Part shown: positions 1 to 53,266 of the stretch, in pieces
How the letters are laid out: the number at the start of each line of letters is the position of its first letter
How positions within the stretch are numbered: the first letter of the stretch is position 1
Virus record (IMG/VR): IMGVR_UViG_3300035183_000848
Coordinates: 1-53,266 of that record
Origin: a virus
DNA: 53,266 bases
Strand: one strand, 5' to 3'
Notes under the pieces: model-generated
Seen by the model: only the letters and a program-made list of their open reading frames with translations
Database searches by the model: none
Told to the model about the DNA's origin: nothing
Program-made: the position numbers and the translations under genes

Positions 1-127
1 TCTTTGTAGCTAAATAACATTTAGACCTCTTTTTGTTACTAAACACTTACCATGATAACGGCTATCTCAGCCATTTGCTTGGGCCCGTTATCGACATTGC
101 ATCAGCATTGAATTGAATTGAAGGCCT
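1..127. repeat. Left copy of 127-bp terminal direct repeat (circular contig overlap)
   Basis: These bases are identical to 53140-53266 at the other end. The repeat includes the last codons of the large terminase gene and the start of the methyltransferase gene, so both genes are continuous across the join. A perfect repeat of exactly 127 bases matches the largest odd k-mer used by common de Bruijn assemblers, so it most likely marks a circular assembly and not a physical terminal repeat. Confidence 0.95.
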
Positions 128-1537
128 TGTTGACAATTGAGCTATTGCCTGGGTTGTTGCGTCGACTTGATCATCATGTAGAGCGCCTGGGAATGTGCAG
201 AGCTCCTCGATGTAGTCTCCCACCCACGGTGCTATGCTCGGGTCTGGGATAGAGACGTTTCCAGACTCAAAGCTTGGTGTGATTGCCTCGGCGCGCGCCA
301 CCTTGCTTCCCCTTGGTTTGATTGGGATTATTCCAGCAACTTCAATCCTCATCGCGGCAATGAGAGCCGGTCCGTTTGCCGTGTCCTCAATCCACTTCGC
401 GTTGGGGTGCCACTTGGCGCACAGCGCTTTGAACGCAGTCTTTTGCTCATTGAATCCCATGCGCCCACGAATTTGGTCCAATAGGTAGAACATGCCCTTC
501 TTTCTTCCCCAAACTTGGAATACGGCATAGTCGTTTTTGGCTCCATCCTTGAAAGTGAGGTCCCCCGATATGCCAATGAAGTCTAGATCGGCCGGTTGTT
601 CTACGTGGAACTTAAACCATGGCCTCTTGAAGATGGCACCCTCTGCCGGAGCTGGCCTTTGCTGCAATTGCCCAGCCGAGGCCATTGATCCCAGTATCGT
701 CTTGAATTCTTCTATTTCTTTTTTGCCAAAGCGCTCTGGCCAAAGGGGCTCTCCAGGCTCTTCGCGTGGGTCAGACCACCCAGTGGAGACTACTTGGCAT
801 TTCCTCTCTGGCTCATACTCAGCCGGAAGCATCAAATGCTCCCAATTTCCCTTGTTCAAAACATGCTGTGAGAGGTCCATCTGATGGAGTCTTTGCATGA
901 TTATAATGCGTGAAACGGTCTTTGGGTCATTGACACGCGTGGAAAATTCTTGGTCATACCAATCCAAGACCGATTGCCTAACGTTGTCTGACTCTGTCTC
1001 CATTGGTGAGTGTGGGTCGTCCACGACCAAGGTGTCTGCACCTTCACCGATGACCGATCCACCAACCGAAGCCGCCATTCTGAATCCCTTTTTGTTGTTT
1101 TCAAACTTCACCTTCTCGTTTTGGTCGTCCGAAATATTCCAAGCAATCTTGAATGTTTCCCGATACCAACCAGACAAGACCAAGGCTCTGACCTTAATTG
1201 AGTCCCGCTTTGAGAGCGAATAAGAATGCGAGGCGTAGATAAACTTATGCCCAGGTTTTTGGGTCCAGACCCAGGCCGGGAACGCCACCGACACGATCGT
1301 TGACTTTGCATGCCGTGGGGGGATGTTGATCAATAGGTTTTTTATCTGCCCCTTGTTTACCGCCTCGAGGTGCTCGCATATCGCGTCTATGTGGAAGCCT
1401 GGGACGAATGGGTGGTTTGGCTCAATGATTGGCCAAGCCAGTTGCAAGAACGATGACAGCGATGAACCCGCCTTGTAAAGCTTCTCCTCAAGCACCAGTT
1501 GCTCAAGCTCTTTGATCTCTACATCGCTCAATGCCAT
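62..1537 (-). CDS. terL: Terminase large subunit (packaging ATPase and nuclease)
   Basis: Motor that translocates DNA into the prohead and cuts the concatemer. The 491-residue length is normal for the family. The ATPase half carries a Walker A-like loop IPPRHAKST at about residues 72-80 and a Walker B strand TLVVDDPH at about 169-176. The C-terminal RNase H-fold nuclease starts near GISGDLTFKDG (about 325) and contains a late acidic pair in HDDQVDATTQA. A GAGG motif lies 7 bases before the ATG. It follows the small subunit gene by 17 bases, the usual order. The stop is TAG, which shows that TAG is read as a stop in this phage. Confidence 0.97.
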   Translation of the reverse strand: MALSDVEIKELEQLVLEEKLYKAGSSLSSFLQLAWPIIEPNHPFVPGFHIDAICEHLEAVNKGQIKNLLINIPPRHAKSTIVSVAFPAWVWTQKPGHKFIYASHSYSLSKRDSIKVRALVLSGWYRETFKIAWNISDDQNEKVKFENNKKGFRMAASVGGSVIGEGADTLVVDDPHSPMETESDNVRQSVLDWYDQEFSTRVNDPKTVSRIIIMQRLHQMDLSQHVLNKGNWEHLMLPAEYEPERKCQVVSTGWSDPREEPGEPLWPERFGKKEIEEFKTILGSMASAGQLQQRPAPAEGAIFKRPWFKFHVEQPADLDFIGISGDLTFKDGAKNDYAVFQVWGRKKGMFYLLDQIRGRMGFNEQKTAFKALCAKWHPNAKWIEDTANGPALIAAMRIEVAGIIPIKPRGSKVARAEAITPSFESGNVSIPDPSIAPWVGDYIEELCTFPGALHDDQVDATTQAIAQLSTRPSIQFNADAMSITGPSKWLR

Positions 1538-1554
1538 TGCTCGTCCTCAGCGCG

Positions 1555-2088
1555 CTATTCTTTTGCTTTTTTGATGAGTTCGTCGATTCTCGCGCGCCGC
1601 TGTTCTGGGGTCATTTGAATTGGTATTGGTCCGCCTTCTTTACCGCTAATCTCGATGTCTGACCTGTCTCTCCACTTTAACAAGTTCTTGGTCATCCAGA
1701 TGAATGCCGTAGAATTTCCCTGGGTTGGCTCATACTTCCTCTTCATGAGCACTTGCCCAGTTTTTGGGTCAATTATTGGGTTGCCATTGTCGTCAAGCAT
1801 TGGCTCTTCTGACTTCACCCGCCTGAGCTGACCTGTGGCTATCATCTTGCCCAGATTTTCATAAAAGGCGTGGAGTAATGGCTCTGCTATTTTTCTGGCG
1901 TCCATGAACTCTGGGTATTTTTCAAACCAAGTATAGATTGACTGCTTGGAGTGCCCCACTAGTGAGCCAAAGGACTCAATTGATCCGCCCTCTCTCATAT
2001 GTTGGATAAGCATCTGACAATATTCAGGTTTATAACTTGTGGGTCTTCCGCCTGGGTGTTTTGCTGTTTTTTTTTCTTTCGTGGCCAT
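1555..2088 (-). CDS. terS: Terminase small subunit
   Basis: DNA-recognition partner of the large terminase. The N-terminal part (GGRPTSYKPEY, then SIESFGSLVGHSKQSIYTWF) looks like the helix-turn-helix DNA-binding domain of small terminases in which a basic GRPT segment precedes the HTH. A charged C-terminal helix (TPEQRRARIDELIKKAKE) may contact the large subunit. I chose the ATG at 2088; a GTG 9 bases upstream is possible and neither has a clear ribosome-binding site. It lies directly upstream of the large terminase gene. Confidence 0.9.
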   Translation of the reverse strand: MATKEKKTAKHPGGRPTSYKPEYCQMLIQHMREGGSIESFGSLVGHSKQSIYTWFEKYPEFMDARKIAEPLLHAFYENLGKMIATGQLRRVKSEEPMLDDNGNPIIDPKTGQVLMKRKYEPTQGNSTAFIWMTKNLLKWRDRSDIEISGKEGGPIPIQMTPEQRRARIDELIKKAKE

Positions 2089-2126
2089 ACCTAACACTAT
2101 GACACTTGTAATTTAAAAAGCAATAA

Positions 2127-2474
2127 CTAGCAGGCGCTCTCTATGACTTCATAGGCGTTTTGAATCTGAACTTTTACAGGGTCGGCTGATCCAAGGGTTA
2201 CTGCAATTTCCAATACTCCTTGAACCACTGGTGCAAGCAATGTTGATTGGGCAGATGTTATTGAGATGGAGATTTTCCCCAGAACTGGGTTCCCTACGAT
2301 TGAGATTTGGTTCCCAGTCATTGAGAGCATCAGCTCGCTTCCGTCAATATTCTTGAAGCAAGTGGTGATCTCTGTGGCAGTGGTCAAGTCCAACGGGTCA
2401 CCCGTAACCCCATTGAGTGAAGTGAGTATCCTTACCGATAAGTTAGCTGCTGAACCTTGAATGATTTGGACCAT
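2127..2474 (-). CDS. Small virion-associated protein, beta-rich
   Basis: A 115-residue protein I do not recognise by family. It opens with MVQIIQGSAANLSVRI and is rich in alternating hydrophobic and polar residues, like small beta-sandwich tail or fibre accessory proteins (BppU-type N-terminal domains have a similar look). GGAGGAG lies just ahead of the ATG and the gene starts 4 bases after the preceding one, so the two are co-translated. Its place between fibre/adhesin genes and the terminase suggests a structural role. Confidence 0.6.
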   Translation of the reverse strand: MVQIIQGSAANLSVRILTSLNGVTGDPLDLTTATEITTCFKNIDGSELMLSMTGNQISIVGNPVLGKISISITSAQSTLLAPVVQGVLEIAVTLGSADPVKVQIQNAYEVIESAC

Positions 2475-2478
2475 TTTC

Positions 2479-2883
2479 TCACTCCTCCAATATTGCCACT
2501 AATTCGTTGTCATCTAGGGATGCTGAAAGCTTGTTGTCATCCAAGACGGCCACCAAGTCACTGCTGCTGATTCCTGGTGTTTGGTTGTTGAATATAACTG
2601 TGAAGCCCTCGCTTCCACAAGGGCGCCCATCTCCAGACAAGTAGGTGTTGTCGAGGTAGCTACCCTTGGTCACCACGAATATCCCTGTTCCATTTGGCCT
2701 ATAGAAACACGCATAGGTGTTCGTGATGGCGTCAATCAGCAACATGGGTATCGTGACTATGGGCGATGGCGTAAAGCTTCCATTTACTAGCTGGTAAACC
2801 TTTGCCGCGACATACGCCAAGTCAGGCCTGTCGTAAGTCACTTCGAATGATAAAGTGTCACCAAAATCAAACTGGTTTGCCAT
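2479..2883 (-). CDS. Small virion-associated protein with acidic C-terminal repeats
   Basis: A 134-residue protein of unknown family. The first two-thirds is beta-rich (FDFGDTLSFEVTYDRPDLAYVAAKVYQ). The C-terminus contains three short related segments, LVAVLDDNKLSASLDDNELVAILEE, each built on a (V/A)xLxDN-like unit. The start codon abuts the stop of the permuted NlpC-like gene upstream, so it belongs to the same transcription unit. A structural or fibre-accessory role is inferred from position only. Confidence 0.6.
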   Translation of the reverse strand: MANQFDFGDTLSFEVTYDRPDLAYVAAKVYQLVNGSFTPSPIVTIPMLLIDAITNTYACFYRPNGTGIFVVTKGSYLDNTYLSGDGRPCGSEGFTVIFNNQTPGISSSDLVAVLDDNKLSASLDDNELVAILEE

Positions 2884-3443
2884 TAATTGGCCTCCAGGGG
2901 ATATTTCGAGACCTTCCCTGGCGTCTTGTAAAAAGATAGCTTGAAAGCTGGGTCAGCTTTGATTTGCTGGTACATGTCCTCTGTGTCGATTGACTGTGGG
3001 TCTATGTTGTAGAAGCTCGTCTTTGGGCTCCTACTTAGAGAATAGAGCACAACCTCGTTACAGGTATAGAGGCTTCTGATAAAGTTTGGAATCTTGATCC
3101 CAAATCGAACCAAGATTCTCCGAATCCCAAGCGATATGAACTGCCAGTAGGGATAAATGAGCCCAACCAAGTCCCTTCGGGTATACTCCATGTGGCTGAA
3201 GGCCTCGTCTTCGGTGATTGCGTCGCAGGTCCAAACTTCTAACTCGCAATTTGGGTCCTCGAGGTAGCGCTTCATCTCGCCGAAGGCAACCTCAAAGTCC
3301 GTGGTCTCGATTACATAGGCCCCGCGGCTAGCGACCTCATATATCCTTGTCGAGTGGCTCCAACGGCTGTTCATCGCGCTTGAGATGGCCTTTGAAATAT
3401 CGTTGTCATGGTGCATTATAAAAACTACGTCCCCTATTTTCAT
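2883..3443 (-). CDS. Permuted NlpC/P60-like (YiiX-type) cysteine peptidase or amidase
   Basis: A 186-residue protein whose layout fits circularly permuted papain-fold enzymes. KIGDVVFIMH starts the fold, a candidate catalytic His lies in WSHSTRIYE near residue 30, and a candidate nucleophile Cys lies in the late motif LYTCNEVVLYSLS near residue 128. In this class the His precedes the Cys. Members hydrolyse amide or ester bonds in cell-wall peptides or lipids. The gene overlaps its upstream neighbour by 4 bases and sits among fibre genes near the terminase, so it may be a virion-borne or late lytic enzyme. I cannot see a signal peptide. Confidence 0.65.
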   Translation of the reverse strand: MKIGDVVFIMHHDNDISKAISSAMNSRWSHSTRIYEVASRGAYVIETTDFEVAFGEMKRYLEDPNCELEVWTCDAITEDEAFSHMEYTRRDLVGLIYPYWQFISLGIRRILVRFGIKIPNFIRSLYTCNEVVLYSLSRSPKTSFYNIDPQSIDTEDMYQQIKADPAFKLSFYKTPGKVSKYPLEAN

Positions 3444-3934
3444 AATGGGTCCCCCGCTGCTATGTATCTCGCAAAGTATTGCCTCACGGTGTCTCCGCCA
3501 GGGAAGTTCGGATCATAGGGCTGGTCCAGTATATCTACCCCGGTTATCGAGTTGAGAAGCGCCGCCGCCTCGATGAGAATTCCTAAGTTTAAAAGTTGGA
3601 CGACATCACCAAAGGCCACGATCAGAGAGGCAGCTTGGTCATCTGGAATTGAAAGTGTGTAGAGCCTAAAATGGCTAATGACATCTTTACCATGTTTGAT
3701 TCTTTGGTTGATTTGGTCCAGCAAAATCTGTTGCTGTTGCTGGACATTTAACTCAGGGGGTGAAAAACTGTTGTTCCCTGAATCAAAGGTAAAACCGATG
3801 TCAATCTGGATGTCTTGCCCTGTATAGTCCAATGCATTGTCATATTGATCGGAAATCAATGGCAAAAAGCTTGGGTCTGCCACTATCATATTGACTACAA
3901 CGCCGTTCTTAACCAAAGCATATTTGTTCGCCAT
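3440..3934 (-). CDS. Tail fibre accessory protein (hypothetical)
   Basis: A 164-residue protein that begins MANKYALVKNGVVVNMIVAD, an opening typical of small phage tail-fibre-associated proteins (a short strand pair, then a linker and a helical domain). A glutamine run (QQQQQ, near residue 75) starts the helical part. It lies directly after the polyglycine adhesin gene and overlaps the peptidase gene, so it could be a chaperone or capping protein for the adhesin. The function is inference. Confidence 0.6.
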   Translation of the reverse strand: MANKYALVKNGVVVNMIVADPSFLPLISDQYDNALDYTGQDIQIDIGFTFDSGNNSFSPPELNVQQQQQILLDQINQRIKHGKDVISHFRLYTLSIPDDQAASLIVAFGDVVQLLNLGILIEAAALLNSITGVDILDQPYDPNFPGGDTVRQYFARYIAAGDPL

Positions 3935-3935
3935 T

Positions 3936-4946
3936 TTATTCTACCCACTCAATAATTAAGTAACCGTCTGAGCCTTTTCCGCCTGTTCCGCCGTTGCCAC
4001 CGCTTCCTCCACCCAAGGCAGATACGAAAATTCCAGCTCCTCCTCCTCCGCCACCGCCGCCGCCTCCTCCACCCATTCCGTTGGTTCCGTCCGCTCCATT
4101 GGATCCAACTGTTCCATCTCCACCCTTTGCCACCGCACTACCATTTCCTCCAGCTCCACCATTTCCGCCGCCGCCGCCGCCTGGGGTCAGTGTTCCTATG
4201 ATAACATCACCGTAACCAGCGACTCCTCCTCCGCCACCACCTCCACCGCCGCCTCTGTTTGTTGCGTGGATTCCACCCGAAGCCCCTGTGCCGGCAGTTG
4301 GGTTGAACGTTGATCCAAAGGCCGTGCTACCTGGGGATACCCCGGAGTTTGAACCGCTAGCGCCATCTGCCGCTCCTCCTGTTGAAGTTCCACCATTTCC
4401 GCCGTTGCCTCCCGCAGATGGGTTTGCTCCTCCTAGCTGTCCATAGCTAACTCCAGCAGTGCCTCCGCTAATTCCGCCAGTTCCCCCAACCCCACTGCTT
4501 GTTCCCTTGGAACCAAAGGATCCTCCACCTCCAGTGGACGTTCCGGTAACTGCCCTTGAAAAAGTAATTAATGATCCAAAAGTTGTGTTCCCGCCAAAGT
4601 TACCGCTGTTTCCTGCAGTTCCGTCCGCTCCTGATGAGGCCGCTGGAACTCCTCCTATTCCCCCAGAGCCCCCTGTTCCGCCAGCTCCAATCACAATGGA
4701 ATAAGATGTCCCTGGAGTGACGGTGACAAATTGCCGATTTAACCCAGCTCCGCCTCCGCCTCCACCGCCCTTTCCACCGCCGCCGCCAGAACCAGTGGCT
4801 CCAAATCCAACATCTCCTGAGCCGCCTCCTCCACCTCCACCGCCGCCTTGAGATCCAGGTCGTCCCCAAACAACAACTTGGGTAACACCTGCTGGACAAA
4901 CCCAGGTTCCTGAACTGCTAAACACTTGCCTTGTTAATCTAGCCAT
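3936..4946 (-). CDS. Glycine-rich adhesin or fibre-tip protein
   Basis: A 336-residue protein starting MARLTRQVFSSSGTWVCPAG, followed by about 290 residues dominated by glycine (runs of 5 to 12) with serine, threonine and short hydrophobic insertions. It ends in SDGYLIIEWVE. The opening FxSSGTWxxPAGVT..VxVxGxGGGGGGG is shared by many phage and bacterial glycine-rich proteins. Polyglycine-II sandwich domains of this composition form the receptor-binding tips of the gp38 adhesins of some T-even phages. There is no signal peptide, unlike the two genes just upstream. The Gly-codon repeats produce long spurious ORFs on both strands here. Confidence 0.8.
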   Translation of the reverse strand: MARLTRQVFSSSGTWVCPAGVTQVVVWGRPGSQGGGGGGGGGSGDVGFGATGSGGGGGKGGGGGGGAGLNRQFVTVTPGTSYSIVIGAGGTGGSGGIGGVPAASSGADGTAGNSGNFGGNTTFGSLITFSRAVTGTSTGGGGSFGSKGTSSGVGGTGGISGGTAGVSYGQLGGANPSAGGNGGNGGTSTGGAADGASGSNSGVSPGSTAFGSTFNPTAGTGASGGIHATNRGGGGGGGGGGVAGYGDVIIGTLTPGGGGGGNGGAGGNGSAVAKGGDGTVGSNGADGTNGMGGGGGGGGGGGGAGIFVSALGGGSGGNGGTGGKGSDGYLIIEWVE

Positions 4947-4955
4947 TAATCAACC

Positions 4956-5474
4956 TCAATTTACAAACCACCAGTCGGTGCAATCTGAAAAAACGTGCCA
5001 GGCACCGTAGTTAGTCAGCAATGTCCTATTCGAGGACAAGCCCTCTATTCTTTCACTGGCGTGCCTTGCCAAGGTGACGTTGTTGGTTTGAAGGTTGCCC
5101 GAGATATCCTTCAGCCAAAGCTCGCGCCCACAAGTTGGGGTTGGCAAGGTCACCGTGATCGCCCCGCTTGGGTTCATCAATATTATAAAGTCTGTCGTTG
5201 TCGTGTCCACAGTAAGGTTGCCTGTAATGGTCCTCGTCGTGACATTAAGCCCACCATTTATCGTGTGGATTGCGGTGCTGGAGCTGTTCCCAATGGTGGC
5301 CTTTGAAGCTGCATTGCTTGCTATGTTGGTGTCGCCAGTGATGGTTTTTGTACCTGACCCCAAGACTTGGTTTTGGAGAGAAATAACCCCGGGAGCTGTT
5401 GCTGATGTAGGACCCCAACCTGCATGGGCATTTAAGCAGCTTAGGATAGCAAAAAAAATCGTGGCGATTTTCAT
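4956..5474 (-). CDS. Secreted fibre-like protein with signal peptide
   Basis: A 172-residue protein starting MKIATIFFAILSCLNAHA, a good Sec signal peptide with an AHA cleavage site. A fibre-like repetitive stretch follows (TKTITGDTNIASNAASKATIGNSSS, written here only in part) and then a compact C-terminal tip ending W-x-V-F-S-D-C-T-D-W-W-F-V-N, similar to the trimeric tips of phage fibres. I chose the ATG at 5474, which overlaps the upstream stop as ATGA; an in-frame GTG lies 15 bases upstream. Why a fibre-like protein should be exported is discussed in the findings. Confidence 0.8.
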   Translation of the reverse strand: MKIATIFFAILSCLNAHAGWGPTSATAPGVISLQNQVLGSGTKTITGDTNIASNAASKATIGNSSSTAIHTINGGLNVTTRTITGNLTVDTTTTDFIILMNPSGAITVTLPTPTCGRELWLKDISGNLQTNNVTLARHASERIEGLSSNRTLLTNYGAWHVFSDCTDWWFVN

Positions 5475-7078
5475 TGTCTCAACACCCATTGTACGTCAAT
5501 TAATTGCGCTGCCGAGGAACAATATACCGAAATACTTGCCCCTCCTGGGATATAGCCAGTGTCCCTTCCGGGCTCGATCAACATCCCAACGCTAGATGAA
5601 GCTGTTGTTCCTAGTGCCCATCTACAGTTTGCTGTATTGGTCGATTCAGACTCAAGGATAAAACCCGTCGCATTCGCTGGAGCAGTGATAGTTGAGGCAG
5701 AAGTTCCAACTGTAGCATTACTTGTAGCTCCGTTGGTATTCGCAGGCATTGCCGTGTTGGGTGACAATGCCACCACTGCTGCAGTGTCGGTTGTTGCAGC
5801 CGCAGTGGAGCTCGCTTTGATTGCAAGCTGGTTTGTTGGGGTTGTGGCGTCGGCTAACTTTGCTGCGTTGGCTAGGTAAATTGAGTTTGGGTTTACCGAG
5901 CTTGTTACTTGGACCACCGCCGTACCGGTCATCGCCGCGGTAGATCTAATCCTAAATTTCTGGAACCCCACGACGTTTGCCGCCCCTGTAAAGTTCGCCG
6001 TAAATGTTGAAACGGTATAAGAAGTTCCTGATTGGTGGATCCCCTGAACTGTCCAGTTGGAACCATCGGGGCTTGCCTCTGAAACTAGCGTTCCCGTCCA
6101 GGTTCCCGTTACAATCACCCTTATCGTTTCTTGCGACGCAAGGTTGAAGGTTGCAGCAGAGTTTGCAGTTGGAGTTCCGCTGATATAAATTTGACCATTG
6201 GCCACGGTCGTTGAAGTCGAAGAAGTGTCTTGAGTCGTTATATTTTGATTGGCTGGAGTATTGTCTTGAACCCCTGTAGATATACTGGTGACCCATGGAC
6301 TTGTTCCTTGCGTCACGCTTGTCGTTGGCGCACTATCAACATTTACGTGGAGGTTTGATCCCGTGCTTTGTACAACTGTGAAATTTCCGCTCCCTGCGTT
6401 GGCGGTCACAGTCCCAGAAACTGCCACTGAATCAGAGCCTGACGATAAGTTCCAGTTTCGGCTAGTGAGCCAAGGTGAAGTCCCTTGAGTTACGCTAAGG
6501 CTTGAAGGGAAGTTTGAAACACTGACGCTATCAGTTAAGTTAGATAGATTCCATGTTCGACCAGTTGTCCAAGAACCTGATTGTGTTGCAGAAACAGCTC
6601 CAGAATCCACTACGGTGTGTAAATTTGTTCCGGTTGATTGACCCACTGTAAAGGTTCCTGTACCAGCATTTGCTGTAACTGTGCCCGTCACTACTTGAGT
6701 CGCCGGGAAGTTTCCAACATTCACTGAGTCACTAGAGCTTGAGAGGTTCCAAGTTCTCCCTAATGACCACGCTCCACCTTGGTAAGCCGTCACTGAATCC
6801 GTTCCAACTCCCAAAGTCCAATTTCTGTCTCTAGGGTCGATGACGCTGCCACCAACGATTAATTGATCGGAAAGGGGCGATGCCGGGGAAGAAGAAACGG
6901 TTGCTGAGATTGAGTTCAGTACATCGACATTTAGAGATCTATTTCCCCCAATAACAGTTGAGGTTAATGGGTTTCCAGCGCCGTCTTGAAGCTTTGCGTT
7001 AACAGTGCCGAGTGGAGGAGTGTCCGCACGTGCAATGGTGGCAATCATTAAGAGGCAAAAAAATAACATTGTCCGCAT
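5471..7078 (-). CDS. Large secreted repeat fibre-like protein with signal peptide
   Basis: A 535-residue protein with an N-terminal Sec signal (MRTMLFFCLLMIATIARA, cleavage after ARA). Residues of about 80 to 290 hold at least three imperfect repeats built on the units xxWNLSxxxDSVxVxNFP, GTVTANAGxGxFTVxQSTGxNLHxxVDS and SVTQGTSPW. Then comes a Ser/Thr-rich beta region and a compact C-terminal domain containing two Cys (TANCRWALG and ISVYCSS). The pattern is that of a beta-structured fibre. It is coupled by ATGA to the next secreted protein, so the two are probably made together. Confidence 0.82.
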   Translation of the reverse strand: MRTMLFFCLLMIATIARADTPPLGTVNAKLQDGAGNPLTSTVIGGNRSLNVDVLNSISATVSSSPASPLSDQLIVGGSVIDPRDRNWTLGVGTDSVTAYQGGAWSLGRTWNLSSSSDSVNVGNFPATQVVTGTVTANAGTGTFTVGQSTGTNLHTVVDSGAVSATQSGSWTTGRTWNLSNLTDSVSVSNFPSSLSVTQGTSPWLTSRNWNLSSGSDSVAVSGTVTANAGSGNFTVVQSTGSNLHVNVDSAPTTSVTQGTSPWVTSISTGVQDNTPANQNITTQDTSSTSTTVANGQIYISGTPTANSAATFNLASQETIRVIVTGTWTGTLVSEASPDGSNWTVQGIHQSGTSYTVSTFTANFTGAANVVGFQKFRIRSTAAMTGTAVVQVTSSVNPNSIYLANAAKLADATTPTNQLAIKASSTAAATTDTAAVVALSPNTAMPANTNGATSNATVGTSASTITAPANATGFILESESTNTANCRWALGTTASSSVGMLIEPGRDTGYIPGGASISVYCSSAAQLIDVQWVLRQ

Positions 7079-7133
7079 CAGAGATCCCCCAGTTGATTTC
7101 TGACTAGAATGTTATCAGTGGTTTAATAGCAAT

Positions 7134-8105
7134 TCAAACTTCTTGATTGTTTAAGATCCAGTTTAGGACTGATTTGGGGTCTGGGAGGAAATCCTCAATC
7201 CTTGCCCCTTTTGGGAAAGTATCTACCCGATTTTCATCAAGATTGTTTGGACAATAGTTAAAAAGCCCCCAAGGTTCCCCCTTAGTTAGGTTCTTCATGT
7301 TCCATCCAAGCCTCCCCCCACGCCAGTGCAAAAGGTGGTCAGGGTGCCTTACTGTGGAGAAAAAAAGGATTTTTCCATAGCCTGCTGCCCCAAGGTGGAT
7401 GGGGCTAGAGTCATTTGTCACCAAGGTTCCAGCATATTTGCATATCCATGCAAATTCCTTGACGTTGGTAATACCTCTTATATCAAAACAACGATCGGGG
7501 TTTATCTCGACAGTGTCATTTCCAATAATGACTGGGATTAATGGGGTTTCTCTCAAGATGAGTTCAATGAGGTTATTCCACCAAGTGGCTGGGATTGTCC
7601 TAGACGGCCAAGTCTTCCCAGGGTGGATAACTACCGTCTTCTCCCTGTCGCTAATTTTATAGGGATCAAAGTTAATTTTAGAAAAAAGGTTTGTCATCTC
7701 TGTAGTCAACAATATTTCTTTATAACCATTTGGGAGCTGCATCCTCAGGGCCGAAATACTTGCGAAGTCAACTGGGTGAATCAAATTTGCGTTAAAATAT
7801 TGGTTCCTTAAGTTGCCTTGGCCATAGGTATAGAGAATGTAGTGTTTGTTGGGCTGGATTTCATCAACCGTGCGGTAAACGTTCTTAAACCCAATGTGTT
7901 TAAACAGCTCTGGAGTGTCACAGAGGATTGATATTTCACAATTCTTGAAGGTGTCCTTTGCATAAATCAACGTGGGTACTGCGCAAACTCTATCCCCCAG
8001 TCCGCCCGACACAACGAATAAAAGATTTTTTTCCACCCCATTTCCTATCGCCTTTGCTATTTGGATGGCTGGGATGTCGGACTCATGGACGTCAAATACT
8101 CCCAT
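7134..8105 (-). CDS. Glycosyltransferase family 9 (heptosyltransferase-like)
   Basis: A 323-residue protein with the GT-B layout of family 9. An N-terminal nucleotide-fold strand and glycine loop (LLFVVSGGLGDRVCAVPTL) is followed by the C-terminal sugar-nucleotide half VVIHPGKTWPSRTIP near residue 165 and LVTNDSSPIHLGAAGYG near 235. Family 9 enzymes typically transfer heptose or similar sugars to lipopolysaccharide core; in a phage the acceptor could be host surface glycan, phage DNA or a virion protein. It is one of two adjacent GT9 genes. Start ATG lies 2 bases after the stop of an AP2-like remnant. Confidence 0.88.
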   Translation of the reverse strand: MGVFDVHESDIPAIQIAKAIGNGVEKNLLFVVSGGLGDRVCAVPTLIYAKDTFKNCEISILCDTPELFKHIGFKNVYRTVDEIQPNKHYILYTYGQGNLRNQYFNANLIHPVDFASISALRMQLPNGYKEILLTTEMTNLFSKINFDPYKISDREKTVVIHPGKTWPSRTIPATWWNNLIELILRETPLIPVIIGNDTVEINPDRCFDIRGITNVKEFAWICKYAGTLVTNDSSPIHLGAAGYGKILFFSTVRHPDHLLHWRGGRLGWNMKNLTKGEPWGLFNYCPNNLDENRVDTFPKGARIEDFLPDPKSVLNWILNNQEV

Positions 8106-8106
8106 G

Positions 8107-8289
8107 CTAAATTCCTTTCGCTTTTTTATAAGCTTTTATTGCTTGTTCTTTATCGAGGAATTCTCCAAGCCAAACTCTTTTCCCTTTTATATATATTCTC
8201 GAACTCCATTTACCTTTGAAAAAATAAACACCTGTAATTGGTTTTGGTTTTTTATGGCTTGGCTTAAAGATTTTCTGGCATTTCCGTGC
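8107..8289 (-). pseudogene. AP2-domain fragment without a start codon
   Basis: Immediately after the TAA of the upstream GT9 gene, and in the same frame, about 60 codons read without interruption to a TAG at 8107-8109. The translation contains TGVYFFKGKWSSRIYIKGK followed by RVWLGEF, then EQAIKAYKKA, which is a clear AP2 DNA-binding domain. In phages AP2 domains usually form the C-terminus of HNH homing endonucleases. No ATG, GTG or TTG is present in this frame, so it is either a remnant of such an element, a readthrough extension of the GT9 protein, or a gene with an unusual start. Confidence 0.55.
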
Positions 8290-9222
8290 TTAAGTTTTCC
8301 CATTTAATTCTTTCCTAATATTTTCAAATACTTCTTCAACAGGGATACTATCTATGCAAAGTGGTTCTAAATAACCAAGAGGACATTTGGCGACCCAAGA
8401 ATCAGTTAGCCACCAGCAACTTCCTTCATCAGCACAAAATTTTGGAGCAATATTTATATTTTCAGGGTAAGAAAAAAATTTTAAGTTTGTTGGCCCAAAT
8501 AAAACAATAGACTTTACGCCAAACATATAAGCTGCATGCACAAAACCAGACTCTCCATCTACGTGAAGAGTACTTTTTGAAAGTATCCCTAAAGCTTCCA
8601 ATAATGAGGTTTTTCCAACCATGTCATAATCAACTCCAGGAATTTTAAAGGAAGTTGCCCCTCCAATTTGTACAGTGCATACATTAATCTTTTTCAGCAA
8701 CTCCACTAACTTTGCCCAATTTCCTTCTTTCCAATTTTTGGTAGATCTGCCAGAAACCTTGTTTGCATCATCAAAACCAGTATGGAGTGTGATGAATGGT
8801 TTATCTAAAACCCTAGGTATTTTTTTTAAATTGCGCTTTTTTTCTTTAACTTTAATTCCAAGCATATCCGAAATTAAAGTTCTTCTATTTAGGCCAAGCT
8901 TCACTGCCTCTATGCCCGTCATGTTCTCCATGTGGGGCTGCATTTCGTTGATGAGCTTCCAATTTCCATTTGACAAAAAGGCGCTATACGCGAAGAACAT
9001 CTCCTCTATTTTATGGTTCCTAAATCCTCTAAAGTTTTTTTGAAAGTTGAACAGTACCAAGGTGTTTAGCGTGATCCACCAATCCGCTCCCGTTGATATG
9101 AAGATTCTTTCGTCCCTCGCGTCAAGCGACGAGAGGTTGCGGATAACATCAGGGTACCTTGTGTAGAAAACAACCTTCTCTTGAGTGTGCTCTTCTATGG
9201 CCTCGGCCAAATTCATCGACAA
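8290..9222 (-). CDS. Glycosyltransferase family 9, apparently N-terminally interrupted
   Basis: The ORF encodes about 310 residues from a TTG at 9222 (or 308 from the ATG at 9216). It keeps the GT9 C-terminal half: FITLHTGFDDANKVSGRSTK near residue 140 and the STLHVDGESGFVHAAYMFG and SIVLFGPTN motifs. The N-terminal glycine loop is missing from this ORF but is present in the same frame upstream, separated by a TAG at 9238-9240. The neighbouring GT9 has an intact GGLGD loop. As read, the protein may be inactive. Confidence 0.75.
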   Translation of the reverse strand: MSMNLAEAIEEHTQEKVVFYTRYPDVIRNLSSLDARDERIFISTGADWWITLNTLVLFNFQKNFRGFRNHKIEEMFFAYSAFLSNGNWKLINEMQPHMENMTGIEAVKLGLNRRTLISDMLGIKVKEKKRNLKKIPRVLDKPFITLHTGFDDANKVSGRSTKNWKEGNWAKLVELLKKINVCTVQIGGATSFKIPGVDYDMVGKTSLLEALGILSKSTLHVDGESGFVHAAYMFGVKSIVLFGPTNLKFFSYPENINIAPKFCADEGSCWWLTDSWVAKCPLGYLEPLCIDSIPVEEVFENIRKELNGKT

Positions 9223-9318
9223 TAAGGCGTCGCCAAGCTAGAGGCCCCCGGTCGACCACACAACGATATGGTCTGAAACCGGGGGCTTCCTAAAGTGCCT
9301 CTTTGGTCCGCCGTTCAT
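9223..9318 (-). pseudogene. Amber-separated N-terminus of the GT9 gene
   Basis: Reading from the ATG at 9318 in the frame of the downstream GT9 ORF gives MNGGPKRHFRKPPV and SDHIVVWSTGGL, then TAG (9238-9240), then LGDALLSMNLAEAI. Family 9 proteins have the loop GGLGD at exactly this point, so the six bases coding Leu-stop look like an in-frame insertion or equivalent change. TAG ends many other genes here (large terminase, RecU-like, others), so reassigned TAG is unlikely; a nonsense mutation or programmed readthrough are the alternatives. Confidence 0.65.
9241..9289 (-). other. Strong hairpin directly before the amber codon
   Basis: On the minus strand GAAGCCCCCGGT pairs with ACCGGGGGCCTC (about 12 bp with one G-T pair). 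A nested 5-bp stem, GACCA with TGGTC, lies inside it. The 3' arm ends at the base before the TAG at 9238-9240. There is no T-run, so it is not a typical intrinsic terminator. The structure coincides with codons for the first strand of the GT9 fold. Confidence 0.6.
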
Positions 9319-9355
9319 GTGAATGACGCGGCTTGTAAGTGAAAGTCTCAGTGAG

Positions 9356-9712
9356 TTAAGATTTTCTTGAATCAGCATAACCTTGCCTAAATCCAGTAGA
9401 GACTGCTGCGCGGATCAAAGCCTGCTCTGTCCATCCAAACTTCAGGAAGTTCTTTTTCTTTAGGTAGAAGTTTCCTGCCTTTATCGCGTGTGATTGAACC
9501 CACTCATCACTCCCTCTAGATGGGAATAGTTTTACCCAAAAGCTCTTCAGTGATTTTTCTGCGTGGCGCCTGCCCATATAGTAACCATGGGCCAGAGAAG
9601 TGACAAACAGGCTTTTTTCGGAGTTCGACCCATTCTTGAAGTGCTTGTCAGTATATTCACCAGCAAACTTCACGCTCTCAGCGGTTAGATCTGACTCTTT
9701 TATATGTTTCAC
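9356..9712 (-). CDS. Hypothetical protein, alpha-helical
   Basis: A 118-residue, mostly helical protein of unknown family. The segment LAHGYYMGRRHAEKS (about residues 45-59) resembles VAHGFHIGWKAAEDY in the small protein at 11098-11307, so the two may share a domain. A second AH-type turn (VSTGFRQGYADSRKS) closes the protein, giving a possible internal repeat. It is in the accessory block downstream of the structured-RNA region. Confidence 0.6.
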   Translation of the reverse strand: MKHIKESDLTAESVKFAGEYTDKHFKNGSNSEKSLFVTSLAHGYYMGRRHAEKSLKSFWVKLFPSRGSDEWVQSHAIKAGNFYLKKKNFLKFGWTEQALIRAAVSTGFRQGYADSRKS

Positions 9713-9733
9713 AGTTTTCTCCTATTGATGGTC

Positions 9734-9910
9734 TTATGAACTTAAGAACTTTTTTGACCTGCCGCTTAGCATCATGGATATGGCGCTAACCCCTCCCAAG
9801 TGTGGGTTTCCCTCATGTAGCCAAGCATGTACCTTTGAATCGTCACAAAATAATTCACTCAACAAGCGGACAATTTCAATGTTTTCCGTTGAGAAGATAT
9901 GCTCAAGCAT
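9734..9910 (-). CDS. MbcA/ParS/Xre toxin-binding-like (DUF2384-type) mini-protein
   Basis: A 58-residue ORF, MLEHIFSTENIEIVRLLSEL at the start. The second half, KVHAWLHEGNPHLGG followed by VSAISMMLSG, matches the hallmark AxxWLxxPNxxLGGxxPxxLLxxG of the domain by which MbcA/ParS/Xre antitoxins bind RES-type toxins. No Xre DNA-binding domain and no RES toxin are adjacent, so it would be an isolated domain, possibly acting against a host toxin. It starts 2 bases after the stop of the upstream gene. Confidence 0.6.
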   Translation of the reverse strand: MLEHIFSTENIEIVRLLSELFCDDSKVHAWLHEGNPHLGGVSAISMMLSGRSKKFLSS

Positions 9911-9912
9911 TT

Positions 9913-10110
9913 TTATTTTTTGTCTTGGTAAAGTTTTGGGTTCTCAATGCAGTTCATCAAGTAGTCTATCGAGTCCCCGTTGGGGGCCTTTTTTACAGCG
10001 CGACGCATGCAGGCCATAGTCTTCTTGCTGCAATTCCCTATTTCGCTTTTGTTTTTTGAAACTGGGGAGCAGGCATTCACTACGATCAACAAAATATCCA
10101 TCCAGCTAGA
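9913..10110 (-). CDS. Small cysteine-containing protein, possibly exported
   Basis: A 65-residue protein starting MSSWMDILLIVVNACSPV, a short hydrophobic N-terminus that could be a signal sequence or anchor. It has four Cys (NACS, GNCSK, MACMRR, MNCIEN) and a basic middle. The start is fixed by AGGAGG 5 bases before the ATG at 10110; longer in-frame ORFs upstream lack such a site. It is the first gene after the terminator at 10142-10171. Confidence 0.65.
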   Translation of the reverse strand, partial: SSWMDILLIVVNACSPVSKNKSEIGNCSKKTMACMRRAVKKAPNGDSIDYLMNCIENPKLYQDKK

Positions 10111-10141
10111 CATTGAACCTCCTGTTAAACAATTAAAATTT

Positions 10142-10171
10142 AAAAAAGAGCCAAAGGGGTGAATCTTTGGC
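10142..10171 (-). terminator. Rho-independent terminator
   Basis: On the minus strand GCCAAAG and CTTTGGC form a perfect 7-bp stem around an 8-base loop, followed directly by TCTTTTTT. It ends the transcript covering 10172-10555 and precedes the ribosome-binding site of the gene at 9913-10110. Confidence 0.85.
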
Positions 10172-10554
10172 CCCCTTATATGCAGTCCGGGCGCTACTCC
10201 GGAATCCAGATACTGTAGTGTCGAACGACTTTCCGCATCTCTGGAAGGTATACGGATCAAACGTATCCAAATTTCGCCTTACCTTGAGTTTCACCAGTGG
10301 AGTGTGCTTACTTACTTATGTCCATCCTGTTGCTTTGGTAAAACCTGCTTGTATCGCATTCAAGCAACAATAGGACTCCACAGCTTCTAACTCCGCTGCA
10401 TAAATATTTGGCCGCCATATCGAAGCGGCTCCCCTCTCGCTCGATTTCCTGTTGTACGGGCCTCGGTAAATTTTCAAAGGTCAAATACGGCGCCGGGAGT
10501 GGATTGGCGTTTGGAGTGGAGGCTACCCGGCGCCGCTTAAATCGCTAACGCGAT
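10142..10554 (-). ncRNA. Candidate structured noncoding RNA ending in a terminator
   Basis: About 410 bases without a credible ATG-started gene. From the 5' side of the minus strand: an 8-bp hairpin TAAATCGC-GTTA-GCGATTTA; a 10-bp perfect stem CGGCGCCGGG/CCCGGCGCCG around a 28-base loop with two TCCACTCC copies; a GCCGC/GCGGC stem; a long-range 8-bp stem TGTTGCTT/AAGCAACA enclosing GCTTG/CAAGC; GGATACG/CGTATACC; CCAGA/TCTGG enclosing GTCGTTCGAC; TCCGG/CCGGA; then the terminator. I do not recognise tmRNA, RNase P or group I intron cores. An open frame without a standard start also crosses part of it, so weak coding cannot be excluded. Confidence 0.5.
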
Positions 10555-10764
10555 TTACCTTATAAAATCATTCCTCCTGGGCCCTGGCTTCAGCCCTTCC
10601 CTCAAGTTAGAGGCTGACTTGTCTGCCTTTAGCATTTGCATCGCGATGGCGTCTGCTTGCCTTCGGGATAAAATTTGTCTGCTCCCATCCTCATAAATCA
10701 CTGTCGATGTGTCTTTGTCCTCATTGTCAAAAACAAACTTAACTTTTTTTGTAATATCAGACAC
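10555..10764 (-). CDS. Hypothetical small protein
   Basis: A 69-residue basic protein (MSDITKKVKFVFDNEDKDTS then STVIYEDGSRQILSRRQAD). The N-terminal half looks like two beta strands carrying an acidic loop and the C-terminal half like a helix followed by a PGPRRNDF tail. The family is unknown. It lies 3 bases after the preceding gene and is the last coding gene before the structured RNA region. Confidence 0.6.
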   Translation of the reverse strand: MSDITKKVKFVFDNEDKDTSTVIYEDGSRQILSRRQADAIAMQMLKADKSASNLREGLKPGPRRNDFIR

Positions 10765-10767
10765 GCC

Positions 10768-11082
10768 TTACCCCCTTTTTTTTCTTTCGATTTCTCTGGT
10801 TATCTTAAACCACCTCTCGGCACCCATCATAAACCTAGACTCCAACTCTTCTGAGGAGTTTGTAGTTGTAATGTAAGTGCTAACGGTGGTCCCAACCAAG
10901 GCCTCCAAGAACTCATTTAGCAGCCACATTATTTTCTCATTGTCTTCCTCAGCGTTACCGGTGAGGGCTAAAGCCTCCCTTGACTTGTGGATGTGGCTCT
11001 CAAAGGACTTTTGGAGCTCGATTGAAAACGCTGACGCTTCGGCTGAGGATATGTTTTTCCAGTCTGATTCCGTTTGGCTCAT
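10768..11082 (-). CDS. Hypothetical helical protein
   Basis: A 104-residue protein predicted to be all helix from its sequence (SFESHIHKSREALALTGNAE and NEKIMWLLNEFLEALVGTT). No motif identifies it. It is in the recombination-gene operon, 16 bases from its upstream neighbour. Confidence 0.6.
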   Translation of the reverse strand: MSQTESDWKNISSAEASAFSIELQKSFESHIHKSREALALTGNAEEDNEKIMWLLNEFLEALVGTTVSTYITTTNSSEELESRFMMGAERWFKITREIERKKRG

Positions 11083-11097
11083 GTTTGTAAACTCTTT

Positions 11098-11307
11098 CTA
11101 TTTTTTTGATATTCCATGGTAGTCTTCTGCAGCCTTCCACCCTATGTGGAACCCGTGCGCAACTTGGTTGACCATGTTTTGTTGGTCAAATAATTTCAGG
11201 TGGGTGCCCATCTTCTTCAAGTAATGGGTGGCTGCCTTTATAGCCTCGCGATTCAGCTCTGCTTCATCAATTTTTTTTGCCAATGCCTTCATTAGAAATT
11301 CTTTCAT
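11098..11307 (-). CDS. Hypothetical small protein, shares a segment with the 9356-9712 product
   Basis: A 69-residue helical protein starting MKEFLMKALAKKIDEAELNR. Its VAHGFHIGWKAAEDY resembles LAHGYYMGRRHAEKS in the product of 9356-9712, suggesting related domains. It overlaps the preceding gene by 4 bases, so translation is coupled. The function is unknown. Confidence 0.6.
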   Translation of the reverse strand: MKEFLMKALAKKIDEAELNREAIKAATHYLKKMGTHLKLFDQQNMVNQVAHGFHIGWKAAEDYHGISKK

Positions 11308-11495
11308 GGTTTTTCCTTTCTTGGGCTAAACATGAGCATAATTTTTGGAGTCAACTCATACAAGACGTATTCCCCTTTTTGAGAAACTTTTAGCGCTTCT
11401 TGGTCCAACCTGTCCGCTATGATCCTCAACTGGTCTGGGGTAACCTCGATCACCCTAAAGCTATATGGAGTTTGGGAGTCCGTGACTTTCTCCAT
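11304..11495 (-). CDS. Hypothetical small protein
   Basis: A 63-residue protein starting MEKVTDSQTPYSFRVIEVTP. The start at 11495 is set by GAGGGG a few bases upstream and by its TAATG overlap with the stop of the HNH gene; an in-frame ATG 18 bases upstream lacks a site. The order strand-helix-strand (FRVIEVTPDQLRIIADRLDQ, then YVLYELTPKIMLMF) suggests a small alpha/beta fold. The family is unknown. Confidence 0.6.
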   Translation of the reverse strand: MEKVTDSQTPYSFRVIEVTPDQLRIIADRLDQEALKVSQKGEYVLYELTPKIMLMFSPRKEKP

Positions 11496-11791
11496 TATTT
11501 TCCCCTCAACCATCTCTTGGCATAATCATCATAATGCCAACCCCTCAGCAAAAGGTCTTGCTCGAGGTGGAAGTGACGCTTCACAAAAGTTGTTAGCCCA
11601 ACGCTGTGCCTCTCTGTGTGGCAACGTCGACAGAGGCTCCATAGGTTTGAATCTAGGTCTTCTCCTCCAGCCCCGCGGGTCTTGATGTGGTCCAAGTCGC
11701 AGTCTCCATGTTGCTTGCATGAAACGCATCGTGATTTCCTGATTTTATCCTTTAGCTTCTTGCTCTGAGTTGTCTTTTTCTTTTGGAACAT
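11495..11791 (-). CDS. HNH nuclease
   Basis: A 98-residue protein with a compact HNH fold: C-x2-C (RCVSCKQ), the catalytic DLDHIKTRGAGGED, then the second zinc pair and final His in SLCRRCHTERHSVG. Small HNH nucleases of this size are commonly found beside RecT-type annealing proteins, where they may resolve or nick recombination intermediates. The gene overlaps the 3' end of the RecT-like gene by 47 bases in another frame. Confidence 0.85.
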   Translation of the reverse strand: MFQKKKTTQSKKLKDKIRKSRCVSCKQHGDCDLDHIKTRGAGGEDLDSNLWSLCRRCHTERHSVGLTTFVKRHFHLEQDLLLRGWHYDDYAKRWLRGK

Positions 11792-12578
11792 AAACAGAGT
11801 TTAACTCATCGGCGATATTTTTCTTTTTTTCTTGGACAATGACTGAAGGCTCCTCCGGAGTGAAGCTATAGTCATACTCGGCTATTGGAATTCCAGCGAT
11901 GAGGTCGGCGAACTTTGACCTAAGTGCCAAGGTCCTGGCCTTGTATCGGAGCATGATCCTCTCCCACTTTTCCCAGGTTTCTTTTTTCTTGCCTTGGTAA
12001 GTCTTGTCGATACCTGCCCGAGCCAAATCATCCAGAGTGAAATAATCTTCTTGCTCGGATTGATCTCCCTTTCTCTTGATTCTGGTCACCGAGGCATACA
12101 CTCTTGCATTGAGGTTTTTATTCTCAACCGAGATCCTTTCGATGTTTTCGTCAACGTAGAACTCTTCTATTTTTTCAACCAAGCCTGTACGCAAGCACAA
12201 AGAGAGCGGGCCCTCCCCATATAGGCATGGCCTCCCACCAACGACGTACATCATCTTGATGGCTATCATCTCATTCATCTGCATTGCCTTGGCGTATTGG
12301 AATGCCACAACGAGCTGTTGAGGGGTCTTGAAGGTGCTTGAGACCATTTCTTGGTCAATCAATCTCTTGGCAAATGAAAGCTGGTCCTCTAGGGAGGTGA
12401 GCATGAGTCTCCCTGCGTGGTCCGTTTGAAGCTGTTTTTTTTCGATTTTAACTAATTTTTTCTGTTCTTCATTTTGGTCTTGGGGAAGGATTTTTTTGGG
12501 ATATGAGCCTTCGTTTGTCACTGAGTTTTCCTGCTCAACAAACTCATCAAAGCTTGGGATGTCCTTATCGTCCTGCAT
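11745..12578 (-). CDS. recT: RecT-family single-strand annealing protein
   Basis: A 277-residue recombinase of the RecT family, which anneals complementary single strands after exonuclease resection. The diagnostic C-terminal core WEKWERIMLRYKARTLALRS, followed by KFADLIAGIPIAEYD, matches the W-x-x-x-P-x-x-M-L-x-x-R-A pattern of the family. GGAGG lies 6 bases before the ATG at 12578, which I prefer to an ATG 12 bases upstream that overlaps the site itself. The N-terminal 55 residues are acidic and lysine-rich and probably disordered. A RecE-like exonuclease is encoded at 14522-15409. Confidence 0.85.
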   Translation of the reverse strand: MQDDKDIPSFDEFVEQENSVTNEGSYPKKILPQDQNEEQKKLVKIEKKQLQTDHAGRLMLTSLEDQLSFAKRLIDQEMVSSTFKTPQQLVVAFQYAKAMQMNEMIAIKMMYVVGGRPCLYGEGPLSLCLRTGLVEKIEEFYVDENIERISVENKNLNARVYASVTRIKRKGDQSEQEDYFTLDDLARAGIDKTYQGKKKETWEKWERIMLRYKARTLALRSKFADLIAGIPIAEYDYSFTPEEPSVIVQEKKKNIADELNSVYVPKEKDNSEQEAKG

Positions 12579-12652
12579 AATAGCCTCCATAATATTTTCT
12601 TAATAATTGTTATGATTGTTGTAAAGCCAAATATTATGACGGATAGATATTT

Positions 12653-13051
12653 TTATTTAACGCAGAGAGTAAAAGAATCAATTCCACCCTGGAGGGCCAT
12701 GAACTTGGCAAAGGCATCCTTACTGTTTAAGACCTTGCTTTGGTTATCAGTTCCAAGTCCAACCAAGATGCAGCCGTTACTGTCCTGATTGAAATTTCCA
12801 GTGTGGAACAAAATCCCGGAATGCCCAGGGACCTTTGTAACCTCGAAGGTCTCAAAGGGGTGGTCCATGCTGGCTAATTGGTGTTGGCCGCGAACACAGA
12901 CGTACTCACCCTTTGGGAGTTTTGGCAAGAACCCTTCTCCAGACTGGTAGGCGTGCTGAAGCGTGTAGCAAACATGTTGCCCATCTTCGGAAAATAGTTC
13001 TCCAAAGATTCCCCTTTCACAATAAAATTTATTTACCAAGTTCATTTTCAT
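12653..13051 (-). CDS. DUF5675-like protein, possible cell-wall-active enzyme
   Basis: A 132-residue protein with the features I associate with DUF5675: FGELFSEDGQHVCYTLQHAY, LPKGEYVCVRGQHQ, and GILFHTGNFNQDSNGCILVG near the C-terminus. The HxGN...GCIxVG segment recalls the SHGCIR active-site motif of L,D-transpeptidases, so a peptidoglycan-related reaction is plausible but unproven. No other obvious endolysin is visible, so this and the NlpC-like protein at 2883-3443 are the main candidates. A second ATG two codons in (13045) could be the start. Confidence 0.7.
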   Translation of the reverse strand: MKMNLVNKFYCERGIFGELFSEDGQHVCYTLQHAYQSGEGFLPKLPKGEYVCVRGQHQLASMDHPFETFEVTKVPGHSGILFHTGNFNQDSNGCILVGLGTDNQSKVLNSKDAFAKFMALQGGIDSFTLCVK

Positions 13052-13052
13052 C

Positions 13053-13760
13053 TTAAATGTCCTCCCTATAAGTCAAGGTTGTCTCTAGGTTTGCCTGGCC
13101 GTAGAAATCCATCTCATCTGTCTGTTCGGTTTTCTTTTCACCAAACCTGCCCCCATAGAAAGTTTCTTCTATCCTTGTGAAGGGAAGGGCATGCTCCATG
13201 GTTAGGCCAACGTATTCAGAGTAATGCTTCAAGGAAATTTTGCTATATATTTGCTGGGAGTCCCTGCAAACCACATGAAGTTCTGAAGTTGGGAAACCAT
13301 AGATGTGTTCCCTAAAGCAAACCCAGCCTGAATTTATTCCGCTTAGATACCTTGAAAAGCTCCGCTTAAGCACAAAGCAATCTGAATCAATAAACACCAC
13401 CTTGTCGTATATATTGAGCAAAGTGCCGATAAAATTCAGCGCCCTCCAGCAATATGGATAGTTGAGGTGCTCACCGCTTGGAAGGTGCCTTGAGTGTCTT
13501 GCCACAATGACCTGGAAATTTTCCCCTAGGTCTTTTGCTTCAAAAAACTCTTGTTTGTTGTCTCGCCACAAGGAACTGGGATTCAGTTTCTCTATCAAAT
13601 TCTCTGGGGAGGCGTTATCAACCAAAAATATTTTTTCAAACCCAATATCTTCTCTTATTTTGGAGTACCAATCCAAATACCTTTTGTTTCTCTCTAGCCT
13701 TGGGTTCCCAAAATTGTCTAACCCATCAAGGTAGCAGGAGGTCATCAATGCCGTTCTCAT
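13053..13760 (-). CDS. GT-A-like glycosyltransferase
   Basis: A 235-residue protein starting MRTALMTSCYLDGLDNFGNP. It has a Rossmann-like beginning, FEKIFLVDNASPENL near residue 45, and a probable metal-binding DxD within KVVFIDSDCFVLKRS near residue 120. This is the GT-A glycosyltransferase arrangement. The start at 13760 overlaps the upstream stop as ATGA; a longer ORF upstream runs antiframe through the previous gene. It is one of four glycosyltransferase-type genes in the genome. The acceptor is unknown. Confidence 0.7.
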   Translation of the reverse strand: MRTALMTSCYLDGLDNFGNPRLERNKRYLDWYSKIREDIGFEKIFLVDNASPENLIEKLNPSSLWRDNKQEFFEAKDLGENFQVIVARHSRHLPSGEHLNYPYCWRALNFIGTLLNIYDKVVFIDSDCFVLKRSFSRYLSGINSGWVCFREHIYGFPTSELHVVCRDSQQIYSKISLKHYSEYVGLTMEHALPFTRIEETFYGGRFGEKKTEQTDEMDFYGQANLETTLTYREDI

Positions 13761-14065
13761 TTTATTTGAATCACTCCCCCTGCAGTTGAGTTCACCACAT
13801 TTTGCAAGAGCTCCCGGTGGGCGTTGTTCAAATCGTCTCGTTTCAAGAGGTTTGCCGCCAAGGCCTTCCATGCCTGGAATATGGTCGAGTTATCCATTTC
13901 TTCCATTTTGTTATTTTTTACCGAGTGCCAAGCTATCGAGCCCTTTTTTGATTCCCCAAACCTAACGATTGTACAAATCAAAAGTTCATCAACTGGGATT
14001 TTTTTGCCATCTTTTTCAAACTCACCTAACTCGACTTCAAATCGTATTGGATATTTCTTTGACAA
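13757..14065 (-). CDS. Hypothetical protein
   Basis: A 102-residue protein (MSKKYPIRFEVELGEFEKDG at the start) with a beta-rich first half and a helical second half (TIFQAWKALAANLLKRDDLN). I do not recognise the family. It overlaps the upstream gene by 29 bases and is coupled by ATGA to the glycosyltransferase downstream. Confidence 0.6.
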   Translation of the reverse strand: MSKKYPIRFEVELGEFEKDGKKIPVDELLICTIVRFGESKKGSIAWHSVKNNKMEEMDNSTIFQAWKALAANLLKRDDLNNAHRELLQNVVNSTAGGVIQIK

Positions 14066-14525
14066 TATTTTCTCCGTTTCTTTTTTTCTCTGACTCAGAA
14101 AATAAATCCCAAAGGATATTTTTCATTGATTCAATATTGTGTTCTTCACCATCGATAGCTTTCCTTACAAACATTCGATCTAAAGTTTTTTCTCCAAAAT
14201 ATGTTCCAGGATTCCTTGGACCGCCCCTCCTTAAAAAGGCCTTTTCAATCGATTCTATTCTTTCCCTTAATTCCTTGTTTTCAGCTTCAAGTTGCCTAAT
14301 GTAATCTTGGTCCTTTAGGTGGAATTTCAAGAACGTCTTTACTTCGAGGTTCCCTTTGTTGTCCTCAACTATTATGGGGTCAGAGCGCTCTATCACCAGT
14401 AGATTTCTATCTATAAATTCCTTTAATTGACCCAAAATTAAGCTCTCGATTTGTTTTTCCTGATTCCAGAGAAGCTCTTTTGCTAAGTCGAACGATTTCT
14501 GATTTCCCAAATCATTCAAATTCAT
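14037..14525 (-). CDS. Hypothetical coiled-coil protein
   Basis: A 162-residue protein with a likely coiled coil near residues 75-105 (YIRQLEAENKELRERIESIE). A basic RRGGPRNPGTYFGEKTLDR stretch follows. It lies between the RecE-like exonuclease (ATGA overlap) and a small hypothetical gene, so it may take part in recombination or replication, but nothing in the sequence shows a catalytic function. Confidence 0.6.
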   Translation of the reverse strand: MNLNDLGNQKSFDLAKELLWNQEKQIESLILGQLKEFIDRNLLVIERSDPIIVEDNKGNLEVKTFLKFHLKDQDYIRQLEAENKELRERIESIEKAFLRRGGPRNPGTYFGEKTLDRMFVRKAIDGEEHNIESMKNILWDLFSESEKKRNGENIVKEISNTI

Positions 14526-15409
14526 ATTTCACCCTCCCAACCTACCCAAGATGGAATCTCCGTGTGGACAAACTCATCTGGATAGCAGGGCCAAACGTCC
14601 TTGCTGAGACATTCGGCATAGAGCTTTGTCAACCTTGCCCTGACTTGTTCTCCAACATCAAGCTGGCCAGAATCCAGTGGGAACATCCTCACTCCCCATG
14701 GGGCCTCTTTTTCAATTGCAACAAATATAAAACTCTCGCCATTGCCTACCTTTGCTGACTTTATGCAGTGCGAATAATGAGCAGCCTGCAGTACATAGAA
14801 TGGACTTGAGAACTTGTCCGAAAATATTTGGTTCAAGAAAAAAGGGATCGAAGCGTCACGGGTTGTCTTGATGTCAACGACATGACCGTGCTTTGTGATG
14901 AAGTCTGGCCTGCAGGTCAAGTTAACCCCTGTCTCGGGGTCCTTCACCCAAAGAGAGGTTTCACTCATACCCTCCTTCAGGAGCTCCCTCAGCCTTGACT
15001 GCTCGCGTATGGTTTTTGATATCCCCTTGATCATTGTGATGTCGTCCTTCTTTACGACGATGGATTTTGGGCCAAGACTTGCGTACCAATCAACCTTTGC
15101 CTGCCTCGCCTCTGCAGACCTTGAGCTGTCTTTTCCGTCCTTGGTTTTTCCCGTGAACTCGGGCTCCATGACGTAGGTGTCCATGAACTTCTCGGGGTTC
15201 TCCAGGAAGCTATGGACTAGTTTCCCCTGGCGAAGAGCTTCGGTCTCCTCCCTTGGAGCTTCAAGTGCCGCCTTGAGGTGGGCTGGGCTCTTCTTTAGGT
15301 GCTTCAAGTGCCCAGACCTCAGGGCGCTTATATTTGTTGAGGTTGAGGTATACTCCTCATAGCTCAGTCCTTGGTATAAATGACAAAAATTTACCTGTTC
15401 CAACTTCAC
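14522..15409 (-). CDS. RecE-like PD-(D/E)XK exonuclease
   Basis: A 295-residue nuclease of the RecE/YqaJ-type PD-(D/E)XK fold. Visible motifs are an early helix with GKLVHSFLENP (about residue 80), RPDFI (about 167) and the catalytic strand VVDIKTTRDAS (about 176), then LQAAHYSHCIK, the Q-x-x-x-Y helix typical of the fold. Such enzymes resect double strands 5' to 3' to give the single strands used by the RecT-like protein at 11745-12578. The neighbourhood is an early replication and recombination operon. Confidence 0.82.
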   Translation of the reverse strand: MKLEQVNFCHLYQGLSYEEYTSTSTNISALRSGHLKHLKKSPAHLKAALEAPREETEALRQGKLVHSFLENPEKFMDTYVMEPEFTGKTKDGKDSSRSAEARQAKVDWYASLGPKSIVVKKDDITMIKGISKTIREQSRLRELLKEGMSETSLWVKDPETGVNLTCRPDFITKHGHVVDIKTTRDASIPFFLNQIFSDKFSSPFYVLQAAHYSHCIKSAKVGNGESFIFVAIEKEAPWGVRMFPLDSGQLDVGEQVRARLTKLYAECLSKDVWPCYPDEFVHTEIPSWVGWEGEI

Positions 15410-15411
15410 TC

Positions 15412-15636
15412 CTATTTCACTGGTTTTAGGTTTGGCTTTGGAGTCATGAACTCATCCATGATCCTCTTGGATTCAACCTGCATGATGCTCATCGCGTGCA
15501 AGCTGTCGATGTTCTTGAAGACTCTCGTTATGTTTGAAAAGTTCTCTGTGCATAAAATCATCACTATCCTGCTGCTTCCAAAGTGCCGTGCTATTTCATC
15601 TAGCTTTTCTACAATTTCTGGCGTTAGTTCCTTCAT
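15412..15636 (-). CDS. Hypothetical small helical protein
   Basis: A 74-residue protein starting MKELTPEIVEKLDEIARHFG. It contains a Met-rich helix (HAMSIMQVESKRIMDEFM) and ends TPKPNLKPVK. It starts 6 bases after its upstream neighbour and stops 2 bases before the RecE-like gene. The family is unknown. Confidence 0.55.
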   Translation of the reverse strand: MKELTPEIVEKLDEIARHFGSSRIVMILCTENFSNITRVFKNIDSLHAMSIMQVESKRIMDEFMTPKPNLKPVK

Positions 15637-15642
15637 GATTTT

Positions 15643-15861
15643 TTATCCCTTTAGTTTCAAGAAGCTTGAAGCCTCTATGATTTGCTTGCCATCCAAAACC
15701 CTCTCAAGGGTTTCAATCCCAAAAAATTTGATCAGTATTTCTAATTCTTGCCCCCGTGATGGGTCGGCGATAACCCTTTGGAGGTACTTTTTGAACCCAA
15801 TGTAATTTTTATCCACTGACTTGAAGTTTTTATATTGTGAAAAATCGCGGTCATCTACCAC
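15643..15861 (-). CDS. Hypothetical small protein
   Basis: A 72-residue protein (MVDDRDFSQYKNFKSVDKNY) with a helical body (QELEILIKFFGIETLERVL). It starts on the base after the stop codon of the helicase-loader-like gene, so translation is probably coupled. The function is unknown. Confidence 0.6.
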   Translation of the reverse strand: MVDDRDFSQYKNFKSVDKNYIGFKKYLQRVIADPSRGQELEILIKFFGIETLERVLDGKQIIEASSFLKLKG

Positions 15862-16509
15862 CTAACCCTCCTCGATATACTGTAATTTTTTCAATGTTCC
15901 TATTTCTGGACCAGACAACTGTGGGAGTTTGCGGCTCTCTGAAAACGAAATGTCTGGGAGCAATGCCTTTGCCTCTTGGGCGGTTAGTAAGTTTTTGCTT
16001 ACCGCCTGAACTATGACCCTCTCTTGTGCGACCTTGTCTTGCCCAAGGGAGACCTCCCATTTGACCTGGCGATTTTCAGCCCTGGCTTCGGCTAGCTTCT
16101 TCAAATAAGCCTCCTTGAAGGCCATCCTAGCAGCAATCTCATCCCGCTCGATTAAAGGCAGCGCCGCACTGAAAAAGGCGTCCTTGACTTCCTGGGTCCA
16201 CACCACGGTTTGTGACTCGCTGATGGGGCACATGGCCCACGCCTCTTCAACCCCTGGTCTTCCATCCGGCGAACCTGGCTTGATAAAACCACGGATGTCC
16301 GCTGGCATTGGCAAAACCCTTCTCCCTGGCTCTCGGCGAAAGTGTGCAAAAGCCCGGTCAACGTCCGAAAGGGATAGGTCTTCGAGCTCCTTTGCAAAAA
16401 GCTTTAGCTTGATCTCGTTCATTGGAGCGTCGTAGAACGATGCGTTTTCAAGAATGATTTCAAATATTTTCTTCATTTTTGAGTTATTCTGCTGGCTTGA
16501 ATTTTCCAT
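15862..16509 (-). CDS. Putative replication accessory protein (helicase-loader-like)
   Basis: About 215 residues from the ATG at 16509 (MENSSQQNNSKMKKIFEIIL); a second start at 16476 is possible, and the longer ORF upstream of 16509 is in the shadow of the gene at 16484-16687. The segment DLSLSDVDRAFAHFRREPGR then RVLPMPADIRGFIK is the pattern of the N-terminal domains of phage replicative helicase loaders and replisome accessory proteins (helical bundle selecting A-h-x-x-x-R...P-x-x-x-D-h). Its position two genes after the initiator supports this. I see no Walker motifs. Confidence 0.6.
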   Translation of the reverse strand: MENSSQQNNSKMKKIFEIILENASFYDAPMNEIKLKLFAKELEDLSLSDVDRAFAHFRREPGRRVLPMPADIRGFIKPGSPDGRPGVEEAWAMCPISESQTVVWTQEVKDAFFSAALPLIERDEIAARMAFKEAYLKKLAEARAENRQVKWEVSLGQDKVAQERVIVQAVSKNLLTAQEAKALLPDISFSESRKLPQLSGPEIGTLKKLQYIEEG

Positions 16510-16687
16510 TTTCTTCCATGCTTTCTGGCAATTTTGCTGCGATAACCCAACCCTCCATGGCCTGGTCCTTTTGGAAATCCCAAAAATGCCTAAACTCCCA
16601 AATATTTCCAAACTGGTCTAAAAACGCATGCTGTTGATTGCCTTCTTGGTTAATCGTGGTTGTAAAAAATTTAGGCTCAATCTTCAC
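16484..16687 (-). CDS. Hypothetical small protein
   Basis: A 67-residue protein rich in aromatic residues (AFLDQFGNIWEFRHFWDFQK, then AMEGWVIAAKLPES). Start and end are both overlapped by neighbours (ATGA with the initiator; about 25 bases with the next gene). The fold looks like a small beta sheet. The function is unknown. Confidence 0.6.
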   Translation of the reverse strand: MKIEPKFFTTTINQEGNQQHAFLDQFGNIWEFRHFWDFQKDQAMEGWVIAAKLPESMEENGKFKPAE

Positions 16688-17664
16688 AGTTCACCTTCCT
16701 GATTTCTTTGCCAAAGTTCGCCTATGGCTTGCATGTTTATCTCGGAGCTGGTCATGCGCCTTGACGGGATGTTTTTCCGGTAGCTCTCAAAGGCGCGGTT
16801 TAGCCAGTTCGACATGAACCTGCTGAATTGCTTTGGGTTTTTTCGTGGATTTGACTTGATCCAGACGTTCGCCTTGAGTAGCTCATCGCAAATCCAATCC
16901 GCTCCGGGATAAGCCTCAAGCCAAGCTCGCTGTGTCTCTTCCGAGACTTTTCGGACCAAGAGCATGGTTTCAATCAGGGGGTTGGACTTGAACTCTTGGA
17001 GAACGCCTCGAGGGTTCACGGAAGTAACCCGAGAGGGACTTTCCCCCGAAAGGTTTTCTGGGAATAGCTCTGGTTTTTCAGGAATTGGTTCCGGTATTGG
17101 CTCAGGCGGTTTTTCGCTGATGGGCTTATGTTTATTTTCTAATTCTTGCTTTGTATTGCTTTGCTTTGAACTGCTTTGAACTGCTTTGTATTGTATTGCA
17201 TTGCTTTGTATTGTATTGAGGTTCGCGGCTATATCGTTTGCTTCGTCGTGTGCTTCGTTTTGCTTCGTTTTGCTTCGGTCGTAAGTTGTTGTTTTGCTTC
17301 TTGATTTTCCACTTTTCAAACCACCTGCTCTACCTGCCTCACTTCTTGAACGAAGCAAAACAGTGTTTGCTTTGATGTGTTTTTTGTTGCCACGCACTTC
17401 AAACAGGTTTGCTTCGTTTGCTACGGGAACAATATATTCATTTTCAACAAGCGCATTGAACATGGTCTCTTTGAAGTCATTTGAACAAGGCAAGAACTTC
17501 ATCAGCCTTTCTTTGGTTTCTCTCCAAACATTTCTTTCTTGAGTGTCATGCCAAAAGATGACCAGTGAACCTATAGTTTGAACTCTGTTGTAATTGAGAG
17601 CTTCCATGAGGTTGAAGAACCTCGACTCTGCCATTGCTCGTGTCTCTACGTTTACTCTAGCCAA
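16684..17664 (-). CDS. Replication initiator-like protein (lambda O/DnaD-type organisation)
   Basis: About 326 residues if translation starts at the TTG at 17664, which has AAGGGG seven bases upstream and gives the family-like N-terminus MARVNVETRAMAESRFFNLM. A longer ORF from 17772 reads through an untranslated-looking leader. The N-terminal half looks like a winged-helix domain (TIGSLVIFWHDTQERNVWRE). The middle is low complexity (poly Q/S/N, then PEPIPEPIPEKPE). The C-terminal half (ISEETQRAWLEAYPGADWI-like, NPRKNPKQFSRFMSNWL) is helical. DNA repeats inside the gene could be the origin. Confidence 0.65.
   Translation of the reverse strand: MARVNVETRAMAESRFFNLMEALNYNRVQTIGSLVIFWHDTQERNVWRETKERLMKFLPCSNDFKETMFNALVENEYIVPVANEANLFEVRGNKKHIKANTVLLRSRSEAGRAGGLKSGKSRSKTTTYDRSKTKQNEAHDEANDIAANLNTIQSNAIQYKAVQSSSKQSNTKQELENKHKPISEKPPEPIPEPIPEKPELFPENLSGESPSRVTSVNPRGVLQEFKSNPLIETMLLVRKVSEETQRAWLEAYPGADWICDELLKANVWIKSNPRKNPKQFSRFMSNWLNRAFESYRKNIPSRRMTSSEINMQAIGELWQRNQEGEL
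17147..17416. repeat. Iteron-like direct repeats inside the initiator gene (candidate origin)
   Basis: TGCTTCG occurs on the plus strand at 17239, 17251, 17261 and 17271 (spacing 12, 10, 10) and again at 17410, with partial copies at 17295 and an inverted copy at 17351. Next to it, 17147-17220 is a run of 5-base units such as TATTG, CTTTG and GAACTGCTTTG. Helical-turn spacing of the heptamer and the location within the initiator gene resemble the origins of lambda-type phages, where initiator binding sites lie in the O gene. Confidence 0.5.
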
Positions 17665-17984
17665 AACCCATCCCCTTTTTATTGTGAGGTCCCCCGTACT
17701 GGCAGGATGGAGTCCCAGAAGCCAATTTTGCCGATTGCTTCTGGGAGATAGATGGAATAAAATGATGGACATCTAGAGAGCTTCTTCAAACTCAAGACTA
17801 AATCATTTTACCATCATCTATCTATAAGACCCCCTCGGCAAAGGGGAATTTCATAATGAATTTTATGACATTATTAATTATTGTTTTTAATTTTAAAAGT
17901 GAAAAAGCGATTTGAAGCAAATTTTTTTTAAAAAAACTGGGAAAAGAATTATTTTGGGTAAGTTTTAGAAACTATTCTCAATAC
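17665..17984 (-). promoter_or_regulatory. Leader and control region upstream of the initiator gene
   Basis: About 320 AT-rich bases without a credible gene. It holds an 18-bp palindrome with arms TCATAA/TTATGA (17851-17868), a small CCCCT/AGGGG hairpin (17831-17846), and, within the mRNA leader, a strong hairpin whose arms CCCAGAAGC/GCTTCTGGG pair over 9 bp and continue past a bulge (17714-17745). The palindrome suits a dimeric repressor; the hairpin could regulate or attenuate. I see only weak -35/-10 matches, so no promoter is assigned. Confidence 0.5.
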
Positions 17985-18548
17985 TTATAAAGTTCTAAAA
18001 GAAATAAAAAAAATAAAGTTAGAAACAAGAAAACTATAAATTTTTTCATAGAATGAATTAAATTTATTAGAAATTTCTTTATTAATAAAGAAAACTTTGG
18101 CTGCGCGGGTAGGTTCTGCCCCTACATGCTTTTTAGGGCGCCGGCTTAACAGGCCGGTGCGTCTGCTATTCCGCCACCGCGCATTTTTTAAACTTAAATG
18201 TTGGCATTTCCGGCCACAAAAAATATCTCCACTATTACTTTTATTTTTTCTATATTGATATTCATTAGGTGTTAAATAAAAAACTATTTCGCATTTTGAA
18301 CAAATAACATCAATTTTTTCTATTTGACTATGTTGACTTGAGTGCAAGCTTCTTTTCATTAACTTCAAGTTTTCAATTCTATTATCTCTCTTGTCACCAT
18401 TTAAATGGTGAATTATTTCATCTTCTTTAATTAAAAGATTTTTTAATTTCCAAAAAATAAAATGATGCTCGTATGCATATTTCCAACGATACTTTTTACC
18501 TGGGTAATTCTTTGGAACAAGAACTAGATTATATGGACCATTCTTCAT
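17985..18548 (-). CDS. HNH homing-type endonuclease whose ORF runs over a tRNA gene
   Basis: A 187-codon ORF. Residues 28-62 form an HNH core: EHH, then EIIHHLNGDKRDNRIENLKL. Residues 80-120 form a zinc module with ICSKC (83/86) and FCGRKCQ (111/115), the usual tail of phage HNH endonucleases. Everything recognisable ends by residue 120. From about residue 122 to 150 the same bases form the tRNA at 18098-18183, and the last 37 codons are low-complexity K/N/F/S. The start overlaps the upstream small membrane-protein gene as ATGA. It may be a mobile nuclease fused to the tRNA. Confidence 0.75.
   Translation of the reverse strand: MKNGPYNLVLVPKNYPGKKYRWKYAYEHHFIFWKLKNLLIKEDEIIHHLNGDKRDNRIENLKLMKRSLHSSQHSQIEKIDVICSKCEIVFYLTPNEYQYRKNKSNSGDIFCGRKCQHLSLKNARWRNSRRTGLLSRRPKKHVGAEPTRAAKVFFINKEISNKFNSFYEKIYSFLVSNFIFFISFRTL
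18098..18183 (-). tRNA. tRNA with GUU (Asn-type) anticodon and long variable arm
   Basis: A full cloverleaf can be drawn on the minus strand: acceptor stem TGCGCGG/CCGCGCA (7 perfect pairs), a short D arm, anticodon stem CCGGC/GCCGG around loop CTGTTAA (anticodon GTT), a 15-base variable region, T stem GTAGG/CCTAC, and encoded GCCA 3' end with G73 as in tRNA-Asn. The D arm and long variable arm look like class II (Leu/Ser) tRNAs. The T loop is GGCAGAA, not TTCRANY, so it may be non-functional or atypical. It lies wholly inside the 3' part of the HNH ORF on the same strand. Confidence 0.7.
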
Positions 18549-18676
18549 TTTTTAAATTTTATAAGAATCTTTTTAACTAAGAAAGCCAACACTTTAATGA
18601 AAGTTAAAGACAAAAAAGAGCCAAAGACAACAAAACTAGTGGTTAAAAATACAAATATAAATATGTCTTTTACCAA
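18545..18676 (-). CDS. Small membrane protein (TTG start)
   Basis: A 43-residue ORF, MVKDIFIFVFLTTSFVVFGS onward, that is hydrophobic almost throughout with a basic end (VKKILIKFKK), consistent with one or two membrane segments. The TTG start has AGGGG about nine bases upstream and the stop overlaps the HNH start as ATGA. It is too short for standard ORF calling. The role is unknown. Confidence 0.5.
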   Translation of the reverse strand: MVKDIFIFVFLTTSFVVFGSFLSLTFIKVLAFLVKKILIKFKK

Positions 18677-18680
18677 TTTT

Positions 18681-18971
18681 CTAAACCCCTATCGCAATGT
18701 CATTTGCTTTTTTTAAAGCTTCCTCCGCCAAACCAGGGCCATAATTAACTTTGGTTTGACAATAGTCACACCATCCATAGCCATCCCCCATAGGCCTAAT
18801 ATTTTTTAACCCTTGATTGTGTTCATGTCCTAACCGCAACTCTTCTAAAAAACCGCTCAAAACCAAAACTATTGTTGCCAATTTCTTGGCTTGTATCGCT
18901 GCCAATACTTTGCAAAAATCTGAGTCAGAATCTCTTAAAACATTCTCGCAAAACTCTTTAAGCTCTTTCAC
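18681..18971 (-). CDS. Hypothetical protein, paralogue of the 19693-20010 product
   Basis: A 96-residue protein. Its KKLATIVLVLSGFLEELRLG and the C-terminal ALKKANDIAIGV match EKLAQIVLVLSEELQELSEH and ALEKANAIARGN in the gene at 19693-20010. Between them is a Cys pair (WCDYCQTK). The two are probably duplicates of one helical hairpin family. It starts on the same base where the upstream gene stops (TAATG-type coupling). Confidence 0.65.
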   Translation of the reverse strand: MKELKEFCENVLRDSDSDFCKVLAAIQAKKLATIVLVLSGFLEELRLGHEHNQGLKNIRPMGDGYGWCDYCQTKVNYGPGLAEEALKKANDIAIGV

Positions 18972-19270
18972 TATTTAATCCTTGTAATAGATTGATCAAT
19001 TTCATGATCCTTTTTATCAGGCCAACCTAAATCTTCTGCAAATTTGTTTAATGTAACCCATAGTAGTTTTGCTTGAGCTTGATCTATCATACGTGATGAA
19101 ATTATTTTTCCATTTTCTTTAAAAACAATTTCTATTGTAAGTTGATTTCTAGGAGTATTTTTAACTAAAACTGAATAGGTTCCCGAACATCCTTCCCTAT
19201 AAGTGCACTTAAGCGAACCACCATTTCTAGTGAGCGCGATTTGAATATCTCTAGACTTTAAAACACTCAT
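18971..19270 (-). CDS. Hypothetical protein
   Basis: A 99-residue protein with a beta-rich first part including two Cys (SLKCTYREGCSGTYSVLVKN), then a strand (TIEIVFKENGKIISSRMI) and a C-terminal helix. The family is unknown. It is part of a run of small early genes at 18.5-20.0 kb. Confidence 0.6.
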   Translation of the reverse strand: MSVLKSRDIQIALTRNGGSLKCTYREGCSGTYSVLVKNTPRNQLTIEIVFKENGKIISSRMIDQAQAKLLWVTLNKFAEDLGWPDKKDHEIDQSITRIK

Positions 19271-19278
19271 TGTAGGTT

Positions 19279-19499
19279 TTATTTCGCTTTTTTCTTCATT
19301 AAATCAATGCAAACATTTTTAAGTTTCAATGCCAGATGTTGAAGACCTTCAATTTCCCAATCCTTCATTCCATAGAGCTTGAGCTCTTTATACATTTCAG
19401 AGTCTCTCAATGGCATATCAAGAATAACGGCTGATGTTTTTGAGTTAGATTGTAATAATTACATAAATACTGCATTGCTTTTTCATCTTGATGTGACAT
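19279..19499 (-). pseudogene. Small gene with a probable one-base deletion in an A-run
   Basis: From the ATG at 19499 (AGG site upstream) the frame gives MSHQDEKAMQYLCNYYNLTQ and then a stop at 19407. One extra A in the run of five at 19437-19441 joins it to KTSAVILDMPLRDSEMYKEL and on to a natural stop at 19279, giving about 73 residues. As read the gene is split. Either it is a real frameshift or a homopolymer error in the assembly. Confidence 0.5.
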
Positions 19500-19525
19500 C
19501 TAAATACCTATTAAATTTTAAAAAT

Positions 19526-19693
19526 TTATCGAACAAGTCTTGCTACAGCTAAAAATAAAACTGTAATTTTGTCGTCGGTACTTAATTCCTTAAATGGGCT
19601 TTCCTTTAATATCTTAGTAATAACAGGTATAGCCCTTTCATTTGGAAAACTATCAAAATACTTGTTCCACCAATCTATTTGGTCATTAGACAT
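19526..19693 (-). CDS. Hypothetical small protein
   Basis: A 55-residue ORF, MSNDQIDWWNKYFDSFPNER then AIPVITKILKESPFKELSTD and a hydrophobic end (ITVLFLAVARLVR). It is coupled to the preceding gene by a TAATG overlap. Too short for standard ORF calls but composition and coupling support it. The function is unknown. Confidence 0.6.
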   Translation of the reverse strand: MSNDQIDWWNKYFDSFPNERAIPVITKILKESPFKELSTDDKITVLFLAVARLVR

Positions 19694-20010
19694 TAATTAC
19701 CTCTCGCGATGGCGTTGGCTTTTTCTAAAGCTATTCTTACTGAATTATCTGCTGCCGCACAGGCATTTACTTCTTCAACTGTAGGACAACATTTATTATC
19801 AAAATAATGACCCATATCTTCCAAATGAGTTGATGTGTGTTCACTTAATTCTTGAAGCTCCTCACTCAAAACCAAAACTATTTGGGCTAATTTTTCAGCG
19901 GAGTTTACGGCAGTAGCTTTATATATGTCATTTGGATGAGAAGATTCATAACCTTCGCCATCGCAAATTGCCCAAGGTCTTGCTGTAGCTTTCGTTGCAT
20001 CTGAGGTCAT
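19693..20010 (-). CDS. Hypothetical protein, paralogue of the 18681-18971 product
   Basis: A 105-residue protein from the ATG at 20010 (GGAG six bases upstream); the ORF continues upstream but would run antisense through the Vsr-like gene. N-terminus KATARPWAICDGEGYESS recalls the RPW...D-G motif of a widespread small phage domain, followed by NSAEKLAQIVLVLSEELQEL. The C-terminal ALEKANAIARGN is shared with its paralogue. The function is unknown. Confidence 0.65.
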   Translation of the reverse strand: MTSDATKATARPWAICDGEGYESSHPNDIYKATAVNSAEKLAQIVLVLSEELQELSEHTSTHLEDMGHYFDNKCCPTVEEVNACAAADNSVRIALEKANAIARGN

Positions 20011-20339
20011 TTGGACTCCGAGTCTACTCAAACAGGAGGGGGCTGCCAGGCACACCAGATGCGGTGATTTACCAACTAAAGCTCGCCGTATTTGCGGACG
20101 GAAGGTTTTGGCATGACCCAAAGGTCATGATCTCTCGCCACAAGCCCCACCATAGGGTGGATTGGACAAAGAGGGCCAATAAGGGGAAGAGGCGAGAATA
20201 CCTCTCTAACAAGAGACTGCGTGAAATGGGATGGCGGGTTGTGAGGATTTGGGATTCTTCAATCTATAAGAAGCCAGGCACCAAAGAAAGGCTCAGGGCG
20301 CTTCTCCACAAGAAGTTCACGAGGACTATTCGCCTTTAG
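19995..20339 (+). CDS. Vsr-like (very-short-patch) endonuclease, probably N-terminally shortened
   Basis: On the opposite strand from its neighbours. LRSFGLRVYSNRRGLPGTPD, then VFADGRFWHDP and WTKRANKGKRREYLSNKRLR with GWRVVRIWDSS reproduce the Vsr fold: LPGxPD carries the catalytic Asp and FWH the catalytic His. Family members begin some 25-30 residues earlier with a K-x-T-x-P-E segment; here an in-frame TAG at 19986 cuts that off and the only start is TTG 19995. The Cys zinc ligands are absent. It overlaps two minus-strand genes at its ends. Confidence 0.65.
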   Translation: MHLRSFGLRVYSNRRGLPGTPDAVIYQLKLAVFADGRFWHDPKVMISRHKPHHRVDWTKRANKGKRREYLSNKRLREMGWRVVRIWDSSIYKKPGTKERLRALLHKKFTRTIRL

Positions 20340-21262
20340 TTACCTTTTTGAGCACCAAACCATAATTGTCTGAAGACGCTGGGAGTTCGATATCTTGCTT
20401 CCTTACCAGCTTTAGCCCATCAAACTTGTGGAAGTCAACGTGGTGGTGCCACCTGTCATACCTCCACTTCAGGTGGGCGACATCGGGGTGGACCTTCACC
20501 AGCATCTTGCTCTTGTCGAGCGTTCCATTCCTTGCGTATTTTTCACCGCGTTTCTTCATTTGTCCATCTTCAGAGAGGTAAAGCTCCTGGGCGTTTCCGC
20601 CATTCATCGTCTGGGTTGTGACCTTGTTTTGGAGAAACGCATAGAACAGAATCGTGCACCAGCCCGCCTTCAGCATGTCAATGGAAAGTATTGTGTCCTC
20701 GTTGTACCTTCCCCTCCACCTCATGGGAACTTCATTTCTGATGAGGTTGCAGGAATAGATCCTGGTGTTCAGCTGGAAGGGCCTGAGCCTCAAGTTCGAT
20801 GGGCAAACATGTAGTATTGGGGTCCTGCCATTGAGACGTTCTCATACCTTAATACAAAGTCCTCCATGCGGCGAAGCATGCACCGCTCAAGACCCTCACC
20901 TTGCAGTGGTTGTTCAGCCTATAGAAACCCCTGATGTTGTCATCCATGATCCAGTGGAACTTCGCACCGTTTGAAATTGAGTGGTCCCACGCAAAATTCC
21001 TCGCTGGTCCAGACCCCGTTGACTTTGAAAGCCCAAGGTCATCGCAAAACTCATACTTTGACTTGTAGGACATATCGAGGGGTATCACGGTCGTGAGTAA
21101 GTTCATCTTCCTCACCGCTTCCTGGTACGCTTCAACCTCCTGGGGCTCAACGATTATGTTGTGTTCAACACCCATCTCCGTGATGGTACCTGCTCGTCAT
21201 CATGTACTGGGATCTCCCCTTGCTTGGGATATAGAGGGAAATTTTGGCTTATTCTTCTTCAT
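20326..21262 (-). pseudogene. TET-associated-type glycosyltransferase broken by frameshifts
   Basis: Pieces in three frames assemble into one protein: MKKNKPKF, YIPSKGRSQYMMTSRY, then MGVEHNIIVEPQEVEAYQ to FHWIMDDNIRGFYRLN, then MEDFVLRYENVSMAGPQYYM, and PSNLRLRPFQLNTRIYSCNL, RWRGRYNEDTILSIDMLKAG to the stop. This pattern (PSKGR, EPQE, WIMDDN, RYEN, NTR-x-Y-S, WRGRYNEDT) is that of phage glycosyltransferases associated with TET/JBP-type base modification. Frame changes lie near 21240, 21186, 20866 and 20802, each at a short homopolymer. Substitutions look few, so the damage is recent or a sequencing artefact. Confidence 0.7.
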
Positions 21263-21983
21263 ACCTCTCGGAGGCCAAGTCATTTTTTTCCTTTTCTGGG
21301 AACCAAATTGACTTAGTTTTTTCAGTGTATTTTTGGCCAATCCTACGGAAGAACTCCTCCACCGCTTGGTCATCTTCAAAACGGACGTTTATGATGCGGT
21401 GGGCCTCCACCCCATCGTGTGAGAACTCTGGCATTCTAACCCATTCTTTTGATGGGTCTTCAACGACCTTGCCTTCACCACCAACCTTTGCGGTAAATGT
21501 AACCTGTTTGGTCTCGGCTGTGTCTGGGAAGTACTCCATCTGGAATGAATTGATGTCAAAGTCAGGGATCACAAATGAGGACGAAATATCCTTGAAATCA
21601 AATTCAGCGGCATGCATGTACTCGAGAAGCCCTATTTGGGTAACCTGACCATATTGGCTCACGTCCTGGAGAACACGGCGCTTGGCTTCCTTCAGGTTTT
21701 TGGCGTGTATCTTGACGTATGGGATGTCTGGGACAATCGCACCCTCCTCACGCATCATCTTTAGGGCCAACAGCCTTTGGTGCCCACCAATGATGATTAG
21801 CTTCTTGTCGCTGTGGTTTTCCCAAACGAATATTGGGAATGCAAACCCTGTTTGAAGTATCTCACGTTTCAGCCTCTTGTAGGCCTCGTCTGGGAGCGCC
21901 TTCAGCCTGCCCTGGAAGTTTAGGAATGAGTCCAGCGGGGCCCGCTCTTTCACGTCACAGGCAATGCGTATCTCGGTTGGCAT
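21249..21983 (-). CDS. ParB-like domain protein
   Basis: A 244-residue protein starting MPTEIRIACDVKERAPLDSF. The region LKREILQTGFAFPIFVWENH then KLIIIGGHQRLLALKMM is the ParB/sulfiredoxin-like fold with the G-G-H-Q-R phosphate-binding motif. A C-terminal domain follows (NVRFEDDQAVEEFFRRIGQK), often seen in phage ParB-like proteins. In phages these proteins act as nucleases or in base-modification systems, and this gene overlaps the broken TET-associated glycosyltransferase gene. The start is set by GGAG about 11 bases upstream of the ATG; it is the first gene of the leftward early operon. Confidence 0.8.
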   Translation of the reverse strand: MPTEIRIACDVKERAPLDSFLNFQGRLKALPDEAYKRLKREILQTGFAFPIFVWENHSDKKLIIIGGHQRLLALKMMREEGAIVPDIPYVKIHAKNLKEAKRRVLQDVSQYGQVTQIGLLEYMHAAEFDFKDISSSFVIPDFDINSFQMEYFPDTAETKQVTFTAKVGGEGKVVEDPSKEWVRMPEFSHDGVEAHRIINVRFEDDQAVEEFFRRIGQKYTEKTKSIWFPEKEKNDLASERYEEE

Positions 21984-22293
21984 ATATACAAAGCTCCAAT
22001 CAAATTGGTAAATTTTACAATTCTTGGGATGGGTTGAACCAAAACCCAACTATAGGGAAAGTTACCACCAAACAATTTGGTCGATCAAGCGCTTTCAACC
22101 TTAACGAAACCATTAACTTATCACATATCAAAAACCATGCTCCGCAATATATACGACATTGATAAGTTATTGATAATAAAAGGGAAATAATTACGAGTAT
22201 TTATAAGGGTATTATTTTTTTATTGCTTTAGTAATTATGTAAGGTATTATTTAATTAATAACAGTTAAGGTTTCATAGGGGTTGGAGGGAATT
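21984..22293. promoter_or_regulatory. Divergent control region between the two early transcription units
   Basis: About 310 AT-rich bases between the leftward ParB-like gene and the rightward operon. It contains the plus-strand promoter listed at 22223-22250 and several TTGATAAGTTATTGATAATA-type stretches (22158-22180). I find no gene. Leftward promoter elements are likely but I cannot fix them by eye. Confidence 0.55.
22223..22250 (+). promoter_or_regulatory. Sigma70-like promoter for the rightward operon
   Basis: TTGCTT (22223-22228), a 16-base spacer and TATTAT (22245-22250). It lies 44 bases before the start of the first mini-ORF and is the best plus-strand -35/-10 pair in the divergent region. 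Confidence 0.5.
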
Positions 22294-22365
22294 ATGAATA
22301 CCGTAACTTACGTTTCTCTTGAAGCCCTATCCAGTGTCTTTATCCGCCTCTCTTCGAGGCATTAA
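22294..22365 (+). CDS. Leader mini-ORF of 23 codons
   Basis: GGAGGGAATT immediately precedes the ATG of a 23-codon ORF, MNTVTYVSLEALSSVFIRLS then SRH. The strong site argues that it is translated, perhaps as a leader peptide for the operon. The stop at 22363-22365 overlaps the ribosome-binding site of the next mini-ORF, so the two may be coupled. Confidence 0.45.
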   Translation: MNTVTYVSLEALSSVFIRLSSRH

Positions 22366-22374
22366 GGAGATCTC

Positions 22375-22467
22375 ATGGGAGCCGTAATTAAATCAATACT
22401 TTCTGTCATTCTGATTGTTGAGTTGCCAACAGCATACTTGTTTATAAGCTTGTCTGCACTCAAATAA
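22375..22467 (+). CDS. Small hydrophobic peptide
   Basis: AAGGAGA precedes the ATG of a 30-codon ORF, MGAVIKSILSVILIVELPTA then YLFISLSALK, which is a single membrane segment with a positive N-terminal side. It ends 13 bases before the lipoprotein gene. It could act on the membrane, for example as a toxin-like or inhibitory peptide; that is inference from composition. Confidence 0.5.
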   Translation: MGAVIKSILSVILIVELPTAYLFISLSALK

Positions 22468-22480
22468 ATAGGAGTAATTT

Positions 22481-23203
22481 ATGATTAAAAAAATTAACTT
22501 GAGTATTAAAGATTTCTTGCCCTTTTTAAACCTTCTTTTTGGGTTGGGGCTTCTAGCAATTGCGTTTTTATTGGTGACGGGCTGTGCTACCCCGCGGACA
22601 AAATGGACTGACCATGTGATGCGCGTCTTGGTGGACCCCGAAGGCGTCACGGCTGACCATTACGTCAGAATCCAGCAAGCCCTAGTTGAGTCTGGAAAGT
22701 GGGTCGTGGTTGACCGTGGAATGGGCTACGACGCCATCAGGAAAGAACAGGAGCGCGAGCATAGGACCCAATCCGACCGGTTCCTTGACCGAGAAAAATT
22801 TGCCCACTGGGGCAAGCTCTATGGCGTTGGAGGGATTGTCGTGGCCCATGCCCAGTGCAAGATTAAAGACGGCATCTTTAAGCACAACTATCCTGACTGC
22901 CACCAATACCTGGCCATTGTTGACTCAAACTCTGGTGAGGTTATCGCGGCAGTCCAGGACCAGCAAGAGGGGGGGTCCTATGACTTCGACGCAGCCCCAT
23001 CTTGGGACAACATCGTGGCCAAGCTAAATAGCGCTTACCCATCGAGCTTCACTCCAAACAAAGACGATAAAATCCTGCGCGACTACAAAGAGCTGAGCAA
23101 GGAAGAAGCGATTAGGCAAAAAGAGCAGCTTGCCAAGGAAAATGCAGCCCGCGCCCCTACATCGGAGAAAGCTGAAAAAAAGGAGGCTTCAAATGAAAAA
23201 TAA
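22481..23203 (+). CDS. CsgG/LpoB-like outer-membrane lipoprotein
   Basis: A 240-residue protein with an N-terminal hydrophobic segment and lipobox LLVTGCA (Cys at about residue 35). After the lipid anchor, KWVVVDRGMGYDAIRKEQER, FAHWGKLYGVGGIVVAHAQC and LAIVDSNSGEVIAAVQ follow the order of the CsgG/LpoB fold (first strand and helix, WVxVDR, E-Q, G-K-L-x-G-V, strand with I-D-x-x-S-G). LpoB-type proteins activate peptidoglycan synthases and CsgG forms a secretion pore; which applies here is unknown. The C-terminal 45 residues are charged and disordered. GGAG six bases before ATG fixes the start. Confidence 0.75.
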   Translation: MIKKINLSIKDFLPFLNLLFGLGLLAIAFLLVTGCATPRTKWTDHVMRVLVDPEGVTADHYVRIQQALVESGKWVVVDRGMGYDAIRKEQEREHRTQSDRFLDREKFAHWGKLYGVGGIVVAHAQCKIKDGIFKHNYPDCHQYLAIVDSNSGEVIAAVQDQQEGGSYDFDAAPSWDNIVAKLNSAYPSSFTPNKDDKILRDYKELSKEEAIRQKEQLAKENAARAPTSEKAEKKEASNEK

Positions 23204-23390
23204 ATTGGAAAACATATTCGATTTAGCCCAAGAGGACCTAGGCCACAAGGAATACCTGGATGAGGCCATGCAGATGTACAGCGAGGGAATGATTTCTTGG
23301 GTGGGCCTCTTGGCAAAGCTAAACAACCTGCAAACCCAGATCCTCATAGATTCGACCGTGGAAGAAATTAAAACGACCGCCAACCAATAA
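23193..23390 (+). CDS. Hypothetical small protein
   Basis: A 65-residue acidic protein from the ATG at 23193 (AAAGGAGG upstream), MKNKLENIFDLAQEDLGHKE, overlapping the lipoprotein stop. It is helical and ends with a helix SWVGLLAKLNNLQTQI. An ORF extending upstream is a shadow of the lipoprotein gene. The function is unknown. Confidence 0.6.
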   Translation: MKNKLENIFDLAQEDLGHKEYLDEAMQMYSEGMISWVGLLAKLNNLQTQILIDSTVEEIKTTANQ

Positions 23391-23402
23391 AGGAGAACGT
23401 AT

Positions 23403-23732
23403 ATGAAGAACTTAAAATCAATGATTGTTGTTGGACTATTGATTTCAAACCTAAGCCTTGCAAATGATGCAGCTGAAAAAATCATCAGGGAGTTTTGCGA
23501 GCACCACAACAAGATGAACGAGATGGACTACCAGCTCCGACATATGCCATATGATGCAAACTTGCAGTCAACACCTGAGATGAAGGCCTTGGAGAAGAAA
23601 ATATTCAAATATGACAACGACAAGCACTACAGGACGATCCACCAAAGGTTCGCAAAAGCATCGAAGAGGAATGGCTCACTGAGCCTGCTTGATTGCCAAA
23701 ACAGGGGTTTGCTAAAGCCAGCACAAAGATAG
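23403..23732 (+). CDS. Periplasmic or secreted small protein
   Basis: A 109-residue protein with a Sec signal peptide (MKNLKSMIVVGLLISNLSLA, cleavage after SLA). The mature part is charged and helical with two Cys (REFCEHHNK and LDCQNRG). AGGAG lies upstream of the ATG. It follows the CsgG/LpoB-like lipoprotein in the operon, so both act beyond the inner membrane. Confidence 0.65.
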   Translation: MKNLKSMIVVGLLISNLSLANDAAEKIIREFCEHHNKMNEMDYQLRHMPYDANLQSTPEMKALEKKIFKYDNDKHYRTIHQRFAKASKRNGSLSLLDCQNRGLLKPAQR

Positions 23733-23765
23733 TTTTCAATTTAAATAAAAAGGAGTGAATTTTTT

Positions 23766-24206
23766 ATGAGCAAGAATCAAGGTACTCCAAATACAATAGA
23801 GCAGGCCATCATCAATGCCCTAACAACACTTAGACCGGATTCTCAAATGGAATTGATAGCAAAAACCATTCGAGAGCACCTCGAGGATTTTTGCTCACAA
23901 AAGGTACAGGTAGATGATGACCTCAAGTCTGAGGCGTATATTGAGTATTTCCAGAAAATCTTTGATATACGCCCCAAGGGATACATCAGGACGCTCCAGT
24001 GGTTTCAGGGAGCAAGGAAGCTCTCTGACTTTGAGAGGAGTGAGATAAAAGACGAAACGGCGCTGGCGGTTTTCGACATCATAGGGTGCAGCAGGTATGA
24101 GAAGTTTGAAACCAAGCCAGACTGCCCAAAGGGCCACGTCATCTTGAGGATCAATTATGATGACTCTCTCACATTGATCCAGGCCAATTACGATACGTCT
24201 GACTGA
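23766..24206 (+). CDS. Hypothetical protein
   Basis: A 146-residue protein (MSKNQGTPNTIEQAIINALT at the start) with helical first two-thirds (MELIAKTIREHLEDFCSQKV, YIEYFQKIFDIRPKGYIRTL) and a short beta end (GHVILRINYDDSLTLIQANY). The family is unknown. AAGGAG precedes the ATG. Confidence 0.65.
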   Translation: MSKNQGTPNTIEQAIINALTTLRPDSQMELIAKTIREHLEDFCSQKVQVDDDLKSEAYIEYFQKIFDIRPKGYIRTLQWFQGARKLSDFERSEIKDETALAVFDIIGCSRYEKFETKPDCPKGHVILRINYDDSLTLIQANYDTSD

Positions 24207-24243
24207 CCGAAGTTTTTTGTTTGATTTTGAAGGGGCGCAAGGT

Positions 24244-24480
24244 ATGAATAATAGTATGAAAGATGAAATTTTTGTCCCACTACCAAAAGCGAAGAAAGAA
24301 GGGAAAAAGATCCTTGTACAGGTTAAAATCAGCGCCGACATCGTCGCGCTCATGGACAAGGAGTGCAAATCCCGCGGCAGCACGAGAACTGACGTCGTGG
24401 AGTACGGCATCAAGAAATTCCTGGCCCACGTCAATCCACGAGAGGCTTTGAAGCTCGGGATAGGGGAAAAGAGCGACTAA
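24244..24480 (+). CDS. Ribbon-helix-helix (CopG-like) DNA-binding protein
   Basis: A 78-residue protein. The core ILVQVKISADIVALMDKECK then SRGSTRTDVVEYGIKKFL fits the ribbon-helix-helix fold: one beta strand for the DNA groove, then two helices with G-x-T/S-R-T/S-x-x-V between them. It is probably a dimeric regulator, possibly of this operon. The ATG at 24244 has AAGGGG upstream; a TTG at 24217 would add nine residues without a site. Its stop abuts the GTG of the RecU-like gene. Confidence 0.7.
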   Translation: MNNSMKDEIFVPLPKAKKEGKKILVQVKISADIVALMDKECKSRGSTRTDVVEYGIKKFLAHVNPREALKLGIGEKSD

Positions 24481-24945
24481 GTGACACTGCCGAGAGTCGT
24501 TAAAAATCATGAAGATGGAAAGACTTTCGAAAAAATCCTCAAGAACCAGGGAATGCGCTGTGGCTTGCTTGTGCTCAAGAACAACCTCAGTGCGAAGTAC
24601 ATCCAGGGCGGACGCGTGCTGCTCGAAAAATCAAACTTAGACTTCATGATCGCCAACCAAAGAGGGGTTGTCGGTTTCTTTGACGCCAAGTCATTCGACG
24701 GAGATTCATTCAAATTTTCTGAGATTAGTCCCCACCAGTTAGAGCGCGCCAAGCTCTACAATGACTATGAGATACCTGCTGGGTTCGTGGTATTCTTCAG
24801 GGAGCTGAAGAAGGTTTTTTTCTATAGTGGGAAAGCCATGATCACCAAGGGACCAAACAATTCATTTTCCCCTGAGGACGGTGTGTTGCTTGGGAATTTA
24901 TGGCAGTTCAACCTAAGCCTAATTCTTCTGAATGGTGGCGTTTAG
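24481..24945 (+). CDS. RecU-like Holliday-junction resolvase
   Basis: A 154-residue protein starting with GTG directly after the upstream TAA. GKTFEKILKNQGMR, LDFMIANQRGVVGFFDAKSF and FKFSEISPHQLERAKLY followed by AGFVVFFRELKKVFFY reproduce RecU: an early Glu, an acidic residue before the central strand, D-A-K as the (D/E)xK catalytic pair, and H-Q at the start of the next helix. RecU proteins cut Holliday junctions; here it would process recombination intermediates before packaging. Its 3' end overlaps the converging minus-strand gene by 27 bases. Confidence 0.8.
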   Translation: MTLPRVVKNHEDGKTFEKILKNQGMRCGLLVLKNNLSAKYIQGGRVLLEKSNLDFMIANQRGVVGFFDAKSFDGDSFKFSEISPHQLERAKLYNDYEIPAGFVVFFRELKKVFFYSGKAMITKGPNNSFSPEDGVLLGNLWQFNLSLILLNGGV

Positions 24946-25200
24946 CAACTTCTTTAAATCCTGGTCAAAGAAAGATATCCAGCGCTTCGACTCTGGGTTG
25001 CAAAACGAGATGAAGTCAAACTTTCCGTTATTTAGCCTGCGGTAAAATCCATAGTTTTGGAGCTCAGGCTCCTTCTTGCAAAGCTCTTCGGGCAGTCCGT
25101 TGTTCAGCCACGCAGCTGCCTCTATTTCCTGCCTGCTTGGGCAACCAACTAATAAGAGCGCGATTGGAACCAATAGGACCAAAAAAATCTTAAGTGACAT
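24919..25200 (-). CDS. Small lipoprotein
   Basis: A 93-residue protein with N-terminus MSLKIFLVLLVPIALLLVGC, a classic lipobox LLVGC. The mature part includes two further Cys (ELCKKEP, SFCNPES) that may form a disulphide. It starts one base after the stop of the preceding membrane protein. Outer-membrane lipoproteins in this position of phage genomes are often o-spanins, but the sequence is not proline-rich, so that role is only possible. Confidence 0.7.
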   Translation of the reverse strand: MSLKIFLVLLVPIALLLVGCPSRQEIEAAAWLNNGLPEELCKKEPELQNYGFYRRLNNGKFDFISFCNPESKRWISFFDQDLKKLLNATIQKN

Positions 25201-25455
25201 TTACTTAACCCCTGGCAGGGAGTCCCTCACTTCGGTACCCGGCAAGCTAGAAGGCTCCCCTGCAGTCGAGGAGCCCATTGTTTTTTCAAGTTCCCTTTGG
25301 TCTTGCTCTTGTACGGCCTTGCGGATTGCCTCGGCGTTCTCCTTGATCATCGTCGCTATCTTGTTCTGGACATACCAGGCAATGAATTGCTGAAGCCACT
25401 TGTCAAAGATTGGAATTGCACCGGCCACGGCCGCAATCGCAGAGAAGAATGCCAT
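25201..25455 (-). CDS. Membrane protein, holin candidate
   Basis: An 84-residue protein with an amphipathic to hydrophobic N-terminal half (MAFFSAIAAVAGAIPIFDKW, then FIAWYVQNKIATMI) and a charged, Ser/Pro-rich C-terminal tail. Size and layout suit a small holin or holin-like protein. It is adjacent to a lipoprotein gene and a second unrecognised small gene. Confidence 0.5.
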   Translation of the reverse strand: MAFFSAIAAVAGAIPIFDKWLQQFIAWYVQNKIATMIKENAEAIRKAVQEQDQRELEKTMGSSTAGEPSSLPGTEVRDSLPGVK

Positions 25456-25803
25456 TTAAACTCCTGGGGACTTGTTTTCGATGGCCTTGACCAAGGTTGC
25501 AGTTTTTGAAGCTATCGTCAGTAGTAAGTCCACTGAGGCCTTGATGATCTCTTGGGCCGATGCGCTTTCGGTCGAGAACAAGCTAGCGGCATAGGCAACC
25601 AAGTCTGCGTCTGCCTCTGGGTTGGCGAGAAGCGCTTCCAACTCTGGCTTTAAATCTGACCAGTTAGAGATGATTGGTGGGGTGTCTTCGCCTGCGCCTA
25701 CAAGTGCGCTGAAAAGTCCAGACCAGTTCTTTGCGACAGCTGCCCTTCCTACGGCAACTAAGTCCATAGTTTCCTTCAAACATGCCTTTAAAAATGGATT
25801 CAA
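25456..25803 (-). CDS. Hypothetical protein of the small membrane-protein cluster
   Basis: A 115-residue, alanine-rich protein (FLKACLKETMDLVAVGRAAV, ELEALLANPEADADLVAYAA, then a hydrophobic helix VDLLLTIASKTATLVKAI). The last helix might contact the membrane. AGGAGG upstream of the ATG. I do not recognise the family; it stops on the base next to the holin-candidate start. Confidence 0.55.
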   Translation of the reverse strand: MNPFLKACLKETMDLVAVGRAAVAKNWSGLFSALVGAGEDTPPIISNWSDLKPELEALLANPEADADLVAYAASLFSTESASAQEIIKASVDLLLTIASKTATLVKAIENKSPGV

Positions 25804-25821
25804 GAGAACCTCCTTTTTTAT

Positions 25822-25977
25822 TTACTTCTTTTTATTTTTTAGAAATAGCTTGGTCAAACATACAATTCCGTCTGCCAACATTTCTAATATCAGCCTAGGG
25901 CCAATCTTCCCAAAAATATATACAACTATTGTGTGTAGTGCGAACCCAAACCATTGTATTTTGTTTTGTGGTGTCAT
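25822..25977 (-). CDS. Small membrane protein
   Basis: A 51-residue ORF, MTPQNKIQWFGFALHTIVVY then IFGKIGPRLILEMLADGIVC and a Lys-rich end (LFLKNKKK). Two hydrophobic stretches and the basic tail are typical of small phage membrane proteins and holins. Start overlaps the upstream stop (ATGA). Confidence 0.5.
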   Translation of the reverse strand: MTPQNKIQWFGFALHTIVVYIFGKIGPRLILEMLADGIVCLTKLFLKNKKK

Positions 25978-26318
25978 ACCCCCATTTTATGGGTAGAAAT
26001 CGCCACCGTCAAAACTTGTATTGCATCTGATTGAGCCTTGATCGTGAGCTCCATCTGGTTGAGTAAACGAATTGTATTGTCAAAAAGTTCCTTGGTGCTG
26101 ATGAGCTCTGCTTGGAGCGACGATATTTGGTCACCCACCATTTCGCGCCAGTACTCATGGGAGTCAATGTTCTTTTGGATGAAGAACGCCGACTTGGCAT
26201 CTATCGGAGCTTCGGGTGCAACCCCAAATCCCCTAAGGTATTGTACAAGGGCAAGGTAGCCCTCTTTTTGGTCCTTGGATTCCCAGGGAAATGCCTCCAC
26301 TGCAGTGTTGAAGTCCAT
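25974..26318 (-). CDS. Hypothetical protein with C-terminal coiled coil
   Basis: A 114-residue protein (MDFNTAVEAFPWESKDQKEG) whose second half is a long amphipathic helix (LQAELISTKELFDNTIRLLN, QMELTIKAQSDAIQVLTVAI), probably a coiled coil. No signal or membrane segment. GGAGG is present a few bases before the ATG. The function is unknown. Confidence 0.6.
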   Translation of the reverse strand: MDFNTAVEAFPWESKDQKEGYLALVQYLRGFGVAPEAPIDAKSAFFIQKNIDSHEYWREMVGDQISSLQAELISTKELFDNTIRLLNQMELTIKAQSDAIQVLTVAISTHKMGV

Positions 26319-26330
26319 TTGAAACCTCCA

Positions 26331-26570
26331 TTACTTAACGTATGGCTTTAGTGAATCAGGTATCGGTGGAATCGGCAACCCCTTGGACTGCCTATTTTTG
26401 CAAGCCTCTTGGTAGGCGATATTCATGAGGGAGTTTAGCTTCTCAAGGCGACAGCCCATTTCGTTCAGGACGTCGACCAAGGCAAATATGTGCTCTTTCT
26501 TTGGGTTGATTGAGACGCCTGACTTTATCTGGTAGGCCTCTTTCAACCAATTTCTTTTTATTGTTGGCAC
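26331..26570 (-). CDS. Hypothetical small protein (GTG start)
   Basis: A 79-residue protein, MPTIKRNWLKEAYQIKSGVS onward, with a proline-rich end (GLPIPPIPDSLKPYVK). The start is GTG with GAGG about nine bases upstream, overlapping the 3' end of the gene before it. The function is unknown. Confidence 0.6.
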   Translation of the reverse strand: MPTIKRNWLKEAYQIKSGVSINPKKEHIFALVDVLNEMGCRLEKLNSLMNIAYQEACKNRQSKGLPIPPIPDSLKPYVK

Positions 26571-26869
26571 GCCAATGACCTCTTGGATGGCTTACGTTTT
26601 AAGATTAGGGTTTCAATTACCGCGATTCTCTCGCGTATTGAGCCAAAGTGCTTTATCTCAATGGAGAGTGTCTTTATCTCGGATTCGAGGTCAGATATTT
26701 TTTCGGTTATGTTTTTTATCTCAGTCTGGTGGACCGGAAGCCTCGAGGTGACCGCCGAGTCTATCTTGTCAATCTTCAAGACCAACCTTCTTATGAACCA
26801 AATGTTGCCACCTAGCAAAATCCCCAACGCGCCAAAAAAGGAGGAAATTTCTATAGAACTAAGATTCAT
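26558..26869 (-). CDS. Membrane-anchored coiled-coil protein (i-spanin or holin-like candidate)
   Basis: A 103-residue protein from the ATG at 26869 (GGGAG upstream). One N-terminal membrane segment (ISSFFGALGILLGGNIWFIR) is followed by a heptad-rich coiled coil (EIKNITEKISDLESEIKTLS). This is the topology of inner-membrane spanin subunits. Small lipoproteins are encoded close by (26969-27112 and 24919-25200), as would be expected for two-component spanins, but pairing is inference. Confidence 0.55.
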   Translation of the reverse strand: MNLSSIEISSFFGALGILLGGNIWFIRRLVLKIDKIDSAVTSRLPVHQTEIKNITEKISDLESEIKTLSIEIKHFGSIRERIAVIETLILKRKPSKRSLACQQ

Positions 26870-26968
26870 TACCACTCCCAAGTTTAACTTACAGTCGCTG
26901 TAGTTTGGAGGTAGCTGAAATTTTCTGGCAGGAAAACCCATCAGCCGCTCTGACCATACAGCAATTGA

Positions 26969-27112
26969 TTATCGAATGGGATGGACTTCCTTGCAAATTA
27001 AATTATCTGGTCCGCCATCCAAACATTTGGCCCGTGGCACGAGGTACTGGTTTGCGGCACAACTCATGAACAAAGCACATAATATCAAGATTAAAAAATA
27101 ATATTTTTTCAT
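26969..27112 (-). CDS. Very small lipoprotein
   Basis: A 47-residue ORF, MKKYYFLILILCALFMSCAA then NQYLVPRAKCLDGGPDNLIC. The signal and Cys at residue 18 (LFMSC) look like a lipobox, slightly off consensus. Two further Cys may pair. Short lipoproteins of this kind near lysis genes are candidates for o-spanins. It sits between the secreted fibre genes and the coiled-coil membrane protein. Confidence 0.55.
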   Translation of the reverse strand: MKKYYFLILILCALFMSCAANQYLVPRAKCLDGGPDNLICKEVHPIR

Positions 27113-27131
27113 ACTTCAACCCAAAACTTTT

Positions 27132-29345
27132 TTATTTTGGACCCATGCAAATAATATAATAGTTAGAGTCTACAAATCCAGTGCCAATTGTTGAAGTACC
27201 AGGTATGACGTCCGTTGAACTAATCGAGGTACTAAAGATAGTTTTATCCCCTAGTACAGGAGAGTAAACACACACAGGAGTTGCGCTGAAATATCCTGTA
27301 GCAAAGGTTATATCGCATCTACCTACTGCCGAACGACTGATAGACGCTATCCATGAGCCGCTTTGAGAGCTGACGGCACAAGTTCCGTTGTTTGTTATAA
27401 ATGCGCGCCCGATCTGCTCTTGTCCGCTTGAGTTTGTCGCAACCGAGCCAGTCAAGATTGGAGCTGGCAAGCTTTGGCTGATGTTGATGATTTTCCAGGT
27501 CGAATTCGCTGTTGAGCTTGCATAGTTCGTCACGACGTTGCTGTTGGTGTTTAAGCCACGAATTTTAACCGTCTGAGACGCCAAGCTCGTGACGTTTAGA
27601 ACACCAACCAAAGTAGCAGATGAATAAGTCGTGGCATTAGCAGTGAAGTTCCCGGAAGCATCAAGCACGTTGTTAGAGCCATCAGTCAGCGCCACCTGCG
27701 TGCTGTTTGTAGTTCCGCCGTTGCCAAACATGCCGGTTGCAATAATCAAATATCTCCCAGTGGTTTTTGGAGTGAACGTCAATCCAGCGCCGTTGGCGAC
27801 AGTTGGGGTTGTAAAATTTACGTTGGTCAACTCAGTGACTGCGCAGCTAGCAGGGGTACTGAAGTCTGCATAGCTTGTGCTGGTCAATGTTGGATTGGAA
27901 GCGCAACCTGAAATATACCCACTCCATGAAGTTGATAGAATATTGGGAGTTAGCGCCAAGCTTGTTTGAGAAGGGTAGTAATAAACCCTAATTACGCCAG
28001 GGTGTGAGTTGGTTCCCCGAAGTCTGGCAGTACCACCAGAATCGACCTTGCCCCGAATAGAGAACGTCACGTTGCTCTGAGCACTGGTATAAGAAATTGA
28101 TTGGTTGATCCCAGGAGAATAAATTACGCCTCCTGATGCGCTCTGAAGCTGAGACAATTCCCTGGCGGTATTGGTTCCATCCCAGAATTGATAGTAAGAG
28201 CCAAAACCTTGGGTCAAGGAGTCAATTGTACCTTGATACTCAAGCTTGTACTCCCCAGGGGGAAGGCTTGCGAATTTCACTGCTGGAATGTTGGTTGATG
28301 GAGCTTGTGCTGCTCCAAACGCAGTGTAGGTACAACCACTTTGTGTTGAGAAATCTGTCAAAGTGGTCGATGTCGTGGACCAAGCTGAAGAACAACCGTT
28401 GATTACAACTCCACCCACCAAGAAGGCTTGGCTTACATTTGTGAGGTTTGCCGCAGATCCTAGATAGCAATTGTCTAGGTAAGCGGTTTTGGCTGAGCCG
28501 CTAGTCAAAACCAATTTCACACTACCAGAGGAGGGAAATATAAAGTTTAGCGGAAAATAACCATATGTTGAAGCTCCAAGTCCCGTGATCGTCGTACTTG
28601 CAATGGTGTTGGTTCCATCGGTGACGCTTAAGGTAAAGTCAGTTGCCGCGGTTTGAATATAGCAAGACACTAGTCCATTTTGGCCATAGAGCCCAGAGGG
28701 AATGGCAATTAAATTGCTAGAAAGCGTTTGTGACCCTGCTGATGTAACGAAGGATGCGGACTTTGAGCCGAATCCTACGTTAGCTGCAGTTGTGGTTGTG
28801 GTGAAAGTTCCCCCGGAGTTTGTCCAGTTAGTGGTTCCGGACTCGAACCCTGGGTTGTAGCTGCTCAACATGTTGAAGCCGCCCCCGCTTCCGCTACCAC
28901 CCAATTGGCCAGTGGTGATGGCGTTTGAGAGCTGGTCATTGATGGAGTTTGCAGTGACATAAATTTTTGTATCATTGATGAGCTGGCTCTTTTGACCACC
29001 GAAGGTAATGGTGTCGCCTGTTGCGGTGCCAGTTGCGTTTGCGCTCATTTGGATTTGACCGGCCGAGCAAGTTCCTGGCAGTCCAGCTATCGTAGTCCCT
29101 GATGGAATGTTTGCTGAAGTTGTTGTGTCGTAGACATATAACCCTGTCGCAAGCCCCGTGGTCGATCCAGGCGAAGAGATACAAGCCGAACCACTCGTGA
29201 GGTTGCCTGTTGTGGTCAATACCGCCGCGGTGATGTCGGTGAGGCTTTTGACATCTTCATTTTGAATTGAGGCAAGTCCAGCCAAAAGAGGCGAGGCTGC
29301 TAGCATGATTGATAAGAAGGTAAAGAGCAAGGTTAGGTTTTTCAT
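27132..29345 (-). CDS. Large secreted fibre-like protein with signal peptide
   Basis: 737 residues from the ATG at 29345, preceded by AAGGGGAAAATA; the longer ORF to 29375 has no site. Signal peptide MKNLTLLFTFLSIMLAASPL with cleavage near LLAG. Domains in order: a short N-terminal fibre segment with a TSANIPSGTTIAGLPG module; a beta-sandwich GFESGTTNWTNSGG domain; two related beta domains beginning VVINGCSSAWSTTSTTLTDF and YISGCASNPTLTSTSYADF; and a C-terminal tip starting EQIGRAFITNNGTCAVSSQS and ending YYIICMGPK. The Cys pairs suit an oxidising periplasmic or extracellular location. Confidence 0.82.
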   Translation of the reverse strand: MKNLTLLFTFLSIMLAASPLLAGLASIQNEDVKSLTDITAAVLTTTGNLTSGSACISSPGSTTGLATGLYVYDTTTSANIPSGTTIAGLPGTCSAGQIQMSANATGTATGDTITFGGQKSQLINDTKIYVTANSINDQLSNAITTGQLGGSGSGGGFNMLSSYNPGFESGTTNWTNSGGTFTTTTTAANVGFGSKSASFVTSAGSQTLSSNLIAIPSGLYGQNGLVSCYIQTAATDFTLSVTDGTNTIASTTITGLGASTYGYFPLNFIFPSSGSVKLVLTSGSAKTAYLDNCYLGSAANLTNVSQAFLVGGVVINGCSSAWSTTSTTLTDFSTQSGCTYTAFGAAQAPSTNIPAVKFASLPPGEYKLEYQGTIDSLTQGFGSYYQFWDGTNTARELSQLQSASGGVIYSPGINQSISYTSAQSNVTFSIRGKVDSGGTARLRGTNSHPGVIRVYYYPSQTSLALTPNILSTSWSGYISGCASNPTLTSTSYADFSTPASCAVTELTNVNFTTPTVANGAGLTFTPKTTGRYLIIATGMFGNGGTTNSTQVALTDGSNNVLDASGNFTANATTYSSATLVGVLNVTSLASQTVKIRGLNTNSNVVTNYASSTANSTWKIINISQSLPAPILTGSVATNSSGQEQIGRAFITNNGTCAVSSQSGSWIASISRSAVGRCDITFATGYFSATPVCVYSPVLGDKTIFSTSISSTDVIPGTSTIGTGFVDSNYYIICMGPK

Positions 29346-29355
29346 TATTTTCCCC

Positions 29356-29799
29356 TTAATACTGACTATAAACACAATATAAATCCTGTCCAGTGGCTGG
29401 CGCAGTAGAAAACGTCAATGTACTGCTAGAAATAGTATAATCCAATCCAGCGCCCTGTTTTAACAATTTTCCATCCAAATAGCACGCCACACCAACTCCG
29501 GCGCCCGGTGAGGTCGCCAGCGTAAATGTTGTCAAAGACCCATTCGGGTAGGGCGTGACCTTAGACTGGATGGTCTGGGTGGCCACTGGGAGCTGATTGA
29601 AAGTATTGTTTGACCCACTAATCGTCTTGTTCTGCAGAGTCAACGTATTGGTGTCGCTCGCGAAGTTCGATCCAGTGGAGGGGACAGAAATCGTGCTTCC
29701 GCCAGTTGAGTTCTGGATGCTGTCGATTTGCTTGGTCGTGGTGGATGAACCCCAAGCAGAAAGCGAGAGCAAGGTGCAAAGTATCGCAAGATTTTTCAT
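29356..29799 (-). CDS. Secreted short fibre-like protein with signal peptide
   Basis: A 147-residue protein with signal MKNLAILCTLLSLSAWG. The next 50 residues (KQIDSIQNSTGGSTISVPST and TLTLQNKTISGSNNTFNQLP) are nearly the same as in the 30744-29809 product. The C-terminal 65 residues form the beta-module TTFTLATSPGAGVGVACYLD...YTISSSTLTFSTAPA, also found twice in the virion fibre at 30757-32850. It is a small chimera of two modules used elsewhere in this genome. AAGGGA precedes the ATG. Confidence 0.8.
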   Translation of the reverse strand: MKNLAILCTLLSLSAWGSSTTTKQIDSIQNSTGGSTISVPSTGSNFASDTNTLTLQNKTISGSNNTFNQLPVATQTIQSKVTPYPNGSLTTFTLATSPGAGVGVACYLDGKLLKQGAGLDYTISSSTLTFSTAPATGQDLYCVYSQY

Positions 29800-29808
29800 G
29801 TCAATCCC

Positions 29809-30744
29809 TTAGTTGGATCGGCTAACTTCATTCCAGAATCCATTGCCATCGCACAAAAGCGTCAATACAGCGTTTAGGCCAGAAGTCCATGGGCCGTTTA
29901 AATTTAGCTTTGATCCCGACAAGGAAGCCTCGTCTTGAAGCTTAACCAAATTGGTTGCTGACTCACCAACGATTCTGGTGATTTGACCTGCCGCTGTGCA
30001 AGCAGTGATGCTTGGAGTTGCCGTTACTGTTGTCGTTCCGCTTGAGCTAGCCTGGATAAAAGCAATGTTTGCATAGGAGATACCAGTCAAGGTAATGCCT
30101 CCGCCTGCCGTGATGGACAACGGAGAAGCTTGGCTGCCATTTAAAGCTGGAGCTCCAACCCCCAGGGCTGAGCTGGTCCAAGTGGATCCGTTGGAGGTCA
30201 AAACATTTCCGCTGGTCCCCGGAGCAACGAGGCTTACCGCCGAAGTTCCATTCCCCACAACAACCGAACCAGCCGTTAGAGAACTTGCCCCGGTACCACC
30301 ATTTGCCACTCCCAATTGGCCGCTTACTGCAGCGGATTGGTTTAGCTGCAAAGCACCAACCGTTGGAACGCCTGAAGCTCCGGCTTGGAAAACTTGGTAC
30401 TGGCTACCTGCAGAAGTTGCTCCGATAGCTGATGTGCCGTTGCCATAGAGCATTCCGTTTGTGGTTAGCGAAGATGATCCGGTGCCGCCGTTTGAAACTG
30501 AAAGTTGACCACTAGAAATTGCGCTCGCGGGAACGTTTGAGAAAGTGTTGCTTGCCCCTGAAATGGTCTTGTTTTGAAGGGTGATGGTGTTGGTGTCCGA
30601 AACAAAGGTTGATCCAGTCGAGGGAACCGAGATTGCGCTCCCACCGGTTGAGTTCTGGATGCTGTCTACTTGCTTCAAAGTGGTGCTTGACCCAAAAGCC
30701 AAACTTGAAGCCAATACCAAGACGATTGAAAAGATTGCTCTCAT
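29809..30744 (-). CDS. Secreted fibre-like protein sharing its tip with the virion fibre
   Basis: A 311-residue protein with signal MRAIFSIVLVLASSLAFG. Then the KQVDSIQNSTGGSAISVPST/LQNKTISGASNTFSNVP segment shared with the 29356-29799 product; then two LSVSNGGTGSSSLTTNGMLY-type fibre repeats. The C-terminal about 105 residues (NGSQASPLSITAGGGITLTG ... LNLNGPWTSG ... GNGFWNEVSRSN) align with the last 105 residues of the virion fibre (HGSKASPIVLTPSSG ... LDLNGPISLT ... GSVWSENNRRA). The ATG has the same 16-base upstream sequence as the gene at 29345. Confidence 0.85.
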   Translation of the reverse strand: MRAIFSIVLVLASSLAFGSSTTLKQVDSIQNSTGGSAISVPSTGSTFVSDTNTITLQNKTISGASNTFSNVPASAISSGQLSVSNGGTGSSSLTTNGMLYGNGTSAIGATSAGSQYQVFQAGASGVPTVGALQLNQSAAVSGQLGVANGGTGASSLTAGSVVVGNGTSAVSLVAPGTSGNVLTSNGSTWTSSALGVGAPALNGSQASPLSITAGGGITLTGISYANIAFIQASSSGTTTVTATPSITACTAAGQITRIVGESATNLVKLQDEASLSGSKLNLNGPWTSGLNAVLTLLCDGNGFWNEVSRSN

Positions 30745-30756
30745 TATTTTCCCCTT

Positions 30757-32850
30757 TTAAGCCCTTCTATTGTTTTCACTCCACACCGAGCCATCCCACA
30801 TCAACTCAATCGATTGGTTGTCAGTGAGGCTAATTGGCCCGTTGAGATCCAGCCCGTTGCCATCTGCAAGGGTGTAGTAATTTGTTGGGTCTGCGCCCTT
30901 CAAGGTTAACCTTTGTCCAATGGTTGTGCCAGCTGCAATTTGTGGAGTTGCAGTGATTGGAGTAACTCCACCAGAAGTTGGAGCTATCCACCAAACCTGG
31001 TCGTTTGAGTTTGCAGGAGTCAACCCAGAGCTTGGAGTCAAGACAATTGGAGACGCCTTGCTGCCATGGGCATCGATCATCCCACCACCGCCGCCTCCAG
31101 AAGATGAAAGTATGACATGGTCCCCCATGTCAGTTAGGGTCATATTTGTGCCAGGCACAAGCCCCTTGAGCTGGGCAATTCCGCTCATCACGCCTGCAAA
31201 AAGTCCAATTCCGCCATCAAGGTTCACCATGCCGGCGATGCCGCCAGAGCCCCCGCCACTGCCTCCGCCAACGGGGCTAAAGTAATCACAATAGATGGAT
31301 GATCCTACAGGGAGCGCACTTGACAAGACGATGTAGCTCACTGTGCCTTGGGTTAAAGAAAACTGACTTGGCAAAATCTTTAATCCATCAATATAAACCG
31401 AAACTCCCGACTTGCTGAACGGTGACCCACCAAGTCTGAACGTCAGGTTGTCTCCAGTGTTGACTGGGGTCTCTTGGTTCATGGCGAGGTAGCCCTGGTT
31501 TGCAAGCACGTACTCAAACAGAATTTGAGAAGCCAACGCAGGGGCAGAGTTAAAGGTAATTGTTTGACCAGAGAGTGACCACTCGGAGTCTGGAATTATT
31601 CTGCCATTGATTGAAACTCGAATTGACTGGGCTGAAAGCGGCAAATTTAACAAGTCAAAAGCAGTCGTTGTGCCATTGCCTGTGCTTGGAGGGTCCGTGG
31701 CCAGTATTGGAAATGAGGTTGGCCCAGAGTTTGATGGTGTTCCAGAGACGAGAAAGTGTGTGGTGGTTACCGCAACTCCAACTGGAACTATTTTTTCCCC
31801 AGCTCCAGTAGGCGCCGGAGTGACGATACCGCCAGGTGTCGAAGGGTCGGCATAATACTCGGCGCCCGCAACTAAAGATGTTAGTGAATAAAATCCATTA
31901 TACAAGACCTCAGCTACTCCTCCACTTGAGACGTCAGAGATAACCATCCCTGCAAACGTCCCACGGACTGCCTGGTTTGCTGGGGAGCAATCAAGTGGAT
32001 AAACCCTACCTGCGGTGCGGCCTGAGTCGGTGGGGTTGCCAGGAGAAATATAGACAACTTGTCCAGCGGTTAAGTTTTGTCCAGCCACCACCTCGTAAAC
32101 CGTGAAATAACCCGATCCCAACAGGGGCTTGTACTCGCCGTCTCTTAAGATTATCTGTGACGTGTTGACGCCAAGGTAAACAACTGGTCCAGACCTGCGA
32201 GCGAAAATTATTTGGTTCACGCCAGGCACGAATGAAGCGCTTGATGCAGTTTGGACAGTGATTGGCCCTGCTGCGGAGAACACAAAAGTTGCACCGTTTT
32301 GCGTCGACGTTGCATTGTTGCTGATCGTGACGCTGTTGGAGCCCACCGCCGTTACCGTTGTGTTTGCTGGAATTCCAGGGCCTGTGACGTTCATGCCGAC
32401 TGTAATGCCATTGATAAAGGTCAATGCACTGATGCTGTTCGAGGAGTTTACGGTATTGCCTTGAGCCACAAGCGGGCTGTTTAAGTTGACATACGCCAAT
32501 TCACCATCGCTCAAAGTCACTGAACCCGCGTTGACCTGGTTTGAAGAATCGGGTACAGAGGGGATGACGATATTGAAAGCTGAGCTCCAAGATAGGTCAC
32601 CACTTGTGGCCGAGAACGCCCATGTTCCGCCATTTAGCAAGCGCATGGCTTGGTCTGGCATGCCTCCAGTGATCAATGGATCCAAGTATTGAATCCACTG
32701 GTCCGCAAGCCAAAAAAGCCAGTTCATATACTCCGGAGGGGGGGCTTGGCCTGATTGCCATCCTGCCAAAGCATAATTGGCTGGTGGTTGCTGTACTTTA
32801 GACGGATTGCCGTCTGTCCAATTGAGATAAGCCTGCGGGCGATTTACCAT
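30757..32850 (-). CDS. Virion tail fibre protein
   Basis: A 697-residue protein with no signal peptide. The N-terminus WTDGNPSKVQQPPANYALAG, QAPPPEYMNWLFWLADQWIQ is the usual baseplate-attachment segment of fibres encoded after DUF2612 proteins. Middle modules: a GMNVTGPGIPANTTVTAVGS repeat type near residue 150, then two copies of the module TFRL...VYIDGLKILPSQFSL and its relative IRVSINGRIIPDSEWSL. A Gly/Ser linker follows, then the C-terminal tip shared with the secreted 311-residue protein. It probably contacts the host receptor. Confidence 0.85.
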   Translation of the reverse strand: MVNRPQAYLNWTDGNPSKVQQPPANYALAGWQSGQAPPPEYMNWLFWLADQWIQYLDPLITGGMPDQAMRLLNGGTWAFSATSGDLSWSSAFNIVIPSVPDSSNQVNAGSVTLSDGELAYVNLNSPLVAQGNTVNSSNSISALTFINGITVGMNVTGPGIPANTTVTAVGSNSVTISNNATSTQNGATFVFSAAGPITVQTASSASFVPGVNQIIFARRSGPVVYLGVNTSQIILRDGEYKPLLGSGYFTVYEVVAGQNLTAGQVVYISPGNPTDSGRTAGRVYPLDCSPANQAVRGTFAGMVISDVSSGGVAEVLYNGFYSLTSLVAGAEYYADPSTPGGIVTPAPTGAGEKIVPVGVAVTTTHFLVSGTPSNSGPTSFPILATDPPSTGNGTTTAFDLLNLPLSAQSIRVSINGRIIPDSEWSLSGQTITFNSAPALASQILFEYVLANQGYLAMNQETPVNTGDNLTFRLGGSPFSKSGVSVYIDGLKILPSQFSLTQGTVSYIVLSSALPVGSSIYCDYFSPVGGGSGGGSGGIAGMVNLDGGIGLFAGVMSGIAQLKGLVPGTNMTLTDMGDHVILSSSGGGGGGMIDAHGSKASPIVLTPSSGLTPANSNDQVWWIAPTSGGVTPITATPQIAAGTTIGQRLTLKGADPTNYYTLADGNGLDLNGPISLTDNQSIELMWDGSVWSENNRRA

Positions 32851-32873
32851 GTTGTAATATTCTCCCTAAACTC

Positions 32874-33461
32874 TTACATAATCAAATCAACAAATAGCCC
32901 TGAACCAAAACCATTTACAGTCCCAACGATCCCAGGACCATCAAATCTAAATGCATTGGTAAAGGTTGAGCCTGCCACTACCAAGTTTATCCCAGCCCCC
33001 ATTGATTGCTGGATCAGCTGAGCAGCCAGAGACCAAAGCTGTTTTGGTATTGGGATGCCTAGGGCTTCGATGGCAATACCAGCGGGATAAGTGGGTTGCA
33101 TTAGCATTATGGGGGCTTGGAAAAGGTAGGCTGCAACCGTCAAAACCGCGGCCGTGGTATCGTCTGAAAAATTTTCGGCAATCTTGCCGAAGATAAACAA
33201 GGCGTACTCGTCATCGGGAAGTCCGTTTCTTGTGATCCCCACGAGTTCCCCTATTCCATCAAGTTGGGCCCCAAAGGCTGGGACAGTGGTACCGTTCCAG
33301 ATCTGGCAAAGTCCCTCTAGGGGGTAGAGCGCGTTTTCAATGTTTTGAGCTTGCTGGAGGAATGCAGTTAGCGCCCCAGTGATTAAGGCTCGGCCCTTGT
33401 ATTGCTGCAAAAGCTTTGACAGTCCATCTTGGACATAATTTGTTATTTGTGGAGCGAGCAT
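32874..33461 (-). CDS. Baseplate protein, DUF2612 (gpI-like)
   Basis: A 195-residue protein with IWNGTTVPAFGAQLDGIGEL and LPDDEYALFIFGKIAENFSD, the signature of DUF2612 proteins that link the J-type wedge to tail fibres in contractile phages. It lies between the J-like protein and the fibre gene, the standard order. The C-terminal half is a hydrophobic beta domain ending in FGSGLFVDLIM. Confidence 0.85.
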   Translation of the reverse strand: MLAPQITNYVQDGLSKLLQQYKGRALITGALTAFLQQAQNIENALYPLEGLCQIWNGTTVPAFGAQLDGIGELVGITRNGLPDDEYALFIFGKIAENFSDDTTAAVLTVAAYLFQAPIMLMQPTYPAGIAIEALGIPIPKQLWSLAAQLIQQSMGAGINLVVAGSTFTNAFRFDGPGIVGTVNGFGSGLFVDLIM

Positions 33462-33470
33462 TTTTTCTCC

Positions 33471-35633
33471 CTAAACATAGCTTACAGCAACGTTAAACGC
33501 TTCAAATATAGGTTCCTCTTCGGGCTGCATTTGTAAGTTAACATTTGTTGTAGGATTCGGCATCCTATCAAAATAAAGAGTATAGGAAACAATCCCTGGA
33601 ATCGAATTGAAAGCTCCGATTAGTCCGTTTGAACCAAACCCTATGATCAGGCCACCAATTCCAACCTCGTTCCCAATCGATACGATGTCTTTTTGGATGT
33701 CTCCAATCGAGAGGGGGTTGAACTTCGCCTTTGGGTTGAGCCCAGAGTTGGAGTCGCCTGGAATATTGTAGAGGTCGGTGACCATGGAAATTGAAACATA
33801 GATGGGAACTTGAGTTGGCCTTGAAAATCCAATGTTGTAAATATTCCCGTATTGGTCAACCGATTGAATGACGGTGCTGCCATAGGGCTGGATTCCAGCG
33901 GGTCCAGAAGCCAAGATGGTGTCCGCAACTGTTTGGTCATCCCCACCTGCAACCACGATCTCAAAAGATTTTCCAGGTCTGCCAAAGGCAACGGATATAG
34001 TGCTGCCAGTGGTGTTGTTTGAAACCGCAATTAAACCCTGGGGCTGCCCACCAAAAGAACCGTTGAAATCTACCGTAAACCCAGCAGTGACAGATCCTGA
34101 AACCACGACGTTGCTATAGCTGCCGCCCAACGCTCGGATTGCGGTCTGCATTTGTCCGTTTGTCACGTTGTAGGGCAAGGAAGAAGTCATATTCCCATTT
34201 ACCACAAGCTTGAAGCTCCCGCTTCCAGGAGGCACGTTGAAAGTGACGACTTGAAGTGCGGCTTCATTGACGTTTTGAAAACCCACTACCGCGGTGACTC
34301 CGCTTATGACTGAAACCTTGGAAATAATTGCCGCTAGTGGTCCGTTGGCATTCGCATCCAAGTTGGCCTGGCGTCTTTCCAGGGCCTCAGTGTCGTTTTC
34401 GACGTTGGTGCCAGTGACGCAGTCTAGTTGGTTGGTGACTCCTGTCCACCCACTAATTGGAGTGACAATAGAGGTTAGTGTGCCTGCACCAACGAAATTT
34501 GGACCCGTTTGGGCGCAAGTCGCAGAACCCACTCCTTGGGCTGGTGCACCTTGGGCTGAGTTGATGACGGCAACGTTGGTGACGCTCGTGCCGTTCATCA
34601 AGGTATTTGTTGGAACTGTGATCAATGCTTGGGGTTGTGATCCAGATGATGGTTGGCTTGTGTAGGGAGTTCCTACACCAAAGTTAAAGTTATATCCAGC
34701 CGCTGCGCTAGTTACGGTCAAGTCAGTGTAGGGGTATTTGGAAATTGAAGAGTCATAGAGATTGTTGATGTCGGCTTGGATTGAATCAACACTAGTAATT
34801 GTGACTCCTAAAGTGTTGCCCCCGATGGTCACCAACGGGTTGGTGACACTTCCCCAGGTGATTTGGAACCCTGAAGCAAAAGAGCCTGACACGGTGGCAC
34901 CAGAGTACCCACTCAAGGCTTGAATTGCAGATTGAACTTGGGCTGCATTGGCATTGTAGGGAATGTTTGCAGTTGTGAGTGTGCTTCCCGCCGCCGACAA
35001 GGATAGCGTAAAATTTCCAGCCACTGGGACGGAACTAAATGATAGCTGGCTTATTGCAGGTAGGGCATTCCAAGGGATAAGTCCCGTTGTCATTTGAAAT
35101 CCGCTTTGACCCACTATCGAAAGTGAATAGTTTCCAGAGTCTGGCGTATTGCTTTGGATAAAAGTTTGAATCGCATTCACCGCAGCCTGGATGGTGATGT
35201 CCGCGTCTATGGTGAATTGAACCGGCGGTGAAGATTGGTCTTGGATGATTGAATTTTGGGGGACGATAGTACCTGGAGTTCCCAAAGCGACAAGTCCATA
35301 AAGCGTGATGCCATTTGCCTGGGTTACTGGGTTGAGGTTGGTCCTAGTGGCAGAGGCCTGCTTTCTCTTTAGGTTGTTTAGCGCCAAAATATTGTCAACC
35401 GAAGTTCCCTCGGCACCCGATGGGTATCTCGAAGAATAAAGTGTCTGTCCCAACTGCCACAACAGCGCAAAGTCACCAGACAAAATCCCGATGATTTGCC
35501 CAAAGTTTGAGGATGGAGCAAGGTTGATGTTGTTTCCAAAGACTGTCCTGAATTGGCTCTCGAGCTGAGATATAATGTCTTGCTGCGATGGGGCAACAAA
35601 ACCAGTAGAAGTTATTCCGTATTGAGTGCTCAT
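33471..35633 (-). CDS. Baseplate J-like wedge protein with inserted beta modules
   Basis: A 720-residue protein, longer than the roughly 350-480 residues usual for J proteins. N-terminus QDIISQLESQFRTVFGNNIN, VDNILALNNLKRKQASATRT and C-terminal IVVAGGDDQTVADTILASGP, YGNIYNIGFSRPTQVPIYVS are typical of the J family. Two repeats are inserted at about 204-280 and 463-545, each with FxLxxxG...(I/L)PYNxxxxQxQxAIxAL followed by VSGS; a partial third may lie at 165-197. The ATG overlaps the gp25-like stop. Confidence 0.88.
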   Translation of the reverse strand: MSTQYGITSTGFVAPSQQDIISQLESQFRTVFGNNINLAPSSNFGQIIGILSGDFALLWQLGQTLYSSRYPSGAEGTSVDNILALNNLKRKQASATRTNLNPVTQANGITLYGLVALGTPGTIVPQNSIIQDQSSPPVQFTIDADITIQAAVNAIQTFIQSNTPDSGNYSLSIVGQSGFQMTTGLIPWNALPAISQLSFSSVPVAGNFTLSLSAAGSTLTTANIPYNANAAQVQSAIQALSGYSGATVSGSFASGFQITWGSVTNPLVTIGGNTLGVTITSVDSIQADINNLYDSSISKYPYTDLTVTSAAAGYNFNFGVGTPYTSQPSSGSQPQALITVPTNTLMNGTSVTNVAVINSAQGAPAQGVGSATCAQTGPNFVGAGTLTSIVTPISGWTGVTNQLDCVTGTNVENDTEALERRQANLDANANGPLAAIISKVSVISGVTAVVGFQNVNEAALQVVTFNVPPGSGSFKLVVNGNMTSSLPYNVTNGQMQTAIRALGGSYSNVVVSGSVTAGFTVDFNGSFGGQPQGLIAVSNNTTGSTISVAFGRPGKSFEIVVAGGDDQTVADTILASGPAGIQPYGSTVIQSVDQYGNIYNIGFSRPTQVPIYVSISMVTDLYNIPGDSNSGLNPKAKFNPLSIGDIQKDIVSIGNEVGIGGLIIGFGSNGLIGAFNSIPGIVSYTLYFDRMPNPTTNVNLQMQPEEEPIFEAFNVAVSYV

Positions 35634-36034
35634 GATCCGTTCCCCGCTACTAACGTTCCAGAGTAGTCAACCACCCCAGAAGTGGTCTGCGCCGTAAAGT
35701 TCACTGTCAAAGTTCTGGCAGCTAGGTTTAAAGTTGAGTTATAAGATGTCAGTTGCAAAACCCCTGGTCTATCTAAAATCGTTGCCCTGATCAGACCGTC
35801 GATGGTTTCTTGGTCTGGGTTCTTGACAAGGATTTGTTGGAACCAAGGCACTCCGATGGTGTTGTCAAGGTACCATTCATTCAAGAAGGTCCTCAATGCC
35901 TGCAGGATGTCTTGGAGGACAGGGTTTGCCCCTCCCTGCTGGGCGTCTGAAGTGAGCGCCAAGTCACCATTGATGATTAAAAAGTCATTGTAAGTTTGGG
36001 AAGCTGGATTGAGGTCAAGGCTAATGTCCACCAT
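35630..36034 (-). CDS. Baseplate wedge gp25-like protein
   Basis: A 134-residue protein of the GPW/gp25 family. The features are DFLIINGDLALTSDAQQGGA, then the helix LQDILQALRTFLNEWYLDNT with the E-W-x-x-D motif of gp25, and IGVPWFQQILVKN. These are wedge components that trigger sheath contraction. It is placed just before the J-like gene with an ATGA-type overlap. Confidence 0.88.
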   Translation of the reverse strand: MVDISLDLNPASQTYNDFLIINGDLALTSDAQQGGANPVLQDILQALRTFLNEWYLDNTIGVPWFQQILVKNPDQETIDGLIRATILDRPGVLQLTSYNSTLNLAARTLTVNFTAQTTSGVVDYSGTLVAGNGS

Positions 36035-36334
36035 TTAAACAATGCTCCCCATGCCAACGCACGGTGTGTCGGCGGTTACGGTTCCGGTGTTTGTGCCACC
36101 TTGGGCGTCGTTCGTTTGAACCGGCTGGCCAGAAGGAGCTGAAAGGTTCTCCCCAGAGTGGGCCACTGGGACAACGTCGGCGTTGGACTTTATGTCATTG
36201 TAAATGTAAGTCATAATTTGAATCCAAATAGCCTCGACGTTCGCCTTGCTCACCGGAGATCCCGCTTGTGAGAGTGTGTTTTGGTAAAGGTAATCAGCTA
36301 TGGTTTTCCCTATTGGATTTGGGTCAAGTGCCAA
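36035..36334 (-). CDS. Small baseplate-associated protein
   Basis: A 99-residue protein. The N-terminal half (GKTIADYLYQNTLSQAGSPV, ANVEAIWIQIMTYIYNDIKS) is helical and the rest is a Gly/Thr-rich tail ending VTADTPCVGMGSIV. Its place between the spike and the gp25-like gene matches small spike-associated or chaperone proteins of Gp138/DUF3383-type phages. I do not recognise a motif. Confidence 0.65.
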   Translation of the reverse strand: MALDPNPIGKTIADYLYQNTLSQAGSPVSKANVEAIWIQIMTYIYNDIKSNADVVPVAHSGENLSAPSGQPVQTNDAQGGTNTGTVTADTPCVGMGSIV

Positions 36335-36335
36335 A

Positions 36336-37055
36336 TTAAACCCCCTTCAAGGTCGTAAGCTTTGCCAAAAGAGTCTGCAGCGTGTTTTCAATTTGCTGGT
36401 ATTGCAAGAAAGCATTCAACTGCTGTGGTCCCATTAATGTGTTAACTGTATCAGTGGATAGTGTTGCACTCAATAGCTGAGCTTGGTCTGTGATCTGAAC
36501 CAAGAGGTCCATGAGTTCGTTTTGGTTGTTCTTTGCGATGAAGGTCCCCGCCTTTTGAACCTTGAGCTGGGCGTTGCCATTGGTCACCACTAGGTCAGTT
36601 GTGTTGTCCTGGGTCTGCTGGTTGAAGGGGTAAAGCCCCGGGATAAAAATGGCATCTGAAATGTCATGGTTCCTTGCGTCTTGGGGATCAACTAGCCCAC
36701 CTTGAACACTCCAAACATCCAAACTTCGGTCACAAAAGAGCGCTATCCCTGTATCCCCCACTGCAACGGGGAGCTTGATTGAGTAGTCTGCACCCATCGG
36801 CATTGCAACCATCACGCTTTGAATGGGCGGCAAGGTAACTACGGTTCCGTCGTAATAACGAGACTTGAGAAGGATTTGAATATCTACCTTCTGATTTCCA
36901 ATCACGTTTACGACCTGGGCAGGCATCCAAACATGCTTTTCAACAAAAGCCGCCTCTATGGCGTTTTTGATCACTTGGTCAAGCGGAAGTGTCTCTGGCG
37001 TATAGTCCTGTGAGTTTGGGTCGTATGGGTCTAGGGTAGGGTAGTTCCATGTCAT
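36336..37055 (-). CDS. Baseplate central spike protein (Gp138 N-terminal domain type)
   Basis: A 239-residue protein starting MTWNYPTLDPYDPNSQDYTP. The OB-fold region (WMPAQVVNVIGNQKVDIQIL, VMVAMPMGADYSIKLPVAVG then GIALFCDRSLDVW) is the N-terminal domain of the membrane-piercing spike family Gp138. A helical end (LLSATLSTDTVNTLMGPQQL) follows. The protein would form the trimeric needle under the baseplate hub. Confidence 0.85.
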   Translation of the reverse strand: MTWNYPTLDPYDPNSQDYTPETLPLDQVIKNAIEAAFVEKHVWMPAQVVNVIGNQKVDIQILLKSRYYDGTVVTLPPIQSVMVAMPMGADYSIKLPVAVGDTGIALFCDRSLDVWSVQGGLVDPQDARNHDISDAIFIPGLYPFNQQTQDNTTDLVVTNGNAQLKVQKAGTFIAKNNQNELMDLLVQITDQAQLLSATLSTDTVNTLMGPQQLNAFLQYQQIENTLQTLLAKLTTLKGV

Positions 37056-38026
37056 GCGAGCAATGCTCCTGGTGACGCGTTACTAGGCAATAAGTTGACA
37101 TTTTGTAAGTTTTGCTGGGCGTTGATCCTTACACAAGTGCACTCAACACCCCAGTGGTTTTCGTGGGTATCACCCTTGTAGTGAGCCTCTCTAATTTTGT
37201 AAAATCCATTTAGGCTAGAGTTTGCAGTCGAGTCGTTTGTCTTGAGCTGGACCAAGGCTCCAGGGACCAACCTTGGATTCAAGATTGAGCTGAACTTTGT
37301 GACAAACGCGTTCTGAGAAGGCACGCCAATCATTCCGGTGTCTGCAGAGACAACGATGGCCTCATTCCCAAGGTGCCCTGTGATGGGGATGATGTTTAAG
37401 TTCCCATTTTGGACGCTCCACTCCAACCCCATTGGCTTTAGGAGCTTGTCCAGTGTCTTTGAACATGGTCCACGTGCCACAAACCCACGGTTAAAAGGAT
37501 TGTTGTTGGTCAAGAAAACTACTCCGTTGCCAATCCCGCTAGGGTTGATTGAGTTCGGAAGGTTCATGGCGTTGGCGATGTCCTTTAAAATTTGTAGTGG
37601 GGTAATCCCAGGGCCATATGACCTATCTAAATTTGCCATGACGATGGATCCTTCCCCATCGCCGCACTCAAGGGTGGTTACAATCTCCGAACCCTCGCGC
37701 TTTGAGCCAATGCCATCGGGAAGAACGTTCCCAATGAAAATAGTGTCAATTAGTGACTGGTAACCTGCCTTCAGCATCACAAGGTAACCTTTTTTTATTG
37801 AGTTACGTGATTGGGAAGACATGTTGTAGATTTCAATCTTTGACTTGTTTGCGCTTCCAACCAAATTCTTGTTGATGTCAAACTTTATCCTGAGCGGCGA
37901 GGGGTTTTTCCCCTGGGTCCCGTACTGGGTTGCGTTCGTCTGGTTTGGAGCCCCAATCAGCAGTACGTAGGCCCTGCCAAAGAGTGGTCCAGGGTTCAAG
38001 AATGGGTTGTACAAATTATAGCTCAT
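37052..38026 (-). CDS. Baseplate hub protein (gp27/gp44-like)
   Basis: A 324-residue protein with LRIKFDINKNLVGSANKSKI and IEIYNMSSQSRNSIKKGYLV in the first third, typical of phage hub proteins with a phage-lysin-like beta fold. LQILKDIANAMNLP and CSKTLDKLLKPMGLEWSVQN follow in the middle and YKIREAHYKGDTHENHWGVE near the end. Its overlap with the spike gene supports a hub role. Confidence 0.85.
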   Translation of the reverse strand: MSYNLYNPFLNPGPLFGRAYVLLIGAPNQTNATQYGTQGKNPSPLRIKFDINKNLVGSANKSKIEIYNMSSQSRNSIKKGYLVMLKAGYQSLIDTIFIGNVLPDGIGSKREGSEIVTTLECGDGEGSIVMANLDRSYGPGITPLQILKDIANAMNLPNSINPSGIGNGVVFLTNNNPFNRGFVARGPCSKTLDKLLKPMGLEWSVQNGNLNIIPITGHLGNEAIVVSADTGMIGVPSQNAFVTKFSSILNPRLVPGALVQLKTNDSTANSSLNGFYKIREAHYKGDTHENHWGVECTCVRINAQQNLQNVNLLPSNASPGALLA

Positions 38027-38044
38027 GGCTTTAAGTATTTTACC

Positions 38045-38368
38045 TCATTGTGTTGGATCTGAGTACCACATGCTATGGTTTGTCCCAAAGGAGTCGAGAG
38101 TCGGTTGTGTGTCCTTGTTTGTTTCATCGGTACAGAAGAAGACTCCAGTTGGGATCTGTAGCGTCCTGTATTGGCCGGTTAAATTTCTATTTATAATCAA
38201 AGCTATACCAGACAGGATTTGGTTCCCCGAGGCATCCTGGATGTCCATTATCCAGCGGTCCATCCTTACGTTATAATGAAGATAGAGGGTGTAAATAACC
38301 CCAGACAAGGTCACTCGAAACGAGTAATTCGGCAAATCATTCCTTAAAGGCACCTCAAAAAAACTCAT
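38045..38368 (-). CDS. Baseplate plug-like protein (DUF6983 type)
   Basis: A 107-residue protein starting MSFFEVPLRNDLPNYSFRVT then LSGVIYTLYLHYNVRMDRWI and MDIQDASGNQI. The pattern FRVxLxGxxYTLxLxYNxRxxxWxxDI is that of a small beta barrel placed between Dit-like and hub genes in contractile phages and named the baseplate plug family. It starts by ATGA overlap with the Dit-like gene. Confidence 0.8.
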   Translation of the reverse strand: MSFFEVPLRNDLPNYSFRVTLSGVIYTLYLHYNVRMDRWIMDIQDASGNQILSGIALIINRNLTGQYRTLQIPTGVFFCTDETNKDTQPTLDSFGTNHSMWYSDPTQ

Positions 38369-39081
38369 TGAGAACCTCCTGGTAATTTACTTAATACTTT
38401 TGATAGTCCAGATTGCTCGCCTTCTTGGAATACTGACTTCAAGCTTTCTTGCCCTATATCTTGCTTGTTCGCGGACAATCCAGGGTTTGCGAAAACCGAT
38501 ACCGAAACTGACTGTGGAGTTACCAGCAAAAGTTGCTTTAGAGACACGGTAAACAAGATGCAGTTTCCTGTTTCAGCGTCCCTTGGAACAGAGAGCGAAG
38601 TAATCCACATGTTCTTGTACATCTGTGGAGACAACGAGGTGAGCACATCGACGGGCTGGCCTGACTGCGCAATCCTCAAGATGCTGGCATAGTTTGCCAC
38701 AGACCTCCTGGGGGACTTGGTCAAGGCAGAAAAAAGCGAAAGGGCGCCAGCTGCTCCGATAACGCCTACAGGAGGAAGCAAAGCGGAGGCAGCCGTCACC
38801 CCAACTTCAGTCAAAATGGCTTGCAGCCCACCTATGGGAGAGTCGGTAATAATACCTGTGAGCTGCAAGCTAAACGGCTTCACAATGATGTGGTCGGAGA
38901 TCGTCTTGCCGTTTTCTATGGGAAATTCAGTGGCCGTACAATCTTGTTGGTGGGTTTCTTTTATTGAGGCGTCAAACGTAATGAGAGTGCCCCCGTTTTG
39001 CTTGAACTGAACCCTAGTTTTACCTGATAGCAGTGAGGACAGTGTCTGGCCGCCTACCGCGGCTATTCCTGTGATTGCCAT
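38365..39081 (-). CDS. Dit-like baseplate/tail protein
   Basis: A 238-residue protein. The N-terminal 120 residues (VQFKQNGGTLITFDASIKET, ATEFPIENGKTISDHIIVKP then FSLQLTGIITDSPIG) match the N-terminal domain of Dit-like or LysM-adaptor baseplate proteins that join the tail tube to the hub. The middle is an Ala/Gly-rich hydrophobic helix pair. The ATG overlaps the tape-measure TAA. Confidence 0.8.
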   Translation of the reverse strand: MAITGIAAVGGQTLSSLLSGKTRVQFKQNGGTLITFDASIKETHQQDCTATEFPIENGKTISDHIIVKPFSLQLTGIITDSPIGGLQAILTEVGVTAASALLPPVGVIGAAGALSLFSALTKSPRRSVANYASILRIAQSGQPVDVLTSLSPQMYKNMWITSLSVPRDAETGNCILFTVSLKQLLLVTPQSVSVSVFANPGLSANKQDIGQESLKSVFQEGEQSGLSKVLSKLPGGSQ

Positions 39082-40622
39082 TAGTACGCCACCGTGGGTT
39101 TAAGGGAGCGATTCACCTCCCGGCTGACCCGATCCAAGTGCTCTCGGATTCCATCCTTGACGCTTTGGTGGACCTCTTTGTGGTCCACTCCCGCTGGGAC
39201 ATTGATGGTGACCGGAGCGTTGATCTGGTTGGTTTGAACGACCGAGTTGTCTGAGCTTTCCGTAGTCCCGAAATAAGACTTATCGGTCGGAGCAGACGCG
39301 GGTAGGTTTTGAAATCCGCCTGCGACCTTGGCCACCGGAGATTCTTCTGGGGTATTTAGACCAAACAAACTTCCAATAGAACCTGCTATGGCTTTAAACT
39401 TTTCGGATGCCGAATCGAATAACTTGCCAAATCCTTCCCCAGTGGAAAGAAAGTTCATGACCTTTACAATCGCATCTCCGATTGAGTTCAAGAAGCTTTC
39501 AATCGGCTTCAAAACCCCAAGCCAATCTAGCCACTGGCTAAGCCATCCTTTTTCGCCATGGAGTGCCGCCCATAGCTCTTGGACTGCCAAAACAACGGCT
39601 CCAATGCCCAAGATCCAAGGTGTAAGGGGATTTGCCAAGAGCAATCCATTGAAAAATTTAAACCCTTCGGCAAGTAATCCTACCGAGCCCTTGAGTTTGT
39701 CAAAAGCCAAGGTTGCAGCAATGATGGCGCCTGCAATAGCCCCTATGGTCTCAACAAATCGAAAGAGGGTCTTGTGCTCTTCAGCAAACCTTTGGATGAC
39801 CTTGATCATGCCTTCAATGACGCCAAACAAGAACCCAAGGCCATAGATAAACTTCTTAATCCACTCCTCGATATCCACTTTCACGAGCTCTAGATTGGCT
39901 TTCCAGAAATCAAGGATCCTATTTACGATATAAGTCAACTCTGGGGCAAAGATTGATGCCATCCAGGCACTGATGCCCTTCATCGCGGCCCAAAGCTTTT
40001 GGAAGGCATGCTCAACTTCAACGAGTGCCTCGAGCTGCTCCTCTGAGAGGATGGCCCCTAGTTTTTCTGCCTCCTCACCAGTGCGCTTGATGGCGTCTGG
40101 ACCTTGGGAGATCCAACCCACCATGGTGCGGCTGCCTCGGCCCATGAGCTGGGTTGAGATTGCGGCTTTCTTGGAGAAATCATCTATGTTCTGAAACTTC
40201 TGTGAAAGCGCCAAGAGCACTTGGTCTGCAGTCTTGAAGTTTTGAATTTGCAGGGCATTGAAGCCAGCTTCCTGGAAAGCCTTTTGGGCCTCTGCGCTGC
40301 CTTGCTTTGCCATGTAGAGGTTTCTAGACAACTTGAACATCGCGGCCGACATCTCTTCTTGAGAGACGGCAGACTGTTTGGCAGAAAAGGCCAACTTTTG
40401 AAACTCCTCAGCCGTGACGCCAATGCTTTGGGCTGCGACGTGGATTTCCTCTGCGAAGTGGGCAAACTTTTCAACCAGCTCATAGATGCCCTTGGCCACT
40501 TCCATTGCAGCCAGAAACTCCAAGCGCCTCTTTATGCCCTCGAGTTGCTCTTCAAGGTGGTGGAGCTTCTCTTTGCCTTCAATGTCAAATCCAATTTTGA
40601 CGAGCAGTTCTTTCAGGTTCAT
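39081..40622 (-). CDS. Tail tape measure protein
   Basis: A 513-residue protein with N-terminal helices (LHHLEEQLEGIKRRLEFLAA, VAAQSIGVTAEEFQKLAFSA), the AAISTQLMGRGSRTMVGWIS segment common in tape measures, hydrophobic stretches near 280-345 (LGFLFGVIEGMIKVIQRFAE, IGAIAGAIIAATLAFDKLKG), and a basic C-terminus. By the usual 0.15 nm per residue this gives a tail of about 75-80 nm (estimate). The ATG overlaps the stop of the frameshifted chaperone product. Confidence 0.92.
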   Translation of the reverse strand: MNLKELLVKIGFDIEGKEKLHHLEEQLEGIKRRLEFLAAMEVAKGIYELVEKFAHFAEEIHVAAQSIGVTAEEFQKLAFSAKQSAVSQEEMSAAMFKLSRNLYMAKQGSAEAQKAFQEAGFNALQIQNFKTADQVLLALSQKFQNIDDFSKKAAISTQLMGRGSRTMVGWISQGPDAIKRTGEEAEKLGAILSEEQLEALVEVEHAFQKLWAAMKGISAWMASIFAPELTYIVNRILDFWKANLELVKVDIEEWIKKFIYGLGFLFGVIEGMIKVIQRFAEEHKTLFRFVETIGAIAGAIIAATLAFDKLKGSVGLLAEGFKFFNGLLLANPLTPWILGIGAVVLAVQELWAALHGEKGWLSQWLDWLGVLKPIESFLNSIGDAIVKVMNFLSTGEGFGKLFDSASEKFKAIAGSIGSLFGLNTPEESPVAKVAGGFQNLPASAPTDKSYFGTTESSDNSVVQTNQINAPVTINVPAGVDHKEVHQSVKDGIREHLDRVSREVNRSLKPTVAY

Positions 40623-41220
40623 TTTTTAGCTCTCTCCATCGCGGCTCTCTGAAGCTCCGCTTGGATATCAAGCGCTTCATGAGAGTCCATTAGGTCATCG
40701 ATGGTCCACTTATATTTTACGTTTGTAAGCGAATCCATTCCAGCTAATACTGGCCTCCAGATCGCCCATTTTACGTTAGACTGGATTGACTCTACTTGAG
40801 AACTCCCCGCAGCTTGGTTAGCGCGAGGAGTTCTTCGAAAAAATTACCGTATTGCACCTCCAGATTTGCTTTTACAACCTTGAAGCAATGCATGAGCCGG
40901 TCTTGGTAGTGGTGGTCAAAAATTATTTTCTTGCCTCCGCAGAACACTTTTTCACTGCAGAGTTTTTTGATGATTGGCTTGGTTTTTTCCTTGGTGCAGT
41001 TGTGGAGTAACGATTCAAAAACCTTGCCCATTAAATCTGGGTCAATTTCCTTGCTCAATCCATCTTTGCCAAAGATAGCTGCGACTGCCATACCAAGCGG
41101 TTTCCCAACCATGCTTGACAGGTCAATCAAAGTGTCGAGAGATTCCTCTGCGCCCCATTTTTCAAACTCGTAAGCTTCACCGTCGATTTTGACCTCAAAG
41201 AGGCCATTGGCGTTCTTCAT
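40619..41220 (-). CDS. Tail assembly chaperone, -1 frameshift product (about 200 aa)
   Basis: Frame 0 (40792-41220) encodes 142 residues ending TKLRGVLK. A slippery heptamer T TTT TTC occurs at codons 126-128. Slipping -1 there gives about 72 more residues through 40619, including VESIQSNVKWAIWRPVLAGM and KYKWTIDDLMDSHEALDIQA. This is the gpG/gpGT arrangement: the short form and the long form both chaperone the tape measure. The extension ends ATGA at the tape-measure start. The short form MKNANGLFEVKIDGEAYEFE belongs to the tail assembly chaperone type found after DUF3277 tubes. Confidence 0.85.
40837..40843 (-). promoter_or_regulatory. Programmed -1 frameshift site TTTTTTC
   Basis: On the minus strand the codons AAT TTT TTC hold the heptamer T-TTT-TTC in the correct register for tandem -1 slippage. 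Downstream frame 0 stops after 14 codons and the -1 frame stays open for about 72. Confidence 0.8.
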
Positions 41221-41263
41221 ACTTTTCCTCCTAACTACTAGTTGTAATACAAATTAGTAGTTA

Positions 41264-41689
41264 TTAGGAGTTATTTCCACCGACAAACATTTCAAGGTCA
41301 TCAGTTTCAAAAACCCAAGTTCTGGTTGTAACTTCTTTGGCGAACTCAACATCAGGGAGCTTTTGAACCCAGGCAGTCAATGCAGTTGCTAGAGTGGTGC
41401 CGTTGTTGTCCCTCAAGAGAATCGGCACAACTCCTGCGTTTGACAACTGGTCGGCGCTGGAATAAGCAGAAAGCACGTCATTGAAAGATGAGGACTGCAT
41501 GAGGGTGATTTCGAATTTACCTGATTTGTTGTTGTTTTTTGAACGGGTACCTTCGCCATCAACGCCGACCTTGAGATTGTAGGCCTGCTCATTTCGCATT
41601 GCCTTGATGAAGGTTCCATCGGCAAACCCATGTGCAATCTTGCCACCTACAATCATGCTCACGTTCTTTGGGTCATATTGCAAAACCAT
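41264..41689 (-). CDS. Tail tube protein (DUF3277 type)
   Basis: A 141-residue protein starting MVLQYDPKNVSMIVGGKIAH with GFADGTFIKAMRNEQAYNLK, a pattern found in tail tube proteins that pair with DUF3383 sheaths. A beta barrel monomer that stacks inside the sheath. It follows the sheath gene by 14 bases, the usual order. Confidence 0.88.
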   Translation of the reverse strand: MVLQYDPKNVSMIVGGKIAHGFADGTFIKAMRNEQAYNLKVGVDGEGTRSKNNNKSGKFEITLMQSSSFNDVLSAYSSADQLSNAGVVPILLRDNNGTTLATALTAWVQKLPDVEFAKEVTTRTWVFETDDLEMFVGGNNS

Positions 41690-41703
41690 TTTGTCAGTCC
41701 TCC

Positions 41704-43056
41704 TTAAACAGTAACTGTTCCGTTGACTTGTACGGCATTAATTGCTCCAGACAAGCGACAAGAGAAGCTAATCGTTGGCGCAACTCTGTTTGCCCGTTGA
41801 GTCAATGGCACAGAGAGCACCGATGGAGCGCTGATTGTGATTGGCGAATCGCCATCAATTAGTCCATTTACGACACCTTGGTCTATTGCGGATTTCACTG
41901 CTGACAACAAGATGCCCACACCTTTGTCGGTGTAGGGGATTTTTGAGACCGAGGTGATTGACTGAAAAATATTTGTTTGAAGCGTGCTAACCAACCAGTC
42001 AATGCCAATCGTAATGTCAATGTATTGGCCTCCGACCATCAACCCCATCTGGGTGATGTTTTTCCCCCCAACCGTGGTGTAGATGTTCCCGTTTTTACCT
42101 GCAACTTGGGCAATGGGGTCACCAATTATGTTGCCAATTGCGGTGTCAGTAAGGTTGTCTGGGGATATCCCAACTAGGCTTTGAAAAGCCCAGTTGTTGG
42201 AGCCTGGAACTTGAGGGAGTTGACCACCCATCCAAGCTGCCTCGATCCCTTTGTTGTAGCTCAATGGTGAGTACATCAGGGCTGTCCTGGTGTAGGAAAG
42301 GCCTTTTAAAACCGATAAAATATCTGTGTTGCTCGACAATGGGATGCCAGAGTCATTCGATGCTGCGATGAAGATTTTCTTCAAGGTTTCGACGTAGGCT
42401 GCAAGCTGCAAGATGTCAGAGTCTGCATTTGAGCAAAGAGCAATCCCATACCAAGAGTTGTTTTCTGCAATGATATTTTGGAGGTCGTTTACGATGCCGT
42501 TGTTTGGGGTAACCAAGGCATGGGTCAAATCACTGTCTACCGCTGAGTAACTCACCCCTTGTCCTGCTGTGGAGGAAGTCAAGGTCAAGAGCGCTCCGCC
42601 ACCACTTCCAGTAACTGCCCCAGTTACAGGGGGGTTGGTTGGGAATGCGGTGTTAATTGCAGCGAGCAGGGCGGTCAAAATTGATTGCTGGGTGTCGCTC
42701 CCACTTGAAGTATAGCTGATGATAGTTCCGTTCAGGGTAAACTTGTATTGGTGTGAGCTCACTAAGTTGTTCACTGCGAAGGTGTCAACTTGGGCCACGG
42801 CTGGAGTGCGGTGACCAACGAAAAACTGTGTTGGTTTCAAGGGCTGATCAAATAATTCGAGCGCGTATTCATACTCTGGGTCTGAGGTAGTGAATCCATC
42901 GGTCAACATCGCTGCTGGGCTAAAATAAGAGTGAACATAGTCACTCCAACCAGCATCAGTTGGCCCTATAATGAGAGGAATTGAAAAACTCGTCTGAGGC
43001 ACAGCCTGAGTTTGCTGTGAAATGTTGATGTTGATAATATTGTCTATGGATGCCAT
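41704..43056 (-). CDS. Contractile tail sheath protein (DUF3383 type)
   Basis: A 450-residue protein starting MASIDNIININISQQTQAVP. WYGIALCSNADSDILQLAAY with VETLKKIFIAASNDSG, and GYPTRTALMYSPLS-like and IEAAWMGGQLPQVPGSNNWA segments fit the DUF3383 sheath family. C-terminal TQRANRVAPTISFSCRLSGA is the conserved strand exchange region. It is the direct evidence that the phage is a myovirus. Confidence 0.9.
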   Translation of the reverse strand: MASIDNIININISQQTQAVPQTSFSIPLIIGPTDAGWSDYVHSYFSPAAMLTDGFTTSDPEYEYALELFDQPLKPTQFFVGHRTPAVAQVDTFAVNNLVSSHQYKFTLNGTIISYTSSGSDTQQSILTALLAAINTAFPTNPPVTGAVTGSGGGALLTLTSSTAGQGVSYSAVDSDLTHALVTPNNGIVNDLQNIIAENNSWYGIALCSNADSDILQLAAYVETLKKIFIAASNDSGIPLSSNTDILSVLKGLSYTRTALMYSPLSYNKGIEAAWMGGQLPQVPGSNNWAFQSLVGISPDNLTDTAIGNIIGDPIAQVAGKNGNIYTTVGGKNITQMGLMVGGQYIDITIGIDWLVSTLQTNIFQSITSVSKIPYTDKGVGILLSAVKSAIDQGVVNGLIDGDSPITISAPSVLSVPLTQRANRVAPTISFSCRLSGAINAVQVNGTVTV

Positions 43057-43066
43057 TTTTCCCCCC

Positions 43067-43651
43067 TTAGGTTACCACTTCCGAAACATTCTCTTGAGAA
43101 TTTCCAATATCTACTGTCCCTTGTACAGGCACTGTGTCGATCTCGCCAGTGTCGGATTGTGTGTTCACTGCGATACCGAAAGTGCAATCCATGTGCGCTC
43201 TGCCTTCATAACCAGTATTCAGCAATTGAGACAAATCCGCAACATTTCCGATAGTCCAAACTGCTATTCCAACTCTTCTCAAGTTTTCTTGGACATCTTC
43301 TCGATCAAGCCCGCACTGCCATGCGGTCATATAGTTATAAGCTTCTTCATGGGTATTTCCATAACAATCAAACGAAACTGACATTCTCCTGACTCCACCG
43401 GAATTTACCACGGTGGTTGGGTTGCCTTGGTTGTCTAATACTGGGTCCTTTGAGTCATCGCCAAACTTTGAAGCAGGAGTTGTGAATTTGAAAGAGAAGT
43501 ATGGCTTTGTTGGCCTTGGCTCGTTCTGAACCTCAGGCTCCGCCAAGATGGCGTGCTGGCTATCGAGACCGCAAACTCTGATGATTTCCTTGTAGATGGA
43601 CTTTCTCGCGATATTAAAGTCAAACCCTAGGTTGCTTTTAGGTATTGGCAC
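43067..43651 (-). CDS. Tail terminator/neck protein (LIC_12616-like)
   Basis: A 194-residue protein with RKSIYKEIIRVCGLDSQHAI, KPYFSFKFTTPASKFGDDSK and RRMSVSFDCYGNTHEEAYNY. The last pattern (SFxCYGxTxxEAxN) matches the tail terminator family that caps the tube end before joining the head. Its position, just before the sheath gene, fits. Confidence 0.78.
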   Translation of the reverse strand: MPIPKSNLGFDFNIARKSIYKEIIRVCGLDSQHAILAEPEVQNEPRPTKPYFSFKFTTPASKFGDDSKDPVLDNQGNPTTVVNSGGVRRMSVSFDCYGNTHEEAYNYMTAWQCGLDREDVQENLRRVGIAVWTIGNVADLSQLLNTGYEGRAHMDCTFGIAVNTQSDTGEIDTVPVQGTVDIGNSQENVSEVVT

Positions 43652-43669
43652 TAAATATCTCCGAAAGAA

Positions 43670-44068
43670 TCATGGGGTTGCTGCGTAAGGACCAACGTCG
43701 ATCCTCATTATTCTGGCCCTCGAGAACGATCCCCAGTTCTCAACTGATTGGACCTGGTACTCGCCTCCTAGCCGCGACAACCTGTCGTTAACTATTATTG
43801 AGGTTGGATTGGTCTCAATCTCCAATCCCTCGTCGATTATTATAGAGGAGTTGTTGTAATATATCCAGTATTGCTCCTTGAAACGATCACCCTCTGGAAC
43901 GAGCAATAAATCCCTTCCATTTACTGGCTGAATATTTCCTTTAACCTTTAAGGTTAATAAATTTTTCTTAACTGGCTTCCCATCGACGATTATGACTTGG
44001 CCCTCTCGTGTGACCTTGAAAGTTTCGTCATGGGTTATGATTTGAGATTTTCCCTGGAGCTTGATCAT
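43670..44068 (-). CDS. Head-tail joining protein
   Basis: A 132-residue beta-rich protein (MIKLQGKSQIITHDETFKVT, GRDLLLVPEGDRFKEQYWIY and NDRLSRLGGEYQVQSVENWG). YQVQxVENWGxF resembles neck proteins of the connector region. It overlaps the preceding gene by 4 bases. The family is not firmly identified; the role is from position and composition. Confidence 0.7.
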   Translation of the reverse strand: MIKLQGKSQIITHDETFKVTREGQVIIVDGKPVKKNLLTLKVKGNIQPVNGRDLLLVPEGDRFKEQYWIYYNNSSIIIDEGLEIETNPTSIIVNDRLSRLGGEYQVQSVENWGSFSRARIMRIDVGPYAATP

Positions 44069-44577
44069 TCTACATTCACCTTGAAGGTCACAGACCTGAG
44101 CAAGAGCTCTGACTCCCTCAATGTACTGGTGTGACCAACACGCTTTCTCTTTTGTTCTTGAAGGGAGGCGATCCTTGCTTCGCTGTTTGGCTTCAATCCC
44201 GTGCCGTATGGTGGAGGCACGTTTGACTTTATCTTGTTCTGTATGAGGCTTTGAACATAGAGGCCAATTGCCTCGAGTGCCTTTTCCTTGCTCCAGCCCT
44301 TGGTCAAAATGTTCTCTATCATCTTCTCACGCATGGCGTTTATCGAAGATTCATGCTCATCGACAGTCGAACGTATGAAAGAGCGCTCTGGGATTTTTGT
44401 TGTCCCAAACTCTTGGAACAAAGCAACCTCAACCACAGAAATTTCTCCCTTGGAGTATGAGCCCGCGTCTTCGTGTATTCCAATTGATACATAGGCGCCC
44501 TTGCCTGAGAAGTTTTTCTTAAGCTTTTCCCAATTTGGGTTTTTCTTTTCAATAATTTTAGCAGAAGCCCTTATCAT
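44065..44577 (-). CDS. HK97 gp10-like/virion morphogenesis protein
   Basis: About 170 residues from the ATG at 44577, which overlaps the upstream stop as ATGA; the ORF extends 12 codons further without support. VSIGIHEDAGSYSKGEISVV, EVALFQEFGTTKIPERSFIR and AIGLYVQSLIQNKIKSNVPP form the pattern of neck or tail-completion proteins (E-F-G-T-x-x-I-P-x-R-x-F and the A-x-x-x-x-x-x-I-x-x-x-I helix). Confidence 0.82.
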   Translation of the reverse strand: MIRASAKIIEKKNPNWEKLKKNFSGKGAYVSIGIHEDAGSYSKGEISVVEVALFQEFGTTKIPERSFIRSTVDEHESSINAMREKMIENILTKGWSKEKALEAIGLYVQSLIQNKIKSNVPPPYGTGLKPNSEARIASLQEQKRKRVGHTSTLRESELLLRSVTFKVNVE

Positions 44578-44816
44578 TGGAGTATGGCCTCTAAGGCGCA
44601 CTGGACATGCCACTGTGACTTGAACAACCTTCGACGATAGCCTTCTTCCATCAAGTTGTAGATTTCTATAACCTCTCCAACAAAGGTCATTTCCCCTGGC
44701 TTAAGCTTGAAGGCGCAAAGGTGGCACCTCTGTGAATCAAAGAACATCCAAGAGAGCTCGTTTTGGCTCAATCCTCGTTTAGCAAAAATAGGCTTGCTTC
44801 TGTTTGTGTTGTCCAT
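44574..44816 (-). CDS. Small putative zinc-binding protein in the neck gene block
   Basis: An 80-residue protein. CHLCAFKLKPGEMTFVGEVI and a later WHVQCALEAILQ supply a C-x2-C and H-x2-C set, a likely treble-clef or zinc ribbon. It starts inside the preceding gene by 49 bases and ends on the start of the next, so expression is tightly coupled. The role is unknown. Confidence 0.6.
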   Translation of the reverse strand: MDNTNRSKPIFAKRGLSQNELSWMFFDSQRCHLCAFKLKPGEMTFVGEVIEIYNLMEEGYRRRLFKSQWHVQCALEAILQ

Positions 44817-45229
44817 GGGGCTATTTGCTCATTCTCCATCATGTGTTTCTTGAAGTCTGGTTTCACCCTATCGGTGTTTTGGTTGACGGTGATTTTGTCA
44901 GAGATAGAAATGCCCCCAGCGTAAGGAGTTGCGTCCTCTGTTGCAAGGCGCGTCTTCAGCATCGTCAAGAGCTTCATGTAGCCTTCGGCCTTTTGCTTGA
45001 ACTCGATTCGAACTTGGCCAACGGTCTCATTGGCTAGCCTAGAGAATTTGCCAACCACGCTCTCACAGCAGCGGATGGCCGCATTGATGGGTGAATTGTT
45101 GTACTTGGAAAGCACCCAAACAATCTCTTCGTCTTGCAAGAGTGGGTCGGTGCTATCGGTGTCGCCAATCAGAAATCGAACTTGGTCCTTTGGGGTACTG
45201 CCTGGATTGAAGCTATATGACCAAGACAC
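44768..45229 (-). CDS. Head-tail connector (gp6-like) protein
   Basis: A 153-residue protein from a GTG at 45229 (GGAGG four bases upstream). FNPGSTPKDQVRFLIGDTDS, LLQDEEIVWVLSKYNNSPIN and AAIRCCESVVGKFSRLANET then VGQVRIEFKQKAEGYMKLLT match the helical connector family at the head-tail junction (D-x-V-R-x-L-I-G-D and D-E-E-I). Confidence 0.85.
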   Translation of the reverse strand: MSWSYSFNPGSTPKDQVRFLIGDTDSTDPLLQDEEIVWVLSKYNNSPINAAIRCCESVVGKFSRLANETVGQVRIEFKQKAEGYMKLLTMLKTRLATEDATPYAGGISISDKITVNQNTDRVKPDFKKHMMENEQIAPWTTQTEASLFLLNED

Positions 45230-45243
45230 GGATCCCTCCTTGG

Positions 45244-45516
45244 CTACTCCTTGTGCTTGGAGGAGCGATGAATCTTAAGCGCGTGGTTTGACTTGAAACT
45301 TTTTTCACAGATGGAGCACTCAAAGCCATGCTTCTTAACCTCCATCCCATTGGGGGTTTTACCCCCAATCTCAACTACATACTCTAAATTGAGGTGGGAC
45401 CTCTTTTGAACCTCACCCCAATTTTCAAATCCAATTACTTCTTCACCTGGGTTGAAGGTCGTCACCCGGTTGTCCCGACCAACGACCTTCAATTGTTTTT
45501 TTGCAATGAACATCAA
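45244..45516 (-). CDS. C2H2 zinc-finger protein in the head operon
   Basis: A 90-residue protein. The first 60 residues (MMFIAKKQLKVVGRDNRVTT, FNPGEEVIGFENWGEVQKRS) resemble small head proteins with a beta domain. The last 25 hold a classic C2H2 finger: C-S-I-C, 12 residues with F and L in the hydrophobic positions, then H-x4-H (KSFKSNHALKIHRSSKH). It is between the major capsid and connector genes. C2H2 fingers are rare in phage structural operons. Confidence 0.75.
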   Translation of the reverse strand: MMFIAKKQLKVVGRDNRVTTFNPGEEVIGFENWGEVQKRSHLNLEYVVEIGGKTPNGMEVKKHGFECSICEKSFKSNHALKIHRSSKHKE

Positions 45517-45523
45517 ACACCAA

Positions 45524-46516
45524 CTATGGGGTTTGGAGAACGTTCTTCAAGAGCACGCCGAGGTCTGCGCCTACGAGCTTCATGGCATATGCCATTTCGC
45601 CTTCGATGCGGTCTGCCTCTAGTTGCTCCATACGGAAGCTCTTGATGCGGTTGCCTTGTGCACCTGCACCAAACAAGCCCTGCCATGAGAAGATGTAACC
45701 ACCTGATGGCTGCATGATGCTTGGAGCTGGATTTGCGTAAACGAGAAGAGCAATGTTTTTGACCAAGAAGTCAAATGAACCAGTTTGGTTCTCTTGGGCA
45801 GAATTTAAAACAGCGTCTGCGACCAAGAATTTCTCGACGCCAAACAACATTGCCAACAGCTCTTCAGACACAATGCCCCGCTGGGTATACTTGATGCGGT
45901 CAAGCACTTGTGGGTTGTTTCTGAGGGCTGTGAAAACATCGTCTGCGACCACAAAAGTTTGTGGGCGGAAACCAGTTTGGGACTTGATCGAACGCTTCAA
46001 AACGTCAACGTCTGACATTGGGTCTGAGTTTGTTGCATCCCAGTAACCTTTGCCGTTTACGTTTGGTTGGAAGTCAACTGGACCACCGCCAGAGATAAAT
46101 CCCTGCCAAACGCCAAGCGCCATAAATTGGGTCGTGAAGGAGATCTCACGTCGCAACAACAATTGTTGGGTGACGAATAGAGTTGCATCACGGTCCATAT
46201 CCAATGGTTGGTCTGCGTTGGCTCTGGTTTGGTCATCAACGTCTTGGTGTACAGCAAACACATCGCAGAAATACGATGGTGTGTTGTCTACCTTGAATCC
46301 GCCGCCTGCTGATTCAGAGGCCGGAGCTCTCTTTTGAGCTTGGGTTCTGAACCAGAAATCTTTCGTATAAACGAAATATCTATCAGACTGCTTCATCACT
46401 GGGACGATCGGAAAAACCTTGTCCGCGATGAAGTCCTGAGCGCGTTGGATATAGGCGATTGATATATTTGTTAACGGTCTATTTACGTGGACTTCTGACC
46501 TTGTTGGTTGTGGCAT
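45524..46516 (-). CDS. Major capsid protein
   Basis: A 330-residue protein starting MPQPTRSEVHVNRPLTNISI. YIQRAQDFIADKVFPIVPVM, SDRYFVYTKDFWFRTQAQKR and PSYFCDVFAVHQDVDDQTRA then FVTQQLLLRREISFTTQFMA fit the HK97-fold capsid family of MuF/XkdF-containing phages. It is preceded by AAGGGGAAAT and follows the decoration protein gene. Confidence 0.92.
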   Translation of the reverse strand: MPQPTRSEVHVNRPLTNISIAYIQRAQDFIADKVFPIVPVMKQSDRYFVYTKDFWFRTQAQKRAPASESAGGGFKVDNTPSYFCDVFAVHQDVDDQTRANADQPLDMDRDATLFVTQQLLLRREISFTTQFMALGVWQGFISGGGPVDFQPNVNGKGYWDATNSDPMSDVDVLKRSIKSQTGFRPQTFVVADDVFTALRNNPQVLDRIKYTQRGIVSEELLAMLFGVEKFLVADAVLNSAQENQTGSFDFLVKNIALLVYANPAPSIMQPSGGYIFSWQGLFGAGAQGNRIKSFRMEQLEADRIEGEMAYAMKLVGADLGVLLKNVLQTP

Positions 46517-46529
46517 CTTTTATTTCCCC

Positions 46530-46937
46530 TTATTGCTTACCGTTACGGATCAAGAAAACCGTGGTGATGTCACCGCTAGCTGCTTTTTCGAGAGCTTGAG
46601 CAACTGCAAAGTTGGTAGAAGTTGCCTTCACGAAAAGACCGCTTGAGTTAACCATCAACAGGTCACCGATGTTGAACGCCCCACCAGCTTGCGCCTTTGA
46701 AACGCCTTGCACGAGAACTTGACCTGCCTCGCCTTGCTGTGGGTTGTTTTGAAGAATGCCAATGATTGGCGAACTTGTTGCGCTCGGAGGGCAAAGTGCT
46801 GCTCCGCCAACTCCAGTTCCAACTGTGCTCACTGCGGTATAGACACAAACCCCAGTGTACTGAAAAGTTGCTTCGCTTGACATGTCGATGTCTGCAGGCA
46901 GAACACCGACGTAAAAATTTGGTATTTCGTAAGCCAT
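46530..46937 (-). CDS. Head decoration protein (DUF2190-like)
   Basis: About 135 residues. ADIDMSSEATFQYTGVCVYT, GGAALCPPSATSSPIIGILQ and GQVLVQGVSKAQAGGAFNIG then GDLLMVNSSGLFVKATSTNF are typical of capsid decoration/DUF2190 proteins. GGAGG lies before the double ATG; the second (46937) is better spaced. It is between the scaffold-like and capsid genes. Confidence 0.82.
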   Translation of the reverse strand: MAYEIPNFYVGVLPADIDMSSEATFQYTGVCVYTAVSTVGTGVGGAALCPPSATSSPIIGILQNNPQQGEAGQVLVQGVSKAQAGGAFNIGDLLMVNSSGLFVKATSTNFAVAQALEKAASGDITTVFLIRNGKQ

Positions 46938-48094
46938 CATGCACCTCCCTTGCGGTTAACTTTGTAGTCTCTGTAGATTTTTTGACCTTCAGCAGACATT
47001 AATACTTCAGCGTAGATTTCTTCACGAGTTCTGGTCCCATCGGATTTTTGAACGATTGAGTTGACCAATTGCTCGATTTGAGCATCTGCGTCGCCAGCAG
47101 GGGTATTGCCCTTGGTGCCGATCTCGTTGAAGAGTCCACCGGATTTTGCCTGGGTGTTCAAAGCTTCAAATTGCTTGACCACTCGGGCATAAGCTTTTTC
47201 GCCAAGTTTAGAAGCATCGCGCAATGTTTCTACGATTTCTTCTCTCTCTAGGCCCAAGTGCTTAAACTCTGCAGCCTTTGCGATTAGCTCTTTTTCTTTA
47301 GCTTCTTCATCACGTTTGCGAACTTCCATATGAAGCTCGTCGTTTTTCCTTACCAGCTCGCGAACGCGTTCATCGTAGGACTTGAAAACGTCGGTGAGTT
47401 GGCGTCTTTGATTCTCGGGAAAAACCGAGAGATCCACGGACTTGTAGACCTTTGATTTGCTCACGCTATCCTCCTCGTTGGTTAAACCCTTGGCCACTCC
47501 GGATTTCTCAACTCCGTCGTCATCGTCGTCGTCCTCGTCCTCCATGTGGTGGGCTGACTTGACTGCCTCTTGATTGTCTGGGTATTTTCGGTAGCCCAAT
47601 TTTTCAAGGTGCTCTTTGTAAGCCTTTTCAAAACTTTTTTTAGCTTCCTCGAGAGCCTCTGCTTGGTGCTCTTCGGTTACTTTCTCTGGATATGCCTCTT
47701 CCTTCATGGCCTCTTCTTCTTTGTCGTGGCCTTCTTCGCCAGCTCCATGGTGGATTCCAGCTTCCTTCATTGCGTGTGCAACATGCTCATGCTTCAGCTC
47801 GTCCTTGTGGGGAGCCAAAATTCTAGCAGTGGCCTTCAATGCAGCTTGGGCACGATCGCTTAGAGGGCGATTGTAAGCAGCTCCATCCTCGTGAGCCATT
47901 GGCTCATTCATACCAGGGTCTTTATAGACGGCGCTGTCTTTCCGAGGAGCAAGACCACCGGCGTCTTTTTTTACTTTCTTGTTTGCCATTTCTTTTTTTC
48001 CCTTCAGTGACTTGAAGACCAGAAATTTTTTTTTGTTGGCCCCTCTTGGAACCAAGCTGACTTCATCTGTCTCGAGGTCGTAGAGTTTTTGCAT
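46937..48094 (-). CDS. Capsid scaffold-like protein
   Basis: A 385-residue, very charged protein. N-terminus KLYDLETDEVSLVPRGANKK KF is the marker found at the start of many phage scaffold/protease-associated proteins. The middle is disordered and acidic (DDDDDDGVEK), and the C-terminal half is a long coiled coil (ERVRELVRKNDELHMEVRKR, EAKEKELIAKAAEFKHLGLE). Composition and position between protease and capsid genes suit an internal scaffold. Confidence 0.78.
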   Translation of the reverse strand: MQKLYDLETDEVSLVPRGANKKKFLVFKSLKGKKEMANKKVKKDAGGLAPRKDSAVYKDPGMNEPMAHEDGAAYNRPLSDRAQAALKATARILAPHKDELKHEHVAHAMKEAGIHHGAGEEGHDKEEEAMKEEAYPEKVTEEHQAEALEEAKKSFEKAYKEHLEKLGYRKYPDNQEAVKSAHHMEDEDDDDDDGVEKSGVAKGLTNEEDSVSKSKVYKSVDLSVFPENQRRQLTDVFKSYDERVRELVRKNDELHMEVRKRDEEAKEKELIAKAAEFKHLGLEREEIVETLRDASKLGEKAYARVVKQFEALNTQAKSGGLFNEIGTKGNTPAGDADAQIEQLVNSIVQKSDGTRTREEIYAEVLMSAEGQKIYRDYKVNRKGGA

Positions 48095-48136
48095 TATCGA
48101 AATGTTCCTCTATATTCAAAGAAAGAGTTTAGGAGA

Positions 48137-49939
48137 TCATCTTTCTTCACGCAAGCCCTTTCCTCCAACACTAAATCCAGTGTACTCCCCATTCAACACT
48201 TTTTGCCACTCTTTTGGATCAGGAACTTTGACTCCGAGTATCCAAGAGCCCTTTTTCACCATTTGCGGTCCATTCTGGCCAACAAACTCGATGTCGGCTG
48301 GACAGATGTAGCTCTCAACGGGGTAGGCTTGGATCTGTTTTTCATGCCCAGAGCCAATCACCCTCGACCTTGCCAAGTAGTCATGGGCGGTTTTTTCAAT
48401 GTCCTCTGGTTCCATATAGTCATCTTGTGAATCAACTTCATTTGGGGCGAGCACCACACCATAGACAATTTGCTTTTGTGAGTCTGCCTTAAGGATTGGC
48501 ATCACTTTGCCTATTTTTTGGGACTTTTCGACTGATTGGTGGATTGGAGATTTTTGGTGGATCCTGTTCTGGTTCATGAGGTTGTTCATGTGTCCCTGGT
48601 GTTCAATGAGTGCCTGCTTTAAATTTGCTAGGGCTTTTTCTTTGTTTTCCCTTGGGGCGTTTATGTGCTCTTGCCTTGCGCGCTCTATGTTCAGTGAAGA
48701 TTGGTGAGCTTGGGACATCGCCCTTTGGAGCTGTAGGCTATTATGCTGACCTTTTTTGCCTCCGCCTTCTGGGTGCCTCCCAGAGCCTGGTCCTCCTTTA
48801 TTGATCTGCTTATTCAAAAGCGCCCCTTGACTAGGGTATCCCATCAGTCTATTTCCCCTTCCGCTCGAGGTGGAGTCAGACCAATAATACCCTTGGGCAT
48901 CGATATTCAAGAGCGCATCGGCTGGGAGCATGTCGTATTGGGCAATTCCTATTCTCGGCTCAGCATCGTTTGAAGTAGCTGGGTCAGGAGTGGCAATTCG
49001 GGTGAACTTTTGCCGCAACAATGGGCTGCCTTCGACCTTTTCAACACCATCGCTGTTATCTTCATGGTCGAAGAGAACAAGGCCAGGGTAATCTTGTGCC
49101 CATTCAGGGTAATTGTGGATTTCTTCTGGTCCTTCATAGACAAATTGACCTCCCGGCATTAAGACGCGATGAACTTCTGACAAGAGTGCCTTGACATCAG
49201 GCGCACTCTCATGCCCTAAAACGTTCACATACCTTGCCTTACTGACAGAGCCATCAGGCAGAGGAAGCCCAAGGTCCAAGTCATGGACCGCTGTACCATA
49301 GTCGTAAGGATATAGATCGAAGCCAATATGGCCAGACTCCCTGCAATTTCCTGAGCCCAAGTCAATCCAAAGTCCTTTTTCAAGTGCTTCATCGTTGTAG
49401 CCCTCCCCACTAAATGAGCTTTCTTCTCCTTCTTGGGTATCTTTGTCGACTTGGTCAGAAGTGGATTCTTGAGCAAGTCTTTTTTTGCGGTAGTAGAGCG
49501 GGTCTTGCTCCAAGTTGTCCCAAGCAAGCTCCCTTGCGGTGAGCGGGTCAACGTTCTCTGACTCCGTCTCCCAGTCTATCCCTGAGATTAGCTCTTGTGC
49601 GTCTTGGAGGTCTGAGATGGAGTTTGGCTCATCTTCTTCATCTGATTTCAAGGCGCCGCCTTCTAGGTTGTTGATTCCTGGGTACATATCCGGGTCAGCA
49701 TCTACGTCTTGTGAATCGAGGCTTTTTTCGGCATCTTCTTCGCTGGCCTCTTCATCCAAAAATAAGTCCATTCCCCGAGCCAGCTCCTCTAGGGATCGCT
49801 TTATTTCAGAGATGTTTTTTAGGCTGTGTTTTTCCTTCTTTAGTTTCTCTTCCTCACCTGCCACTGGAACGTGGACTTGCGAGCTAGTGGGTTGGGATTT
49901 GCCAACGCCTTCTTTTTTTTTCATTGGTTCTTTTGCCAT
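48137..49939 (-). CDS. Methyltransferase-XkdF prohead protease fusion
   Basis: 600 residues from the ATG at 49939 (GGAGG seven bases upstream); a preceding ATG at 49960 has no site. Residues about 1-180 are charged and disordered; about 185-275 carry a class I SAM-methyltransferase core (LWIDLGSGNCRESGHIGFDL, LPDGSVSKARYVNVLGH and HRVLMPGGQFVYEGPE); about 385 a conserved linker INKGGPGSGRHPEGG; and about 488-600 the XkdF-type serine protease domain (GVVLAPNEVDSQDDYMEPED, ILGVKVPDPKEWQKVLNGEY then TGFSVGG). The XkdF part would mature the prohead. A fused methyltransferase is unusual. Confidence 0.82.
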   Translation of the reverse strand: MAKEPMKKKEGVGKSQPTSSQVHVPVAGEEEKLKKEKHSLKNISEIKRSLEELARGMDLFLDEEASEEDAEKSLDSQDVDADPDMYPGINNLEGGALKSDEEDEPNSISDLQDAQELISGIDWETESENVDPLTARELAWDNLEQDPLYYRKKRLAQESTSDQVDKDTQEGEESSFSGEGYNDEALEKGLWIDLGSGNCRESGHIGFDLYPYDYGTAVHDLDLGLPLPDGSVSKARYVNVLGHESAPDVKALLSEVHRVLMPGGQFVYEGPEEIHNYPEWAQDYPGLVLFDHEDNSDGVEKVEGSPLLRQKFTRIATPDPATSNDAEPRIGIAQYDMLPADALLNIDAQGYYWSDSTSSGRGNRLMGYPSQGALLNKQINKGGPGSGRHPEGGGKKGQHNSLQLQRAMSQAHQSSLNIERARQEHINAPRENKEKALANLKQALIEHQGHMNNLMNQNRIHQKSPIHQSVEKSQKIGKVMPILKADSQKQIVYGVVLAPNEVDSQDDYMEPEDIEKTAHDYLARSRVIGSGHEKQIQAYPVESYICPADIEFVGQNGPQMVKKGSWILGVKVPDPKEWQKVLNGEYTGFSVGGKGLREER

Positions 49940-49940
49940 A

Positions 49941-50903
49941 TCAATCCTCCGATTCTTCAAACTCTGCTGTCTCTATGTCGCCATACTCAATCGTCATCAT
50001 GCAAGCACAATGGGGATGGATCTCAGTTGGAACCTCGACTACATCTCCATCAGGAGTTACCCAAGATTCTGCGAGACCAACGGCCTCGCCGTCCATCTCT
50101 TGGCAGTCTTCACAGGGATTGCCGTCCACGACCCAGACCTTTGTTGCCCCAAGGGGTATGATCCCATTTTCTTGCCCTTGTTGCCAGACCTCCAATTGCC
50201 CACGGTTGAGCATGAAGTTTGTCTCTGTCCTTGCAATCATGTTCGCACGGTATGTCAAAAGCTTGTCGTAGTAATTTTCAGAGAGCTCATCGATCCTCTC
50301 TGGTGCCATGTCAGTTTGCTTTAGGCTCAAGACATAGTTGGTGTGGGCCCTCGCAAGTCTAGGGTAGAGCCCAATGTAGTTCTTGATTTCTCCAACCAAG
50401 TCCCTTGGGTTGAGTCCCTGGGTAAACTGGGTGTAAACGATGTCTTGGATGGACTCTCTGCCGCCCTTCACCAGTGGATCAACCATCCACTCGCCCGTTC
50501 TCTTTCTCCAAATCCTCTCAATCCCTGGGTTCTTGTAGTCAAAGCGGTACCTGGATTTGATTGGAGGAGGTAACGCCTGCATTGCAATGTCTGCAGAGGC
50601 CATCATTGCCTCAAACGTTTTTTCGGAAGCTGGAGCTATCTCTCCTGGGAACTTCTCCCATTCAATTTCCCTGTCGATCGCGGAGTAGTTGCCCTTCATC
50701 CAAGCTTCATAGATTTTTTCTGGGTCTGGGATTTTTGACCTGAATGTCTTTATGCCTTTCACCAAATCTATCGTGACAGCCTTTTCCATGCGCCTGGAAA
50801 GCGCCTCAAGCCTCTTTGGGCTTCGAGTTCGGCTCCAGTTTGGCCTCTTCTTGGTCTTTGCTGCCTTTGCGACAAGGCTCCAGGGCTTGTGGGTTACAAA
50901 CAT
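49941..50903 (-). CDS. MuF-type head morphogenesis protein
   Basis: A 320-residue minor head protein. DIVYTQFTQGLNPRDLVGEI, RANMIARTETNFMLNRGQLE and the C-terminal CEDCQEMDGEAVGLAESWVT with HPHCACMM (a Cys-Cys...H-x-H-C zinc site) are the SPP1 gp7/Mu gpF signature. It would sit inside the head at the portal. It overlaps the zinc-ribbon gene by 10 bases. Confidence 0.9.
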   Translation of the reverse strand: MFVTHKPWSLVAKAAKTKKRPNWSRTRSPKRLEALSRRMEKAVTIDLVKGIKTFRSKIPDPEKIYEAWMKGNYSAIDREIEWEKFPGEIAPASEKTFEAMMASADIAMQALPPPIKSRYRFDYKNPGIERIWRKRTGEWMVDPLVKGGRESIQDIVYTQFTQGLNPRDLVGEIKNYIGLYPRLARAHTNYVLSLKQTDMAPERIDELSENYYDKLLTYRANMIARTETNFMLNRGQLEVWQQGQENGIIPLGATKVWVVDGNPCEDCQEMDGEAVGLAESWVTPDGDVVEVPTEIHPHCACMMTIEYGDIETAEFEESED

Positions 50904-51052
50904 ACTCCCTCTTTTAGCTGGGACTCCAAATCTTTTATCTCCCCTTTAGTTCCAACTGAATCCTTGTAGACATGGCTGCAGCTCATGCAGATGCGGTGCT
51001 CTGGAGACAACGCGGCGCTGGGATATCCGCATTGAGGGCACTCGCTCACCAT
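50894..51052 (-). CDS. 52-residue zinc-ribbon protein
   Basis: MVSECPQCGYPSAALSPEHR then ICMSCSHVYKDSVGTKGEIK with two C-x2-C pairs (ECPQC and ICMSC), a short zinc ribbon, followed by a charged helix. The ATG overlaps the portal stop (ATGGTGA) and the stop overlaps the MuF start, so it is translationally coupled on both sides. It is below the length threshold used by most gene finders. Tiny zinc ribbons between portal and MuF occur in some phages; the role is unknown. Confidence 0.65.
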   Translation of the reverse strand: MVSECPQCGYPSAALSPEHRICMSCSHVYKDSVGTKGEIKDLESQLKEGVCL

Positions 51053-52578
51053 TTGTCCCACCTTGTGAACTGCTCTGGGGTTTGGAGTTTTTTAAAGTTT
51101 TTTTCTGATGTCCTTTCGGTATTGCCATCGACGTTTGTGGTGACCGTTTCAACTGGGGGCTGGCCATTTACTGGACTTGTGTCAGCTGGCTTGCCTAAAC
51201 CAGTAGGCGTTTGAATTGGCAGCCCTGGGATCTCCTTTATATCCTCGTACTTGTCAGGCTGTTTGAGGTCCACCATTTGATCAACGTCCTTCATGGGGTT
51301 TACGGGTTCTGGCAAATGTCCAACCTTGCGTAGGTATTTTTCAAGTTCCTCATCTGGGAAGAGTGGCATCCCTGATTGGGCAAGCCCCGTTATGTACTTG
51401 ACGAGCTTCTCTAGGTCTACGCTTTCGATGTCGCCATGGACTAGCTTTGGATAATCGGTGATTTCAAAGTCATTGAGCTTGAACAACCTTGGTATTGCAA
51501 AGCGATTGAACACCTCTGCAATGATGTTGAGGAATGCCCCAAGTGAAGATGCAAAGAGCTCCCGACGATCAGACACTAGTGAAAACGAACCCACGTTTTG
51601 GTGCCCAATCAACAAGAAGTCGGCCAGGCAAGTCATTGCAATCCTTTGGTCATAGCGGTTGATGACCTTGTCAACGTCCATTTGCCTGGATCCACCGGTT
51701 GACAACAATTTAAATTCATATAAAGGCTTTCCATTTATGTCGTACTGCATCGGCAAGACCAATCCCTCTTGCTCGTCGCGCCTGACGTTTACAACCATGT
51801 TTTTTATGGCAGCAAGCAAAGATTTTTCTGCATCGCTGGCGTTCACTGAGAGCAACTCGGCAGGAACGTAGGCACATGGCAATCCCGCCAAATCGCGCTC
51901 AATCCCTATGGCCTCGATGTTCTCTATGTTCTTCTTCATGTACCAAGCTCTGTAAGCACCTCGAAGTATAGATTCCCCTTCTGGATTGTTTTTGTGCACC
52001 GTAGTTCTGAAGAGAAGCATTTTTTCTGTAGGAATTGTAACGTGGTAATAATGCGGAGGTGCAAGTTGTTCGACACCTTGGATACCTCCATGGTCATCGA
52101 ATTGCCAGCGATAGATGGTATCTTGAGAACGAATCGGGATACCCCTCCATCCGATTCTACCATCAGAATATTTAGAACGCATCGTCGGGTCAAACCCATC
52201 ACCACACCTCCTCTTGTAAACTATTTCATGAACTGAATAACCGTAGGTGAGCATCGAGAGGATCTCGGCTATTGTCTCAATCCAAGGTACATCCATGTCG
52301 TTCATGCAGCTTTCCAAAAACTCTGCTGCTTCTTTGTCTGCTGGATGGCTTGATGCTGGGTGTGCGTTCCATGGAACTTTCCGGATTATCTTGTCAATGG
52401 CGTAGAGAATGCCCTTTACAGTGGCGTCGTTGGTTGACATCTCCTTGTAGACTTGGGCGCCCTTCCACCCAGTGAGCTCTTGGAGAAATTCCTCATATAT
52501 AAAACCGCTAAATCTTCGTAAACCACTAGCACCAACTTGTCTGTAATCTATGACGAGCTGTTTTTCATTGTTAGCCAT
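51046..52578 (-). CDS. Portal protein
   Basis: A 510-residue protein with NDATVKGILYAIDKIIRKVP, IAEILSMLTYGYSVHEIVYK and QLAPPHYYHVTIPTEKMLLF then RGAYRAWYMKKNIENIEAIG. The order and motifs fit the SPP1/DUF935-like portal family found with MuF. Twelve copies would form the DNA channel at the head vertex. The start overlaps the methyltransferase stop (TAATG, with GGAGG upstream). Confidence 0.9.
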   Translation of the reverse strand: MANNEKQLVIDYRQVGASGLRRFSGFIYEEFLQELTGWKGAQVYKEMSTNDATVKGILYAIDKIIRKVPWNAHPASSHPADKEAAEFLESCMNDMDVPWIETIAEILSMLTYGYSVHEIVYKRRCGDGFDPTMRSKYSDGRIGWRGIPIRSQDTIYRWQFDDHGGIQGVEQLAPPHYYHVTIPTEKMLLFRTTVHKNNPEGESILRGAYRAWYMKKNIENIEAIGIERDLAGLPCAYVPAELLSVNASDAEKSLLAAIKNMVVNVRRDEQEGLVLPMQYDINGKPLYEFKLLSTGGSRQMDVDKVINRYDQRIAMTCLADFLLIGHQNVGSFSLVSDRRELFASSLGAFLNIIAEVFNRFAIPRLFKLNDFEITDYPKLVHGDIESVDLEKLVKYITGLAQSGMPLFPDEELEKYLRKVGHLPEPVNPMKDVDQMVDLKQPDKYEDIKEIPGLPIQTPTGLGKPADTSPVNGQPPVETVTTNVDGNTERTSEKNFKKLQTPEQFTRWDKW

Positions 52579-53159
52579 TATGGCATCCTCCAGATATGCA
52601 TATACGATTCTACCTCAGGCTTGATGCCCATTCTATTAAAGAAGTCTTTGATCAAGACGTGTTTCCCTTCATTGTTGTCAACGCAATCATCGACAGCTAT
52701 CAAACAACCTTTTTTTAGGTTTGGCCAAGCGCAAGCAAGCAACCCGATGTGCTGCATCCAGGCATTGGAGGAATGAGGCCCTGTAAAATCCATCCCATCG
52801 AGGAATAGTAGGTCAAGGTTTTCAGAGCAGGAATAATGATTTGAGAGTATTGCGTCCATCCCATCAGCCAGGTAGACGCCAACGTTTGGGCAAAGCGACC
52901 TCGCGAGCGATACGCTTTTTTCAGAGATGTCAAAGGAATAGCATCTACCATCTGACTTGTGGACCATCCAGTCCCAAACCCTGGTTGACTGACCGTCAGA
53001 TTCCCACCCATCCTTGGTTCGGATGCAGCCAACCTCTAGGAGCTTGGGGCTTTCGACCTTTGACAATTCGCGGGCAAGATACTGAAAACCCTCCCACCTC
53101 CTGGTATTGAATAACCTTGTAGAAAACTCATTGCACCAATCTTTGTAGCTAAATAACAT
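52578..53159 (-). CDS. Class I SAM-dependent methyltransferase-like protein
   Basis: A 193-residue protein. SPKLLEVGCIRTKDGWESDG (motif I region), CYSFDISEKSVSLARSLCPN (acidic residue at the end of strand 2), LDLLFLDGMDFTGPHSSNAW (motif IV-like) and LKKGCLIAVDDCVDNNEGKH fit the family whose members methylate sugars or small molecules. AGAGG stands before the ATG. Between terminase and portal, it may belong to the same surface- or DNA-decoration theme as the glycosyltransferases. The substrate is unknown. Confidence 0.75.
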   Translation of the reverse strand: MLFSYKDWCNEFSTRLFNTRRWEGFQYLARELSKVESPKLLEVGCIRTKDGWESDGQSTRVWDWMVHKSDGRCYSFDISEKSVSLARSLCPNVGVYLADGMDAILSNHYSCSENLDLLFLDGMDFTGPHSSNAWMQHIGLLACAWPNLKKGCLIAVDDCVDNNEGKHVLIKDFFNRMGIKPEVESYMHIWRMP

Positions 53160-53266
53160 TTAGACCTCTTTTTGTTACTAAACACTTACCATGATAACGG
53201 CTATCTCAGCCATTTGCTTGGGCCCGTTATCGACATTGCATCAGCATTGAATTGAATTGAAGGCCT
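53140..53266. repeat. Right copy of 127-bp terminal direct repeat (circular contig overlap)
   Basis: Exact copy of bases 1-127. The true circular length is 53,139 bp. The copy contains the first codons of the methyltransferase gene upstream (its ATG is at 53159) and the tail of the large terminase gene. Confidence 0.95.

Follow-up and report, generated by a model that had tools for sequence, protein, structure and literature searches.

Why should a contractile-tailed phage encode several fibre-like proteins with Sec signal peptides (SPs), when textbooks give tail fibres as the prime example of virion proteins made in the cytoplasm? The question is raised by a stretch of DNA of 53,266 nt (henceforth the window), which spans positions 1-53,266 of one IMG/VR virus record, IMGVR_UViG_3300035183_000848. 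Two of the genes concerned lie near the terminase genes and are followed by a third, SP-less one:

5471..7078, minus strand: 535-aa SP-bearing fibre-like protein; predicted cleavage between MRTMLFFCLLMIATIARA and DTPP; two Cys in the mature protein
4956..5474, minus strand: 172-aa SP-bearing fibre-like protein; predicted cleavage between MKIATIFFAILSCLNAHA and GWG; two Cys in the mature protein
3936..4946, minus strand: 336-aa glycine-rich SP-less protein, after the 172-aa gene

The first-pass annotation held that the 535- and 172-aa proteins start with good Sec SPs, that three more such proteins at 27.1-30.7 kb bring the total to five, and that SPs are unusual for phage fibres. Using a home-made heuristic score that combines n-region charge, the h-region and the -3/-1 rule, we recovered SPs on all five; the 535- and 172-aa proteins display a short basic n-region, a hydrophobic core and an A-x-A type cleavage site, and the sites of all five are of the SPase I type. 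The rarity of the trait was likewise upheld. The open-access literature searched described neither tail fibres whose Sec SP is cleaved nor phage-encoded fibres resembling the mosaic adhesive trimers (MATs) of Bdellovibrio, which is not proof of absence. By this score SPs are present in five of the eight S/T/G/N-rich genes of the window as against 2 of the 64 others (Fisher p=8e-5). Since the calls come from a heuristic predictor only, the hydrophobic N-termini might be chance features or membrane anchors rather than functional export signals. However, across the phage loci compared the SPs, although their sequences are dissimilar, keep one position throughout dozens of proteins with A-x-A type sites (27/66 S/T/G/N-rich genes vs 27/624 others, p=4e-16; as many loci were fetched using SP fibres as queries, 27/66 is not an unbiased rate), and a cysteine signature described below accompanies them, making this explanation very improbable. 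Most of the SP starts are also preceded by good ribosome sites.

The 535/172 pair is tightly packed, with the start of the 172-aa gene overlapping the stop of the 535-aa gene by 4 nt (ATGA); an in-frame ATG upstream, at 5489, would give a 177-aa product. The 172-aa protein matches phrog_31104 (4e-10; function unknown) and, weakly, phrog_9648 (tail; 0.004). For the 535-aa protein, PHROG and Pfam searches returned no family match, and a tblastn search of 50,697 isolate phages one short partial match only; it is, nevertheless, 35% identical (8e-18) to a fibre of locus L002. There, the fibre precedes a gene for an SP-bearing 133-aa protein (cleavage between MTKLIALALFLCSLNALA and FPG; two mature Cys), which is placed between the large fibre and terminase genes, roughly where the window has its 172-aa gene. 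A positional counterpart of the 535-aa gene, again with an SP followed by DTPP, is seen at 12052-13455 of L023. Directly upstream of the 535-aa gene, the product of window 7134-8105 (minus strand) shows a weak match, below the Pfam cut-off, to glycosyltransferase family 9 (heptosyltransferase), and might modify surface sugars or fibres.

Unlike this pair, the remaining three proteins, A, B and C, are encoded within the tail module, where they follow baseplate and fibre genes:

33471..35633, minus strand: wedge protein of the baseplate, encoded towards the end of the phiPLPE-like contractile-tail module that lies ahead of the array
30757..32850, minus strand: SP-less tail fibre, 697 aa, immediately upstream of the array
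29809..30744, minus strand: array protein A, 311 aa, SP-bearing; predicted cleavage between MRAIFSIVLVLASSLAFG and SSTT
29356..29799, minus strand: array protein B, 147 aa, SP-bearing; predicted cleavage between MKNLAILCTLLSLSAWG and SSTT
27132..29345, minus strand: array protein C, 737 aa from ATG, SP-bearing; predicted cleavage between MKNLTLLFTFLSIMLAASPLLA and GLASIQNED

The start of C is probably this internal ATG at 29345, which is preceded by TTAAGGGGAAAATA, and not the less well placed listed GTG at 29375 (747 aa). A shares its C-terminal tip domain with the SP-less 697-aa fibre, to which it adds a Cys pair, and the 50 N-terminal residues of its mature form with B; B in turn matches a tail fibre family (phrog_18673, 8e-5). 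C comprises an N-terminal domain (IQNEDVK..LINDTKIYVT; henceforth the N-domain) and, further on, a TNF-like domain; it has no family match in PHROG or Pfam searches. Among the 50,697 isolate phages, tblastn found no relative of C and one short partial match only of A. AlphaFold gave poor models for both A and the N-domain of C.

The tail module as a whole (sheath region, tape measure, hub, spike and wedge) resembles that of the phiPLPE-group dwarf myoviruses, among which is the Bdellovibrio phage phi1422 (PMC3391216). The genome of the window is a mosaic, as its head and packaging genes (window 62-1537 and 44065-52578) are 52-86% identical to those of L002, but its tail genes resemble those of L023 and L011. 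No tRNA or Rfam features were found in the window. A ParB-like domain is encoded at 21249-22049 (minus strand), and phi1422 also has a ParB homologue (gp42). Downstream of the fibre array, 24919-25200 (minus strand) encodes a small lipoprotein-like protein (MSLKIFLVLLVPIALLLVG followed by C) that is possibly a spanin subunit.

IMG/VR searches with proteins C and A gathered relatives of the array, whose order is an SP-less tail fibre followed by A (~250-430 aa), B (80-220 aa) and C (250-790 aa). All three of A, B and C have SPs in the window and in five other uncultured phages (L006, L007, L020, L022 and L023), each with an SP-less fibre at the position of the 697-aa one. In contrast, L008, L010, L011, L012 and L017 carry A-B-C at the same place with SPs on none; L021 is similar, one additional gene intervening. 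Both states are seen in each of two tail types: the SP-less L011 has baseplate genes in common with the window, and the SP-bearing L007 has the tail layout of the SP-less L012 and L017. The two kinds of array are alike in gene order, position, the N-domain of C and the tail-fibre-like domain of B, and differ in the SPs, in the N-domains of A and B and in their cysteines, which are fewer in the SP-less arrays; judging from gene position, the latter would encode virion proteins. Runs of SP fibre genes, three consecutive ones in L044 (3965-8884) and four in L049 (2981-8520), are found on contigs of 160 and 175 kb, respectively, indicating that the trait reaches large phages.

The N-domain of C is kept both with and without an SP. 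Predicted cleavage of the SP-bearing versions leaves its motif 2-4 residues from the N-terminus, and in the SP-less versions the motif occupies the matching place directly after the initiator Met, such that L009 (AFA/SRKIQNEDVKT, SP-bearing) and L010 (M/SRKLQNEDVKT, SP-less) have nearly equal N-termini. A translation-start artefact was ruled out for C, as the residues that separate the SP from the motif in its SP-bearing ORFs include no Met. The SPs themselves are widely divergent, which suggests that their function rather than their sequence is kept. Separately, the mature N-termini of 26/51 SP fibres, vs 5% of random 19-mers, fit a general docking-peptide motif; as this was defined post hoc, it has been set aside.

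A second correlate of the SPs is the cysteine pattern. The number of mature Cys is even in 21 of 25 Cys-containing SP fibre proteins (p=5e-4) vs 3 of 9 SP-less relatives, and Cys content is 0.89% vs 0.44% (p=0.002), these p-values being indicative only as the compared sequences are related. The tip domain of A has a Cys pair in four of six SP-bearing fibres (window, L006, L020 and L022), and none of six SP-less fibres has Cys at those positions. We also observed, at window 28896-29276, an additional stretch of ~75 aa within the C N-domain that contains two Cys; it is found also in L020, L022 and L023, all SP-bearing, and is absent from the SP-less C versions aligned.

The tip of C links these proteins to predatory bacteria, in keeping with the connection to Bdellovibrio MATs that had been proposed for the locus. 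Residues 319-463 of C (747-aa numbering) match PDB 8OKW (E=1e-9, sole hit), which is the solved TNF-like tip of the B. bacteriovorus MAT fibre Bd2734; L005 (3e-11) and L020 (3e-6) match it as well. In a PDB search that took in C, A and the 172-aa protein, neither A nor the 172-aa protein showed a MAT-type tip; A, B and the 535- and 172-aa proteins appear to differ from a Bd2734-type MAT in having other tips. Like MAT fibres, C is a long, SP-bearing, fibre-like protein, and one of its domains is homologous to the tip of Bd2734 (PMC10769870). Unlike them, it is encoded in a virus record within an array of tail genes and not by the predator, and its TNF-like domain is internal rather than terminal.

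These likenesses bear on the proposal that the proteins change the adhesins of the host, acting on the surface of the infected predator as MAT-like adhesins that alter its binding or exclude other phages. C, L005 and L020 reproduce the MAT layout of SP, fibre and MAT tip, and an SP is present in all five viral carriers of the 8OKW-type tip with an intact N-terminus (window, L005, L020, L033 and L036). At ~127 aa in four phages, the N-domain of mature C is close in length to the conserved, beta-rich domain of ~130 aa found immediately behind the SP in MATs (PMC10769870). Exported trimeric adhesins borne by phages are known from the Eib-type trimeric autotransporters encoded by prophages. Unlike these, the SP proteins of the window have no Pfam match to a C-terminal YadA-like barrel or to any other outer-membrane anchor. 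Moreover, the array is inside the tail module and is thus probably expressed late, and the N-domain of C is also found in SP-less versions. The proposal is therefore not supported so far, a virion-attached fibre fitting better with both the tail-module position of the trio and its SP-less relatives; display at the predator surface appears rather unlikely to us.

The cultured phage phi1422, isolated on B. bacteriovorus, offers a similar layout. Its gp68 (614 aa, SP, eight Cys) is directly after the SP-less tail fibre gp67, and its gp75 (170 aa) has an SP and two Cys. Both are annotated only as hypothetical and are, like the window proteins, SP-bearing and fibre-like with even Cys numbers; they differ in showing little sequence similarity to them, and in that one protein rather than three stands at the array position. 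A relative of gp68 with an SP occurs in L038, whose record number suggests a prophage in an isolate genome of IMG. No S/T/G/N-rich SP protein was found in five sisters of phi1422 from Aeromonas, Pectobacterium, Vibrio, Iodobacter and Aggregatibacter hosts, and phiPLPE gp63, an MS-confirmed virion fibre, is without an SP in the same heuristic scan. Bdellovibrio phage phi1402 also has no such protein, and thus the trait is not universal in Bdellovibrio phages. Scans of genome contigs tied no host genome to the window: the C N-domain gave no match, and the sole match to the TNF-tip alignment, L024, was a false one, a TonB-dependent receptor. The host of the window is likely to be Bdellovibrio-type. 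The arrangement recurs in a cultured Bdellovibrio phage as well as in many uncultured ones, and these viruses thus appear to export fibres that other phages retain in the cytoplasm.

Exported fibres could alternatively serve as soluble decoys that block receptors on the host envelope and debris, sparing the progeny or excluding a second phage, analogous to the lipoprotein Llp of T5. The tip domain that A shares with the SP-less 697-aa fibre, and the fact that export would come before lysis, speak for such a role. Yet, where superinfection-exclusion lipoproteins have a lipobox, the five window proteins have SPase I-type sites, with no canonical lipobox (Cys at +1) by inspection; at least three different tips per phage are more than one receptor block needs; and the crossing of the outer membrane is left unexplained. 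We hold decoys to be improbable, more so than surface display.

The reading we favour, while still giving it somewhat less than an even chance, is that the exported proteins are receptor-binding fibres that fold in the periplasm and join virions at lysis. The phage would encode a conserved set of tail-fibre-like proteins that are exported through Sec and disulphide-bonded; SPase I would remove the SP, so that mature C would begin almost directly with its conserved N-domain; the fibres would then fold in the oxidising periplasm; and lysis, mixing periplasm and cytoplasm, would allow them to attach to virions as additional receptor-binding fibres. The sequence itself displays the SPs, the array, the matched N-termini of C, the cysteine pattern and the MAT-type tip, from which export, cleavage, disulphides, docking and host are inferred. 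As the N-domain of C is common to SP-bearing and SP-less versions, whatever it binds has to be accessible to either form; once the cell has lysed, this would be the virion or an extracellular target. This reasoning, together with the tail-module position, places virion fibres ahead of both surface display and decoys. Against it, docking would have to be timed to lysis if export comes first, the N-domains of A and B are not the same in SP-bearing and SP-less arrays, and the literature searched offers no SP-cleaved tail fibre as a precedent. Compared with the tail fibres of Caudoviricetes, A, B and C have the expected tail-module position, and sequence affinities to tail fibres are seen in B (phrog_18673), in the weak tail match of the 172-aa protein and in the tip common to A and the 697-aa fibre; the SPs on all five proteins depart from the SP-less, cytoplasmic assembly of such fibres.

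The exported fibres may be a variant on both the known tail fibre and the MAT fibre. It is conceivable, if on balance doubtful, that phage fibre arrays and MATs draw on one exchanging gene pool, with predator adhesins recruited from phages or the reverse, and phage copies acting at the predator surface. Sec export of several fibres by a widespread phage group would mean that virions can mature by a new route or, failing that, that phages encode a new class of surface adhesins. The common tip domain provides a concrete lead on the origin of predatory-bacterial adhesins, and phi1422 makes fibre export testable in culture.
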